DNA from: a virus
DNA: 35,066 nt
Direction: 5' to 3' (one strand)
Virus record (IMG/VR): IMGVR_UViG_3300035703_000255
Coordinates: 1 to 35,066 of that record
In this document: in pieces, positions 1 through 35,066 of the stretch
Layout of the letters: every line of letters starts with the position of its first letter
Position numbering within the stretch: the first letter of the stretch is position 1
Program-made: the position numbers and the translations under genes
Notes under the pieces: generated by a model
Told to the model about the DNA's origin: nothing
What the model saw: the letters and a program-made list of their open reading frames with translations, nothing else
Databases searched by the model: none

Positions 1-1374
1 ATCAAACGGCTGATCATCCAGGCCCCACCCCGCCATGGCAAAAGCCAGCTGACCTCAAGGCTCTTCCCGGCCTACTACCTGCGCCGGCATCCCGAGCGGT
101 GGGTGGGCCTGGCCAGCTATGGCGCTGAGCTGGCCGACAGCCTCTCGCGCGAAGCACGGCAGTTCTTCACGGAAGACGGTGGGCCGATCGACCCGGCCAG
201 CCGTGCCGTCAACCGCTGGGGAACGCTCGATCGCGGTGGCATGTGGGCTGTGGGTGTGGCCGGTGCCACCACAGGCCGTGGCGGTCACCTGCTGATCGTG
301 GATGACCCGGTGAAGGACGCCGCCCAGGCCGACAGCGGTGGGTACAAGACGGCCATGAAGGACTGGTGGGACGCCACGTTCTCAACCCGTCTGGAGCCCG
401 GCGGCTCGATGGTGATCATTCAGACCCGGTGGTCCCTCGATGACCTGACTGGCTTTCTGTTGAACAAGGAAGAGGAGGCCCTCGACAACGAGGCCGAGCC
501 CGAGCGGTGGCACGTTGTCGACCTGGCTGCCATTGCGCTGTCAGAGGCGCAGTACACGCCATTGCCGGCCAGCTGCACCCGGGAGCCGGACTGGCGGGAG
601 CCGGGTGAGGCCCTGTGCCCTGAGCGCTACCCGATCGATCAGCTGCAGAAGACCAGGGGTGGCATGGCTGGCCGGTGGTGGCAGGCCCTGTACCAGCAAC
701 AGCCGACCGTGGCGGGCGGGAACCTGATCCAGCGCGACTGGTTCCGCTACTACGACCCAGCGGCGCTCGATGACAGCCAGATCGTGCGCACTCTGGCCTC
801 ACTGGACTGCACGTTCAAGGGCAACACCACCAGTGACTACGTGGCGCTGACGATCTGGAGCCAGACACCGGCCGGCATGTATCTGCGGGAGGTGGTGAAC
901 CAGCGGCTGGGCTTCATCGACACGATCGCGATGCTGCAGGACGTCTGGCGGCGCTGGAAGTTCTCCGAACTGCTGGTGGAAGACGCAGCCAATGGCCCAG
1001 CTGTGATCGAAACCCTTGGCCGTGAGGGGAAGGGCTACCTGATTCGCGCCGTCAGGCCCCTGGGCGGGAAGGAAGCGCGCGCCAATGCTGCGCTGCCCTG
1101 GTACGAGCAAGGGCGCGTGTGGCACCCCACGGCAGCGGGCTGGCTGCAGACCTACGAGGACCAGCTGATGAGCTTCCCGGGTGCTGCACACGACGACATG
1201 GTCGACAGCACGACCCAGGCCCTCAACTACGTGTCTGGCACCGGGCCAATGCGTGTCTCGACGATGAGTTGGGGACGGGGCAATGAGGCCTACACCGACC
1301 CGAAACCCGGCGATCAAGTGCCCCAGGGACCGATTGCGCCACGCAAGCCACCGCCGGCGCCTGGCTTCCGCTGA
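1..1374 (+). CDS. terL: Phage terminase large subunit (5' partial)
   Basis: The motor and nuclease of DNA packaging: it hydrolyses ATP to drive DNA through the portal and cuts the concatemer. The frame is open from base 1, so the true start lies upstream; 457 residues are visible. A Walker A motif (APPRHGKS) is at visible residues 8-15 and a Walker B (LLIVDD) at about 97-102. The C-terminal RNase H-like nuclease has the expected spaced acidic residues: the Asp in ASLDCTF near 269, Glu-Asp in LVEDAANG near 327, and the Asp pair in AHDDMVDS near 398. An internal GTG at 103 would delete Walker A and is not the start. It is followed 40 bases later by the sigma/small-ORF region and then the portal, the usual packaging order. 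The function call is secure from motifs and context. Confidence 0.95.
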   Translation: MKRLIIQAPPRHGKSQLTSRLFPAYYLRRHPERWVGLASYGAELADSLSREARQFFTEDGGPIDPASRAVNRWGTLDRGGMWAVGVAGATTGRGGHLLIVDDPVKDAAQADSGGYKTAMKDWWDATFSTRLEPGGSMVIIQTRWSLDDLTGFLLNKEEEALDNEAEPERWHVVDLAAIALSEAQYTPLPASCTREPDWREPGEALCPERYPIDQLQKTRGGMAGRWWQALYQQQPTVAGGNLIQRDWFRYYDPAALDDSQIVRTLASLDCTFKGNTTSDYVALTIWSQTPAGMYLREVVNQRLGFIDTIAMLQDVWRRWKFSELLVEDAANGPAVIETLGREGKGYLIRAVRPLGGKEARANAALPWYEQGRVWHPTAAGWLQTYEDQLMSFPGAAHDDMVDSTTQALNYVSGTGPMRVSTMSWGRGNEAYTDPKPGDQVPQGPIAPRKPPPAPGFR

Positions 1375-1414
1375 TCTTCAGGAATCCTGTCCATGACTTC
1401 CGTTTCTCTCCCCT

Positions 1415-1645
1415 GTGACCACGACCAGCCGCAGGCCGCTGCCCAAGCTGAATGCGCTGAGCCAACTGACGAACGCCAAGGGCGTGCACGGCCTCACCGT
1501 CGGCGGTCTGTGGCGTCTGCGCGACGGGCAGATCGAGGTGCAACGCTTCGGGGGGGTGTGGAGCCGGCCGCCGCTGGCGCAGCTGCAGAAGGGCCCGAGG
1601 GATCTGCTGGTCTGGAACCAGAAGATGGTGCTGGCACCGGGCTAG
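1415..1645 (+). CDS. Small protein of unknown function, overlapping frame upstream of the sigma factor
   Basis: A 76-residue ORF starting at GTG 1415. Its composition looks like a folded protein (for example GLWRLRDGQIEVQRFGGVW), unlike the competing +1-related frame from ATG 1393, which here encodes a low-complexity Arg/Ala/Gly stretch. I therefore prefer this ORF as the real coding frame for 1415-1645. I do not recognise the family. Its TAG stop (1643-1645) abuts two short inverted repeats (1627-1638 and 1645-1661). It sits between terminase and the sigma-like gene; a -1 shift would join it to the sigma frame, but no convincing slippery site was found (GGGCCCG near 1592 is the only in-phase candidate). 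Confidence 0.5.
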   Translation: MTTTSRRPLPKLNALSQLTNAKGVHGLTVGGLWRLRDGQIEVQRFGGVWSRPPLAQLQKGPRDLLVWNQKMVLAPG

Positions 1646-1661
1646 GGAAGCGAGGCTTCCC
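1645..1661 (+). other. Perfect inverted repeat at a stop codon
   Basis: GGGAAGC (1645-1651), loop GAG, GCTTCCC (1655-1661). It begins on the last base of the TAG of the 76-residue ORF. A second inverted repeat, GGTGC-TG-GCACC, lies at 1627-1638. There is no T tract, so it is not a classical terminator; it could separate translation of the two genes or stimulate recoding. Confidence 0.4.
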
Positions 1662-1698
1662 GGCACCTTGGAGCTGGACCAACCCTGAGACCGGCGAG

Positions 1699-2445
1699 GT
1701 GATCGACTCTGAGGCGTTGATCACCGACAACCTGAAGCTGGCGCGCAAATACGCCTGGGGCTGGGCGCGCAAGAGCCAGATGGCCTACGACGACCTGGAG
1801 GCGATCGCCTTCGTCGGTCTGGTGAAGGGCTGCCGCAAGTTCAATCCGGCCAGCGGCTACAAGCTCAGCACCATCGCGGTGCCGTACATCAACGGTGAGA
1901 TCCTTCACCACTTCCGTGATCGGGGCTATGCGGTGAAGTTCCCGGCCCGCTGGCGTGAGGTGATGCCACGCGCCCGACGATTGCTGGAAGCCGGAGAGGA
2001 TCCGCAGGCTGTGTGCGACGCGATCGGCATCGACTCCGGCGAGCTGGAGGAGATGCTCGGTGCCATGGCCGGCACCACCGAGCTCCATGACGAGTTGGTC
2101 GGGGAATCGGAAGCTCAGGTGGAGCTCGATGTGCTGCTGCCGGTGCAGCACCTGGTGAAGACCGCCTGGGAGCGTCTGCATCAGGCCGACCGCAAGCTGC
2201 TGGAGACCTTCTGGAGCGCGCCAGGCCGGCGGCCGGTGTTCCCGACTCAGGCCCTGGCCCAGTTCCTCAACGCTGTGCGGCTGGCTCTGCGCGGTCAGCG
2301 GCTGCCTGAGATCCGCAAGCAGCTGAGCTTGCAGCTCAAGGTCGAGACCGTGAAGCCCGAGCCGAAGCAACGGCGGCCGCGTGGTCGCAATCGCGGGCAG
2401 CTGGAGGTTCAGGCGGTGCAACTTGGGTTGCTTGACTGCGCCTGA
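1699..2445 (+). CDS. Phage-encoded sigma-70 family factor
   Basis: Probably directs RNA polymerase to phage promoters. The segment DDLEAIAFVGLVKGCRKF followed by YKLSTIAVPYINGEI and HHFRDRGYAVKFPARW matches the order of sigma-70 region 2 (core binding, then -10 recognition) as in SigB/SigF-type factors (DL...G..GL..A...F....G..FST.A.P.I.GEI....RD). A region-3-like helical stretch follows (RARRLLEAGEDPQAVCDAIG); region 4 is weak and ends in a basic tail (KQRRPRGRNRGQ). The start is uncertain: GTG 1699 gives 248 residues, while the frame is open back to ATG 1393 (350 residues) through sequence that looks non-coding in this frame. The residues just before 1699 (WSWTNPETGE) look natural, so initiation may be slightly upstream. 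A sigma gene inside the packaging module is unusual and may relate to the repeated element described elsewhere in this window. Confidence 0.75.
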   Translation: MIDSEALITDNLKLARKYAWGWARKSQMAYDDLEAIAFVGLVKGCRKFNPASGYKLSTIAVPYINGEILHHFRDRGYAVKFPARWREVMPRARRLLEAGEDPQAVCDAIGIDSGELEEMLGAMAGTTELHDELVGESEAQVELDVLLPVQHLVKTAWERLHQADRKLLETFWSAPGRRPVFPTQALAQFLNAVRLALRGQRLPEIRKQLSLQLKVETVKPEPKQRRPRGRNRGQLEVQAVQLGLLDCA

Positions 2446-2459
2446 TCGTCAACTGATTT

Positions 2460-4064
2460 GTGACGCCGGAAACCTGGGGCAGCAGGTGGCCGCTGGCGGA
2501 TCTCGGTTTGGAGCAGAAACTCAGCCACTCAACAACCGATCCAGAGCTCCCGAGTTATGAGCACCACGTCCTGCGGGACGTGAAGGGTGACCTGGAGCGC
2601 AACCACGACTGCTGGAACAACCTCAAGGGTCGGCTGGGGCACTACCTGCCCAAAGAGCCCAAGGAGCCTGACGCTGCCTACAAGTTGCGGCTGGGGCGCG
2701 CGAGCTATGTGCCGTTCTTCCGTGATGCGATCACCAGCTTTGCCGGTGTGCTCAGCCGGTTTCAGTTGAAGAACCCTCCCAAGACCTTTGAGGACTCGGT
2801 TGACGACATCGACCGCCGTGGCAACGACCTGACCAGCTTTCTGCAGCAGGCCGATCAGCTGGCCTTGCGGGATGGGGGCTGTCTGATCACGGTCGACATG
2901 CCTGCCGGCGAGGTGGCCACCAACGGCCAGATGCTGATGGAGGGCCGGCGGCCGTATTTGGCCATGGTCGAGCGCAAGGACGTACTGAACTGGCGCGTCC
3001 ACTACGAGGGCGGGCGCGAAGTTCTCGACTGGGTCGTGATCCGCGAGTGGGCCGAGACGCAGGAGGGCCTCTATGGCCTGAAGCTGAAGCCCCGGTATCG
3101 GCTGATCGGGATGTTGGAGGGCCAGGCCTTCTGGCGCGTGCTGGAGATCAGCGAAGGCCGCGCTGGCAAGCCCACCGTGCAGGTGGCGGTTGATGAGAAC
3201 GGTGTGCCGCAGGAAGGCCTCTATCGAGGCCCGGCTGGTCAGCCGTTCCCGGCACCTCCGGTGGTCTGGTACGCCGCCGGTGCGCGTGAGGGCTTTGGCC
3301 AAGGCTCGGTGCGCTTGTCAGGGCTGGCTGAGCTGACGCTGGAACACCTGCGCTGCCGCTCCGATCACGCCGAGCTCAAGCACAAGACCGCCATGCCGGT
3401 GCCGGTGCGCAAGGGTGCGCTGCCGGGCCCTGGTGGCCAGACCCCACCGCTGGTGCTGGGGCCCAACAGCGTGGTGGACCTCGACGCGAACGGGAGCTTC
3501 GGGTTTGCCGAGCCGACCGCGAGCAGCCTGTCGCACCTGGCCGCCGACATCATTCACATCGAGGAGCTGATTCGGCAGCAGACGCTGGCGTTTCTCTATG
3601 GGGAGGGGGGCAACAAGACAGCGACACAGGCCAGCCTGGAGGCGGCTCAAACCGAGGCGTCGTTGCGATCGGTGGCCACTGCCAAGAACAGTGCGGTGCA
3701 GGCTCTGATGCTGCTGTGGTGCAACTTCAGTGGTGAGCGCCTGCCGCAGGATGCTGGGGTAACGATGGCCGCGCACATCTTTGATCGGCCCCTGGCCGCT
3801 CAGGACGTTGCGCAGCTGTCGGCGCTGCAGCAGAACGAGCAGATTTCGACTCGCAGCTTCCTGGAGCAGATCATCAAGGGCGGTGTGCTGACGGTGGTGA
3901 GCTCGGCCGATGTGGAGCTGGAGCGGCTGCAGGAGCAGGTGCCACCGGTGGGCGAGCTGCCCGGGCCGAATGACCTGGCCGGCCTGCTGCCGGAACCGCA
4001 GCAACAGCAGGATGCGATGGACGCCCAGCGTGAGCTGGCAGCGCAGCAGGCTGCTGCTGGCTGA
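2460..4064 (+). CDS. Phage portal protein (DUF4055-like)
   Basis: Forms the dodecameric ring at the capsid vertex through which DNA is packaged and ejected. About 518-534 residues, a normal portal length. The N-terminal part (DAAYKLRLGRASYVPFFRD, then SFAGVLSRF) and central region resemble DUF4055 portals; the C terminus is Gln/Ala-rich and helical. Position immediately after terminase and before a MuF gene supports the call. The GTG at 2460 would translate the repeated GGAAACCTGGGGCA element (2468-2481) as part of the protein. In most other genes the element lies about 28 bases before the start, so a downstream start is plausible; TTG 2508 (LEQKLSHS) or CTG 2493 are the in-frame options. The stop overlaps the next ATG (TGATG). 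Confidence 0.88.
   Translation: MTPETWGSRWPLADLGLEQKLSHSTTDPELPSYEHHVLRDVKGDLERNHDCWNNLKGRLGHYLPKEPKEPDAAYKLRLGRASYVPFFRDAITSFAGVLSRFQLKNPPKTFEDSVDDIDRRGNDLTSFLQQADQLALRDGGCLITVDMPAGEVATNGQMLMEGRRPYLAMVERKDVLNWRVHYEGGREVLDWVVIREWAETQEGLYGLKLKPRYRLIGMLEGQAFWRVLEISEGRAGKPTVQVAVDENGVPQEGLYRGPAGQPFPAPPVVWYAAGAREGFGQGSVRLSGLAELTLEHLRCRSDHAELKHKTAMPVPVRKGALPGPGGQTPPLVLGPNSVVDLDANGSFGFAEPTASSLSHLAADIIHIEELIRQQTLAFLYGEGGNKTATQASLEAAQTEASLRSVATAKNSAVQALMLLWCNFSGERLPQDAGVTMAAHIFDRPLAAQDVAQLSALQQNEQISTRSFLEQIIKGGVLTVVSSADVELERLQEQVPPVGELPGPNDLAGLLPEPQQQQDAMDAQRELAAQQAAAG
2468..2481 (+). promoter_or_regulatory. Recurrent start-associated element, copy 1 (portal)
   Basis: GGAAACCTGGGGCA. It lies inside the 5' end of the longest portal ORF, which suggests that the real portal start is downstream of it. 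Confidence 0.6.
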
Positions 4065-5149
4065 TGGCCCCGAAACGCTCGATCGGTGATGCCAGCCTCA
4101 AGCTGGCGGAGGACTATGCCGCTGCCCTGAAGGCCCTGGAAGCACGCAGTGAGGCTGCGAGCACGACAGCGCTGCGCAAGAGCCTGGCGGGCGTGATGGC
4201 TGAGCTCCGGCGTGCCTATGGGCGCTACGCCGATGCTGCCGAACCGAATGGGACCGACCCCAATGGCCGGCCGTTGCAGCGCAGCGGTGCGGCTGTGATT
4301 CGTGAGTCGTCGGCCCGATTGCGCTCGATCCTGGAAATCAGCCAGGACTTCCTCAGTGACGAAGAGATCAAGGGTTGGCAAAAGCGGCTGGAAGATGACC
4401 TGACCGATGCCGAGCGCCTGGGTGCCGGCCTGAGCCGTGAACTGGCAGGTCTCACCGGTGATGAGGCTGGGTTGCCTTTCAGTGGGAGCAATCGACCGGC
4501 TATCGAGGCGGCGGTGCGCAATGCCGGCGCCTACCTGGCCGCTGATGGCGCTCGGTTCAGGGATCAGATCGCAGTGATCACGGCTGAGGCGGCTGCGCGT
4601 GGCTGGGGTCCCAAGCGGATGGAAGCGCAGATTCGGCGTGCATTGGAAGGCGCTGCTGATCCGACGGGCAAGACAGCACAGATGGGGCTCCGGCAGCGGG
4701 CCGCGCTGATTGCCAGAAGCGAGATCTCAACGGCCTACGTGCAGGGCCAGCTGAACCACGGGCGGCGGCAGGGCTTTGACTACGTGCGCTGGATTGCGGT
4801 GACTGATGAACGGTCCTGCCCGTTCTGCATGTCGCGCCATGGGCTGATCTACCCGGCTAGCTCGATCGTGGTGCCGGCTCACCCCAGGTGCCGGTGCGTG
4901 ACCAGTCCGGTGCCGGCTGAGGCGGTGGAGATGGAGGCCGGGCCCGAGCGGGATGACTTGCTCGATCAAGGCTTCTGGGAGAACAGCAGAGAGGAAGCCA
5001 TCAAGGAGTACGCAGCGGAGAAGAAGATCACGCTGGAGAAGGCGCGCAGTGATGCCAACCGCTACGTGAAGGTGCCAACGGCGAGTGAACGTCGACGGTT
5101 CCCGGGCGTGCTGGAGAGCCTGATGCCGAGCGTGCGGCTCAAAACATGA
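4064..5149 (+). CDS. MuF-type phage head morphogenesis protein
   Basis: A minor head protein of the SPP1 gp7 / Mu gpF family, which binds the portal and enters the virion in small numbers. 361 residues. The diagnostic C-terminal part is clear: RSEISTAYVQGQLNHGR, then CPFC (Cys 252 and 255) and HPRCRC (His 273, Cys 276 and 278), the family's putative metal-binding cluster. The N-terminal half is helical. ATG 4064 overlaps the portal stop, indicating translational coupling. In many phages this family carries a C-terminal effector domain; here the protein ends shortly after the MuF domain with a basic helical tail (EYAAEKKITLEKARSDANRYVK), and effector-like domains occur as separate tagged genes downstream. 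Confidence 0.9.
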   Translation: MAPKRSIGDASLKLAEDYAAALKALEARSEAASTTALRKSLAGVMAELRRAYGRYADAAEPNGTDPNGRPLQRSGAAVIRESSARLRSILEISQDFLSDEEIKGWQKRLEDDLTDAERLGAGLSRELAGLTGDEAGLPFSGSNRPAIEAAVRNAGAYLAADGARFRDQIAVITAEAAARGWGPKRMEAQIRRALEGAADPTGKTAQMGLRQRAALIARSEISTAYVQGQLNHGRRQGFDYVRWIAVTDERSCPFCMSRHGLIYPASSIVVPAHPRCRCVTSPVPAEAVEMEAGPERDDLLDQGFWENSREEAIKEYAAEKKITLEKARSDANRYVKVPTASERRRFPGVLESLMPSVRLKT

Positions 5150-5232
5150 CCGATTGTGGTCCTGATCAGAAACGCTACTGTTGAGGTGCTCAGTGGCTTA
5201 CGGCATTGGAGCCTGGCCTGCACGCTCTGTTA

Positions 5233-5394
5233 ATGCTTCACGTTGCGGTCTTGGGCCGTGATGAAGAGGCTGCGCGCCAAGGATTGCGTCATGCCGCTCT
5301 AGAACTTGAGGAAAAGGAAGCGCACCGTGTGGTGCAAGTGCTGCATTCGAGCCTCGATGCGCAGGGCCGTGGCTGGTTGATGCGCCTGCGCTGA
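5233..5394 (+). CDS. Small helical protein, unknown
   Basis: 53 residues if started at ATG 5233; an in-frame TTG at 5206 would add nine. Strongly helical and charged (DEEAARQGLRHAALELEEKE). I do not recognise it. It fills the gap between the MuF gene and the next small gene, has the same orientation, and no better ORF covers the stretch, so it is probably real but small. Confidence 0.45.
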   Translation: MLHVAVLGRDEEAARQGLRHAALELEEKEAHRVVQVLHSSLDAQGRGWLMRLR

Positions 5395-5405
5395 AAGCTA
5401 TGGGA
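5392..5405 (+). promoter_or_regulatory. Degenerate recurrent element, copy 2
   Basis: TGAAAGCTATGGGA, overlapping the previous stop codon. It differs from the consensus in the first base and lies 32 bases before ATG 5424. Weak copy. Confidence 0.35.
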
Positions 5406-5423
5406 GGACCCGGAGGACCTGGC

Positions 5424-5696
5424 ATGCAGAACGAGGTGATGCAGCACCCGTTGTTCCTGCGCAACCCAGAGGGATTAACGGTCGCCCAGTTGAAAGGTCA
5501 GATCAGCCAGTGGCCCGAGTTCGATGAACACGGCAACCCGCTGAAGGTTTATCTGCACTGGGGGTCAGGGATGGCCGTGGCCTGCTGCGAGATGGTGCCC
5601 TTCGATCTCAGTAGTGATGGGGAAGGGGATGGCCACCTGTTGCTCCTCCCCAATGGTGGGTATGAGCTGACGTCAGTGCCGCCGGCGGAAACCTGA
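5424..5696 (+). CDS. Conserved-looking small phage protein, unknown
   Basis: 90 residues from ATG 5424 (MQNEVMQHPLF). ATG 5400 is also in frame but would add only Gly/Pro residues (MGGPGGPG) that encode a GGAGG-rich ribosome-binding region, so 5424 is preferred. It has a mixed alpha/beta composition with one acidic turn (DLSSDGEGDG) followed by HLLLLPNGGYEL. No family recognised. Its last codons (GAA ACC TGA) are formed by the repeated element that precedes the first tagged gene. Confidence 0.65.
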   Translation: MQNEVMQHPLFLRNPEGLTVAQLKGQISQWPEFDEHGNPLKVYLHWGSGMAVACCEMVPFDLSSDGEGDGHLLLLPNGGYELTSVPPAET

Positions 5697-5700
5697 GGCA
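5687..5700 (+). promoter_or_regulatory. Recurrent start-associated element, copy 3
   Basis: Exact consensus GGAAACCTGAGGCA, 29 bases before ATG 5716. It contains the stop codon of the preceding gene (Glu-Thr-stop). Confidence 0.8.
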
Positions 5701-5715
5701 GCGGCCTGGGGCTGG

Positions 5716-6093
5716 ATGGCAGGTAACGGATCGCGCGCTGGTTCGTCTCGCAGCGTCGGCGGGCGTGTCAGTGGTTCGTCAGCCAACGGACAGCAGCAGC
5801 GCTATGCCCAGTTCATCCGCTCCGCTCAGGTGCCTTCCCGTGGGGAGGATTGGGGCGCCAGGTCTCGCGGCCAAGGGAAGCGCAGTGGCGGCATGGTCAG
5901 AGGCGCCATGGCTGCGGTACCGACTGGCATCCGCCGGTACCCGGACTTTCAACGGGCCCGGGGCATGACCCCCACGATCTGGCGTGAAGCGCGGCTGATG
6001 AGCGATGAAGGGAAACGCGCGGTGATCGGGGCCCTTCAGGCTGGCTGGAGCGCTGATCGAGCACTGGGCCTTGGCTACCGCTTCGAGCCCTGA
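5716..6093 (+). CDS. Tagged array protein 1 (MAGNGSR family)
   Basis: 125 residues. The N terminus MAGNGSRAGSSRSVGG is the shared Gly/Ser/Arg tag of the array; the body (about 30-125) is unrelated to the other members by eye. It is strongly basic, with a Gly/Arg-rich middle (ARSRGQGKRSGGM) and a C-terminal helical segment with the pattern WREARLMSDEGKRAVIGAL. No signal peptide, membrane segment or catalytic motif. ATG 5716 is fixed by the tag and by the element 29 bases upstream. Function unknown; a virion-packaged DNA-binding or ejected protein is an inference from the tag, the charge and the location between head and neck genes. Confidence 0.75.
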   Translation: MAGNGSRAGSSRSVGGRVSGSSANGQQQRYAQFIRSAQVPSRGEDWGARSRGQGKRSGGMVRGAMAAVPTGIRRYPDFQRARGMTPTIWREARLMSDEGKRAVIGALQAGWSADRALGLGYRFEP

Positions 6094-6095
6094 CC

Positions 6096-6110
6096 GGAAA
6101 CCTGAGGGCA
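6096..6110 (+). promoter_or_regulatory. Recurrent start-associated element, copy 4
   Basis: GGAAACCTGAGGGCA (one extra G), 29 bases before ATG 6125. A small hairpin CAGC-AGAA-GCTG follows directly. Confidence 0.75.
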
Positions 6111-6124
6111 GCAGAAGCTGATCG

Positions 6125-6463
6125 ATGGCTGGCAACGGTTCGCGTGCAGGCTCAGGGCGTGGCATGGGCGGTGGTGTTACGGCGCCCCCTCGGCCTACCC
6201 CTTTGCAGGTAAGCCGGTTCGTGAAAGCCAGCGAGGTCGCCCGAAGCCGCAACAACCAGGGCGCCATGCGCTCCGGGCCAATGGAGGACCGTGCTGCACG
6301 AACCGTGAACACTCGGATTGGCCGCCCTGGCACTGTCGATGTCAGAAGGGCTGAGCGCACACTTCGGACAGCTCAAAATGCCCGGATGTATCGGGACATG
6401 GGCCTGTTCACGGTTGGCCGGCGGCGCCCAGGGTTCCGGTTCCCTTCAACCCGCCTCTACTGA
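6125..6463 (+). CDS. Tagged array protein 2 (MAGNGSR family)
   Basis: 112 residues, tag MAGNGSRAGSGRGMGG followed by a Pro-rich linker (TAPPRPTP) and a basic body. Little acidic residue content; the C terminus ends FPSTRLY, sharing TRLY and the last 15 bases with array protein 4, so these two resemble each other at both ends. No recognised domain. Separated from its neighbours by only the element and a short spacer. Likely the same role as the rest of the array, whatever that is. Confidence 0.72.
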   Translation: MAGNGSRAGSGRGMGGGVTAPPRPTPLQVSRFVKASEVARSRNNQGAMRSGPMEDRAARTVNTRIGRPGTVDVRRAERTLRTAQNARMYRDMGLFTVGRRRPGFRFPSTRLY

Positions 6464-6465
6464 TC

Positions 6466-6479
6466 GGAAATCTGAGGCA
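6466..6479 (+). promoter_or_regulatory. Recurrent start-associated element, copy 5
   Basis: GGAAATCTGAGGCA, 28 bases before ATG 6494. Its TCTGA can pair with TCAGG at about 6484-6488 (one U-G pair), giving a hairpin before the start. Confidence 0.78.
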
Positions 6480-6493
6480 TTCGCATCAGGGGC

Positions 6494-6874
6494 ATGGCTG
6501 GCAATGGTTCACGGGGCGGTTCCGGTCGCAGCGCTGGGGGCAGTGCAGCGCCCAAGTCGGTCAAGGCCATGGCCTCTGTCAGCCAGGCCGCGTTTGAGCG
6601 CCGGTACCAGCGCGCCGACAAGGACGTGATGGGCGTGCGGCGTTACATCGCCAACTCGGACCGCCCCCGTTACGACCAGGTCGCCAACCAGCGTCGTGAC
6701 ATGCAGACCAACGCCACGTCGCGCAATGCACGGCGGTTCTACGAGGGGCTGAGGACTGATCGGACTACAGGCATGCCGCAATCGATCCAGGCCGGCTTCC
6801 GCAACCGCGAGCGGATGTCGACTGGCACCAAGAAAAAGGCTGGCGCTAAGCGCAGCCGCATGGTCGCGAGCTGA
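6494..6874 (+). CDS. Tagged array protein 3 (MAGNGSR family)
   Basis: 126 residues, tag MAGNGSRGGSGRSAGG. The body is Arg/Gln/Asn-rich and helical (ERRYQRADKDVMGVRRYI, NQRRDMQTNATSRNARRFY) and ends in a Lys-rich tail (GTKKKAGAKRSRM). No recognised catalytic or membrane features. The upstream sequence and first 16 codons are close to those of array protein 4, whereas the bodies diverge. Confidence 0.72.
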   Translation: MAGNGSRGGSGRSAGGSAAPKSVKAMASVSQAAFERRYQRADKDVMGVRRYIANSDRPRYDQVANQRRDMQTNATSRNARRFYEGLRTDRTTGMPQSIQAGFRNRERMSTGTKKKAGAKRSRMVAS

Positions 6875-6888
6875 GGACTGAACTGATC

Positions 6889-6902
6889 GGAAACCTGAGG
6901 TA
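6889..6902 (+). promoter_or_regulatory. Recurrent start-associated element, copy 6
   Basis: GGAAACCTGAGGTA, 28 bases before ATG 6917. CCTGA pairs perfectly with the downstream TCAGG across a 10-base loop. Confidence 0.78.
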
Positions 6903-6916
6903 TTCGCTTCAGGGGC

Positions 6917-7312
6917 ATGGCTGGTAACGGTTCACGGGGTGGTTCCGGCCGGGGCGCAGGTGGTACCGCTGCGCCCCCGCCGCCCAGTGCGATGAAGGTG
7001 AATCTGTTCCAGCAGGCCAGCCGTGAGGCACAGCAGCGCGCAGGCCGAATGGATCAGCGGATTGCAAGACGGATGGATCTGGCCGGAGCAGAAGAGGCCA
7101 CATTCCGGGCCAACTCTGCTGGCCGCAGAGTGGGGCGCAAGCGTTACGTGGCATACCGCAAGGCCTATGCAGGCCTTGGCACTGCAGCGAATGCACGCGA
7201 TCAACGCAGCGGGCGGGTCACGGCCAATGGGATGGCTAGTGCGCGAGCGTTTCGGGTGGCCTCAGGCCGCGCCAGCCGGAGCTATGTCGCCCCGCGCACC
7301 CGCCTCTACTGA
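6917..7312 (+). CDS. Tagged array protein 4 (MAGNGSR family)
   Basis: 131 residues, tag MAGNGSRGGSGRGAGG, then a Pro-rich linker (TAAPPPPSAM) as in array protein 2. The body is Arg/Ala-rich and helical (QRAGRMDQRIARRMDLAGAEE) with almost no acidic tail. The C terminus APRTRLY matches the TRLY end of array protein 2. No known family recognised. Confidence 0.72.
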   Translation: MAGNGSRGGSGRGAGGTAAPPPPSAMKVNLFQQASREAQQRAGRMDQRIARRMDLAGAEEATFRANSAGRRVGRKRYVAYRKAYAGLGTAANARDQRSGRVTANGMASARAFRVASGRASRSYVAPRTRLY

Positions 7313-7322
7313 GGCCTGACCG

Positions 7323-7463
7323 ATGGCATGTGGGGGTAGCCATTCCAAGGGCGGCAAAGGGGGCGGCAAAAAGGCTGCCCCCAAGGGGTCGCACTACATG
7401 CCGGATGGCCGGCTGATGAAGGACTCAGCCCACAAGAAAGGCAAGGGCAAAGGCAAGGGCTGA
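7323..7463 (+). CDS. Lys/Gly-rich 46-residue protein
   Basis: ATG 7323 to TGA 7461-7463: MACGGSHSKGGKGGGKK at the N terminus, PDGRLMKDSAHKKGKGKGKG at the C terminus. It is extremely basic, Gly/Lys/Ser-rich and without hydrophobic core. It begins 10 bases after the previous stop and lacks the GGAAA element, so it may be coupled to array protein 4. The Gly/Ser-rich start vaguely resembles the array tag but is not the same. It could be a degenerate member, or a small DNA-condensing or internal virion protein. Confidence 0.55.
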   Translation: MACGGSHSKGGKGGGKKAAPKGSHYMPDGRLMKDSAHKKGKGKGKG

Positions 7464-7466
7464 GGC

Positions 7467-7480
7467 GGAAACCTGAGCCA
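7467..7480 (+). promoter_or_regulatory. Recurrent start-associated element, copy 7
   Basis: GGAAACCTGAGCCA, 28 bases before ATG 7495; GCCA can pair with TGGC just before the start. Confidence 0.75.
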
Positions 7481-7494
7481 GGCGGGGATTGGCG

Positions 7495-8076
7495 ATGGCT
7501 GGCAATGGCAGCAGGTCTGGCTCGGGCCGTGCAGCTGGTGGCGCAACGGGTTTCGCGAATGGTGTGCGCCGTGTCGCCAAGCCCGGCGGTGGCACCTTTG
7601 GTCTGAGGGCTGGGAATGTGGTCACCCGGTACCGGCCGGCCACACCTCAAGGCCAGAAGCAGCAGCTGGAGCGCCAGATCGGCAAGGCCGTCGGCCAGAT
7701 CTCTGATGCAGTGAAAGGCATGCGCGAACCGCTTGGCCGTGCCAAGAAGATCGGCCTCAGGGTCGACCGGATGGTGGCCCGTGACATCACCAGGGGCAGT
7801 GAGAGCCTTCGTTACAACAGCGGCAAGGTGCTGGAGCGCGGTAAGGCTGTGATCAGACGGCGCGCTGAGCGTGCTGCAGCAGTGGCAGCCCGAGGGCGGG
7901 CCGCAGGCGCCAGGGCCCAGGAGCTCTACGGCCGTCAGCTGGCTGGCTGGCCTCGTGGCAACGATGCCAAGAGCCGTCGCGACAAGTTGCTCGGCCGCAC
8001 CAAGCCCGCCAAGAACAACTACCGGCCTGGCCCGAATAACAGCAACGGCACGCCGAAGCGCCGGCGGTCTAGCTGA
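7495..8076 (+). CDS. Tagged array protein 5 (MAGNGSR family)
   Basis: 193 residues from ATG 7495; an in-frame TTG at 7489 would add only Met-Ala and break the conserved spacing. Tag MAGNGSRSGSGRAAGG. One of the longer bodies: helical, with KQQLERQIGKAVGQISDAV and an Arg/Ala segment (RAERAAAVAARGRAAGARAQ), then a basic, Asn/Pro-rich tail ending KRRRSS. Composition suggests nucleic-acid binding. No recognised domain. Confidence 0.72.
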   Translation: MAGNGSRSGSGRAAGGATGFANGVRRVAKPGGGTFGLRAGNVVTRYRPATPQGQKQQLERQIGKAVGQISDAVKGMREPLGRAKKIGLRVDRMVARDITRGSESLRYNSGKVLERGKAVIRRRAERAAAVAARGRAAGARAQELYGRQLAGWPRGNDAKSRRDKLLGRTKPAKNNYRPGPNNSNGTPKRRRSS

Positions 8077-8080
8077 GGGC

Positions 8081-8094
8081 GGAAATCTGAGGGA
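8081..8094 (+). promoter_or_regulatory. Recurrent start-associated element, copy 8, with Shine-Dalgarno
   Basis: GGAAATCTGAGGGA, 30 bases before ATG 8111. A strong AGGAGG lies separately at 8099-8104, showing that the element is not itself the ribosome-binding site. Confidence 0.75.
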
Positions 8095-8110
8095 GTAGAG
8101 GAGGCTGCCA

Positions 8111-8455
8111 ATGGCCGGGAATGGATCACGCGCTGGCAGCACTCGCAGCAGTGGCGCACGCGCAGTCAGCAAGATCTCGCCATCGCCCATGCGGCTGAAC
8201 CCTGAAGAGAAGGCCTATGCCCGGACGATGTCCGACAGCAAGCTGCGTTCCGATCGAGCCCGGATCGATGCGTTCCGGGCGGCTGGTTTTGATTCCAGCC
8301 TCGACAACATGCTTGCGGTTCGCGGCCGGGTGCTTTCCAAGATCCGCGATCCGTTCACCAGAGCCATCAGGGCCGGCAAGGAGCCTGGCTATGGCCCGGA
8401 GGCAGGCCTTAGAGAGATGCGCCGGCGCATGAAACGAGCGGCCGGCAAGGACTGA
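8111..8455 (+). CDS. Tagged array protein 6 (MAGNGSR family)
   Basis: 114 residues, tag MAGNGSRAGSTRSSGA. The body contains helical stretches (KAYARTMSDSKLRSDRARID and DSSLDNMLAVRGRVLSKI) and a basic C terminus (REMRRRMKRAAGKD). It has a good Shine-Dalgarno (AGGAGG, six bases before the ATG). No recognised family. Confidence 0.72.
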   Translation: MAGNGSRAGSTRSSGARAVSKISPSPMRLNPEEKAYARTMSDSKLRSDRARIDAFRAAGFDSSLDNMLAVRGRVLSKIRDPFTRAIRAGKEPGYGPEAGLREMRRRMKRAAGKD

Positions 8456-8464
8456 GACACAGCC

Positions 8465-8478
8465 GGAAATCTGAGGCA
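8465..8478 (+). promoter_or_regulatory. Recurrent start-associated element, copy 9
   Basis: GGAAATCTGAGGCA, 28 bases before GTG 8493. GGCAG can pair with CTGCC immediately before the start, placing the Shine-Dalgarno AGGAG in the loop. Confidence 0.78.
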
Positions 8479-8492
8479 GTAGGAGCGCTGCC

Positions 8493-9185
8493 GTGGCGGG
8501 GGCTGGTAATCGGCTAGGGGGTAGCAGTCGCAAGTCCGGCGGCCAGGTTGCTGAGAAGCGAATCCAGGTGCGGGGCAACTTCCGGCCGGTCAACACCATG
8601 GCCAGGCCCGTGAGAGGAGAGAACCCCTACAACCGGTTCAGCGGTCACGCTGAGGAAAATCTGGCCACTGCTCAGCGATACCTGGAGCGCCGTGGCTTCA
8701 AGGTCGACGTCTACAACGATCCCTCCGATAAAGCCATCGCACGAGCGGGGCTTGGCATCAAACAGATCAGCCTCAACCGCGCGCATGATGCTGACTACTG
8801 GTCGAATCCACGCTTGAGAGCGATCGACTACCGGAGGATCGGGCACTTGGCGAGCAGCTCGCCGATGGCGACGCTGTATCACGAGATCGGCCACACCCGT
8901 GATCGGATGAGCCTTAATCGGTTCATGTTTGGCGGTGAGAGAGAAGCTCTGGATTGGAAGAGCACCGTTCCGGGAGCTGGAGCCCGGCGGCTGAAACAGG
9001 CATGGCGCAACCGTGATCTGGCACGGCGGGTGAGTATTTACGCCAGCAGCAACCCGGCCGAGTTCAACGCAGAGGTCTATTCAGGCCGTCGCACCGGTCG
9101 CCGTTATGACTTCCAGGTGATGAGGGCCTATGGGCAGTCTTCAGGCCGAAGGGCCCCGAGCCTGAGGTCGCAGCTCAGCCGCTGA
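8493..9185 (+). CDS. Tagged array protein 7: putative zinc metallopeptidase
   Basis: 230 residues, GTG start fixed by the element 28 bases upstream. The tag is a variant, MAGAGNRLGGSSRKSGG. The body has a zincin signature HEIGH (His 130, Glu 131, His 134) in a helix after SSSPMATLY, and a later NPAEFNAEVY segment (Glu 190 and 194) that could give the third zinc ligand. Similar arrangements occur in metallopeptidase domains found at the C termini of phage head proteins and polymorphic toxins, where the cargo is delivered into a cell. Here it is a separate gene with the array tag. Substrate unknown; a role in ejection, in cleaving host proteins or in head maturation is possible. Confidence 0.7.
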   Translation: MAGAGNRLGGSSRKSGGQVAEKRIQVRGNFRPVNTMARPVRGENPYNRFSGHAEENLATAQRYLERRGFKVDVYNDPSDKAIARAGLGIKQISLNRAHDADYWSNPRLRAIDYRRIGHLASSSPMATLYHEIGHTRDRMSLNRFMFGGEREALDWKSTVPGAGARRLKQAWRNRDLARRVSIYASSNPAEFNAEVYSGRRTGRRYDFQVMRAYGQSSGRRAPSLRSQLSR

Positions 9186-9188
9186 ACC

Positions 9189-9202
9189 GGAAATCTGAGG
9201 CA
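9189..9202 (+). promoter_or_regulatory. Recurrent start-associated element, copy 10
   Basis: GGAAATCTGAGGCA, 28 bases before GTG 9217; the same GGCAG/CTGCC pairing as copy 9, with GGGAG in the loop. Confidence 0.78.
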
Positions 9203-9216
9203 GTGGGAGTGCTGCC

Positions 9217-9924
9217 GTGGCGGGGGCTGGCAAACAACGTGGTGGCAGTAGCCGTGGCACCGGTGGCAGCGTTGGTGAATCAGCGGAGGCCAAGCTCCTG
9301 CGCAGCCTGGAGGATGAGATCCGCTACGGGAAGAAAGAAACCGGGATCGTGATCATGCCCGATGGCCGTGTGGTCCGGGTCAAAGGGAAGCAGCACAGCG
9401 TCAGCTTCCCCACTGACTTCTTAAGAACAGTCCGAGGGGGCACGTTGACCCACAACCATCCTGCTGTTGCTGATGGCCGTTCACAAGCTGCTAAGCGAGC
9501 TCAGTTGGCACGGGCTGGCCGGCTTACCAGTGGGTTTAGTGGTGCCGATCTATCGATCGCTGAACGCTTCGGCCTACGCGAGATGCGAGCTGTTGGTGAA
9601 ACGAGGAACTACAGCTACCGGCCCGGAGGTGGCAGGGCTGGAGCGGCATCCGCTTACAAGCTCTACGACCGGCTGAATACGGCGCAAGCCAAGGCGATGT
9701 ATCAGCAGCAAAAGATGAAATGGGCGCGGCGTTTGCAGGCTGCTGAGCGTGCTGGTGACACCGCCAAGGTCGACAGGATCGCCAAAGGTTGGGGGAAGGC
9801 CAAGCAAGCGATTAACGCTGGCTTCACGTACATCGTCGTCAACCAAAACATGCGCAGCCTTAGGCAGGCCGGCTTCGACATCACAGCCCGCCGTGGTAGG
9901 CCGCTGGTGACGGTCAAGCGCTGA
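9217..9924 (+). CDS. Tagged array protein 8: JAMM-like metallopeptidase candidate
   Basis: 235 residues, GTG start, variant tag MAGAGKQRGGSSRGTGG close to array protein 7. The central part has THNHP (His 79 and 81) and SGAD (Ser 108, Asp 111) with an upstream Glu in KETGIVI (Glu 41), the order expected of a JAMM/MPN zinc site (Glu, HxH, SxxD). The HxH-to-Ser distance is longer than the canonical seven residues, so an insertion must be assumed. The following RFGLREMRAVG segment resembles domains seen at the ends of MuF-type head proteins. The C-terminal half is helical and basic. An enzyme-like cargo is likely; the exact activity is not certain. Confidence 0.6.
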   Translation: MAGAGKQRGGSSRGTGGSVGESAEAKLLRSLEDEIRYGKKETGIVIMPDGRVVRVKGKQHSVSFPTDFLRTVRGGTLTHNHPAVADGRSQAAKRAQLARAGRLTSGFSGADLSIAERFGLREMRAVGETRNYSYRPGGGRAGAASAYKLYDRLNTAQAKAMYQQQKMKWARRLQAAERAGDTAKVDRIAKGWGKAKQAINAGFTYIVVNQNMRSLRQAGFDITARRGRPLVTVKR

Positions 9925-9929
9925 TCCTG

Positions 9930-9943
9930 GGAAACCTGAGGCA
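9930..9943 (+). promoter_or_regulatory. Recurrent start-associated element, copy 11
   Basis: GGAAACCTGAGGCA, 28 bases before ATG 9958, an untagged gene. CTGA-GGCA-TCAG forms a tight hairpin. Confidence 0.78.
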
Positions 9944-9957
9944 TCAGACCCGGCGCC

Positions 9958-10440
9958 ATGGCCATTCAGCCCCTGAACGCTCTCTGGCGCGAGTCCGATC
10001 GTGAGGCGATCCGCCAGTACGCCGCCATCCCCGTCACCGAATCGGGGATGCAGCACCTGGTGAGCGCGCTCAACAGCGTCGCCACCCTCAGCCCAGCCAC
10101 CGTGACGCAGTGCCGGGCCTGGATCGATGAGGCCACCACCCTGGAAGCCTCCTACGCCGCCAAGGTGGCAGCCGGTAACGCCCACCTCGACTCAGCCAAG
10201 ACCTACGAGGGCCTGCGGCCCGGCGCGGAACCCACCCGGGAGGACATGCTCCGGCAGGTGGACGTGCTCCAGTACGACATCGAGACCCTCTACAAGGTGC
10301 GGATCACGGCCGGTGACGGCCAGATGGCAACGGCCAACGGTGCCAGCGGCGCGCGGATCGCTGATCTGCAGGTGAAGGTGCTGCAGGCCGTGGGCCTGGG
10401 TGACTACGTGCAGAGCACTGGCGTTCTGATGCGCAGCTGA
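9958..10440 (+). CDS. Head-tail connector candidate, unknown family
   Basis: 160 residues, no array tag, mainly helical (DREAIRQYAAIPVTESGMQ, QCRAWIDEATTLEASYAAKV, REDMLRQVDVLQYDIETLYK). The base composition and codon use look like the structural genes rather than the tagged genes. A small helical protein between the head genes and the neck gene at 11199 would fit a head-completion adaptor, but I do not recognise the family and this is position-based inference. Confidence 0.6.
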   Translation: MAIQPLNALWRESDREAIRQYAAIPVTESGMQHLVSALNSVATLSPATVTQCRAWIDEATTLEASYAAKVAAGNAHLDSAKTYEGLRPGAEPTREDMLRQVDVLQYDIETLYKVRITAGDGQMATANGASGARIADLQVKVLQAVGLGDYVQSTGVLMRS

Positions 10441-10442
10441 GC

Positions 10443-10456
10443 GGAAACCTGAAGCA
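10443..10456 (+). promoter_or_regulatory. Recurrent start-associated element, copy 12, with Shine-Dalgarno
   Basis: GGAAACCTGAAGCA, 29 bases before ATG 10472. A separate AGGAG (10461-10465) sits at normal Shine-Dalgarno distance. Confidence 0.75.
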
Positions 10457-10471
10457 GTAGAGGAGCGATTG

Positions 10472-10720
10472 ATGGCTGGGAATGGCGGCCGTGGGGGCTC
10501 TGGGAGGTCAGCCGGAGGGGTCGCGAAGTCGTCGCCACCCGGGGCCAGGTTTCTGGCGAGGAAGTACGGGCTGACGGGGGCCGAATCAGCCCGTTTGGCC
10601 CGTAACCCGAGCCAGGATCGAATCGTGGCGGCCCATGACCGTTGGCGAGATGCCAATGGCTTGCCAGCTACCAACTCTCCAGTCTCAAGGCGCAAGCTGC
10701 TTGACATGCTGCGCAGCTGA
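10472..10720 (+). CDS. Tagged array protein 9 (MAGNGSR family, shortest)
   Basis: 82 residues from ATG 10472 (the TTG three bases earlier is not needed). The tag MAGNGGRGGSGRSAGG has Gly for Ser at position 6. The short body has two helical patches (RFLARKYGLTGAESARLARN and SPVSRRKLLDMLRS) resembling a small DNA-binding or scaffold-like helix pair, without a recognised family. The stop overlaps the ATG of the next gene (TGATG), so this tagged gene is coupled to an untagged structural gene. Confidence 0.7.
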   Translation: MAGNGGRGGSGRSAGGVAKSSPPGARFLARKYGLTGAESARLARNPSQDRIVAAHDRWRDANGLPATNSPVSRRKLLDMLRS

Positions 10721-11202
10721 TGCCCTCCCCTTTTGCGCCATACGCCAACCTTCGGCTCCGCTTTGAGCGTCGATCGGCTGCGATCCCCAACTTCCGCGAT
10801 GGCAGCCGAGTGCCGACTGAGATCGTGGTGATCGATGCCTGGGCCCGCAGCACATCCGAGGGTGGTGGTGAACAGCAGGCCGGCGGCCTTGCCCTGGGCT
10901 CCTTCGGCCTCTCGGGCTTCCTGGTGCGTTACGCCATCCTCCCGCCCGGATCGGATTGGCTCAGCCTGGGGATGACCTGGGAGTGGACGGAGACCGGTCT
11001 GCGGCCGCAGGGCCTGCAAGCCGGCGACAAGCTCCAGGCCTGCTGGGGTGATCTGAGCGGCCTGCCGGCGGTGGATGACGCCGAGATGGGCTGGCTCACC
11101 CTCAGCCAGATCAGCCACCCCTACGGCAGTGGCGGCATCGGTGCGAAGCTCCGCGCAGCAGCTGGGGACAAGTTTGCCGGCGTCTTCTCCGAGAGCCGAT
11201 GA
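10720..11202 (+). CDS. Neck/head-closure candidate, unknown family
   Basis: 160 residues, no tag, predicted mostly beta (NLRLRFERRSAAIPNF, TEIVVIDAWARS, GMTWEWTETGL) with a Gly-rich C terminus. ATG overlaps the preceding stop and its own stop overlaps the start of the gp10-like gene, so it is in a coupled neck block. Position and fold suggest a stopper or head-closure role; inference only. Confidence 0.6.
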   Translation: MPSPFAPYANLRLRFERRSAAIPNFRDGSRVPTEIVVIDAWARSTSEGGGEQQAGGLALGSFGLSGFLVRYAILPPGSDWLSLGMTWEWTETGLRPQGLQAGDKLQACWGDLSGLPAVDDAEMGWLTLSQISHPYGSGGIGAKLRAAAGDKFAGVFSESR

Positions 11203-11654
11203 GCAAGTTCACGGTCAAGTTCAACGTTCCCCTGTCGCAGCGAGCGGAAGAGGCCTCGATCACGGCAGCCAAGGTGGTGTTTGCCGAGCTCAATGGCCGC
11301 TTCCAGGCCGCGATCGGCTCCAAGGTGTGGAGCTGGCCCCGGCAGACCGTGCGCAGCAACGGCCGCAGCGTGAGCAGTCCGCGCACGATCGTCGATACCG
11401 GTGTTCTGCGTCAGAGCAACAACTTCCAGGTGAACGGCTACGAGGGGACGTTCCGCTGGACCACTAACTACGCCTCGTTCGTGCATGAGGGGGCCACGAT
11501 CAAGCCATACGGCAACCAGAAGGCCAAGTCGGTGTACCTGCCGCCTCGGCCCTGGACGTCGGCTGTGCTCGGCACCGAGCAGATTTCAGGCGTGGAGCCG
11601 TATGACTTCGCGGCGCGGTTCAAGGACGTCTGGCTGAAAGCCCTGAAGCTCTGA
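11199..11654 (+). CDS. HK97 gp10-like neck (tail completion) protein
   Basis: 151 residues. The features IVDTGVLRQSNNF, then WTTNYASFVHEG and LPPRPWTSAV are characteristic of the HK97 gp10 / SPP1 gp16-16.1 neck family: a helical N terminus, a DTG.LR motif, an aromatic YA..VH.G strand and a Pro-Arg-Pro-Trp segment. It joins the head connector to the tail. It overlaps the previous gene by four bases (ATGA), consistent with coupled translation. Confidence 0.75.
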   Translation: MSKFTVKFNVPLSQRAEEASITAAKVVFAELNGRFQAAIGSKVWSWPRQTVRSNGRSVSSPRTIVDTGVLRQSNNFQVNGYEGTFRWTTNYASFVHEGATIKPYGNQKAKSVYLPPRPWTSAVLGTEQISGVEPYDFAARFKDVWLKALKL

Positions 11655-11657
11655 GCG

Positions 11658-11671
11658 GGAAACCTGAGGCA
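11658..11671 (+). promoter_or_regulatory. Recurrent start-associated element, copy 13
   Basis: Exact GGAAACCTGAGGCA, 28 bases before ATG 11686, part of the perfect hairpin annotated next. Confidence 0.82.
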
Positions 11672-11685
11672 TTGGCGTCAGGTTT
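11660..11685 (+). promoter_or_regulatory. Perfect 8-bp hairpin ending at the start codon
   Basis: AAACCTGA (11660-11667), 10-base loop, TCAGGTTT (11678-11685), immediately followed by ATG 11686. The left arm is the recurrent element. It is the longest version of the pairing seen in copies 5, 6 and 11. Confidence 0.7.
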
Positions 11686-12174
11686 ATGGCTGGCAACGGC
11701 TCTCGTGGGGGCAGCAGCCGCAGCAGTGGCGGCACGACCAGCGCAGCGCCGAAGGCTGTCAAGGGGCCCCAGAAGGTCGACTTCAACGGTGCCATGCGCA
11801 TCGCGGCCGACCAGGTGCGCGCCGAAGGTCGACTGCGCGCGAACCAGTATTCGTTCAACGGCAATGGCGCCTGGGCGCAAAGCCGTGATCGGTATTACGC
11901 CAAGTCCACCACAGAAGGTCTGGCGCGCGAGGCAGTGAGAGGCCGGTTGAGCGAGTACCGGCGCATTCAGGCCCAATCACGGTTCCCCAACTACAACCAG
12001 GCAGCAACGCCGGAATCGGCGGCCCGATACAGATCCGCATTGCCCGGCAAGCGCGCTGAGGTAATGCGCGCCGTCAGGACAGCACGTGCATTCCGGCCCC
12101 GCTATCTCGGCGAGCTGCAGCAGCGCTATGAAGCCCGGCAGAGGCAGAACGCATCGCGGCGTTCGAGGCGTTGA
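11686..12174 (+). CDS. Tagged array protein 10 (MAGNGSR family)
   Basis: 162 residues, tag MAGNGSRGGSSRSSGG, then a short linker (TTSAAPKAVKG) and a long Arg/Ala/Gln/Tyr-rich body (RIAADQVRAEGRLRANQYSF, LSEYRRIQAQSRFPNYNQ) ending in an Arg-rich tail (ARQRQNASRRSRR). Separated from the rest of the array by three untagged neck genes, which shows that tagged genes are inserted among structural genes rather than forming one block. No recognised domain. Confidence 0.72.
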   Translation: MAGNGSRGGSSRSSGGTTSAAPKAVKGPQKVDFNGAMRIAADQVRAEGRLRANQYSFNGNGAWAQSRDRYYAKSTTEGLAREAVRGRLSEYRRIQAQSRFPNYNQAATPESAARYRSALPGKRAEVMRAVRTARAFRPRYLGELQQRYEARQRQNASRRSRR

Positions 12175-12193
12175 GAGCGTGGAAGTTTGAGCC

Positions 12194-12207
12194 GGAAAGC
12201 TGGCTTA
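12194..12207 (+). promoter_or_regulatory. Recurrent start-associated element, copy 14
   Basis: GGAAAGCTGGCTTA, 31 bases before GTG 12225 (tail chaperone). Confidence 0.7.
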
Positions 12208-12224
12208 CATGACCCCCGTGCGGC

Positions 12225-12986
12225 GTGAGCAAACAGCTTCCGTTCAAGGTTCAGCCCAAGCAAGCCACCGTCACCGTCGGAAACCCTGACATCGGCGAGC
12301 TGGAGTTTCCCCGCTACGGCTCTCTGAAGTGGTTCGAGCGTGATGCGCTCCGTCAGGCCGATCAGGGCTTCTCTCTGTTCAAGGAATCGGCCCTGGTCGC
12401 TGCGCCGATCGCCAAGGAGGAGGGATTCACTCACGTCGAGGCTCACACAATGGTGACCCGGATCCTGGGGGCCTCCCTCGGCGTCGCGACGGTGCTCGAC
12501 AGCAAGGAGCTGGAGGTGCGCGCCAAATACAGCGCCGGTCTCAGCACCCTGTCCGACGCAACGCTGGCCTGGAACGATCGGCGCCAGATCGCCGGCGTCA
12601 CAGCCGTGATCGCCAACCGCCTAGAGGGTTGCGCCGACTGGTCAGAAGCGGACACACGGGCGCTGGGTGAGCAGCTGATCGCTGCGATCTACGGCTTCGT
12701 GCAGGCAGAGGAGGCCGGCCAGCAGGAGGAGGTCAACCCTGATGAGGAGCAGCGCAAGCTGGCAGAAGACCTGGGAAAATTGCGGCCGGCACCTGGCACC
12801 CCCCCTCCGAACCCGACTGGGGGCGGATCTACTGGCGACTCCGAACCCTCTACCCCGGAGCCAGTGAGTTCGGGCCAGACCGCTTTGGATCTAACCCCAT
12901 CGCCTACATCCTCGGCGCCCTCGAAGCCGGCGAAAGGCAAGAGCGCGAGCGACTCCAGTGTTACGAGCTCCCCATCGCCCAGCTGA
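12225..12986 (+). CDS. Tail assembly chaperone, unshifted product (G-like)
   Basis: 253 residues from GTG 12225. The first 185 residues (to 12779) are a helical domain beginning SKQLPFKVQPKQATVTVG, typical in size and place for the G-type chaperone that coats the tape measure before tube assembly. The remaining 68 residues are Ser/Pro/Thr-rich and look like the by-product of an overlapping frame, because the -1 frame here encodes a compact protein sequence. Upstream of the tube and tape measure genes as expected. Most ribosomes should end here; a fraction shift into the GT product. Confidence 0.8.
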   Translation: MSKQLPFKVQPKQATVTVGNPDIGELEFPRYGSLKWFERDALRQADQGFSLFKESALVAAPIAKEEGFTHVEAHTMVTRILGASLGVATVLDSKELEVRAKYSAGLSTLSDATLAWNDRRQIAGVTAVIANRLEGCADWSEADTRALGEQLIAAIYGFVQAEEAGQQEEVNPDEEQRKLAEDLGKLRPAPGTPPPNPTGGGSTGDSEPSTPEPVSSGQTALDLTPSPTSSAPSKPAKGKSASDSSVTSSPSPS

Positions 12987-13426
12987 CGACGCTCAGCGCC
13001 AACCAGGCTCGGGACCCCAAGAAACAGCGCAAGCCATTCGAGATCAATGACTTCTGCTTCTTCAAAGCGGTCGACATGGAGGATCGGCCGTCTGCTGCTG
13101 CAGGTGCGGCGATGGTGGAGCTGGAACGTCGTGGGCTTCTGCCGGCGTTTTCTCTCTCGTTCTTCAAGCCGCTATCGGCCGCAGCCGATCCCCTGAAGAC
13201 GCCATCACGCCTGGGCTGGATCGGCGATGACGTGCTCCTGCTGGCCCCCTACCAACCGGATGAAGGGCACTGGTGTGGGTTCCTCATTGCTGAGGCGGAG
13301 GCTGGTGGTCAGATTCGCCAGCTGCGTTCAGAGGATGGCGAGACGATCGAGCTGCTGGTTCCTGCGTCTGTCGCCACCGCTGGAGCAGTGATGGCGGAGG
13401 AAGGTTTGAGCCTTCCCATTGTTTGA
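12225..13426 (+). CDS. Tail assembly chaperone frameshift fusion (GT-like)
   Basis: Produced by a -1 shift at GGGAAAA (12773-12779). Residues 1-185 are read from 12225-12779, then the frame resumes at 12779 and runs open to the TGA at 13424-13426, giving about 400 residues. The shifted part reads naturally (DWGRIYWRLRTLYPGASEF, NPIAYILGALEAGERQ, PFEINDFCFFKAVDMEDR). The codons from 12779 were followed to 13076 without a stop. G/GT pairs with a -1 site are well known in siphophages (lambda uses GGGAAAG). GT links the chaperone-coated tape measure to tail tube subunits. Confidence 0.82.
12773..12779 (+). other. Slippery heptamer GGGAAAA for -1 frameshift
   Basis: In the frame of 12225 the bases read CTG GGA AAA, that is G GGA AAA, an X-XXY-YYZ heptamer in correct phase. 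It differs from the lambda site by one base in the last position. Confidence 0.85.
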
Positions 13427-13601
13427 TCTCGGCCAGAACGGCATTGCGGCGGCCTTCGGCTTCTGCGATCGAGCGGAAATAGCCAAGGCTGATGCGCTTG
13501 CCGCGCCATTGGATGCGTGCCTGGAACGGCCGTTGCTTGTTGTGGGGGCAGAACGAAACACCCGGCGGATAGCAGCGGCCACTCAAGGGCTTACGGGTCA
13601 C
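13284..13601 (-). CDS. Antisense AP2-like DNA-binding domain protein
   Basis: 105 residues on the minus strand, GTG start at 13601. Residues 14-60 (GVSFCPHNKQRPFQARIQW then GKRISLGYFRSIAEAEGRRN) match the AP2/integrase-type DNA-binding domain pattern (GV......KW.A.I...GK...LG.F....EA...). The C-terminal 40 residues lie antisense to the end of the GT frame and look less structured. It fills most of the 266-base gap between the chaperone and the tail tube gene. AP2 domains in phages often belong to HNH homing endonucleases; no HNH motif is visible, so it may be a remnant or a small regulator. Confidence 0.6.
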   Translation of the reverse strand: MTRKPLSGRCYPPGVSFCPHNKQRPFQARIQWRGKRISLGYFRSIAEAEGRRNAVLAEIKQWEGSNLPPPSLLQRWRQTQEPAARSSRHPLNAAGESDHQPPPQQ

Positions 13602-13692
13602 GGTGGTGACTTGGTTTGCCGTGCATCCCTAAGCCACTTGCTCGGCTCAGGCGATCAGGACCGATAAGGGCGAACCCGTCGTTGTCCGCAAC

Positions 13693-14286
13693 ATGGCCAA
13701 CTTTTCGCAGGCCTTTGGCTACAAGGTCTACATCGTGCCCCTGCTGTCCACCAGCCTCGACCTGGCTGATCTAAGTGCCGGTGGTCTTGGCGCTGGCAAG
13801 TTCATCGATGACACCAGCCCGTTGTCGAACAGCGCGGCAGTCACCGAAACCTCCTCCCCCTACGGCATCAGCGTGGGCGGCACCGCTCTGGGACTCGATG
13901 GCGATGACGACCCGCTTCGGCTGCTGGGCCTGACTGCTGCCACCCTCTCGACCGACACCAACAGCGAGACTTCGCTGACCTACGACGACGAGACCCAGGG
14001 TTTCGAGACCTCGATCGCAACCTCCAAGTCCGCTGTGCTCGAACTGGCCGGCAACGCCCAGTTCACCGATGCGGCCTACAAGGTGCTGCGCCTGTGTGAG
14101 CGCAACTCGGTGAGCCAGAACCTGATGGCCAAGATCGCCCGGATCGGCCCCGTGGGTTCCACTGAGACCGTGTACGGCTTCGGTCGTTTCACCAACTTCA
14201 GCGAGGGCAACGAGGCCGGCTCGATCGTGAACTGGAGCTGCAGCTTTGAGTTCTACGGCCCCTACGCCCTCGATTTCAGCAGCTGA
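13693..14286 (+). CDS. Major tail tube protein
   Basis: 197 residues. The body is beta-rich with Ser/Thr/Asp, acidic, and has a C-terminal strand pattern (SIVNWSCSFEFYGPYALDF) typical of tail tube subunits, and it lies between the chaperones and the tape measure. A block such as DDETQGFETSIATSKSAVL is consistent with the tube fold. It is followed by a candidate terminator, as expected for an abundant protein. No recurrent element precedes it. The family call is from size, composition and context rather than a motif match. Confidence 0.7.
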   Translation: MANFSQAFGYKVYIVPLLSTSLDLADLSAGGLGAGKFIDDTSPLSNSAAVTETSSPYGISVGGTALGLDGDDDPLRLLGLTAATLSTDTNSETSLTYDDETQGFETSIATSKSAVLELAGNAQFTDAAYKVLRLCERNSVSQNLMAKIARIGPVGSTETVYGFGRFTNFSEGNEAGSIVNWSCSFEFYGPYALDFSS

Positions 14287-14301
14287 TAGCTTCCACGCCG
14301 T

Positions 14302-14348
14302 AGCAGAACAGCACTCTGCCCCTGCCCTTGCGGTGGGGGCTTTCTGCT
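14302..14348 (+). terminator. Candidate terminator after the tail tube gene
   Basis: Outer arms AGCAGAA (14302-14308) and TTCTGCT (14342-14348) pair perfectly, with an inner GCCCC...GGGGC pairing and TTTCT at the end. Sits 16 bases after the tube stop codon; the inner stem is imperfect. Confidence 0.55.
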
Positions 14349-14381
14349 GGTTGGCAAATTAAGGCCGATTGCACCGGCACC

Positions 14382-14540
14382 ATGGCCAAAAAGCCCGCAG
14401 CGCAGAGCGGTAAGCGCATGACCGTGGCCGAGAAGTACGCCTCCCTCAAACGGCAAACCGAGCGGGCCGGCATGACGGTGAAGGAGGAGAACGGGAAGCT
14501 GGTTGTCAGTCGAAAGCCGAGCGGCAGAACGAAAGGCTGA
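14382..14540 (+). CDS. Small basic protein, unknown
   Basis: 52 residues from ATG 14382 (MAKKPAAQSGKRMTVAEK), with Lys/Arg-rich ends and a short helical middle (EKYASLKRQTERAGMTVKE). The frame is open further upstream, but that part overlaps the terminator. The ATG at 14382 is followed by a natural-looking basic sequence. No family recognised. Its stop is seven bases from the stop of the convergent minus-strand gene. Confidence 0.55.
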   Translation: MAKKPAAQSGKRMTVAEKYASLKRQTERAGMTVKEENGKLVVSRKPSGRTKG

Positions 14541-14547
14541 CCCTTGA

Positions 14548-14796
14548 TCAGCGTTCTTCTGCGCGCTTGACCTGATCCTCGAACGCTTCCATGAAGGCAT
14601 CGATCCGGCCGGCGCGTTTGGCCCAGGTGTCACCACCTGGCAGGCCCTTGCATGGGTTGGGGCAGCTGGGGTCGTTCACCGTGTTGCACACCAGGCCCGC
14701 CAGGTCCAGATCAGTGCCGGGCTTGCCCGTGGCCCAGTAGAGCTGGCCGTCGATCCATCGGGCGCCGCAGCGCTGGCATTGGCGGCAGGCCATCAC
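14548..14796 (-). CDS. Antisense Cys-rich (zinc-ribbon-like) small protein
   Basis: 81-82 residues. It reads MACRQCQRCGARWIDGQLYW then VCNTVNDPSCPNPCKG, with six Cys in CxxCxxC and C...CxxxC spacing, suggesting a metal-binding fold. The start is ATG 14793, or GTG 14796, which lies 29 bases from a minus-strand copy of the recurrent element. It runs opposite to the surrounding tail genes and converges with the 52-residue gene. The sequence looks protein-like in full, whereas the plus-strand frames across it do not. Function unknown. Confidence 0.65.
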   Translation of the reverse strand: MMACRQCQRCGARWIDGQLYWATGKPGTDLDLAGLVCNTVNDPSCPNPCKGLPGGDTWAKRAGRIDAFMEAFEDQVKRAEER

Positions 14797-14811
14797 GGCA
14801 GCCCCGAAGGT

Positions 14812-14825
14812 TGCATGAGCTTTCC
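14812..14825 (-). promoter_or_regulatory. Recurrent start-associated element on the minus strand
   Basis: Read on the minus strand: GGAAAGCTCATGCA, beginning at 14825, 29 bases before GTG 14796 and 32 before ATG 14793. It lies back to back with the plus-strand copy at 14830; TTTCCG-AG-CGGAAA is a perfect palindrome centred between them. Confidence 0.65.
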
Positions 14826-14829
14826 GAGC

Positions 14830-14843
14830 GGAAACCTGGGGCA
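14830..14843 (+). promoter_or_regulatory. Recurrent start-associated element, copy 15
   Basis: GGAAACCTGGGGCA. The last A is the first base of ATG 14843, so the distance is only 13 bases, an exception to the usual 28. Confidence 0.7.
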
Positions 14844-15286
14844 TGGCCAGCCCCTATCCCACCAGCGCGCAGGAGATCTACGACTGGCTTGAGGCGGATG
14901 CTGAGCTGGGTGATCTCCTCGGTAGCTATCGCCTCGCCGATGGCTCTCAGATGCCGGCGCTGGCAGTGCTGTGGCCAACGGAATCCATGCCGCCAGGTGT
15001 GGAGCCCTTCGGCGTCGAGGTGGTGATCCGCCGTCAAGTGGGCAGCAGCACCGTCCTGTGGTCCACGGGTGAGCAGCAGCTCAACCCGACATGGCGGCTG
15101 ACGGTGACGCAGTGGGAGCCGATGGAGCTGGGCGACTGGCAGTACGAGGCAGTGCTGCAGCGGCTGGTGGCCCTGTTGCCGGGTGCCAGCTGGTCTGACG
15201 TGACGTTGCCTGGCACGACCGTCGGGCTGGCCCAGGCCGTTCTGCGCTGGGGCAACCCGGCGGTGGTGATTCCTGCGGAGGTGTAA
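14843..15286 (+). CDS. Tail terminator candidate
   Basis: 147 residues, MASPYPTSAQEIYDWLEAD start, alternating alpha/beta with a Trp-rich middle (NPTWRLTVTQWEPMELGDWQ) and a Val/Ala-rich C terminus. Size and place between tail tube and tape measure fit the tail terminator that caps the tube, but no diagnostic motif was seen. It is followed after four bases by the tape measure gene. Confidence 0.5.
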   Translation: MASPYPTSAQEIYDWLEADAELGDLLGSYRLADGSQMPALAVLWPTESMPPGVEPFGVEVVIRRQVGSSTVLWSTGEQQLNPTWRLTVTQWEPMELGDWQYEAVLQRLVALLPGASWSDVTLPGTTVGLAQAVLRWGNPAVVIPAEV

Positions 15287-15289
15287 GCG

Positions 15290-18200
15290 GTGGCCGATTT
15301 CGTCATCACGGGCTCGCTTGACCCTCGCCAACTACTGGAGGGCCTCAAGCAGTTTGAAAGCCAGGCCGGCGCGACGGCATCACGGGTTGGCGACAGCCTG
15401 AGCAAGGGCGTCACCGGTCGCCTGGGTAGTGAGATCCCCTCCACCCTCTCGAAGGCGCTGAGCCAGGTGGAGGCCAGCGCATCCGGCTCAGGTAGCGCCA
15501 TCGGTAAGAGCCTCGCCAACGGCGTTGGCAACCAGGTCAGCAGCACGATCCCGTCGACGCTGCAGAAGGCGCTGAGCTCGGGGACATCTGCGGCGGCCGC
15601 CAGTGGCAAGCAGATTGGCTCGAACCTGGTTTCTGGCGTCAGCGGGCAGGTTGGCGCCATTCCCACGGCGCTGAGCAAGGCGCTGAACACCGGCGCGCAG
15701 TCGGCATCGGCCACGGGCAAGCAGGTCGGCTCGAATCTGGCCAGCGGCGCCAGCGGCAGCCTGCTGAGCGCCCTGCCGCCGGCGATTCAGAAGTCGCTGA
15801 GCACTGGCAGCAGCACGGCCGACGCGGAAGGCAAGAAGCTCGGCACGGCGCTGGCTGGATCAGCTGGATCGGGCCTGCTCAGCCTGTTGCCGCCGTCCTT
15901 CACCAAGGCTGTGCAGGCTGCCGGCAGCAGCGCGCAGAGCTCTGCCACGTCGATCGGTAGTGGCATCGGCACGAGCATCGGCACCGGGGTTGGCAACACC
16001 CTGCCGGCGCAGTTCAAGCGCGTCTTTGCCCAGACCGAAGGCCAGGCCGGCCAGAGCGGCCGCGCCAGCGGTACCGCCATGGGGCAGGGGATCGGCCAGG
16101 GCGTGAGCGCACAGCAGGCGATCTTCGTTTCGGTCGTTAATCAGGCCCAGAAGGCCGCCCGAGAAGTCGGGATCGTCTTCAACAGCACCAAGCTGCAGTT
16201 CGAGTTCCCCAATGGTGGACTGATCCCTGAGGCCGAGCTGAACAAGCTCCGGGACCTGAACCCACTGCTGAACAAGGCAGCGGCTGATCTCTCCAACCTG
16301 CAGGCAGCCAGTGGCCAGGGCGCTGCCGGGATGACGGCGCTGGGATCGTCGTTCACCAACGCCAGTAAGAACGGCACGCTGCTGAATGGGATCGTCACCG
16401 GCCTGGCGTTCTCCCTCACCAACCAGCTGATCGGTGCCATCGGCCAGGCCCGGGCGGCACTGCAGGGGATGCTGGGCGGCTTCACCCAGTTGGATACCGA
16501 GATCCGCAAGGCCGCTGCAGCTTCTGAGGAGGTCGGCGGGTACGAGCGCCTGCAGCAGGTGATCGACGTGGTCGGCATCGAGGCTGCTGGCACGCAGCAA
16601 GACGTGGCGGAGCTGGCCACATCGCTGGTGCGGGCCGGCTACAGCGTCTCGGAGGTGGAGACAGCGCTGCCGGGCGTGGTGCGTGGTGCTGAGGCCACCG
16701 GCACGGCGTTCCAGAACATGGGCGACATTGTCGGCGCCACGTTGCGGGGCTTCCAGCTGGAGACCGATCAGACCAGCCGGGTGGTCGACGTGTTGGTGAA
16801 GACGGCCAACGCTTCCAACGCCAGCGTCGAAGGCCTGGGGTACACGTTCGAGTACGCCGCGCCGATTGCCGCTGCCCTGAAGATCAGCCTGGAAGATCTG
16901 GCCGCAACCACTGGCCTGATGGCCAATGCTGGCATCCAGGCTTCTGTGGCTGGTACCGGCCTGCGAACGGGCCTGCAGCGGTTGCAAAAGGCGGCCGCCG
17001 GCGCCACCGGTGAGTCGCTGGGGTTGTCGAGGGGGCAAGAACAGCTGACTGGCGCGATGAAGGCGCTCGGGGCTGAGGTGACCAACGCCAACGGTGAGTT
17101 GCTGCCGCTGGATCAGGTCCTCAAGACACTGAAAAGTTCACTCGATCAGTTCAACACTGCAGAAAAGGTTGAACTGGTCAGCGCGATCTTCGGTGATGAG
17201 GCCGGCTCGAAGTTCCTGGCGGTGCTGAACCAGAGCACCGACAGCATCGACAACATGTTCAACGTCATCCGTAACTCCAGCGGAGCGACGGACGTTGCCC
17301 GTGACGGGATGCTCGGCTTCGAGCTGGCCCTGATGCAGCTGGAGGGCTCGCTGGGGGTGATCGGCAACAGCATCGGCAAGGTCATCTCGGTGGCCCTGAC
17401 GCCGTTCGTCAATGCCGCCAACCTGGCGCTGGGGATCGTTGCTGCGCTTCCGGCGCCGGTGAAGACCCTGGCTGCTGCCCTCACCCTGCTGGTCGGCGCC
17501 TACGTGGCCGCCAAGGTCGCTGCAGTGGCGTTCAACCGCGCCATGCGGATGGACATGGTCCAGTCGGCCATCGCCGAGATCAAGGTGCTAGCCCGCTACC
17601 TGCAGGTCTCACTGTTGAAAGACCTCGGTGCAGCCAAGACGGCCTGGGCGTCGTTTGCGGCCGCGATTGCTAAGCAGGGCTGGAGTCAGGCTGCTGTGGC
17701 TGCGCTGCAGCAGATCAGCACGGGCCTGCGGACGCTGAATGCGCAGCAGGCCATCCAGGGCATCCAGGGCCTTGGCAAGGCGATCGTCAACGCTGCAGGC
17801 AGCGGCACCGGCAGCTTGATCGGCCTGGCCCAGAAGGGTCTGGCGCTGGTGCGCAAAGGTTCGCTTGATGCGGCCGTGGCAGCTGCCAACTTCGGCACCC
17901 GGATGATGGGTGTGGCCAACAACTCCAAGCTGGCTGAAGTCGGGCTGACGGGGGCCAGTAAGGTCCTGCAGCAGGGGATGACGGCCGGCGCCAACACCGC
18001 CGCCAAGGCCGGCACCAATCTGTCGAGCGTGCTGGTGCGTCTTGGCACCCTCTCTGGCAAGGACATCGCGCTCGGCTTTAAGGCCGCTGGCGCTGCGATC
18101 CAGGCCTCGGCCGGTCAGTTCGCCACCTTCATCACCGGTGCATCGGTTGGTGGTCCGGTCACCTTGGCGCTGGCAGCTGCGGTGGCGGCTGTGGCTGCTG

Positions 18201-20644
18201 CAGCCATTCAGTACAACAACATCATGGGCAAAGCCCGCCAGGTGACGGAAACGCTGCAGCCCAGCGTTGACAGCCTGGCCAAGGCCATGAAGGAAGCCGG
18301 GATCGGCTTCACCGACTTCGGCCGGCAGGGCGGCCCTGTGGCTGAAACGCTCACGAGCCTGAAGCGTGCCTTCTTTGAGGGCGAGGAGCGCGCTCGGGAA
18401 TTTGTGCTCGGCCTGAAGGACATCCCGGTGGTCGGTTCAGCTGTCGCCAAGGCTGGTGAGGCCATGATCACGGCCCTGAAGTTCACCGGTCTGGGCCAGG
18501 CCGTGAGCGGCATCAGGCAGCTGGTACAGACCCTCGGGGACCTGAAGAAGGCCTACGACGAAAGCGTCAAGGAGGCCAAGGACAACCAGGCGATCATCGA
18601 GGCCTCTGATCAGTTCGAGCAGCTGGAAGAGCAGGTCAGCAAGGCCGTCACGGCCACTGATCACTACTTCGAGACACTGAAGGCAACCGAGCAGCTCAAC
18701 CCGGCACAGCTGGAGGCGTTCAGCACCGTCTACCAAAAGCAAGTCGGGATTCTTTCTCAGGCAGTTGTTGCCACCACCGAGTTCAAGTCAGCGCTGGCCC
18801 TGTTGGCGCAGCAAGAGGAGCAATCCGGTAACGGCCGCCTGGCGGAGTATTACCGGGCCCTGGCCACCAACACCGAGGCCCTCAACCAGACGGCGACCCA
18901 GCGTCTGGAGAAGCTGCAGGAAGAGGCGGTCCGCACCGGCGTGGTCAAGGACAAGGCCCTGGAGCTCCAGTACGGGCTGGCCACGCTGACGCTGCAGTAT
19001 CAGAAGCTGGCGGAGCAGGCCTCTGCTGTGCAGCTGGAGAACGCAGCTGGTGACCAGATCGTGCAGGTCGGCCAGGCGGTGCTGAAGCTGGAGGAGAGCC
19101 GTTTCGCGATCGTCAAGGCTCGGGCCTCCTACGAACTGAACGAACTGGACAAGTACTGGAGTTTCCGTATCAAGCAGGCCAAGGACGCCGGCGCCGGTGA
19201 GGCCGTGATCCGCAACCTGGAGCAACAGGCCCTGAAGGAGAAGTACGACATTGAGAGCCGGTTGGCGTCGCAGGAGAAAGCGGCCCTGGAGGCCAAGTTC
19301 CAAGGCCTGCTGGCGCAGCAGGCCCTGGAGAACGCGATCTACGAGATCTCGATCAAGCGGCGGCAGCTCGAAGCTGACATGAGCGTGAAGCAGGCCACCT
19401 TGGCCTTCATGCAGGCCGAGCGCGACCACGAGGCCGCAATGGCCGGCAGCAACGAGAAGAAGCAGCAGGAAGCCGCTGACGCCCTGGCCAAGGCCCAGGC
19501 AGCCCTGACGACGGCCCAGCAGGAGAAAGCACTGCTCGATCAGACCATTCCGCTGGAAACGCTGCTCAAGAACCTCACCAATGAGCAGGCCATCAACATG
19601 GCCAAGGCCGAGGGTGCTGCCAAGGGCATCAACCTGGAGGTCGGCAATTCCGTCCAACCGACGCAGGCCATGAAGGAAGCGGCCGCCGCAGCGGGCTATT
19701 CCTTCGCCCAGGGCGCCGATGGTGCATTCAAGCTCCAGCAGAACGTCACCAACGCCAGCAACTCCACGGGCCAGGCCGCCGCTAACGCCAACACTGCCGC
19801 CTCGAACCTCACAGCCGCCGGCAATGCAGCCGGCAGCGTGGCCAACAACCTCAACCAGGCCTCCAATAACGCCGGCGCAGCAGCCACCAACGCCAACAAC
19901 ATCGGCTCGGGTCTCAACGCAGCAGGCACAGCAGCCAATGGCGTGGCCACACAGTTGGATGCCGCACGGCAGCAAGCTGGTGAAGCCGCTGTGCAGACGG
20001 GCAACATCGGCAAGAACGCCAACCCCGGCAGCCTGCAGCCGATCAATCAGGCCCTGGGCCAAGCCGCGCAGGACGCCACCACGGTGGCGACAGCGCAGAT
20101 GGCTGCCAACCTCAGCCGGGCGTCAGGTTCGGCCGGTGGACTGCGCAACGCGATGCAGCAGGCCGCTTCTGCCGCCCAGAACTTCTACAACTGGCTGGCC
20201 AAGGCCTCAGGTCTGCCCGGCAGCAGGTGGTCCGGTGGTCCGGTGGAAGGCGGCCAGCCCTACCGCATCAACGAGCTGGGCCAAGAGGCGTTCTTGAGCA
20301 GCAGCGGCCGGCTATCGCTGATCAACAAACCGGCCAACACGATCTGGACGCCCCCCACCAGCGGCGTGGTGATCCCGGCTGGTGTGACTGAAGGCCTCAA
20401 GGAGAAGGGGGTCTTTACTCCTGGTGGCCAGGCCACTGGCGCGGTGAGCGGCCGCCGGTTGGTGGGCGCTGGAGCACGCACTAACAGTGATCAGGCCGCT
20501 GTGATTGCACGGCAGGCCGTGGCGATCGGCAAGCTTCAGCAGAGCGTTGATCGTTTGGTGGAGAAGGACTGGAACGTTCAGGTCCGGGTCCGCAACGACG
20601 CCGGTGGCGCCACACAGCTCAACACCCTGAACCGCATGAGGTGA
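15290..20644 (+). CDS. Tail tape measure protein
   Basis: 1784 residues, GTG start 15290. Sets tail length and is ejected with the DNA. N-terminal residues about 22-275 form six to seven imperfect repeats of about 37 residues (pattern ...GKQVGSNLxSGxSGQV...LxKAL). A TP901-type tape measure domain follows (LATSLVRAGYSVSEVETALP, NASNASVEGLGYTFEYAAP, LMANAGIQASVAGTGLRT), then hydrophobic segments near residues 720-745 and 955-975. Long coiled coils follow (about 1090-1450), then an Asn/Ala/Gly-rich linker near 1480-1580. The C terminus has the common GGPVEGGQPYRINELGQEAF segment. By length alone (about 0.15 nm per residue) a tail of up to roughly 270 nm would be expected. Confidence 0.93.
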   Translation: MADFVITGSLDPRQLLEGLKQFESQAGATASRVGDSLSKGVTGRLGSEIPSTLSKALSQVEASASGSGSAIGKSLANGVGNQVSSTIPSTLQKALSSGTSAAAASGKQIGSNLVSGVSGQVGAIPTALSKALNTGAQSASATGKQVGSNLASGASGSLLSALPPAIQKSLSTGSSTADAEGKKLGTALAGSAGSGLLSLLPPSFTKAVQAAGSSAQSSATSIGSGIGTSIGTGVGNTLPAQFKRVFAQTEGQAGQSGRASGTAMGQGIGQGVSAQQAIFVSVVNQAQKAAREVGIVFNSTKLQFEFPNGGLIPEAELNKLRDLNPLLNKAAADLSNLQAASGQGAAGMTALGSSFTNASKNGTLLNGIVTGLAFSLTNQLIGAIGQARAALQGMLGGFTQLDTEIRKAAAASEEVGGYERLQQVIDVVGIEAAGTQQDVAELATSLVRAGYSVSEVETALPGVVRGAEATGTAFQNMGDIVGATLRGFQLETDQTSRVVDVLVKTANASNASVEGLGYTFEYAAPIAAALKISLEDLAATTGLMANAGIQASVAGTGLRTGLQRLQKAAAGATGESLGLSRGQEQLTGAMKALGAEVTNANGELLPLDQVLKTLKSSLDQFNTAEKVELVSAIFGDEAGSKFLAVLNQSTDSIDNMFNVIRNSSGATDVARDGMLGFELALMQLEGSLGVIGNSIGKVISVALTPFVNAANLALGIVAALPAPVKTLAAALTLLVGAYVAAKVAAVAFNRAMRMDMVQSAIAEIKVLARYLQVSLLKDLGAAKTAWASFAAAIAKQGWSQAAVAALQQISTGLRTLNAQQAIQGIQGLGKAIVNAAGSGTGSLIGLAQKGLALVRKGSLDAAVAAANFGTRMMGVANNSKLAEVGLTGASKVLQQGMTAGANTAAKAGTNLSSVLVRLGTLSGKDIALGFKAAGAAIQASAGQFATFITGASVGGPVTLALAAAVAAVAAAAIQYNNIMGKARQVTETLQPSVDSLAKAMKEAGIGFTDFGRQGGPVAETLTSLKRAFFEGEERAREFVLGLKDIPVVGSAVAKAGEAMITALKFTGLGQAVSGIRQLVQTLGDLKKAYDESVKEAKDNQAIIEASDQFEQLEEQVSKAVTATDHYFETLKATEQLNPAQLEAFSTVYQKQVGILSQAVVATTEFKSALALLAQQEEQSGNGRLAEYYRALATNTEALNQTATQRLEKLQEEAVRTGVVKDKALELQYGLATLTLQYQKLAEQASAVQLENAAGDQIVQVGQAVLKLEESRFAIVKARASYELNELDKYWSFRIKQAKDAGAGEAVIRNLEQQALKEKYDIESRLASQEKAALEAKFQGLLAQQALENAIYEISIKRRQLEADMSVKQATLAFMQAERDHEAAMAGSNEKKQQEAADALAKAQAALTTAQQEKALLDQTIPLETLLKNLTNEQAINMAKAEGAAKGINLEVGNSVQPTQAMKEAAAAAGYSFAQGADGAFKLQQNVTNASNSTGQAAANANTAASNLTAAGNAAGSVANNLNQASNNAGAAATNANNIGSGLNAAGTAANGVATQLDAARQQAGEAAVQTGNIGKNANPGSLQPINQALGQAAQDATTVATAQMAANLSRASGSAGGLRNAMQQAASAAQNFYNWLAKASGLPGSRWSGGPVEGGQPYRINELGQEAFLSSSGRLSLINKPANTIWTPPTSGVVIPAGVTEGLKEKGVFTPGGQATGAVSGRRLVGAGARTNSDQAAVIARQAVAIGKLQQSVDRLVEKDWNVQVRVRNDAGGATQLNTLNRMR
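15353..16114 (+). repeat. Six to seven 37-residue repeats in the tape measure N terminus
   Basis: Units end in LSKAL, LQKAL, LSKAL, IQKSL, FTKAV and FKRVF, each preceded by a Gly/Ser-rich segment (SGKQIGSNLVSGVSGQVG type). The first four are closest to each other and later ones degenerate. Confidence 0.7.
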
Positions 20645-20648
20645 TCCG

Positions 20649-21398
20649 ATGACAGTGACGCTCGGATCCCTGACCTTTCAGAGCCTGCAGGCTCAGCCCT
20701 ATGGCTACTCAGAGGTCGACACCGTCGCAGGCCTGGCCCCCAGGCGGTGGAACGTTGAAGGGTTGGTGCGGCCGGCTGATTGGCTAACCCTGCTGGGGAT
20801 CTTCGAGTCCTGGCGCAACAGCCGCAAGGCCGATGACGACACGTTGACCACCCTGGCGGTGGGATCGACGGTCAGCTTCAGCGGCACCGCAGCCGGCAAG
20901 AGCTGGAGCAACGTCGCCTGCTGGTTTACGGCTCCCCCCACAGGCGATGCCGCAGGGGCCTACATCAGCGTGGGCTTCGAGCTGATCGATGCCACGGAGG
21001 CGCTTGAGGCTCTGAAGCGCGAGCAAGAGCGCTCTGTGGAGGCCGAAGACTATGAGGCCTCGATCAATGGCACCTACACCGTCGGCGGCGTCACACTGAC
21101 CCTGCTTGAGAACCCCGACGGCTACGGCTGGGGCCCGGAAGGAGAACGCACCGCATCAGGCTCGATGGTGCTCAACGGCCCGATCGGTGTGATCAGGGCC
21201 AAGAAGCTCAACGGCTACACCGATGAAGCGGGCTGGAGTGCGCTGCAGACCTGGTACGAGGCCATTGCGCTGACGCAGCCTGTCACCGGTGAGTGGTATC
21301 CGATCCGCCCACCTGAAATGAGCCGACGTCGCGTCCTTGTGAATGGCGCCATGGTCACGCGCTGCACCATCGACCTTGAGCTCTGGAGGGTGCCATGA
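20649..21398 (+). CDS. Distal tail / baseplate protein candidate
   Basis: 249 residues, starting four bases after the tape measure stop. Beta-rich with Trp-rich strands (PRRWNVEGLVRPADWLTL, WSNVACWFTAPPTG, DEAGWSALQTWYEAI). Place directly after the tape measure suggests a distal tail protein or first baseplate component. No motif proves it. The stop overlaps the next start by four bases. Confidence 0.6.
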   Translation: MTVTLGSLTFQSLQAQPYGYSEVDTVAGLAPRRWNVEGLVRPADWLTLLGIFESWRNSRKADDDTLTTLAVGSTVSFSGTAAGKSWSNVACWFTAPPTGDAAGAYISVGFELIDATEALEALKREQERSVEAEDYEASINGTYTVGGVTLTLLENPDGYGWGPEGERTASGSMVLNGPIGVIRAKKLNGYTDEAGWSALQTWYEAIALTQPVTGEWYPIRPPEMSRRRVLVNGAMVTRCTIDLELWRVP

Positions 21399-22183
21399 CA
21401 ATCGACGTCCGGGCCAAGATGATCTGCAGCCTCGGCCGCATCGTCGAAGGATCGGTCAGCGACGATTTGCTGCAAGACAGTGGGATCGTGCGTGTTCAAG
21501 GCGATCTGACGATTAGTGGGGTCAAGAACTTCGCGCGTGGTCAGCGTGTCGAGCTGGCTTACAAGCAAGACCAGTTCGGCACAGTGACGCGCTTCCCGCG
21601 CCCGCTGCGGGTGCTCAAGTGCACAGCCGATCCCTATCGCAACAAGACGGCGGTGGAAGTCGGCTGCAAGCTGGCCCTGATGGAAAGCCGAAAGGTGGCC
21701 GACGTCTTCAGAGCAGCTGATCATCCGCCCGACTGGTGGAGCGGGACAATCGTGCCAGTGTTCTCTGGTCAGCCGATCGACCTTCCTAATGGTCAGAGTT
21801 CAGAAAACTATGTGACGACGTGGCCGCCGCCGCCGATCAGCGCACAGTTGCTTCTGGAGTATTGCCTCCAAAAGATCGGCATCAAGCTCGCCAAGAACTC
21901 CGAGGAGCTGACGTTCTATTTCAGTCGCAAGGAGATTGATCTCAGCAGCGGTTACGTCTCAGTGATCAGTGACCTGCTCAAAAGCCACTGCATGTATGGC
22001 CGCCTGAACGCGAAAGAGCGCCTGGTGGTCAAGAGGATTGCAATCGCAGCGCCAGAGCCAGGGCCGACGCTTAAAGATTCTGACCTGATCGACCTGGAGC
22101 CAATCGCCGGGGGTGATGAGCCATCTGACACCGTTCTGGTGAGCTATGAAGCCACAACCCGCAAAGGGAAGAGGAACAAATAA
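21395..22183 (+). CDS. Tail/baseplate hub protein, part 1
   Basis: 262 residues, ATG overlapping the preceding gene (ATGA). Early strands such as GIVRVQGDLTISGVKNF and a Cys-containing middle (RVLKCTADPYRNKTAVEVGC) are typical of phage hub N-terminal domains. It ends at a TAATG overlap with the next gene, so the two are translated together and may form one functional hub split in two. Function from context. Confidence 0.55.
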   Translation: MTIDVRAKMICSLGRIVEGSVSDDLLQDSGIVRVQGDLTISGVKNFARGQRVELAYKQDQFGTVTRFPRPLRVLKCTADPYRNKTAVEVGCKLALMESRKVADVFRAADHPPDWWSGTIVPVFSGQPIDLPNGQSSENYVTTWPPPPISAQLLLEYCLQKIGIKLAKNSEELTFYFSRKEIDLSSGYVSVISDLLKSHCMYGRLNAKERLVVKRIAIAAPEPGPTLKDSDLIDLEPIAGGDEPSDTVLVSYEATTRKGKRNK

Positions 22184-23616
22184 TGACACTCGAAGACTGG
22201 ACTTACGACAAGACCATCAGCGCTGCGCGCACGATTAACATCGTCTACACAATCAAAAACGCCAACGACCAGTACGAACGGAAGATAGCCAAGCTGACCT
22301 CTACCCAGTGGTCCGAAACCCTAACGACGTTCCAGTACATCGAGTACATCAGCGAACGATGGACCGAAAACGGCAGAGAGTATTGCAAGATTGATGGCCA
22401 GTGGGTGACCGCCATCAAGGAGACCTGGACGCGGGACACCATCGCTTCCATCAATGGGTCGCTGGTGAAATGGAGTCTTGAGAACGGCCATGGCCTGCCA
22501 TCGGGCGACATCTACAAGTATTCACGCACAGAGTACAAATACCTGGTCTTTGAGGGTGACGGACCTCAGCTCTACACCGAATACACGCGCGAAGAGATCG
22601 ATTTCCTTGAGTTACTTGGCTCGCTCAACATCAGTGATTACGGCCCGATCAATGGTGAAAGCCTGTCAGCCGGCAGCTACCTGGTCTCTCAAGAGACCCG
22701 TGTGCAGCACGACTGGTGGCAGGGGAACAAGACGATCGACCTCTACAACGGCATCAGAACGTGGCGCGACTACACAAGGACAAAGACCAGTCGCTGGCTT
22801 GCCTACGGCCTGACTCAAGAGGGTCAGCAAGCAGCTTCTGAAATGCTGCGCCAGGAAGACGGCACGGGCAACCCGACCTGGGAGGTGATCGATTCGGCTC
22901 TAAACCTCAAGTTTGATGGGACAGAGACTCGAACCTCTACCGGGCGGTTACAGGTCGCGGGGCGTCCGAGCGACGAGGAGATTGCACAGGACGACATCAA
23001 GGCAGGTGATGGCGACGTCGACCCCGACGAGGTTGGGTCAGGCGATGTCTACAGCTCCGAGGACTACGGCAAGGGTGACCCCGGAGATGCGTCCAGTGGT
23101 TTTGACTTTGGCTCTGACGACTTCAACTGGCAGGACTACACCGGCGTCGACCCTGACACTGGCGTGCCGGAATGGGCCAACCTTGTGGATGGTGACTGGC
23201 AGGACTACAACCAAGACTCCAACAACGATGGCACCCCCGACTGGGTGGATGAGCTGCCATCCGGCGGCGGCGGTGGCGGTGGCGGTGGCACGTCATCCGT
23301 GGCGCAGTACGACATGCCGTTCCCGCCAGATGACTACTACGGGCCCAACGGTCAACTGGTTGCCGGGAACGCTGCCCAGGCCGCCAAAAAGTACGGCGAG
23401 ACCATAAATGCGCTGAAGGCTGCCAACTCCTTTGGGTTCAACGTGACCACAGCCGTGCAGAAGGTCAGCACGCAGCCCCTGGCCCCCCTGTACCTCAACG
23501 CTGGCGGCCTGCGAGTCCAGACACGGATGAATGGCACAGCCTGGGCCTTCGGAAACATGGGGATAGTTGTCAGCTCAGACCTCTTGCTGGCTGGCGTTGT
23601 GGCCAGGACGGCTTGA
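22183..23616 (+). CDS. Tail/baseplate hub protein, part 2, with Ca-binding-like loop and Gly linker
   Basis: 477 residues, coupled to the previous gene. Residues 1-330 are beta-rich with many Tyr/Trp. An acidic region follows (QDDIKAGDGDVDPDEVGSGD) and then DSNNDGTPDWVDE, which matches a thrombospondin-type-3-like calcium loop, then nine consecutive Gly (about 23266-23292) and a C-terminal domain (SSVAQYDMPFPPDDYYGPNG). This looks like a tail tip or hub protein with a flexible linker; calcium dependence of adsorption would be an inference. Confidence 0.6.
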   Translation: MTLEDWTYDKTISAARTINIVYTIKNANDQYERKIAKLTSTQWSETLTTFQYIEYISERWTENGREYCKIDGQWVTAIKETWTRDTIASINGSLVKWSLENGHGLPSGDIYKYSRTEYKYLVFEGDGPQLYTEYTREEIDFLELLGSLNISDYGPINGESLSAGSYLVSQETRVQHDWWQGNKTIDLYNGIRTWRDYTRTKTSRWLAYGLTQEGQQAASEMLRQEDGTGNPTWEVIDSALNLKFDGTETRTSTGRLQVAGRPSDEEIAQDDIKAGDGDVDPDEVGSGDVYSSEDYGKGDPGDASSGFDFGSDDFNWQDYTGVDPDTGVPEWANLVDGDWQDYNQDSNNDGTPDWVDELPSGGGGGGGGGTSSVAQYDMPFPPDDYYGPNGQLVAGNAAQAAKKYGETINALKAANSFGFNVTTAVQKVSTQPLAPLYLNAGGLRVQTRMNGTAWAFGNMGIVVSSDLLLAGVVARTA

Positions 23617-23619
23617 AGC

Positions 23620-26394
23620 ATGACCCCGCCAATCGATCCCGCAAGCTGGGTTCGCCTCCCGGTCCCGCTGACGGGTCTGCAGCAGGTATCAGGCGCAGTC
23701 GACAACGAAACCTTCGCGCCAGCCAACACAGTCGCCATCCCGGCGGATCTGGATGAGGACGATCCGAGCGCATTTTTCAGAACGCTGCCCTCTGAGGACG
23801 ATGACGACCTAGTCACGGATCAAGTCTTCACAAAGCCGGTTGAGCCCTACGCGCTCAAGCCCGACACGTCGCTGCGTTCACGATCAAAGCTGCGGGTTTA
23901 CTTCTATCAGTACAGCCTCGATGCAGGCCAGTACGAGGAAGAGCTGCAGACGAGGGCAGGGGCTACAGCAGCTGTCTACACGGTGCCTGTCGACTACCTG
24001 GCCAGTTACGCCAGGGCATTTACAGAGATCAACGACCAGCCGCCCCCTCCGCCTGAGCCCTTGACGGTAGTGGAGGGCAGTGCAGCACCGGTGCTTGGGG
24101 CTGGCGCCGTGGCCTCGCTGACGGCTCTGGATGAGTACCAGGTCAAGCACTGGGAGCCAACAGCGGGCTACTGGGACGACGAGGAAGGCTTCTCCTTCCT
24201 GCTCAAGGACTGGCTGACGCTCAGTGGCACGTCTTACTACCGAGGGCTGCTGACCACCAACGGCTACGTGGCGGTGCCTGAGACCGCAGCGGTCACCTAT
24301 TCGCCAAGCCTGACCAACCCGGCCAACCCCAAGCTGCTGGTGGGCGCTGGTGACTATGAAGCGCGGTTGATCGCCGTGCAGCAGGGCACCAACTATGTCC
24401 GGCTGCGCACCGAGCTCAGGCCCTACGGGGGCGCCGCTGGTGACCCCGCAACGGTGGTGTGGGAGGCCACGTTCTTCCATCCGATGCAGGACGGCACGCA
24501 GCTGATCGAAGTGCGCATCGGCTCGGTGGTTACGGCTGGGCTGGAGTCGAGCGACCTCACGCTGGCCAGCGCCAGCACTGCCTATGCCACAGCGACCCTG
24601 ACGGCCAACACCAGCTACGTCTTTGTCGGTGACGCCACCGGCAGTCAATGGGTGGTGAACAGCGGCTACCACGTCGACAACGCAACCGGCGTCTATGCCC
24701 ACGACATCAGCAGGGCCAGCCTGGCGCGGCTTGTGGTGGAGGCCGAGCTCAGCGTGTCGGCGGTGGTGAAGGCAGGGATCGAGGAGAAACCCACGCAGTT
24801 CTTCACGGCGCTGAGCTTTCAGGGCAACACAACCGCTCGGACCATCAGCACCCCGAACGTGTATCCAGCCTTCATCATCCACAAGGCAGGGACGGGCTAT
24901 CAGCTCTACGCCTGGTTTGGCGCATCAGTCTTCAACAGAGCTGGCCAGGCAACAGACGTCAATGGCGGCGCCGAGAACGCGCCCAAATACGCAAGTCTTG
25001 GCTACGTCTTCGACTACTCAGCTTCTGTTGTCGCACAAGGCTTTACTGAATATGGCCTTGGTTACTACAAGCTCGGCACTGATGCCAACGTCAACATCAA
25101 CACAAGCGGCACCTGCAACAACATCTTCTCCTGGGTGCTAGGTGGCAATGGAGCCCCACGGCTGAACACGGCAGGCAGCTTGAGGGGAGGTGTTGACTGC
25201 TGGAACGTCACGAGCAACTGGGGCTTCTCCACGTTTGCCTGGGTGGGCAAGCCAGCAGCGGACTATAACGACGCCATCGGCATGCCTGTTGGCCACGGCC
25301 TTAGAGACCGCGAAGGGAACAAGATCAAGCCGCAGATCGTTTTTGCCAAGCGCTATTACGTCAACAACAACCTCAGGAACCCGATCAGCGTTGCCGGCGA
25401 GGTTCTGGGCGCCGACATCGATCTAGGAGAGGTGTGGGGTTCCAGCTGGGCTGGCTACAAGGGCAACTACTACATGGAGCTGGCCAGGAAGGATTCCTTC
25501 GGCAACACCGGCGTCAACCCTGCCTACCTGACGGCCGATTATCTCAACTACAACTACAACAACTACTACAAGGCAAAAGTCGCAGACGAAGACTGCGTCT
25601 ACATGAACAACAACGGCAAAGGCAGCCCCAACAGCACGATGATCGGCTGGGCCTTCGCCAACGTCCCTGGCTCCTGCAAGATCGGGCGCGTCACGTCCCA
25701 GGGCGCTACGACCACTGCGGTGATCACAGGCTTCCCGGTGCGGATGGTGATCATGAAGTGCATCACCGCTTCGTCATCCTGGCTGCTGTTCGGTCAGCAG
25801 ACGTGCCTGGCCACCGGTGCGTTTGAGATCCACACGAACGCCGTCGCCTTCAGCACAACCATTGCCTCAGTCACGTTCACGGGGGCCGGTTTCGACTGGG
25901 CCAACAAGCTCAGCGACGAGGGGCAGGAGTGGCTCTACATCGCCGTGGGCGGCTACGGCCCTGATGAGGTGATCTACGCCGCCTACCTGGAGCCAGGCGC
26001 CTTCGGGGCGACGGGCATCGCAGCCGGCAGCAAGCGCAACCGGATCATGGCCGCTGAGCCCGGCGCCGTTGAGGTCGGGGAGGTTCCGGTAGTGCTGGCC
26101 TACAACCGAAGCCCACTGGCCGCAGAGGGCGCTGAGGTGAGCGTTGGCGGGCAGGAGGCGATCCTCTGGAAGGGCCGAGCCATTGATGCAGTTGCCGCCG
26201 AGGTCGCCCTGGAAGGCCAGGCCGCTGCGCTGTTCAGGTCGGCCATCATCCCGTTGACGACCGAGCCGGCGCAGATGCTGCTGACCGGGCAGGCAGCACT
26301 GCTGGCCGGCCCAGGCGGCGACTACTGGACCAACTGGGGCGATCAGCACTACCTCTGGGTGGCGGCTTACCTGCCTGATTCCTGGGCCAGCTAG
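23620..26394 (+). CDS. Large tail fibre/tip protein
   Basis: 924 residues, starting four bases after the previous stop. The N-terminal 150 residues are Asp/Glu/Pro-rich (DEDDPSAFFRTLPSEDDDD) and may attach to the hub. The middle and C-terminal part is beta-rich, with a block (GVDCWNVTSNWGFSTFAWVG, PQIVFAKRYY, SSWLLFGQQTC, EWLYIAVGGYGPDEV) resembling the concanavalin/DUF7483-like domains of phage tail fibres. Its probable role is host-surface recognition. Tyr/Asn-rich runs (NYNYNNYYKAKV) are typical of fibre knobs. Confidence 0.65.
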   Translation: MTPPIDPASWVRLPVPLTGLQQVSGAVDNETFAPANTVAIPADLDEDDPSAFFRTLPSEDDDDLVTDQVFTKPVEPYALKPDTSLRSRSKLRVYFYQYSLDAGQYEEELQTRAGATAAVYTVPVDYLASYARAFTEINDQPPPPPEPLTVVEGSAAPVLGAGAVASLTALDEYQVKHWEPTAGYWDDEEGFSFLLKDWLTLSGTSYYRGLLTTNGYVAVPETAAVTYSPSLTNPANPKLLVGAGDYEARLIAVQQGTNYVRLRTELRPYGGAAGDPATVVWEATFFHPMQDGTQLIEVRIGSVVTAGLESSDLTLASASTAYATATLTANTSYVFVGDATGSQWVVNSGYHVDNATGVYAHDISRASLARLVVEAELSVSAVVKAGIEEKPTQFFTALSFQGNTTARTISTPNVYPAFIIHKAGTGYQLYAWFGASVFNRAGQATDVNGGAENAPKYASLGYVFDYSASVVAQGFTEYGLGYYKLGTDANVNINTSGTCNNIFSWVLGGNGAPRLNTAGSLRGGVDCWNVTSNWGFSTFAWVGKPAADYNDAIGMPVGHGLRDREGNKIKPQIVFAKRYYVNNNLRNPISVAGEVLGADIDLGEVWGSSWAGYKGNYYMELARKDSFGNTGVNPAYLTADYLNYNYNNYYKAKVADEDCVYMNNNGKGSPNSTMIGWAFANVPGSCKIGRVTSQGATTTAVITGFPVRMVIMKCITASSSWLLFGQQTCLATGAFEIHTNAVAFSTTIASVTFTGAGFDWANKLSDEGQEWLYIAVGGYGPDEVIYAAYLEPGAFGATGIAAGSKRNRIMAAEPGAVEVGEVPVVLAYNRSPLAAEGAEVSVGGQEAILWKGRAIDAVAAEVALEGQAAALFRSAIIPLTTEPAQMLLTGQAALLAGPGGDYWTNWGDQHYLWVAAYLPDSWAS

Positions 26395-26407
26395 GAAAGC
26401 TGGGGCA
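26394..26407 (+). promoter_or_regulatory. Recurrent start-associated element, copy 16
   Basis: GGAAAGCTGGGGCA, 28 bases before ATG 26422. GGAA-AGC can pair with GCT-g-TTCC immediately before the ATG. The element overlaps the TAG stop of the fibre gene. Confidence 0.75.
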
Positions 26408-26421
26408 CCTCTGGCTGTTCC

Positions 26422-26778
26422 ATGGCGGCGCCAAACCTCAGGTCACCGGTATCGGTGATCGGCAAGACCGAAGCTGTCAGCCTTGGCACGACCCTTGCGG
26501 CCGTGATCAGCAACGCAGCTGAGAGCGGGCTGGTCTTGAAGGTCAACGCCGTCCGGGCAAGCAACATCTCAACCACAGCAGCTACCGTCTCGATTGCGCT
26601 GGTGCGTGGTGCCTCGACGATCTACTTCCTCAAAAGTGGCTCGGTTAGCGCAGGGACCTCCCTAATTGCGAGCGACAAGAATGAGTACATCTACCTGGAA
26701 GAAGGCGACGCCCTTCATGCGTCAGCGTCGGATGTCGACAAGGTGCATCTGACCGTCAACTACGAGGCGGTCAGCTGA
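26422..26778 (+). CDS. Small beta-rich virion protein
   Basis: 118 residues. The pattern NAVRASNISTTAATVSIAL, then ASTIYFLKSG and NEYIYLEEGDALHASAS is the one seen in a widespread class of about 110-120-residue phage tail-associated proteins with a jelly-roll-like fold. Probably a tail-tip or fibre accessory subunit. Separated by two bases from the next ATG, so co-translated. Confidence 0.6.
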   Translation: MAAPNLRSPVSVIGKTEAVSLGTTLAAVISNAAESGLVLKVNAVRASNISTTAATVSIALVRGASTIYFLKSGSVSAGTSLIASDKNEYIYLEEGDALHASASDVDKVHLTVNYEAVS

Positions 26779-26780
26779 CC

Positions 26781-27632
26781 ATGGCCGTCACGCTTTCCTA
26801 TCAGACCTGGGCATCGGCGTCTTACGCCTGGTCCAACGCGAGCGCCGATAACCCCCCAATGCAGATCAACGATCTGCTGCAGGGCTGGGTGACAGCGGTG
26901 AATGCCAACCCCAGCAACGCGGACCAGCAGGTCTCGATCCTTAAGACGCCGAGCAGCAGCACCGCTGCAAACTATTTCGGCTGGGTGGTGGGATTCATCG
27001 ATGATCGCGAGATCCCTGGGAGCACCTACAAAAAGACCTTCTACCACCGCTTCTATTCCAGCTCCACGACCAACATCAACAGCACCTTCTCGGAAGGATT
27101 CACCGATAACGGCACCAATGGCGGCTACGGCGCCAGCTCCGGTGGCAACTCGGCCGATACGTCCATCGCCTGGTACACATCTGGGTACACAGCAGAGTTC
27201 CTAGTCGCTTCGGAGACGGTGGATGGAGAGGAGTTCTTTGCTGTTGGCTGGAAGCTGAACAACAGCACCAGTTACTCGGACTCGTTCGTCTATTTCAAGG
27301 ACAACAACGGGAACTGGGCCTCAGCCTTCAATGATGGCGGCACCTGGATCACCAGTTACTTCATGCCGGTGCACCCCACGCCCCGACGCAACTTTGCTGG
27401 CGGCATTGCAGGCGCTGCATCGGTCTACGCGGAGCGCTTTGGGATTTACGCCGTCAATGCCACGAGCGCCCCAACACTGGCTGGCCAGAAGTTCACTGGC
27501 CGTGTGATCGCCGCATCGGATGGGCTCTACCGCTGCAGCACGAACGCCGGTTTTGGTAAGTGGTTCCAACTGGATGACGGCCGCTATGCGGTCAACATGT
27601 CTTACAACGACATGTGGGTCGTTTACAGCTAA
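26781..27632 (+). CDS. Tail-associated virion protein, unknown
   Basis: 283 residues. Beta-rich, high in Ser/Asn/Tyr/Trp (YSSSTTNINSTFSEGFTDNG, TSIAWYTSGYTAEF). Residues around 95-250 look like a fibre or adhesin domain with a short N-terminal helix (NPPMQINDLLQGWVTAVNAN). No family recognised by name; in the fibre cluster and coupled to the 118-residue gene. Confidence 0.6.
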   Translation: MAVTLSYQTWASASYAWSNASADNPPMQINDLLQGWVTAVNANPSNADQQVSILKTPSSSTAANYFGWVVGFIDDREIPGSTYKKTFYHRFYSSSTTNINSTFSEGFTDNGTNGGYGASSGGNSADTSIAWYTSGYTAEFLVASETVDGEEFFAVGWKLNNSTSYSDSFVYFKDNNGNWASAFNDGGTWITSYFMPVHPTPRRNFAGGIAGAASVYAERFGIYAVNATSAPTLAGQKFTGRVIAASDGLYRCSTNAGFGKWFQLDDGRYAVNMSYNDMWVVYS

Positions 27633-27636
27633 CACC

Positions 27637-27900
27637 ATGCCCTGGAGTGCTTACACCCGCCCCGCAGGCGATGTCACATCGATCAAGCCGTTCTTCGTTC
27701 AGTTGCCGGGCGACTTTGCCTATTGGGACTGGTTTTACAGCCCTGCATCAGGCGATTTCCTAACGCTGAATGACATCAGCAAGCATCCGCAGTTCAGGAA
27801 CGTGGCTGAGCGCACCAACGATGGAAGGCTGCAGCCCAAAGGGTCGGCGCCATTCCCCATGCGGCCGTCCTACCGCAAGCCCATTCGGCAGGTCGGCTGA
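27637..27900 (+). CDS. Small tail-region protein, unknown
   Basis: 87 residues from ATG 27637 (MPWSAYTRPAGDVTSIKPFF), four bases after the previous stop. The longer frame extending to 27520 overlaps the previous gene and is not credible. Trp/Tyr/Phe-rich (GDFAYWDWFYSPASGDF) with a basic C terminus. Function unknown. Confidence 0.6.
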   Translation: MPWSAYTRPAGDVTSIKPFFVQLPGDFAYWDWFYSPASGDFLTLNDISKHPQFRNVAERTNDGRLQPKGSAPFPMRPSYRKPIRQVG

Positions 27901-27911
27901 ATAGGCGCGCC

Positions 27912-27925
27912 GGAAAGCTAGGGCC
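27912..27925 (+). promoter_or_regulatory. Recurrent start-associated element, copy 17
   Basis: GGAAAGCTAGGGCC, 28 bases before ATG 27940. AAGC can pair with GCTT immediately before the ATG. Confidence 0.72.
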
Positions 27926-27939
27926 AAACCACGCGGCTT

Positions 27940-28380
27940 ATGGCCACCTTTCAGAAGTTCCAGCCCTTCGTCCAGGCCTTGGCCCATGGAACGCACGTGC
28001 TGACCGTCAGCGGCGGTCACACCCTGAAGGTGATGCTGACCAACACTCAGCCTGCTGCAAGCGCCGCCAACGTGTCGGAGCTCACCGAGATCACAGCCAA
28101 AAACGGCTACGTGGCTGGTGGCAACACGGCCGTGATCTCATCGAGCGCTCAGACCTCGGGGACCTATCGACTGATCTTGTCGGATCCATCGTCGTGGACA
28201 GCCACAGCCGCCGATGACGCCACAGGAATTGGGCCCTTCAGGTGGGCCTGTCTCTACAACGTGACCTCCGGTGGCCACCTGGTGGGTTTCTGGGACTACG
28301 GCAGCAATGTGACCCTGAGCGAGGGAGAGTCGTTCCTCGTTGACTTCAATGCGTCCCTGGGCGTCCTGACCCTGATCTGA
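27940..28380 (+). CDS. Phage structural protein of a common 140-residue family
   Basis: 146 residues. The order FVQALAHGTHVL, LKVMLTNTQPAAS, GYVAGGNTAV, IGPFRWACLYN and GFWDYGSNVTLSEGE is that of a family of about 140 residues common in tailed phages, usually listed as a virion structural protein near the tail fibres. All the family's landmark positions are present. Starts 28 bases after the recurrent element and is followed two bases later by the first of three tandem paralogues. Confidence 0.7.
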   Translation: MATFQKFQPFVQALAHGTHVLTVSGGHTLKVMLTNTQPAASAANVSELTEITAKNGYVAGGNTAVISSSAQTSGTYRLILSDPSSWTATAADDATGIGPFRWACLYNVTSGGHLVGFWDYGSNVTLSEGESFLVDFNASLGVLTLI

Positions 28381-28382
28381 CG

Positions 28383-28790
28383 ATGCCCTACACGACGACC
28401 ATCAGCCAGTTCGAGCTCGCCCGGCAGGCCAACCTGGCCTACCTGGGCAAGGGCTACAAGCTATTCCTGGCCGTGAACCCGGGTTCATTGACTGCCCAGT
28501 CCCTGGCCAGTGATTGGCTTGCGGCCGAGGTGAGCGGCAACGGTTATGCCGCAATCACCGGCACGGTGGCCGCTGGCACTTACCGCACAGCAGAGCAGCG
28601 CTACGAGATGCCGGCGATCGTGGCCACCTTCCAGGCCAGCGGCGGCACCCTGGCCTACGACACGGTGTGCATGCACTTCACCGGCGAGGACTACCTGCAC
28701 AGCATCACGGTTGAGAGCCCCTCGATCAGCCTCGCTTCTGGCCAGGCCAAGAGTTACAGCCTGACCCTCGTTCAGGACGACTACGCATGA
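28383..28790 (+). CDS. Tandem virion protein paralogue A
   Basis: 135 residues. Shares with the next two genes an N-terminal helix (FELARQANLAYLGKGYKLFL), a central NGYAAITGTVAAGTY strand, RYEMPAIVATF, the YLHSITVE segment, and the terminal LVQDD. Beta-rich; probably a tail-fibre or tip subunit. The three copies overlap or abut (ATGA, then two bases), so they are expressed together, and they look like an old triplication. Confidence 0.65.
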   Translation: MPYTTTISQFELARQANLAYLGKGYKLFLAVNPGSLTAQSLASDWLAAEVSGNGYAAITGTVAAGTYRTAEQRYEMPAIVATFQASGGTLAYDTVCMHFTGEDYLHSITVESPSISLASGQAKSYSLTLVQDDYA

Positions 28791-29197
28791 CGCTGACTGT
28801 CACGATTACGCCGGGCGAGCTTGAGCGCCAGGCAAGCCTGATCTATCAAGGCAAGTCATTTGAGGTGTTCCTGGTCTCCAACAGCACTCAGCCAACACCG
28901 CTGGATGCCACCAGCACTTACGCGGAGTGGAAGGCGATCGAGGTAGCTGGCAACGGCTATGTCACGGCGAGTGGCACGGTCGGTTTTGGCGCTTACAACC
29001 AGACCTCAACACGCTTTGAAGTAGCGCCGCTCGTTGCCTCGTTCAGTGCTGCAGGTGGTGACATCGTCTTCGACACGATCTGCGTGAAGGTCGGCGCGGG
29101 CGGCTACCTGCACTCGATACAGGTGGAGGACCCAGCCATCACCATCCTTGACGGCGGCAGCCGGACCTATCTGATCTCCCTTGTGCAGGACGACTGA
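28787..29197 (+). CDS. Tandem virion protein paralogue B
   Basis: 136 residues, overlapping paralogue A by four bases (ATGA). Starts MTLTVTITPGELERQASLIY, very like C (MALTVTITPKELERQAALAF), and has the same NGY...SGTV, RFEVAPLVASF, YLHSIQVEDP and LVQDD landmarks. B and C are closer to each other at the N terminus than to A. Confidence 0.65.
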   Translation: MTLTVTITPGELERQASLIYQGKSFEVFLVSNSTQPTPLDATSTYAEWKAIEVAGNGYVTASGTVGFGAYNQTSTRFEVAPLVASFSAAGGDIVFDTICVKVGAGGYLHSIQVEDPAITILDGGSRTYLISLVQDD

Positions 29198-29199
29198 CG

Positions 29200-29607
29200 A
29201 TGGCACTGACCGTCACGATCACACCGAAGGAACTGGAGCGTCAGGCGGCTCTGGCCTTTGAAGGCCAGGCCTACAAGGTGTTTCTGGTCAGTGACCCGAA
29301 CGCCACGCTGGACGAAACCAGCACTCTGGCCGAGTGGGAAGCCCTGGAGCTGGCGGAGGAGAAAGGCTATGCCCCGGTCACCGGCACCGTGGCAGTGGGC
29401 AGCTACAGCACAGCCAACGCGCAATACGAGATCCCGGCGATCGAGGCCAGCTTTACAGGGCTCGACACGGGCTACACCCATGACGTGGTGATCCTTTCGA
29501 TTGGCGGTGCTGCCTACCCCCACAGCGTGATGCGGCAATCCGATGCGGTGCTGCTGCAGGCCAGTCAGAGCATCGGGTACAAGTTCCGCCTGATTCAGGA
29601 CGACTGA
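29200..29607 (+). CDS. Tandem virion protein paralogue C
   Basis: 135 residues, starting two bases after B and overlapping the next gene (TGATG). N terminus nearly the same as B. The central acidic insertion (EWEALELAEEKGYAP) and the AAYPHSV variant of YLHSI distinguish it. Ends LIQDD. Confidence 0.65.
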   Translation: MALTVTITPKELERQAALAFEGQAYKVFLVSDPNATLDETSTLAEWEALELAEEKGYAPVTGTVAVGSYSTANAQYEIPAIEASFTGLDTGYTHDVVILSIGGAAYPHSVMRQSDAVLLQASQSIGYKFRLIQDD

Positions 29608-31550
29608 TGGCCACGCTGGTCGAGCTCCAGGCCGTCCCGAACCGGATCTTCCAGCTGGTCAAAGAGCGGATTCTGGCCAACCGCGCACGCCTCCAAAACC
29701 AAGACGAGAAGGCGCAGACGGCGTCGGTGCGGCCAAGACCGCAACGGCAGCGCTTTGGCGCCAGGCCGGATGAATACGCCAGGCCAGAGCCGGCAGCAAC
29801 AGGCAAGTTTGCGCCGGGCTACTTCCTCACCATGGCGGCGTGGTGGTATGGCCCACGCCCCTATGGCGTCGACCCGCCGGACTGGCAGACCCAGGGAACG
29901 CAATACATCAAGCCCTGCAAGGTCCACGTGTTCGGGAAGGACGGCCCGACGGTGATCGACTCCTGGTCTTATGGGGCCTGGGATTTGCCCGCCGACCTGC
30001 TGAACGGCGTCACGCTTGAGCCCCTTCATGGGTTCTCGCTAGTAACTGGCAGCCCATCGATCAGCGGCGAGCCTTTCATGGCGCAACTGGCGTCCTATCG
30101 AAAGGACACAGGGCCTGGGTCGACAGGTGCTTCGGAGTACACAGCCTCCAACTTCACGTTTTGGAGCTTTAAGCAACCGCCCTGCGCTACTGAGGACGGG
30201 CTGCACTACAAGTTTTACTACAACTACTACACAGAAGAGCAAACTGAATCCGAGCTAAGTCATGCGTTTCAAACAACGCATGTATATGGGCGGCAGACAA
30301 CACCTGTGTATCGCGTTCTGGATTTCACGGGCAATGACATGCCGATCAACCAGGTCGGCCACGCTCATGCCGTCGCCAGTTGGGCTTATGCGTACAAACT
30401 CGTGTACCCGCTGGGCGGTGGCGCAGTTCATCTGTTCCTTCAGTCAAAAGGAACCAAAGCCGGGGTGACATCGATCTCGTCGCCAAGTCAGTCCCCTTTT
30501 GGCGTCGGCCACGTGGTTTGGCTGTACCTGTCTCACCACCTAAACACCACAGGCAAGCCGAACAAGCGCTATCACGTCTCCGCAATCGCCAATGGAACAT
30601 TCACCTACACCAACAACGACAACGGCCAGGAAACGCACTCAGGGTTGCGGATGGTTCTGGTCCCGGTTCAAGGCGGCACAGGCCTTACCGGCTACGGCGT
30701 TGACTACTACGGCCTTGCAACCCACTACTTCCCAACTGTCGACGACATCAAGGCGGATTTAGCCGGGAGCATGGCCTACACCTATTTCGATGACCGGTAC
30801 GGCCTGAGCACGGCCTACAACCAATGGATTAAGCAGAACACCTCAGGCGGCGTGTCTGCACCGCCGCAACCAGCAAATGCAGACAAGGGCTTTGTCGGTG
30901 ACAGCGACATCCTGGGTGAGTACGTGGAGTGCTCAAAAGCGGGGCGCGCGTATGTGGTGTATCAGACCCTGCTGTTGAAGGACGACCCGGTTTATTTGCC
31001 TGAGCTCACTTCGCCGCATGATCTATCTGGCGAAATAATTTCGCCACGCCCTTACCTGGCGCCCGGCAACCGCAAGGAACGCAGGCAGGCCCTTGTGCGG
31101 TTGAAGTTCTTGGAAATCGACGCCAAGACGAACACGATCCTGCGAGAGGAGGGGCCCACCGAACACGACATGGGCGACGAGGAGGATGCCAACAAGACCA
31201 CCTGGGAGAACTTGCCCAGCTGGTTCCCGAGCAAGCGCTACCGCGATGCAGGCTGGGAGGGCGGGCAGCTCAACTTCGACCAGCTAGAGAGCTACCACCT
31301 CGACGTCTACTACGACTGGCAAGCCGAGAAGCACTTTGTGCGCCGGCGCAGACTCCCTCAGTCGCAAGGGATCGCAGCCGTTGTGGCTGAGCTCCAGAAC
31401 CCGACGCTGAAGGAGGAACTAATCCCCATCCCTGATGTCGACGCGGAGAACATCGCCTGGGGTGTCGGCGGCGTTTATGACCCCAAGTCACCGCCAAGGC
31501 CGAGCCGATACGGCTATGCCTACTCCAGCAGCTACTACATCGCGGAATAG
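29607..31550 (+). CDS. Large tail-associated protein, unknown
   Basis: 647 residues, coupled to paralogue C. A charged N-terminal helix (PNRIFQLVKERILANRARLQ) and basic linker are followed by a beta-rich Tyr/Trp/Gly domain (AAWWYGPRPYGVDPPDWQ, LHYKFYYNYYTEEQ, VVWLYLSHHLNTTG) and a C-terminal half with more charge (NRKERRQALVRLKFLEIDAK). No signature recognised. Likely a fibre or receptor-binding component by place and composition; it ends with a Tyr/Ser-rich tail (YGYAYSSSYYIAE). Confidence 0.6.
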   Translation: MATLVELQAVPNRIFQLVKERILANRARLQNQDEKAQTASVRPRPQRQRFGARPDEYARPEPAATGKFAPGYFLTMAAWWYGPRPYGVDPPDWQTQGTQYIKPCKVHVFGKDGPTVIDSWSYGAWDLPADLLNGVTLEPLHGFSLVTGSPSISGEPFMAQLASYRKDTGPGSTGASEYTASNFTFWSFKQPPCATEDGLHYKFYYNYYTEEQTESELSHAFQTTHVYGRQTTPVYRVLDFTGNDMPINQVGHAHAVASWAYAYKLVYPLGGGAVHLFLQSKGTKAGVTSISSPSQSPFGVGHVVWLYLSHHLNTTGKPNKRYHVSAIANGTFTYTNNDNGQETHSGLRMVLVPVQGGTGLTGYGVDYYGLATHYFPTVDDIKADLAGSMAYTYFDDRYGLSTAYNQWIKQNTSGGVSAPPQPANADKGFVGDSDILGEYVECSKAGRAYVVYQTLLLKDDPVYLPELTSPHDLSGEIISPRPYLAPGNRKERRQALVRLKFLEIDAKTNTILREEGPTEHDMGDEEDANKTTWENLPSWFPSKRYRDAGWEGGQLNFDQLESYHLDVYYDWQAEKHFVRRRRLPQSQGIAAVVAELQNPTLKEELIPIPDVDAENIAWGVGGVYDPKSPPRPSRYGYAYSSSYYIAE

Positions 31551-31552
31551 CT

Positions 31553-31708
31553 ATGGCTGACCAGAAGCCCCAGGAGCAGGTCCAGGAGGATTACGGCGAC
31601 CTGATGGAACGGTTGCAGATGCGCGTTGCCGCCAACCGGATGGCTGCCACCAAGCGCTCTGAGCGTCAGAGCCTGACGAAACGACTGAGCAGGAGTTCGG
31701 AAACCTAA
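31553..31708 (+). CDS. Small helical protein before the scaffold gene
   Basis: 51 residues from ATG 31553, two bases after the previous stop. Highly charged and helical (QEQVQEDYGDLMERLQMR, NRMAATKRSERQSLTKRL). Its last codons are GAA ACC TAA, formed by the recurrent element at 31699, the same Glu-Thr-stop arrangement as at 5687. Too small to classify. Confidence 0.55.
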   Translation: MADQKPQEQVQEDYGDLMERLQMRVAANRMAATKRSERQSLTKRLSRSSET

Positions 31709-31712
31709 GCCG
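31699..31712 (+). promoter_or_regulatory. Recurrent start-associated element, copy 18
   Basis: GGAAACCTAAGCCG, 21 bases before ATG 31720 (scaffold). It contains the TAA of the preceding small gene. Confidence 0.65.
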
Positions 31713-31719
31713 CAGTCTC

Positions 31720-32586
31720 ATGGCGGGGGTGAGCCCCGACCAGTTCATGCAAAAGCGCTTTGAGCGTTTCCCGGAGCTCGATGCTTCGGTGATGGGTCAG
31801 CAGCAGATGGCCAGTGATGGCCTGGATGAAACCAGTTCCGGTGGCGGTGGCAGCAGCGCTGGCGGATCGAGCGGAGCTTCAGGCTCTGCAGATTCCGGCC
31901 AGGACGAGGCAGGCCTTAGTGATGTTGAGAAGCTGAAGCGTGCGCTTGAAAACGAGCGCCGGATCAGCGCCGAATACGAGAAGGCCAAGAAAGCGGCCGA
32001 ACGCCGCTACGAAGCGGTGAAGGACCTCGACCCTGAGACCTACAAGAAGGCCCAGGAGCGTGCAGCTGAGGCCGAGCGCCTCGCGGCTGAAGCTCAGGCC
32101 CGTGAAACCGAAAAGCTGCGCGAGACCGAGCAGAAGTACAGCAACAAGCTGCAGGAAGCCCTGGCCGAGCGTGAGCGCGCCATCCGTGATCTGGAGACCA
32201 CCCGCCAGCGCTACGCGCTGGAAAAGGTGTTCCTGGCGAACGATGGCCTAGCGGTTGTGGGCGAAGACGGCGTGAGCGCCTTCGACATGTTCTGGGATCG
32301 CCTGGGCGGCCGGTTCAAGATCGATCCCACCGACGGCACGCTTGGTGTTGTCGATTCCAATGGTGACTGGGAGCTCGACGGCGAATCCGGCAAGCGCCTC
32401 AGGCCCGCCGACTTCATCTCTAAGCAACGCGATCACCAGCTCTACTCCTTCTTGTTCAAGCCGAAGTACGGCAGCGGCAGCGGCATGGCGCCTGGCCGCG
32501 ACGTGCGCACGGCCCACGGCCAAGACCTAGCCAAGATGAGCACGCAGGAGAAGTTCGCTTTGGCCTATGGCCAGAAGCAGCGGTAA
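31720..32586 (+). CDS. Capsid scaffolding protein
   Basis: 288 residues. A Gly/Ser-rich segment (SGGGGSSAGGSSGASGS, about residues 42-60) is followed by a long charged coiled coil (about 65-175: EKLKRALENERRISAEYEK type heptads, Ala/Glu/Lys-rich). Then comes a compact C-terminal domain (SAFDMFWDRLGGRFKIDP, LRPADFISKQRDHQLYSF) ending in a basic tail. This coiled-coil-plus-C-terminal-domain plan is that of scaffolds that guide capsid assembly; it immediately precedes the capsid gene. Confidence 0.82.
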   Translation: MAGVSPDQFMQKRFERFPELDASVMGQQQMASDGLDETSSGGGGSSAGGSSGASGSADSGQDEAGLSDVEKLKRALENERRISAEYEKAKKAAERRYEAVKDLDPETYKKAQERAAEAERLAAEAQARETEKLRETEQKYSNKLQEALAERERAIRDLETTRQRYALEKVFLANDGLAVVGEDGVSAFDMFWDRLGGRFKIDPTDGTLGVVDSNGDWELDGESGKRLRPADFISKQRDHQLYSFLFKPKYGSGSGMAPGRDVRTAHGQDLAKMSTQEKFALAYGQKQR

Positions 32587-32615
32587 ACCAAGGCGTGGAG
32601 AACCAAGGGACCCAT

Positions 32616-32640
32616 GCCCCCGCAAGGGGGCTTTTCTTTT
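32616..32640 (+). terminator. Rho-independent terminator before the capsid unit
   Basis: GCCCCC (32616-32621), GCAA loop, GGGGGC (32626-32631), followed by TTTTCTTTT. Textbook structure 30 bases after the scaffold stop. Confidence 0.88.
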
Positions 32641-32654
32641 GCCGTCAAGCGGTT

Positions 32655-32668
32655 GGAAAGCTGTTGCA
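32655..32668 (+). promoter_or_regulatory. Recurrent start-associated element, copy 19
   Basis: GGAAAGCTGTTGCA, just downstream of the terminator and exactly 28 bases before ATG 32683, which opens a 40-codon ORF. It is the only copy located in a clear intergenic region after a terminator. Confidence 0.65.
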
Positions 32669-32682
32669 GGCGATGAGGCGTG

Positions 32683-32805
32683 ATGCCGATCTGCTCAATC
32701 TGTCTCGCTTGCCGTGATGGCGGCGTGACGCCCGGCGTGAAGCCAGAACCAAACAGCAACCCCCAACTCAACACGGAGAACCCAAATGGGCCTCACCCTG
32801 CTTGA
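32683..32805 (+). CDS. Short Cys-containing ORF overlapping the capsid start
   Basis: 40 residues: MPICSICLACRDGG, then a Pro/Asn-rich tail ending NGPHPA. CxxCxxC occurs at positions 4-10. Its last 20 bases overlap the capsid gene start (32786) in another frame, so its translation could couple to capsid translation. It stands out because its ATG is exactly 28 bases from the recurrent element. It may be a leader peptide. Coding potential is unproven. Confidence 0.4.
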   Translation: MPICSICLACRDGGVTPGVKPEPNSNPQLNTENPNGPHPA

Positions 32806-33709
32806 GGCGGCGAAAGGGGTCCAGGATCCCCTGACTTCCGCCGTCATCGCTGAGCTCACTGAAGGTGAGCTGATGCGGACCGTCCCTTTCCAGAACGTGC
32901 CTGGTAGCGGCGTCTTCTACTCCCGTGAAGGCGAACTGCCTGCCGTCGGCTTCCGTGGCTTCAACGAGGGCAACCCCGATGGCTACGGCGTTCTGAACCC
33001 TCAGTCCGAAGGTCTGCGGATCTTCGGCGGTGATCTGGATGTGGATCTGGCTCAGATCGACATGTACGGGGAGCAGACCCGTGGCATCCAGACCCAGATG
33101 AAGGTGCGTGCCATGCGCATGACCTTCGAGGACAAGTTCATCAATGGCGACTCTGAGACCAACCCTCGCGAGATGGATGGCCTCAAGACCCGTATTGGTG
33201 AGGGCTCCAGCCAGTACATCGACAACGACGGTGGCCCCCTGTCCCTGGCCGCTCTCGATCAGCTGATCGACGAGGTCGATTCCGGTGGTGCTCCTAAGTA
33301 CCTGATCATGCCCAAGGCCCTGCGCCGCCGCCTGTCTCAGGCTGCCCGCACCCAGGACCTGTCTGGCTGCCTGCTGCAAGACCGGAACGAAATGGGCAAG
33401 ATCGTCACCCGCTACGGCGACGTGGAGATCCTGATCACCGACAAGAACTCGCTGAACCAGGACATCCAGGGCTTCAACGAGCCCGGCAACACCACCAGCA
33501 TCTACTGCGTGGCGTTCGGCGACATGCTGACCACCGGCATTCAAGGCCAGCACTCTGGCCAGTACGGCATCAGCGTCCGTGACCTGGGTGAGGCCCCTGA
33601 TAAGCCGGCCATGCGCACCCGCATGGATTGGTACATCGGCATGGCGATCTACAACGGCCGCTCCGTTGCTCGCCTGGCTGGCGTCACCAACGCCACCGTG
33701 GTGGCCTGA
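32786..33709 (+). CDS. Major capsid protein (HK97-fold)
   Basis: 307 residues. GGAG at 32775-32778 lies seven bases before ATG 32786. The protein follows the plan of short HK97-fold capsids: an N-terminal helix (SAVIAELTEGELMRTVPFQN), a beta strand with GSGVFYSREGELPAVGFRG, a long spine-helix region (QTRGIQTQMKVRAMRMTF), and a P-domain (LSLAALDQLIDEVDSGGAPK, LIMPKALRRRLSQAARTQ). The closing block has the expected VRDLGEAPDKPAMRTRMDWY and TNATVVA. No separate protease-dependent delta domain is evident. It lies about 28 kb downstream of the portal gene, not beside it. Confidence 0.88.
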   Translation: MGLTLLEAAKGVQDPLTSAVIAELTEGELMRTVPFQNVPGSGVFYSREGELPAVGFRGFNEGNPDGYGVLNPQSEGLRIFGGDLDVDLAQIDMYGEQTRGIQTQMKVRAMRMTFEDKFINGDSETNPREMDGLKTRIGEGSSQYIDNDGGPLSLAALDQLIDEVDSGGAPKYLIMPKALRRRLSQAARTQDLSGCLLQDRNEMGKIVTRYGDVEILITDKNSLNQDIQGFNEPGNTTSIYCVAFGDMLTTGIQGQHSGQYGISVRDLGEAPDKPAMRTRMDWYIGMAIYNGRSVARLAGVTNATVVA

Positions 33710-33725
33710 TCAACCCTGACTCTTT

Positions 33726-33731
33726 AGGAGG
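33726..33731 (+). promoter_or_regulatory. Strong Shine-Dalgarno
   Basis: AGGAGG eight bases before ATG 33740, the optimal anti-16S match. It fits high expression of the following virion protein; few genes in the window have one this good. Confidence 0.8.
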
Positions 33732-33739
33732 ACCCTTAC

Positions 33740-34198
33740 ATGTCTCGCTCTTTCGGGCTTGACCGGCGGGCCTACCACCTCGATGCCGAATCGGTGTTGG
33801 TGGGCTACGTCGGAGCCAACGGCTACAGCCGTGCTGCTGAAACTCGCACGGGTACCGCTCGTGTGCTGACCACTCAGCTGAACCACCAGAACCTGTTCAA
33901 GCTGGTTGTGGTGGGCCAGGACGCCGCTGCTGCCGGCCAGTACACCATCCAGGTGGCCCATGTGCCCGCTGGTGGTGCTCTGGCTGACGCCAGCACCTAC
34001 GCCTCGATCGCAACGGTGACCCTTAACGGCAAGGGCACCACCGAGATCGGCCTGTCCGGCAAACAGATCGAAGCTGCCATCAAGGCGGCTGACGCTGGTG
34101 TGACCGGTGAGGTTCGTGGTGTGGCCGTTAAGGCTGTCGCCGGTACCGGTGACGACGAGCCTGCTGGCACCGCCACCATCTACTTCCAGCCTGCTTGA
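33740..34198 (+). CDS. Capsid decoration protein candidate
   Basis: 152 residues, 30 bases after the capsid stop with an AGGAGG site. Beta-rich, Ala/Val/Gly/Thr-rich and soluble-looking (HQNLFKLVVVGQDAAAAGQY, YASIATVTLNGKGTTEIGL), with one helix (KQIEAAIKAADAGVTGEV). Size, strong translation signal and place after the capsid fit a decoration or head-accessory protein, although it could be another abundant virion protein. A strong terminator follows. Confidence 0.55.
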   Translation: MSRSFGLDRRAYHLDAESVLVGYVGANGYSRAAETRTGTARVLTTQLNHQNLFKLVVVGQDAAAAGQYTIQVAHVPAGGALADASTYASIATVTLNGKGTTEIGLSGKQIEAAIKAADAGVTGEVRGVAVKAVAGTGDDEPAGTATIYFQPA

Positions 34199-34216
34199 AC
34201 CTGGCTGGCAACCATC

Positions 34217-34241
34217 GGGGCCCTGCGGGGCCCCTTTCTTT
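34217..34241 (+). terminator. Rho-independent terminator after the capsid unit
   Basis: GGGGCCC (34217-34223), TGCG loop, GGGCCCC (34228-34234), then TTTCTTT. With the terminator at 32616 it isolates capsid and its neighbour as one transcription unit. Confidence 0.85.
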
Positions 34242-34257
34242 GTAGGAACCCAGAACG

Positions 34258-34491
34258 ATGGCAAAGCCAATCGGCATCACCCTCGGCATCGTCGGCTCCA
34301 AGGCGCCCCTGCCTCCTGAAGCTGTGCTTGAGCATGCCAAGCCTCTCCAGGTGGAAATCACAGAGCTGCCGTCTGAACCGGTCAAGCCCAAGCGCGGGAA
34401 GAAGGTTCAGGTGCCACAGCCCACTGAAGCGGTTGAGCCGACCAGCGCCCCGGTGATCGAGCTGACCCTGCCGCCTGAGGAGGAGAGCTGA
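34258..34491 (+). CDS. Small Pro/Lys-rich protein, unknown
   Basis: 77 residues. Starts MAKPIGITLGIVGSKAPLPP and continues with many Pro, Lys, Glu and Val (PVKPKRGKKVQVPQPTEAVE), likely disordered or extended. AGGAACC lies upstream. No recognised family. It is followed by the recurrent element and the next gene. Confidence 0.55.
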   Translation: MAKPIGITLGIVGSKAPLPPEAVLEHAKPLQVEITELPSEPVKPKRGKKVQVPQPTEAVEPTSAPVIELTLPPEEES

Positions 34492-34493
34492 GC

Positions 34494-34507
34494 GGAAAGC
34501 TGGCCTA
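34494..34507 (+). promoter_or_regulatory. Recurrent start-associated element, copy 20
   Basis: GGAAAGCTGGCCTA, 27 bases before ATG 34521. Confidence 0.7.
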
Positions 34508-34520
34508 GAGGGCTGGTGAG

Positions 34521-34922
34521 ATGGATCTGCCGCTGCGCTACGACATCACGATCCCTCAGCGGGCCACGTTCCGCGAGCGGATCCAGCTGCCGATCGACTG
34601 CACCGACCGTGAAGTAGTTGCTGAGGTGTGGAAGGTCCGAAACGGCAAGCGGCAGACCAAGCTGTTGACCTTTGCGGTGGAGTGGATCAACCGCGCCGTG
34701 CCGATCACGGTGACGCAGGACGGCGAAACGAGCGAGGTGGTCTACGGGGACTTTTATCTGGTGGGCAGCTGGCAGGACACAGCTGCGCTGGAGGAGCCAG
34801 CCCAGTGGGATCTGCTGCTGATTGAAGGACCGTCGCTGCCAAGGGCTGGAGAGCGGAACTACTGGCTGGAGGGCCTTGCCAGCATCAACCAGGGCCTGAG
34901 CACAGCCGCTGTGGAGGCCTGA
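34521..34922 (+). CDS. Phage tail/fibre-associated protein (IxQGATF-like class)
   Basis: 133 residues. The sequence DITIPQRATFRERIQLPIDC, then AEVWKVRNGK, TKLLTFAVEW, ALEEPAQWDLLLI and YWLEG follow the arrangement of a widespread family of about 120-130 residues that sits just before collagen-repeat fibre genes in tailed phages. Beta-sandwich character. Its stop overlaps the next ATG (TGATG). Confidence 0.65.
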   Translation: MDLPLRYDITIPQRATFRERIQLPIDCTDREVVAEVWKVRNGKRQTKLLTFAVEWINRAVPITVTQDGETSEVVYGDFYLVGSWQDTAALEEPAQWDLLLIEGPSLPRAGERNYWLEGLASINQGLSTAAVEA

Positions 34923-35066
34923 TGGATCAAGTCCACGTGATCAGAGAAGGGGAAGCGCGGCTGGTTCAGATTGTCGAGGAAGCCCAGGCACGCATGGTGC
35001 GGGTGATCAGCGAGGGGCCACCAGGTCCGGCTGGGGAATCAGCAAAGTCCTATGTCCACCAGCAGG
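34922..35066 (+). CDS. Collagen-like tail fibre protein (3' partial)
   Basis: Starts at ATG 34922, overlapping the previous stop. Only 48 residues are visible: a charged helix (MDQVHVIREGEARLVQIVEE), then RVISEGPPGPAGESAKSY with a GPPGPAG collagen-type repeat. This start is typical of tail fibre or host-specificity genes; the remainder lies outside the window. Confidence 0.65.
   Translation, partial: MDQVHVIREGEARLVQIVEEAQARMVRVISEGPPGPAGESAKSYVHQQ

Follow-up and report, generated by a model that had tools for sequence, protein, structure and literature searches.

The window analyzed here, a 35,066-nucleotide stretch of a cyanophage-like virus (IMG/VR record IMGVR_UViG_3300035703_000255), carries an array of ten genes whose products of 82–235 aa all start MAG[N/A]Gx[R/Q]xG in the ORF translations (Table 1; genes are named by their first position). 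An earlier note, made from the letters alone, had described the array as ten proteins with one N-terminal tag and unrelated bodies. All ten ORFs were confirmed, and a position-specific score of the tag, run at every start codon on both strands of the window and of one relative, found no others in the window. The relative, IMGVR_UViG_3300035703_000127 (G001), contributed 13 further MAGNGSR-tagged ORFs, so that the score gave 23 matches over the two genomes, all real tagged ORFs, with none other above threshold. The bodies are mostly unrelated, the sole exception within the window being the pair 6125/6917. Most of the proteins had been called very basic; in fact all ten have a pI above 11 (11.2–12), and the same holds for the full set of 23 MAGNGSR proteins and for the 38 listed proteins with the RDxxGRFA tag described below, compared with mostly 4–6 in untagged proteins. 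Scans of the bodies against Pfam, PHROGs and PADLOC gave no useful match, a sequence search of solved structures returned low-complexity or chance matches only, and a MuF domain match was absent from all ten tagged proteins.

Table 1. Positions of the tagged genes, the leader element and surrounding genes in the window
Feature	Position	Strand	Remarks
Tagged gene 1	5716..6093	+	125 aa, pI 11.8
Tagged gene 2	6125..6463	+	112 aa; body identity 81% with G001 28716, 32% with gene 6917 (E 5e-5)
Tagged gene 3	6494..6874	+	126 aa; body identity 74% with G001 28282
Tagged gene 4	6917..7312	+	131 aa
Tagged gene 5	7495..8076	+	193 aa; related bodies in G001 30685 and in RDxxGRF-tagged proteins of L225, L251, L260 and L264
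Tagged gene 6	8111..8455	+	114 aa; body identity 78% with G001 27893
Tagged gene 7	8493..9185	+	230 aa; GTG start; HEIGH metallopeptidase-like body
Tagged gene 8	9217..9924	+	235 aa; GTG start; JAMM/MPN-like body
Tagged gene 9	10472..10720	+	82 aa; flanked by neck genes
Tagged gene 10	11686..12174	+	162 aa; flanked by neck genes
14-base leader element, first copy	5687..5700	+	GGAAAYCTGAGGCA
Further element copies (starts)	6096, 6466, 6889, 7467, 8081, 8465, 9189, 9930, 10443, 11658
Element copy before untagged neck gene	9930..9943	+	28 b before 9958; same in relative
Variant element before untagged tail gene	26394..26407	+	28 b before 26422
Sigma-70 region 2 protein	1393..2445	+
Portal protein	2508..4064	+
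MuF-type minor head protein	4064..5149	+	361 aa; no effector extension
Untagged acidic neck-region gene	9958..10440	+	kept in both phages
Head scaffolding protein	31720..32586	+	ORF as listed
Major capsid protein	32786..33709	+

The same 14-base element had been reported before each tagged gene, and it does precede them, with the start codon 28–30 b after each listed copy (7467 and 10443 being variants), and is non-random (14 matches versus 0.63 expected; 0/100 shuffles), but it is not specific to the tag. Copies before untagged genes, among them the neck and tail genes in Table 1, show that the element does not belong to the tag system; it also precedes the scaffold, the portal and gene 14843. 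Because neck, portal, scaffold and tail genes all have it upstream and relatives bearing another tag keep it, the element looks like a late-gene leader, and GGAAAYCTGAGG may be a late promoter or a translational leader. If it is a promoter, the sigma-70 region 2 protein would be a candidate for its reader. The true start of the scaffold is probably the GTG 30 b past the element. T4 PeSL mobile regulatory cassettes provide a precedent for a repeated upstream regulatory element next to shuffled genes; the arrangement is alike in both, whereas here the element leads many late genes, tagged or not.

Conservation of the tag is position-specific and in fixed register (A2, G3, N4, R7, G9, R12). Codon entropy within it was 0.77, 0.64 and 1.71 bits at positions 1, 2 and 3, and Ser sites mixed TCN and AGY codons. 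Third positions of the tag codons are thus saturated, and the tag is therefore under selection at the protein level. This codon pattern rules out a mere recent DNA duplication. It also bears on a broader proposal, in which leader and start were copied locally, by duplication or gene conversion, leaving genes with common 5' ends and a tag that is itself functionless. Adjoining genes 8493 and 9217 have leaders that are 93% identical in DNA ahead of unrelated bodies, and genes 6494 and 6917 share 90% of their leader and 81% of their tag DNA with no protein similarity between bodies, as this proposal would have it; yet it is largely refuted by the retention of residues while third positions neared saturation, the tag was retained over 23 genes in two genomes, and relatives have an analogous but different tag, so we consider a functionless by-product very improbable.

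For three close body pairs shared by the two phages (74–81% aa, 70–77% nt), the tags were 0.60 alike in nucleotides and 0.73 in amino acids, compared with 0.58 and 0.73 for the tags of unrelated bodies; tags of orthologous bodies resemble each other no more than those of unrelated bodies do. Glu is absent from residues 1–16 in 23/23 tags, and predicted models gave the first 20 residues a pLDDT of about 35–55. With its low-complexity Gly/Ser/Arg composition, the tag could simply bind nucleic acid.

The exact MAGNGSR tag was found in only two contigs. Pattern scans of genome contigs (71 matches) and viral contigs (72) recovered the one relative, their other matches being frames that fit by chance or unrelated starts, and the tag was absent from the named cyanophages PSS2, S-CRES1 and S-CBS2 in the regions read. 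The earlier note had named absence of the tag from any related phage as grounds for abandoning its proposal; what we found is that one relative shares the tag and that many carry a different one at this locus.

This different tag, RDxxGRFA, is carried by the same kinds of body. Five body families of the window recur in portal-matched relatives, in 15/15 cases in an RDxxGRF-tagged ORF, although only 37 of the 1737 ORFs of those relatives carry this tag, always at residues 4–19 and never internally. Homologous bodies have thus swapped tags. In six phages an RDxxGRF ORF lies directly 3' of the portal, with residues 1–53 94–100% identical and the remainder mosaic; those of L234 and L249 have nothing in common beyond residues 1–53. 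The RDxxGRFA proteins of relatives are modular mosaics in which no Pfam domain was recognized. Their gene neighbors, in a sample drawn with a DNA pattern that was independent of head genes, were mainly MuF or minor head (20/75) and portal (18/75) genes. The long RDxxGRFA N-terminus had no match among named phages, and therefore no published virion proteome was usable; a search for virion proteomics of phages carrying either tag likewise found none.

The existence of a second tag is relevant to the possibility that the tag binds nucleic acids in general, as an RGG/RG-like extension, and that these basic late DNA binders have no specific receptor and reach the head, if at all, only because they adhere to DNA. 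The Gly/Ser/Arg composition, the low-confidence structure prediction and the strong basicity of every tagged protein are all compatible with this. We nevertheless judge it unlikely, given that the tag is conserved residue by residue in fixed register and that relatives swap in a different, equally position-fixed RDxxGRFA; moreover, an extra basic tag adds little because the bodies are already very basic.

Two bodies had been described as metallopeptidase-like, and by motif this holds: gene 8493 carries HEIGH and gene 9217 carries HNHP..SxxD, the JAMM signature. In 9217, the JAMM residues E41, H79, H81, S108 and D111 were invariant over 30 sequences; an alignment was needed, since a single-sequence search of viral contigs returned nothing. 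A fold search with the 9217 model gave JAMM/MPN-type structures in all of the first 19 rows, the best being P. furiosus JAMM1 (5lda; Z 7.1, which is under 8; rmsd 3.5; 105 aligned), and Foldseek gave no PDB match at E <0.001. Elsewhere the JAMM-like body is the C-terminal domain of MuF or minor capsid proteins, with 15 MuF, three minor capsid and one portal protein among 32 scanned. The HExxH of 8493 was kept in 9/9 aligned sequences, and its body also follows the RDxxGRFA tag in eight ORFs of relatives and, in Halorubrum virus BLv36, lies at the portal C-terminus; its model had a mean pLDDT of 60.6 and weak fold-search matches (HtpX/selecase rows, Z 2.2–2.6).

These covalent links to head proteins weigh against a further alternative, namely that the proteins are unpackaged, acting late inside the cell as assembly helpers, DNA condensers or host-takeover factors, with the tag marking some other fate that they share, for instance turnover or assembly into a complex. 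That most bodies have no known domain would suit such roles, but other phages have two of the bodies built into MuF or portal proteins, adjacency to portal and MuF was seen in samples selected independently of head genes, and tags are swapped on the same bodies; we rate this alternative as slightly less likely still than DNA binding.

We therefore favor, as the probable though by no means certain explanation, that the array encodes exchangeable cargo for the phage head and that the shared N-terminus would be a targeting sequence of which each polypeptide needs a single copy. The tag looks like an address label for head loading because the same bodies are elsewhere differently tagged or fused. 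The array products would be late-expressed, very basic, DNA-compatible cargo, each directed by its 16-residue and probably disordered N-terminus, which would be recognized by some head component (scaffold, portal or MuF); the scaffolding protein is a candidate receptor. The bodies would serve as exchangeable modules, some of them putatively enzymatic (JAMM-like and HExxH metallopeptidase-like), which probably enter the host together with the DNA and may function there. The same modules travel behind RDxxGRFA in relatives, where one polypeptide often seems to hold several of them, and elsewhere the JAMM-like and HExxH modules are joined directly to MuF or portal proteins. A targeting tag with exchangeable cargo was also the reading of the earlier note: the swapping of bodies behind a conserved N-terminus, their retagging or fusion elsewhere and the head-module locus support it in part, and packaging and ejection are what we infer. 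Several points weigh against head targeting: a T4-type cleavage signal is absent, most bodies are without known domain, the exact MAGNGSR tag is confined to two contigs, its composition would also suit nucleic-acid binding, the searches found no virion proteomics for either tag, and the fold search did not confirm the HExxH fold.

A more general model, to which we would give an even chance, is that non-T4 tailed phages load modular effector cargo via short, lineage-specific, interchangeable N-terminal tags (MAGNGSRxGSxR here, RDxxGRFA widely in relatives and possibly FNPYHxxGRFT or CGxxCIP elsewhere). The same modules would pass from one to another of three states: part of a MuF or portal protein, joined to other modules under a single tag, or encoded as an array of separate genes that are each tagged. 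If true, this would extend the idea of a head-addressing tag from T4 to a large unrelated phage group and would offer a signature for domainless injected phage proteins, namely very basic late proteins that start RDxxGRFA or MAGNGSR and are encoded next to portal and MuF. It would also provide a natural series of tag–cargo swaps with which to test what brings proteins into the phage head and could supply a new peptide tag to package chosen proteins in phage particles. New here are the exchange of tags, the occurrence of cargo in both split and fused form, and the common RDxxGRFA tag, which is apparently undescribed; a literature search of incomplete coverage returned nothing on the RDxxGRFA motif or on tagged head cargo in phages other than T4.

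Comparison with known systems places the array between several of them. Polyvalent proteins of phages and conjugative elements are multi-module proteins with a virion gene context and are predicted to be injected (PMC5512222). Relatives of the window likewise appear to put several modules behind one RDxxGRFA tag, whereas in the window the modules are separate tagged polypeptides, in which no described polyvalent domain was recognized. MuF polymorphic toxins of temperate phages combine a constant head-associated N-terminus with a variable C-terminal effector, encoded beside the portal (PMC5576092). The JAMM-like body of the window, present in 9217 only, is elsewhere a MuF C-terminal domain; in contrast, array proteins have no MuF domain, their cargo lies in separate genes, and the MuF protein of this phage itself lacks an effector extension.

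The closest parallel is T4, and it answers the earlier note, which knew of no such system. T4 internal proteins have only a short N-terminal capsid targeting sequence in common and are otherwise highly diverse; IPI, IPII, IPIII and Alt are basic and reach the prohead through a targeting sequence of 10–19 residues, and the ejected cargo can counter host defences (PMC3012670; PMC9026906). The array likewise comprises small, basic, mostly unrelated proteins with a common short N-terminus. We found no sequence relation and claim no homology, only that the two would work alike; the array tag is Gly/Ser/Arg and lacks the Glu of the gp21-type processing site. Unlike in T4, the capsid family and locus are different, up to 10–13 cargo genes are present, the tag varies between related phages, and the cargo may be fused or split.

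In the window, a virus record of 35,066 bases, ten ORFs (named here by start position) share the start MAG[N/A]Gx[R/Q]xG, with the lengths, positions and basicity described in the earlier note. Scoring every start codon on both strands of the window and its closest relative, IMGVR_UViG_3300035703_000127 (MuF 70% and portal about 80% identical), for this MAGNGSR tag returned 23 matches, which were 23/23 tagged ORFs. Thirteen of the 23 belong to the relative, where a first cluster lies between MuF and the neck gene and a second upstream of the terminase region. Mean entropy over tag residues 2-16 was 0.77, 0.64 and 1.71 bits at codon positions 1, 2 and 3; synonymous sites have come close to saturation, yet the residues of the tag are conserved. 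Among the matches listed, the exact tag occurred on two contigs, the window and this relative, both fragments, and of eighty portal relatives fetched for comparison all but this known relative lacked it.

All-against-all comparison of the bodies behind the tag in the two phages revealed three clear orthologous pairs (74-81% identity), one weak pair (29%) and one paralogous pair within the window, 6125/6917; apart from these five pairs the bodies showed no similarity to each other. The claim that the bodies are unrelated thus holds for most but fails for 6125/6917, and for most bodies no domain was recognised. Tag identity across the four body pairs common to both phages (mean 0.60 DNA, 0.73 protein) was the same as between unrelated bodies (0.58 and 0.73), with body DNA in the three close pairs 70-77% identical. 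Because tags of paired bodies are no more alike than others, and unrelated neighbours can sit behind near-identical leader and tag (e.g. 8493/9217, leader 93%), these comparisons indicate that tag and body evolve separately.

Many of the portal relatives have one to four genes at the same locus with a common N-terminus, [R/K]xYxRDxxGRFAS, and differing bodies. This RDxxGRF tag was found on 37/1737 ORFs of these loci, at residues 4-19 in every case and internal in none. Five body families of the window and its relative were recovered by tblastn, with 15/15 matches within RDxxGRF-tagged ORFs: 8493 (33-43% identity, and 46% in a locus, L223, fetched by the 8493 body itself), 30685/7495 (up to 57%), 10654 (61%), 30235 (36%) and 9370 (41%). 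P-values implied by 15/15 overstate independence, since the relatives have a common ancestry. With each family taken as a single event the tally is 5/5, for which p is about 3e-7 by residues covered. In the window every module carries a tag of its own; in some relatives a module lies inside a long mosaic protein, so that one tag there serves several modules. The gene directly 3' of portal in six phages has residues 1-53 at 94-100% identity and a mosaic remainder, two of these genes (L234 and L249) having nothing in common beyond residues 1-53, a pattern that reads as an invariant end for delivery joined to exchangeable cargo.

A scan of IMG/VR contigs (L304-L423) yielded at least 112 frame-true RDxxGRFA ORFs, some of them background, in at least 90 loci, at least 21 of which had two or more. 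With a DNA pattern independent of head genes, the last viral scan gave at least about 100 frame-true RDxxGRFA ORFs beyond those already known, and nearly all of these had a pI near 12. Very basic proteins carrying RDxxGRFA at their start are common among viral contigs, and no description of the motif was found in the literature searched. A cysteine motif, KxxxQCGDxCIPKxxKC, possibly a further tag type, is shared, near the N-terminus or internally, by proteins whose bodies differ (JAMM-like, hydrolase-like) and which are encoded in the head-tail region of a filamentous-cyanobacterial phage (Aphanizomenon phage CL131 gp044, gp047 and gp048, L182; also L188, L197, L200 and L201).

Coordinates of individual features in the window and comparison loci
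Sequence	Position	Feature
Window	1393-2445	sigma-70 region 2 protein gene, between terminase and portal
Window	7323-7463	tiny untagged Gly/Lys-rich ORF (MACGGSHSKGGKGGGKKAAPKG...) inside array
Window	14830-14843	near-perfect 14-base element overlapping start codon of 14843 (GGAAACCTGGGGCATG), not at the usual 28-30 b; conserved in relative
Window	28383-29607	three similar genes in a row, ~135 aa each, in the tail fibre region; probable paralogs (by eye)
Window	31720-33709	genes for scaffold and major capsid protein, 3' of tail fibre genes, far from portal/MuF; same in relative
L010 (reversed contig of relative)	6125-7390	IS256-type transposase-like gene (by eye), ~1 kb before second tagged cluster
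L193	3708-4538, 4758-5540, 5541-6599	KFNPYHxxxGRFT ORFs with different bodies, just 3' of MuF-like gene
L193	7583-9517	fourth such ORF; motif internal, preceding second JAMM-like HNHP domain

The 14-base element said to precede each tagged gene is indeed present 28-30 b upstream of tagged starts and is non-random (14 versus 0.63 expected), but it also precedes untagged genes, namely neck (both phages), a tail gene, scaffold, portal and 14843. In relatives, a diverged element (GGGAAAACTGCGGCA and similar) lies equally far upstream of the genes with the other tag, and it also precedes their portal, neck and tail genes. The element serves this group of phages as a leader or promoter of late genes, and the phage sigma factor may be what reads it; the sigma-70 region 2 gene and the repeated leader suggest a phage-specific late promoter with one conserved box only.

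Gene order in the window is terminase, sigma factor, portal, MuF protein, tagged genes, neck, tail, scaffold and major capsid protein. The last is 44-51% identical to that of cyanophages PSS2 and S-CRES1-3, and the portal shares about 38-40% identity with the portals of PSS2, S-CRES1-3 and S-CBS2. Two bodies have counterparts in head proteins. In the domain to which the 9217 body belongs, the JAMM motif residues (E, HNH, S, D) are invariant; 32 members of this domain, scanned by Pfam, included MuF (15), minor capsid (3) and portal (1) proteins, and a gut phage MuF was a match at E 1e-11. The body of 8493 has a match at the C-terminus of a Mu-type portal of Halorubrum virus BLv36, and in PSS2 a zeta-toxin domain is fused to the MuF protein itself. 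Neighbours of RDxxGRFA ORFs among the matches listed were mainly MuF/minor head (20/75) and portal (18/75). The best alignments of the 9217 model were with JAMM/MPN structures (5lda, Z 7.1, rmsd 3.5, 105 residues), with no significant match in Foldseek; Cap3 and BubCD were among its structural neighbours, and one could speculate that such a JAMM-like protein counters ubiquitin-like conjugation in host defence.

The simplest account would be a head-targeting tag acting once per polypeptide and carrying basic, DNA-compatible proteins as cargo, for which we infer a receptor, copy number, ejection and a role in the host. We do not claim homology to the internal proteins of T4, because the window's tag, unlike theirs, lacks a processing Glu and no sequence relation of the tag to T4 was found. 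The T4 proteins form a highly diverse set conserved only in the targeting sequence (PMC3012670), and their incorporation needs no more than a 10-residue N-terminus (PMC9026906); as diverse proteins with a conserved targeting sequence, they offer a precedent for the tag of the window.

Follow-up and report, generated by a model that had tools for sequence, protein, structure and literature searches.

Back-to-back copies of a gene-start element between divergent cyanophage genes: a probable pair of one-block promoters read by a phage SigF/SigB-like sigma factor

The window, a cyanophage virus record analysed over its whole length of 35,066 bases, carries two 15-bp elements back to back at 14812-14843, between two divergent genes. 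The minus-strand gene (14548..14793) encodes a small Cys-rich protein of the phrog_484 family (profile match E 1.5e-29; residues 2-80 of 82 against profile positions 11-90 of 92). The earlier note had started this gene at GTG 14796; the gene is real, but its orthologues keep ATG 14793, one codon inside. The plus-strand gene (14843..15286; 147 aa) lies between the tail protein and tape measure genes, its orthologues share the N-terminal pattern MxLPxTAQxIYD, and its start codon coincides with the end of an element.

The plus element, CGGAAACCTGGGGCA (14829..14843), ends on the A of ATG 14843, and the minus element, CGGAAAGCTCATGCA, occupies 14826-14812 on the opposite strand. Together they fill exactly the span in which one plus-strand and one minus-strand element had been proposed, and both halves extend to full 15-bp copies. 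Their first six bases form at the junction the inverted repeat TTTCCG-AG-CGGAAA (14821..14834; TTTCCGAGCGGAAA, with a single occurrence in the window). The TTTCCG/CGGAAA observation is thus confirmed, although the wording "perfect palindrome" suits only the 6-bp arms, which pair without mismatch; with AG between them as a 2-base spacer, the whole 14-mer is not self-complementary. The minus copy does precede the antisense gene, at 24 nt from GTG 14796, counted from the end of CGGAAA, and not at the 29 given before; ATG 14793 follows at 27 nt. Under a weight matrix whose training set was 127 copies, all from other contigs, the plus copy scored 21.2 bits and the minus copy 18.1 bits. The latter is the top match on the entire minus strand (runner-up 12.3); Markov-shuffled sequence would give 0.01 matches this good per strand. 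Because the phrog_484 gene is inverted, a plus-strand operon cannot serve it. A lone inverted gene separates a promoter of this gene from a part of an operon leader, which made the locus an apt choice.

Within the window, GGAAANCTRRG occurs 15 times on the plus strand and 0 times on the minus strand. Plus-strand copies of the element lie 23 nt before the start codon at 6465..6479 (ATG 6494), 6888..6902 (ATG 6917), 7466..7480 (ATG 7495), 8464..8478 (GTG 8493), 9188..9202 (GTG 9217), 9929..9943 (ATG 9958; a GGGAAA variant), 11657..11671 (ATG 11686), 26393..26407 (ATG 26422) and 27911..27925 (ATG 27940). The distance is 22 nt at 34493..34507 (ATG 34521), 24 nt at 5686..5700 (ATG 5716), 6095..6109 (ATG 6125) and 10442..10456 (ATG 10472), 25 nt at 8080..8094 (ATG 8111), and 26 nt at 12193..12207 (GTG 12225). 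Before the scaffold gene, the copy at 31698..31712 (plus) lies 25 nt from GTG 31729, which is kept in contig G001, and 16 nt from ATG 31720. A weaker plus-strand copy before the major head protein gene (32654..32668) stands 19 nt after an intrinsic terminator. The weight matrix also placed a plus-strand copy before the portal gene (2467..2481); the start of that open reading frame, GTG 2460, precedes the element, so that the true start probably lies further in, and within 2460-2510 on the plus strand no in-frame ATG or GTG was seen at the usual distance.

Ten element-led plus-strand genes (starts at 5716, 6125, 6494, 6917, 7495, 8111, 8493, 9217, 10472 and 11686) share an N-terminal stretch like MAGNGSRxGSxRxxGG, the remainder of the proteins being different. 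A PHROGs search of eight of the ten proteins gave 0 matches, and several genes of G001 have a similar beginning. One possible role for the stretch is as a common tag for targeting or packaging. At 28383-29607 on the plus strand, three genes of 135-136 aa stand in tandem and are separated by repeated DNA.

The consensus of 193 matrix-selected sites is CGGAAACCTGAGGCA, with the core GGMAANCT. Counting from 0, position 4 is A and position 8 is T in 190 of the 193 sites each; these two positions are four apart, as are A-11 and T-7 of the -10 box. Position 13 is a pyrimidine in 175/193 and position 14 a purine in 185/193, counts that are inflated at all matrix columns, the terminal A included, by the selection of sites with the matrix. 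The 18 hand-read copies of the window, which seeded the matrix and are therefore a less circular count, have a pyrimidine at the second-last position in 16/18 and a purine at the last in 16/18. GG(A/C)AA is present in most of the 193 matrix-selected sites, at a predicted distance from the transcription start. No conserved block was found upstream of the element among 151 sites (those above 13 bits in seven contigs).

Spacing to start codons fell into two classes. An ATG or GTG of an open reading frame of at least 50 codons stood at 22-28 nt from 86 of these 151 sites, versus 7.1% of random positions, and an ATG was fused to the element at 8 nt in 13/151, versus 0.4% of random positions; both classes occurred together at none of the 151 (Fisher p 8e-6). 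Neither class applied to 52 sites: five had starts solely within 10-21 nt, 16 solely within 29-59 nt, and 31 lacked any start within 60 nt. Transcription starting on the final purine would explain both classes, the mRNA being either leaderless or preceded by a leader of about 15-20 nt.

Relatives of the inverted gene bear out both earlier claims, that elements are oriented with genes and that they function at gene starts. Of 80 relatives, 25 keep the minus half 25-28 nt before the conserved ATG of phrog_484, which makes 26 of 81 rows when the window is counted; two further automatic matches before phrog_484 (L042 and L073) were judged false and left out of the 26/81, and the degenerate copy in L018 was below the threshold. 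The 81 rows are not independent, since near-identical contigs were counted separately (e.g., L030-L032 with L052; L016, L023 and L028). In 15 of the 81 rows, the window included, an opposite element lies back to back with that of phrog_484, with a gap of -1 in five rows, 2 in three, 8 in six and 10 in one. In the remaining 11 true rows, phrog_484 has its element but no divergent partner close by; the gene thus retains its own signal in unlike contexts. Given that the gap varies, the palindrome is not a unit, and the relatives indicate that the conserved feature is the back-to-back geometry, with the palindrome incidental to it. Most relatives that lack the element have a lower G+C content; one of them, L011, has a TATAAATA-like box close to the phrog_484 start, which we take to be T4-late-like.

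Over seven contigs, the window and six related ones, divergent element pairs numbered 13 versus 0.62 expected, and convergent pairs 0; some of the 13 are orthologous and they are not 13 independent events. In nine of the 13, each of the two elements is followed at 8 or 22-28 nt by the start of an open reading frame of 50 codons or more; in the other four, what follows one of the elements at 24-26 nt is a short gene or a truncated copy of phrog_484. The truncated copy, a second phrog_484 of 29 codons in G002 (39678; L103), keeps its own element 26 nt upstream. The short gene is a conserved Lys/Gly-rich one of 38-43 codons, with an element and a GTG at 24 nt, in G004 (15994), G005 (11441) and G008 (6205), where it is divergent to a 164-aa gene. 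True gene starts are marked by the element, also where a small divergent gene of 38-43 codons is missed by a list of open reading frames with a 50-codon limit.

By terminase, major tail protein and sigma factor, the window is nearest to the cyanosiphoviruses S-CBS2, S-CRES1-3 and P-SS2. Exact k-mer counts showed little motif in these sibling phages; aligned upstream regions revealed a looser form, GGHANNCTA, preceding virion genes in S-CBS2, S-CRES1/3 and P-SS2. S-CBS2 has 40 such sites, 33 of them before 41.5 kb, the part holding most virion genes, with annotated starts typically following 27-33 nt after the first G; in S-CRES3, 23 of 31 plus-strand sites are in the virion part. The form was derived from S-CBS2 and S-CRES3, so that only S-CRES1 (18 plus, 3 minus) and P-SS2 (17 plus, 1 minus; 100 kb searched) are held-out tests of strand bias, in genomes whose genes are mostly on the plus strand. 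Around terminators of the siblings, GGHANNCTA lay within 30 nt after 15/175 and before 4/175. This bias holds for S-CRES1/3; it was absent from S-CBS2 (2 after, 3 before), and adjacency was weak in the window's own clade (2/90).

The proposed reader of the element is a phage sigma factor encoded at 1393..2445 (plus), in which regions 2-3 were detected and region 4 was not. Its best profiles are of the SigF/SigB subfamily (NF005644 SigF, 5.1e-23; TIGR02980 SigBFG, 7.5e-18; residues about 107-233), all with scores below the curated cut-offs, which makes it a divergent relative of SigF/SigB. The nearest solved chain by sequence is 8x6g_H, presumably from an S. aureus SigB complex. Profile search of the phage sigma and five homologues (6 proteins) found no region 4 family at E<=5; the AlphaFold model was poor (four sequences, mean pLDDT 44), and the lack of region 4 is accordingly read from the profile searches only. 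Directly before the sigma ATG, an element-like GGAATCCTGTCC (1379-1395, plus) would fit autoregulation. In L090, GGCAACCTCCC stands before an ATG at about 5300.

A sigma homologue was found in 6 of 9 element-bearing contigs at loci chosen for element density or kinship, and in 7 of 10 chosen from 47 stretches for element density and contig size. All nine of those of at least 40 kb had one, and the 6 of 19 without a match were all fragments of 11-30 kb. Among 20 element-poor phrog_484 contigs, chosen mainly among longer ones, one had a sigma, by a weak match. Taken from the sigma side, six contigs were found, and 3 of the 4 examined (L089, L090 and L091) have the element at gene starts in low number. 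L087 and L088 have the sigma and 0 elements above 13 bits. The association of sigma and element is confounded by descent.

That the element is a promoter appears very likely on these comparisons, even though its core is G+C-rich for a melting region, which counts against such a reading. The tight spacing to start codons and the position of elements right after upstream stop codons would also suit a signal in the RNA, such as a ribosome-binding enhancer, a processing site or a protein-binding site in the 5' leader. This is quite improbable: in the fused class GRGG lies 1-2 nt from the ATG, too close for a Shine-Dalgarno sequence, a fixed transcription start accounts better for two separate spacings with hardly any sites between them, and the elements come after terminators in S-CRES1/3. 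A known RNA family was rejected as well, the site having no Rfam match, and its RNA folds did not surpass those of shuffled sequence (z -0.46 and +1.05). The same folds, with the gap of -1, 2, 8 or 10 among relatives and the single state of most copies, weigh against the palindrome as an operator of a dimeric protein or as a hairpin, a very remote prospect despite its perfect 6-bp arms and the recurrence of the 4-nt spacing of the GG pairs in a divergent pair of S-CBS2 (36115/36120). Chance juxtaposition, with a minus half devoid of function, is more far-fetched still; the window has one such locus, but both the 0.01 matches expected per strand and the conservation in relatives speak against it.

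Evidence for a promoter does not name its reader, and a box recognised by host polymerase (host SigF/SigA) with a phage activator has to be considered; cyanophage Ma-LMM01 has been reported to run all its classes on host sigma (PMC5780444). This seems unlikely, however, in the face of the phage sigma in all nine of the larger element-bearing contigs tested and of a GG-type box that fits the SigB/SigF family to which that sigma belongs. A signal of host genomes was also rejected: a search for the element joined to a start codon, by the narrow pattern of exact CGGAAACCTGAGGCA followed by ATGGC, gave two genome contigs only, neither of them cyanobacterial. A promoter of a T7-like polymerase was discarded because the single-subunit RNA polymerase family PF00940 was absent from 13 records, some of them incomplete, while the Syn5 control matched (4.2e-77). 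The phage sigma is, with good probability, the reader of the element.

What the contigs display is that elements point the same way as their genes and keep set distances from start codons, that the pair is conserved, and that elements occur together with one sigma family. The locus is probably a back-to-back pair of complete one-block promoters, each read by the phage SigF/SigB-like sigma; the earlier note had named no mechanism, and a promoter is a sharper version of its function at gene starts. Each 15-bp element would be a complete promoter for virion genes. Host core RNA polymerase carrying the phage sigma would bind GGMAANCT as an extended -10 box, in which A and T come after GG at the spacing of A-11 and T-7; with no recognisable region 4 in the sigma, a -35 box would not be needed. 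Initiation is predicted at the final purine of a pyrimidine-purine initiator, at 14843 on the plus strand and at 14812 on the minus strand, 19 nt before ATG 14793. As ATG 14843 is fused to the initiator, a leaderless mRNA is predicted for the 147-aa gene, and such a leaderless start is rather likely; unfused start codons would follow a leader of about 15-20 nt. With predicted starts 31 bp apart, two polymerases would hardly fit at once, and the two genes would compete.

More tentatively, and with somewhat less than even probability, an entire group of cyanosiphoviruses may express its virion genes from minimal one-block promoters with a built-in initiator, recognised by a pared-down SigF-like sigma devoid of region 4, with start codons either fused (leaderless) or a leader away. 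Changes of gene direction would be marked by back-to-back pairs, even overlapping by 1-2 bp, that force the polymerase to choose and set the product ratio. The analysis gives a site testable base by base and predicted starts, names the genes that would be regulated, and predicts that some virion mRNAs are leaderless.

T4 late promoters are a single block without a -35 box, read by the phage sigma gp55, and many virion genes have their own copy; the T4 late box is TATAAATA. The element resembles them in being a single block without -35, with a phage sigma in the same genome and separate copies at many virion genes, and differs in its box, the consensus being GC-rich and not of the T4 kind. The role of gp55 at T4 late promoters is described in PMC5780444. 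Synechocystis SigF promoters have TAGGC at -32 and GGTAA at -12, and those of B. subtilis SigB have GGGTAT (PMC2758279). The phage GGMAA is akin to the G-rich -10/-12 box of Synechocystis SigF (pilA1, sigF; group 3) and B. subtilis SigB, and its sigma is of the same family by profile. Unlike SigF promoters, the element has an extra conserved CT and a pyrimidine-purine initiator, and no TAGGC box at about -32 was seen among the 151 sites; unlike those systems, the phage sigma has no detectable region 4 and would serve virion genes, not pili or stress.

In P-SS2, a group 3 sigma (ORF003) was annotated beside terL in 2009 and its target sites were left open (PMC2784084). The sigma of the window has the same gene position, after terL, and belongs to the same family. 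The P-SS2 authors predicted sigma-70 promoters, the available passages of their paper name no group 3 site, and Fig. S1 is a promoter logo according to its legend (PMC2784084). A literature search, mostly of articles free of subscription and of their main texts, found no cyanosiphovirus site for a group 3 sigma. In E. coli, pseudo-symmetric bidirectional promoters are described from which transcription diverges and to which polymerases bind in a mutually exclusive manner (PMC12825309). Both traits are proposed for the present locus; unlike those pseudo-symmetrical sequences, it consists of two separate directional elements with a variable gap.
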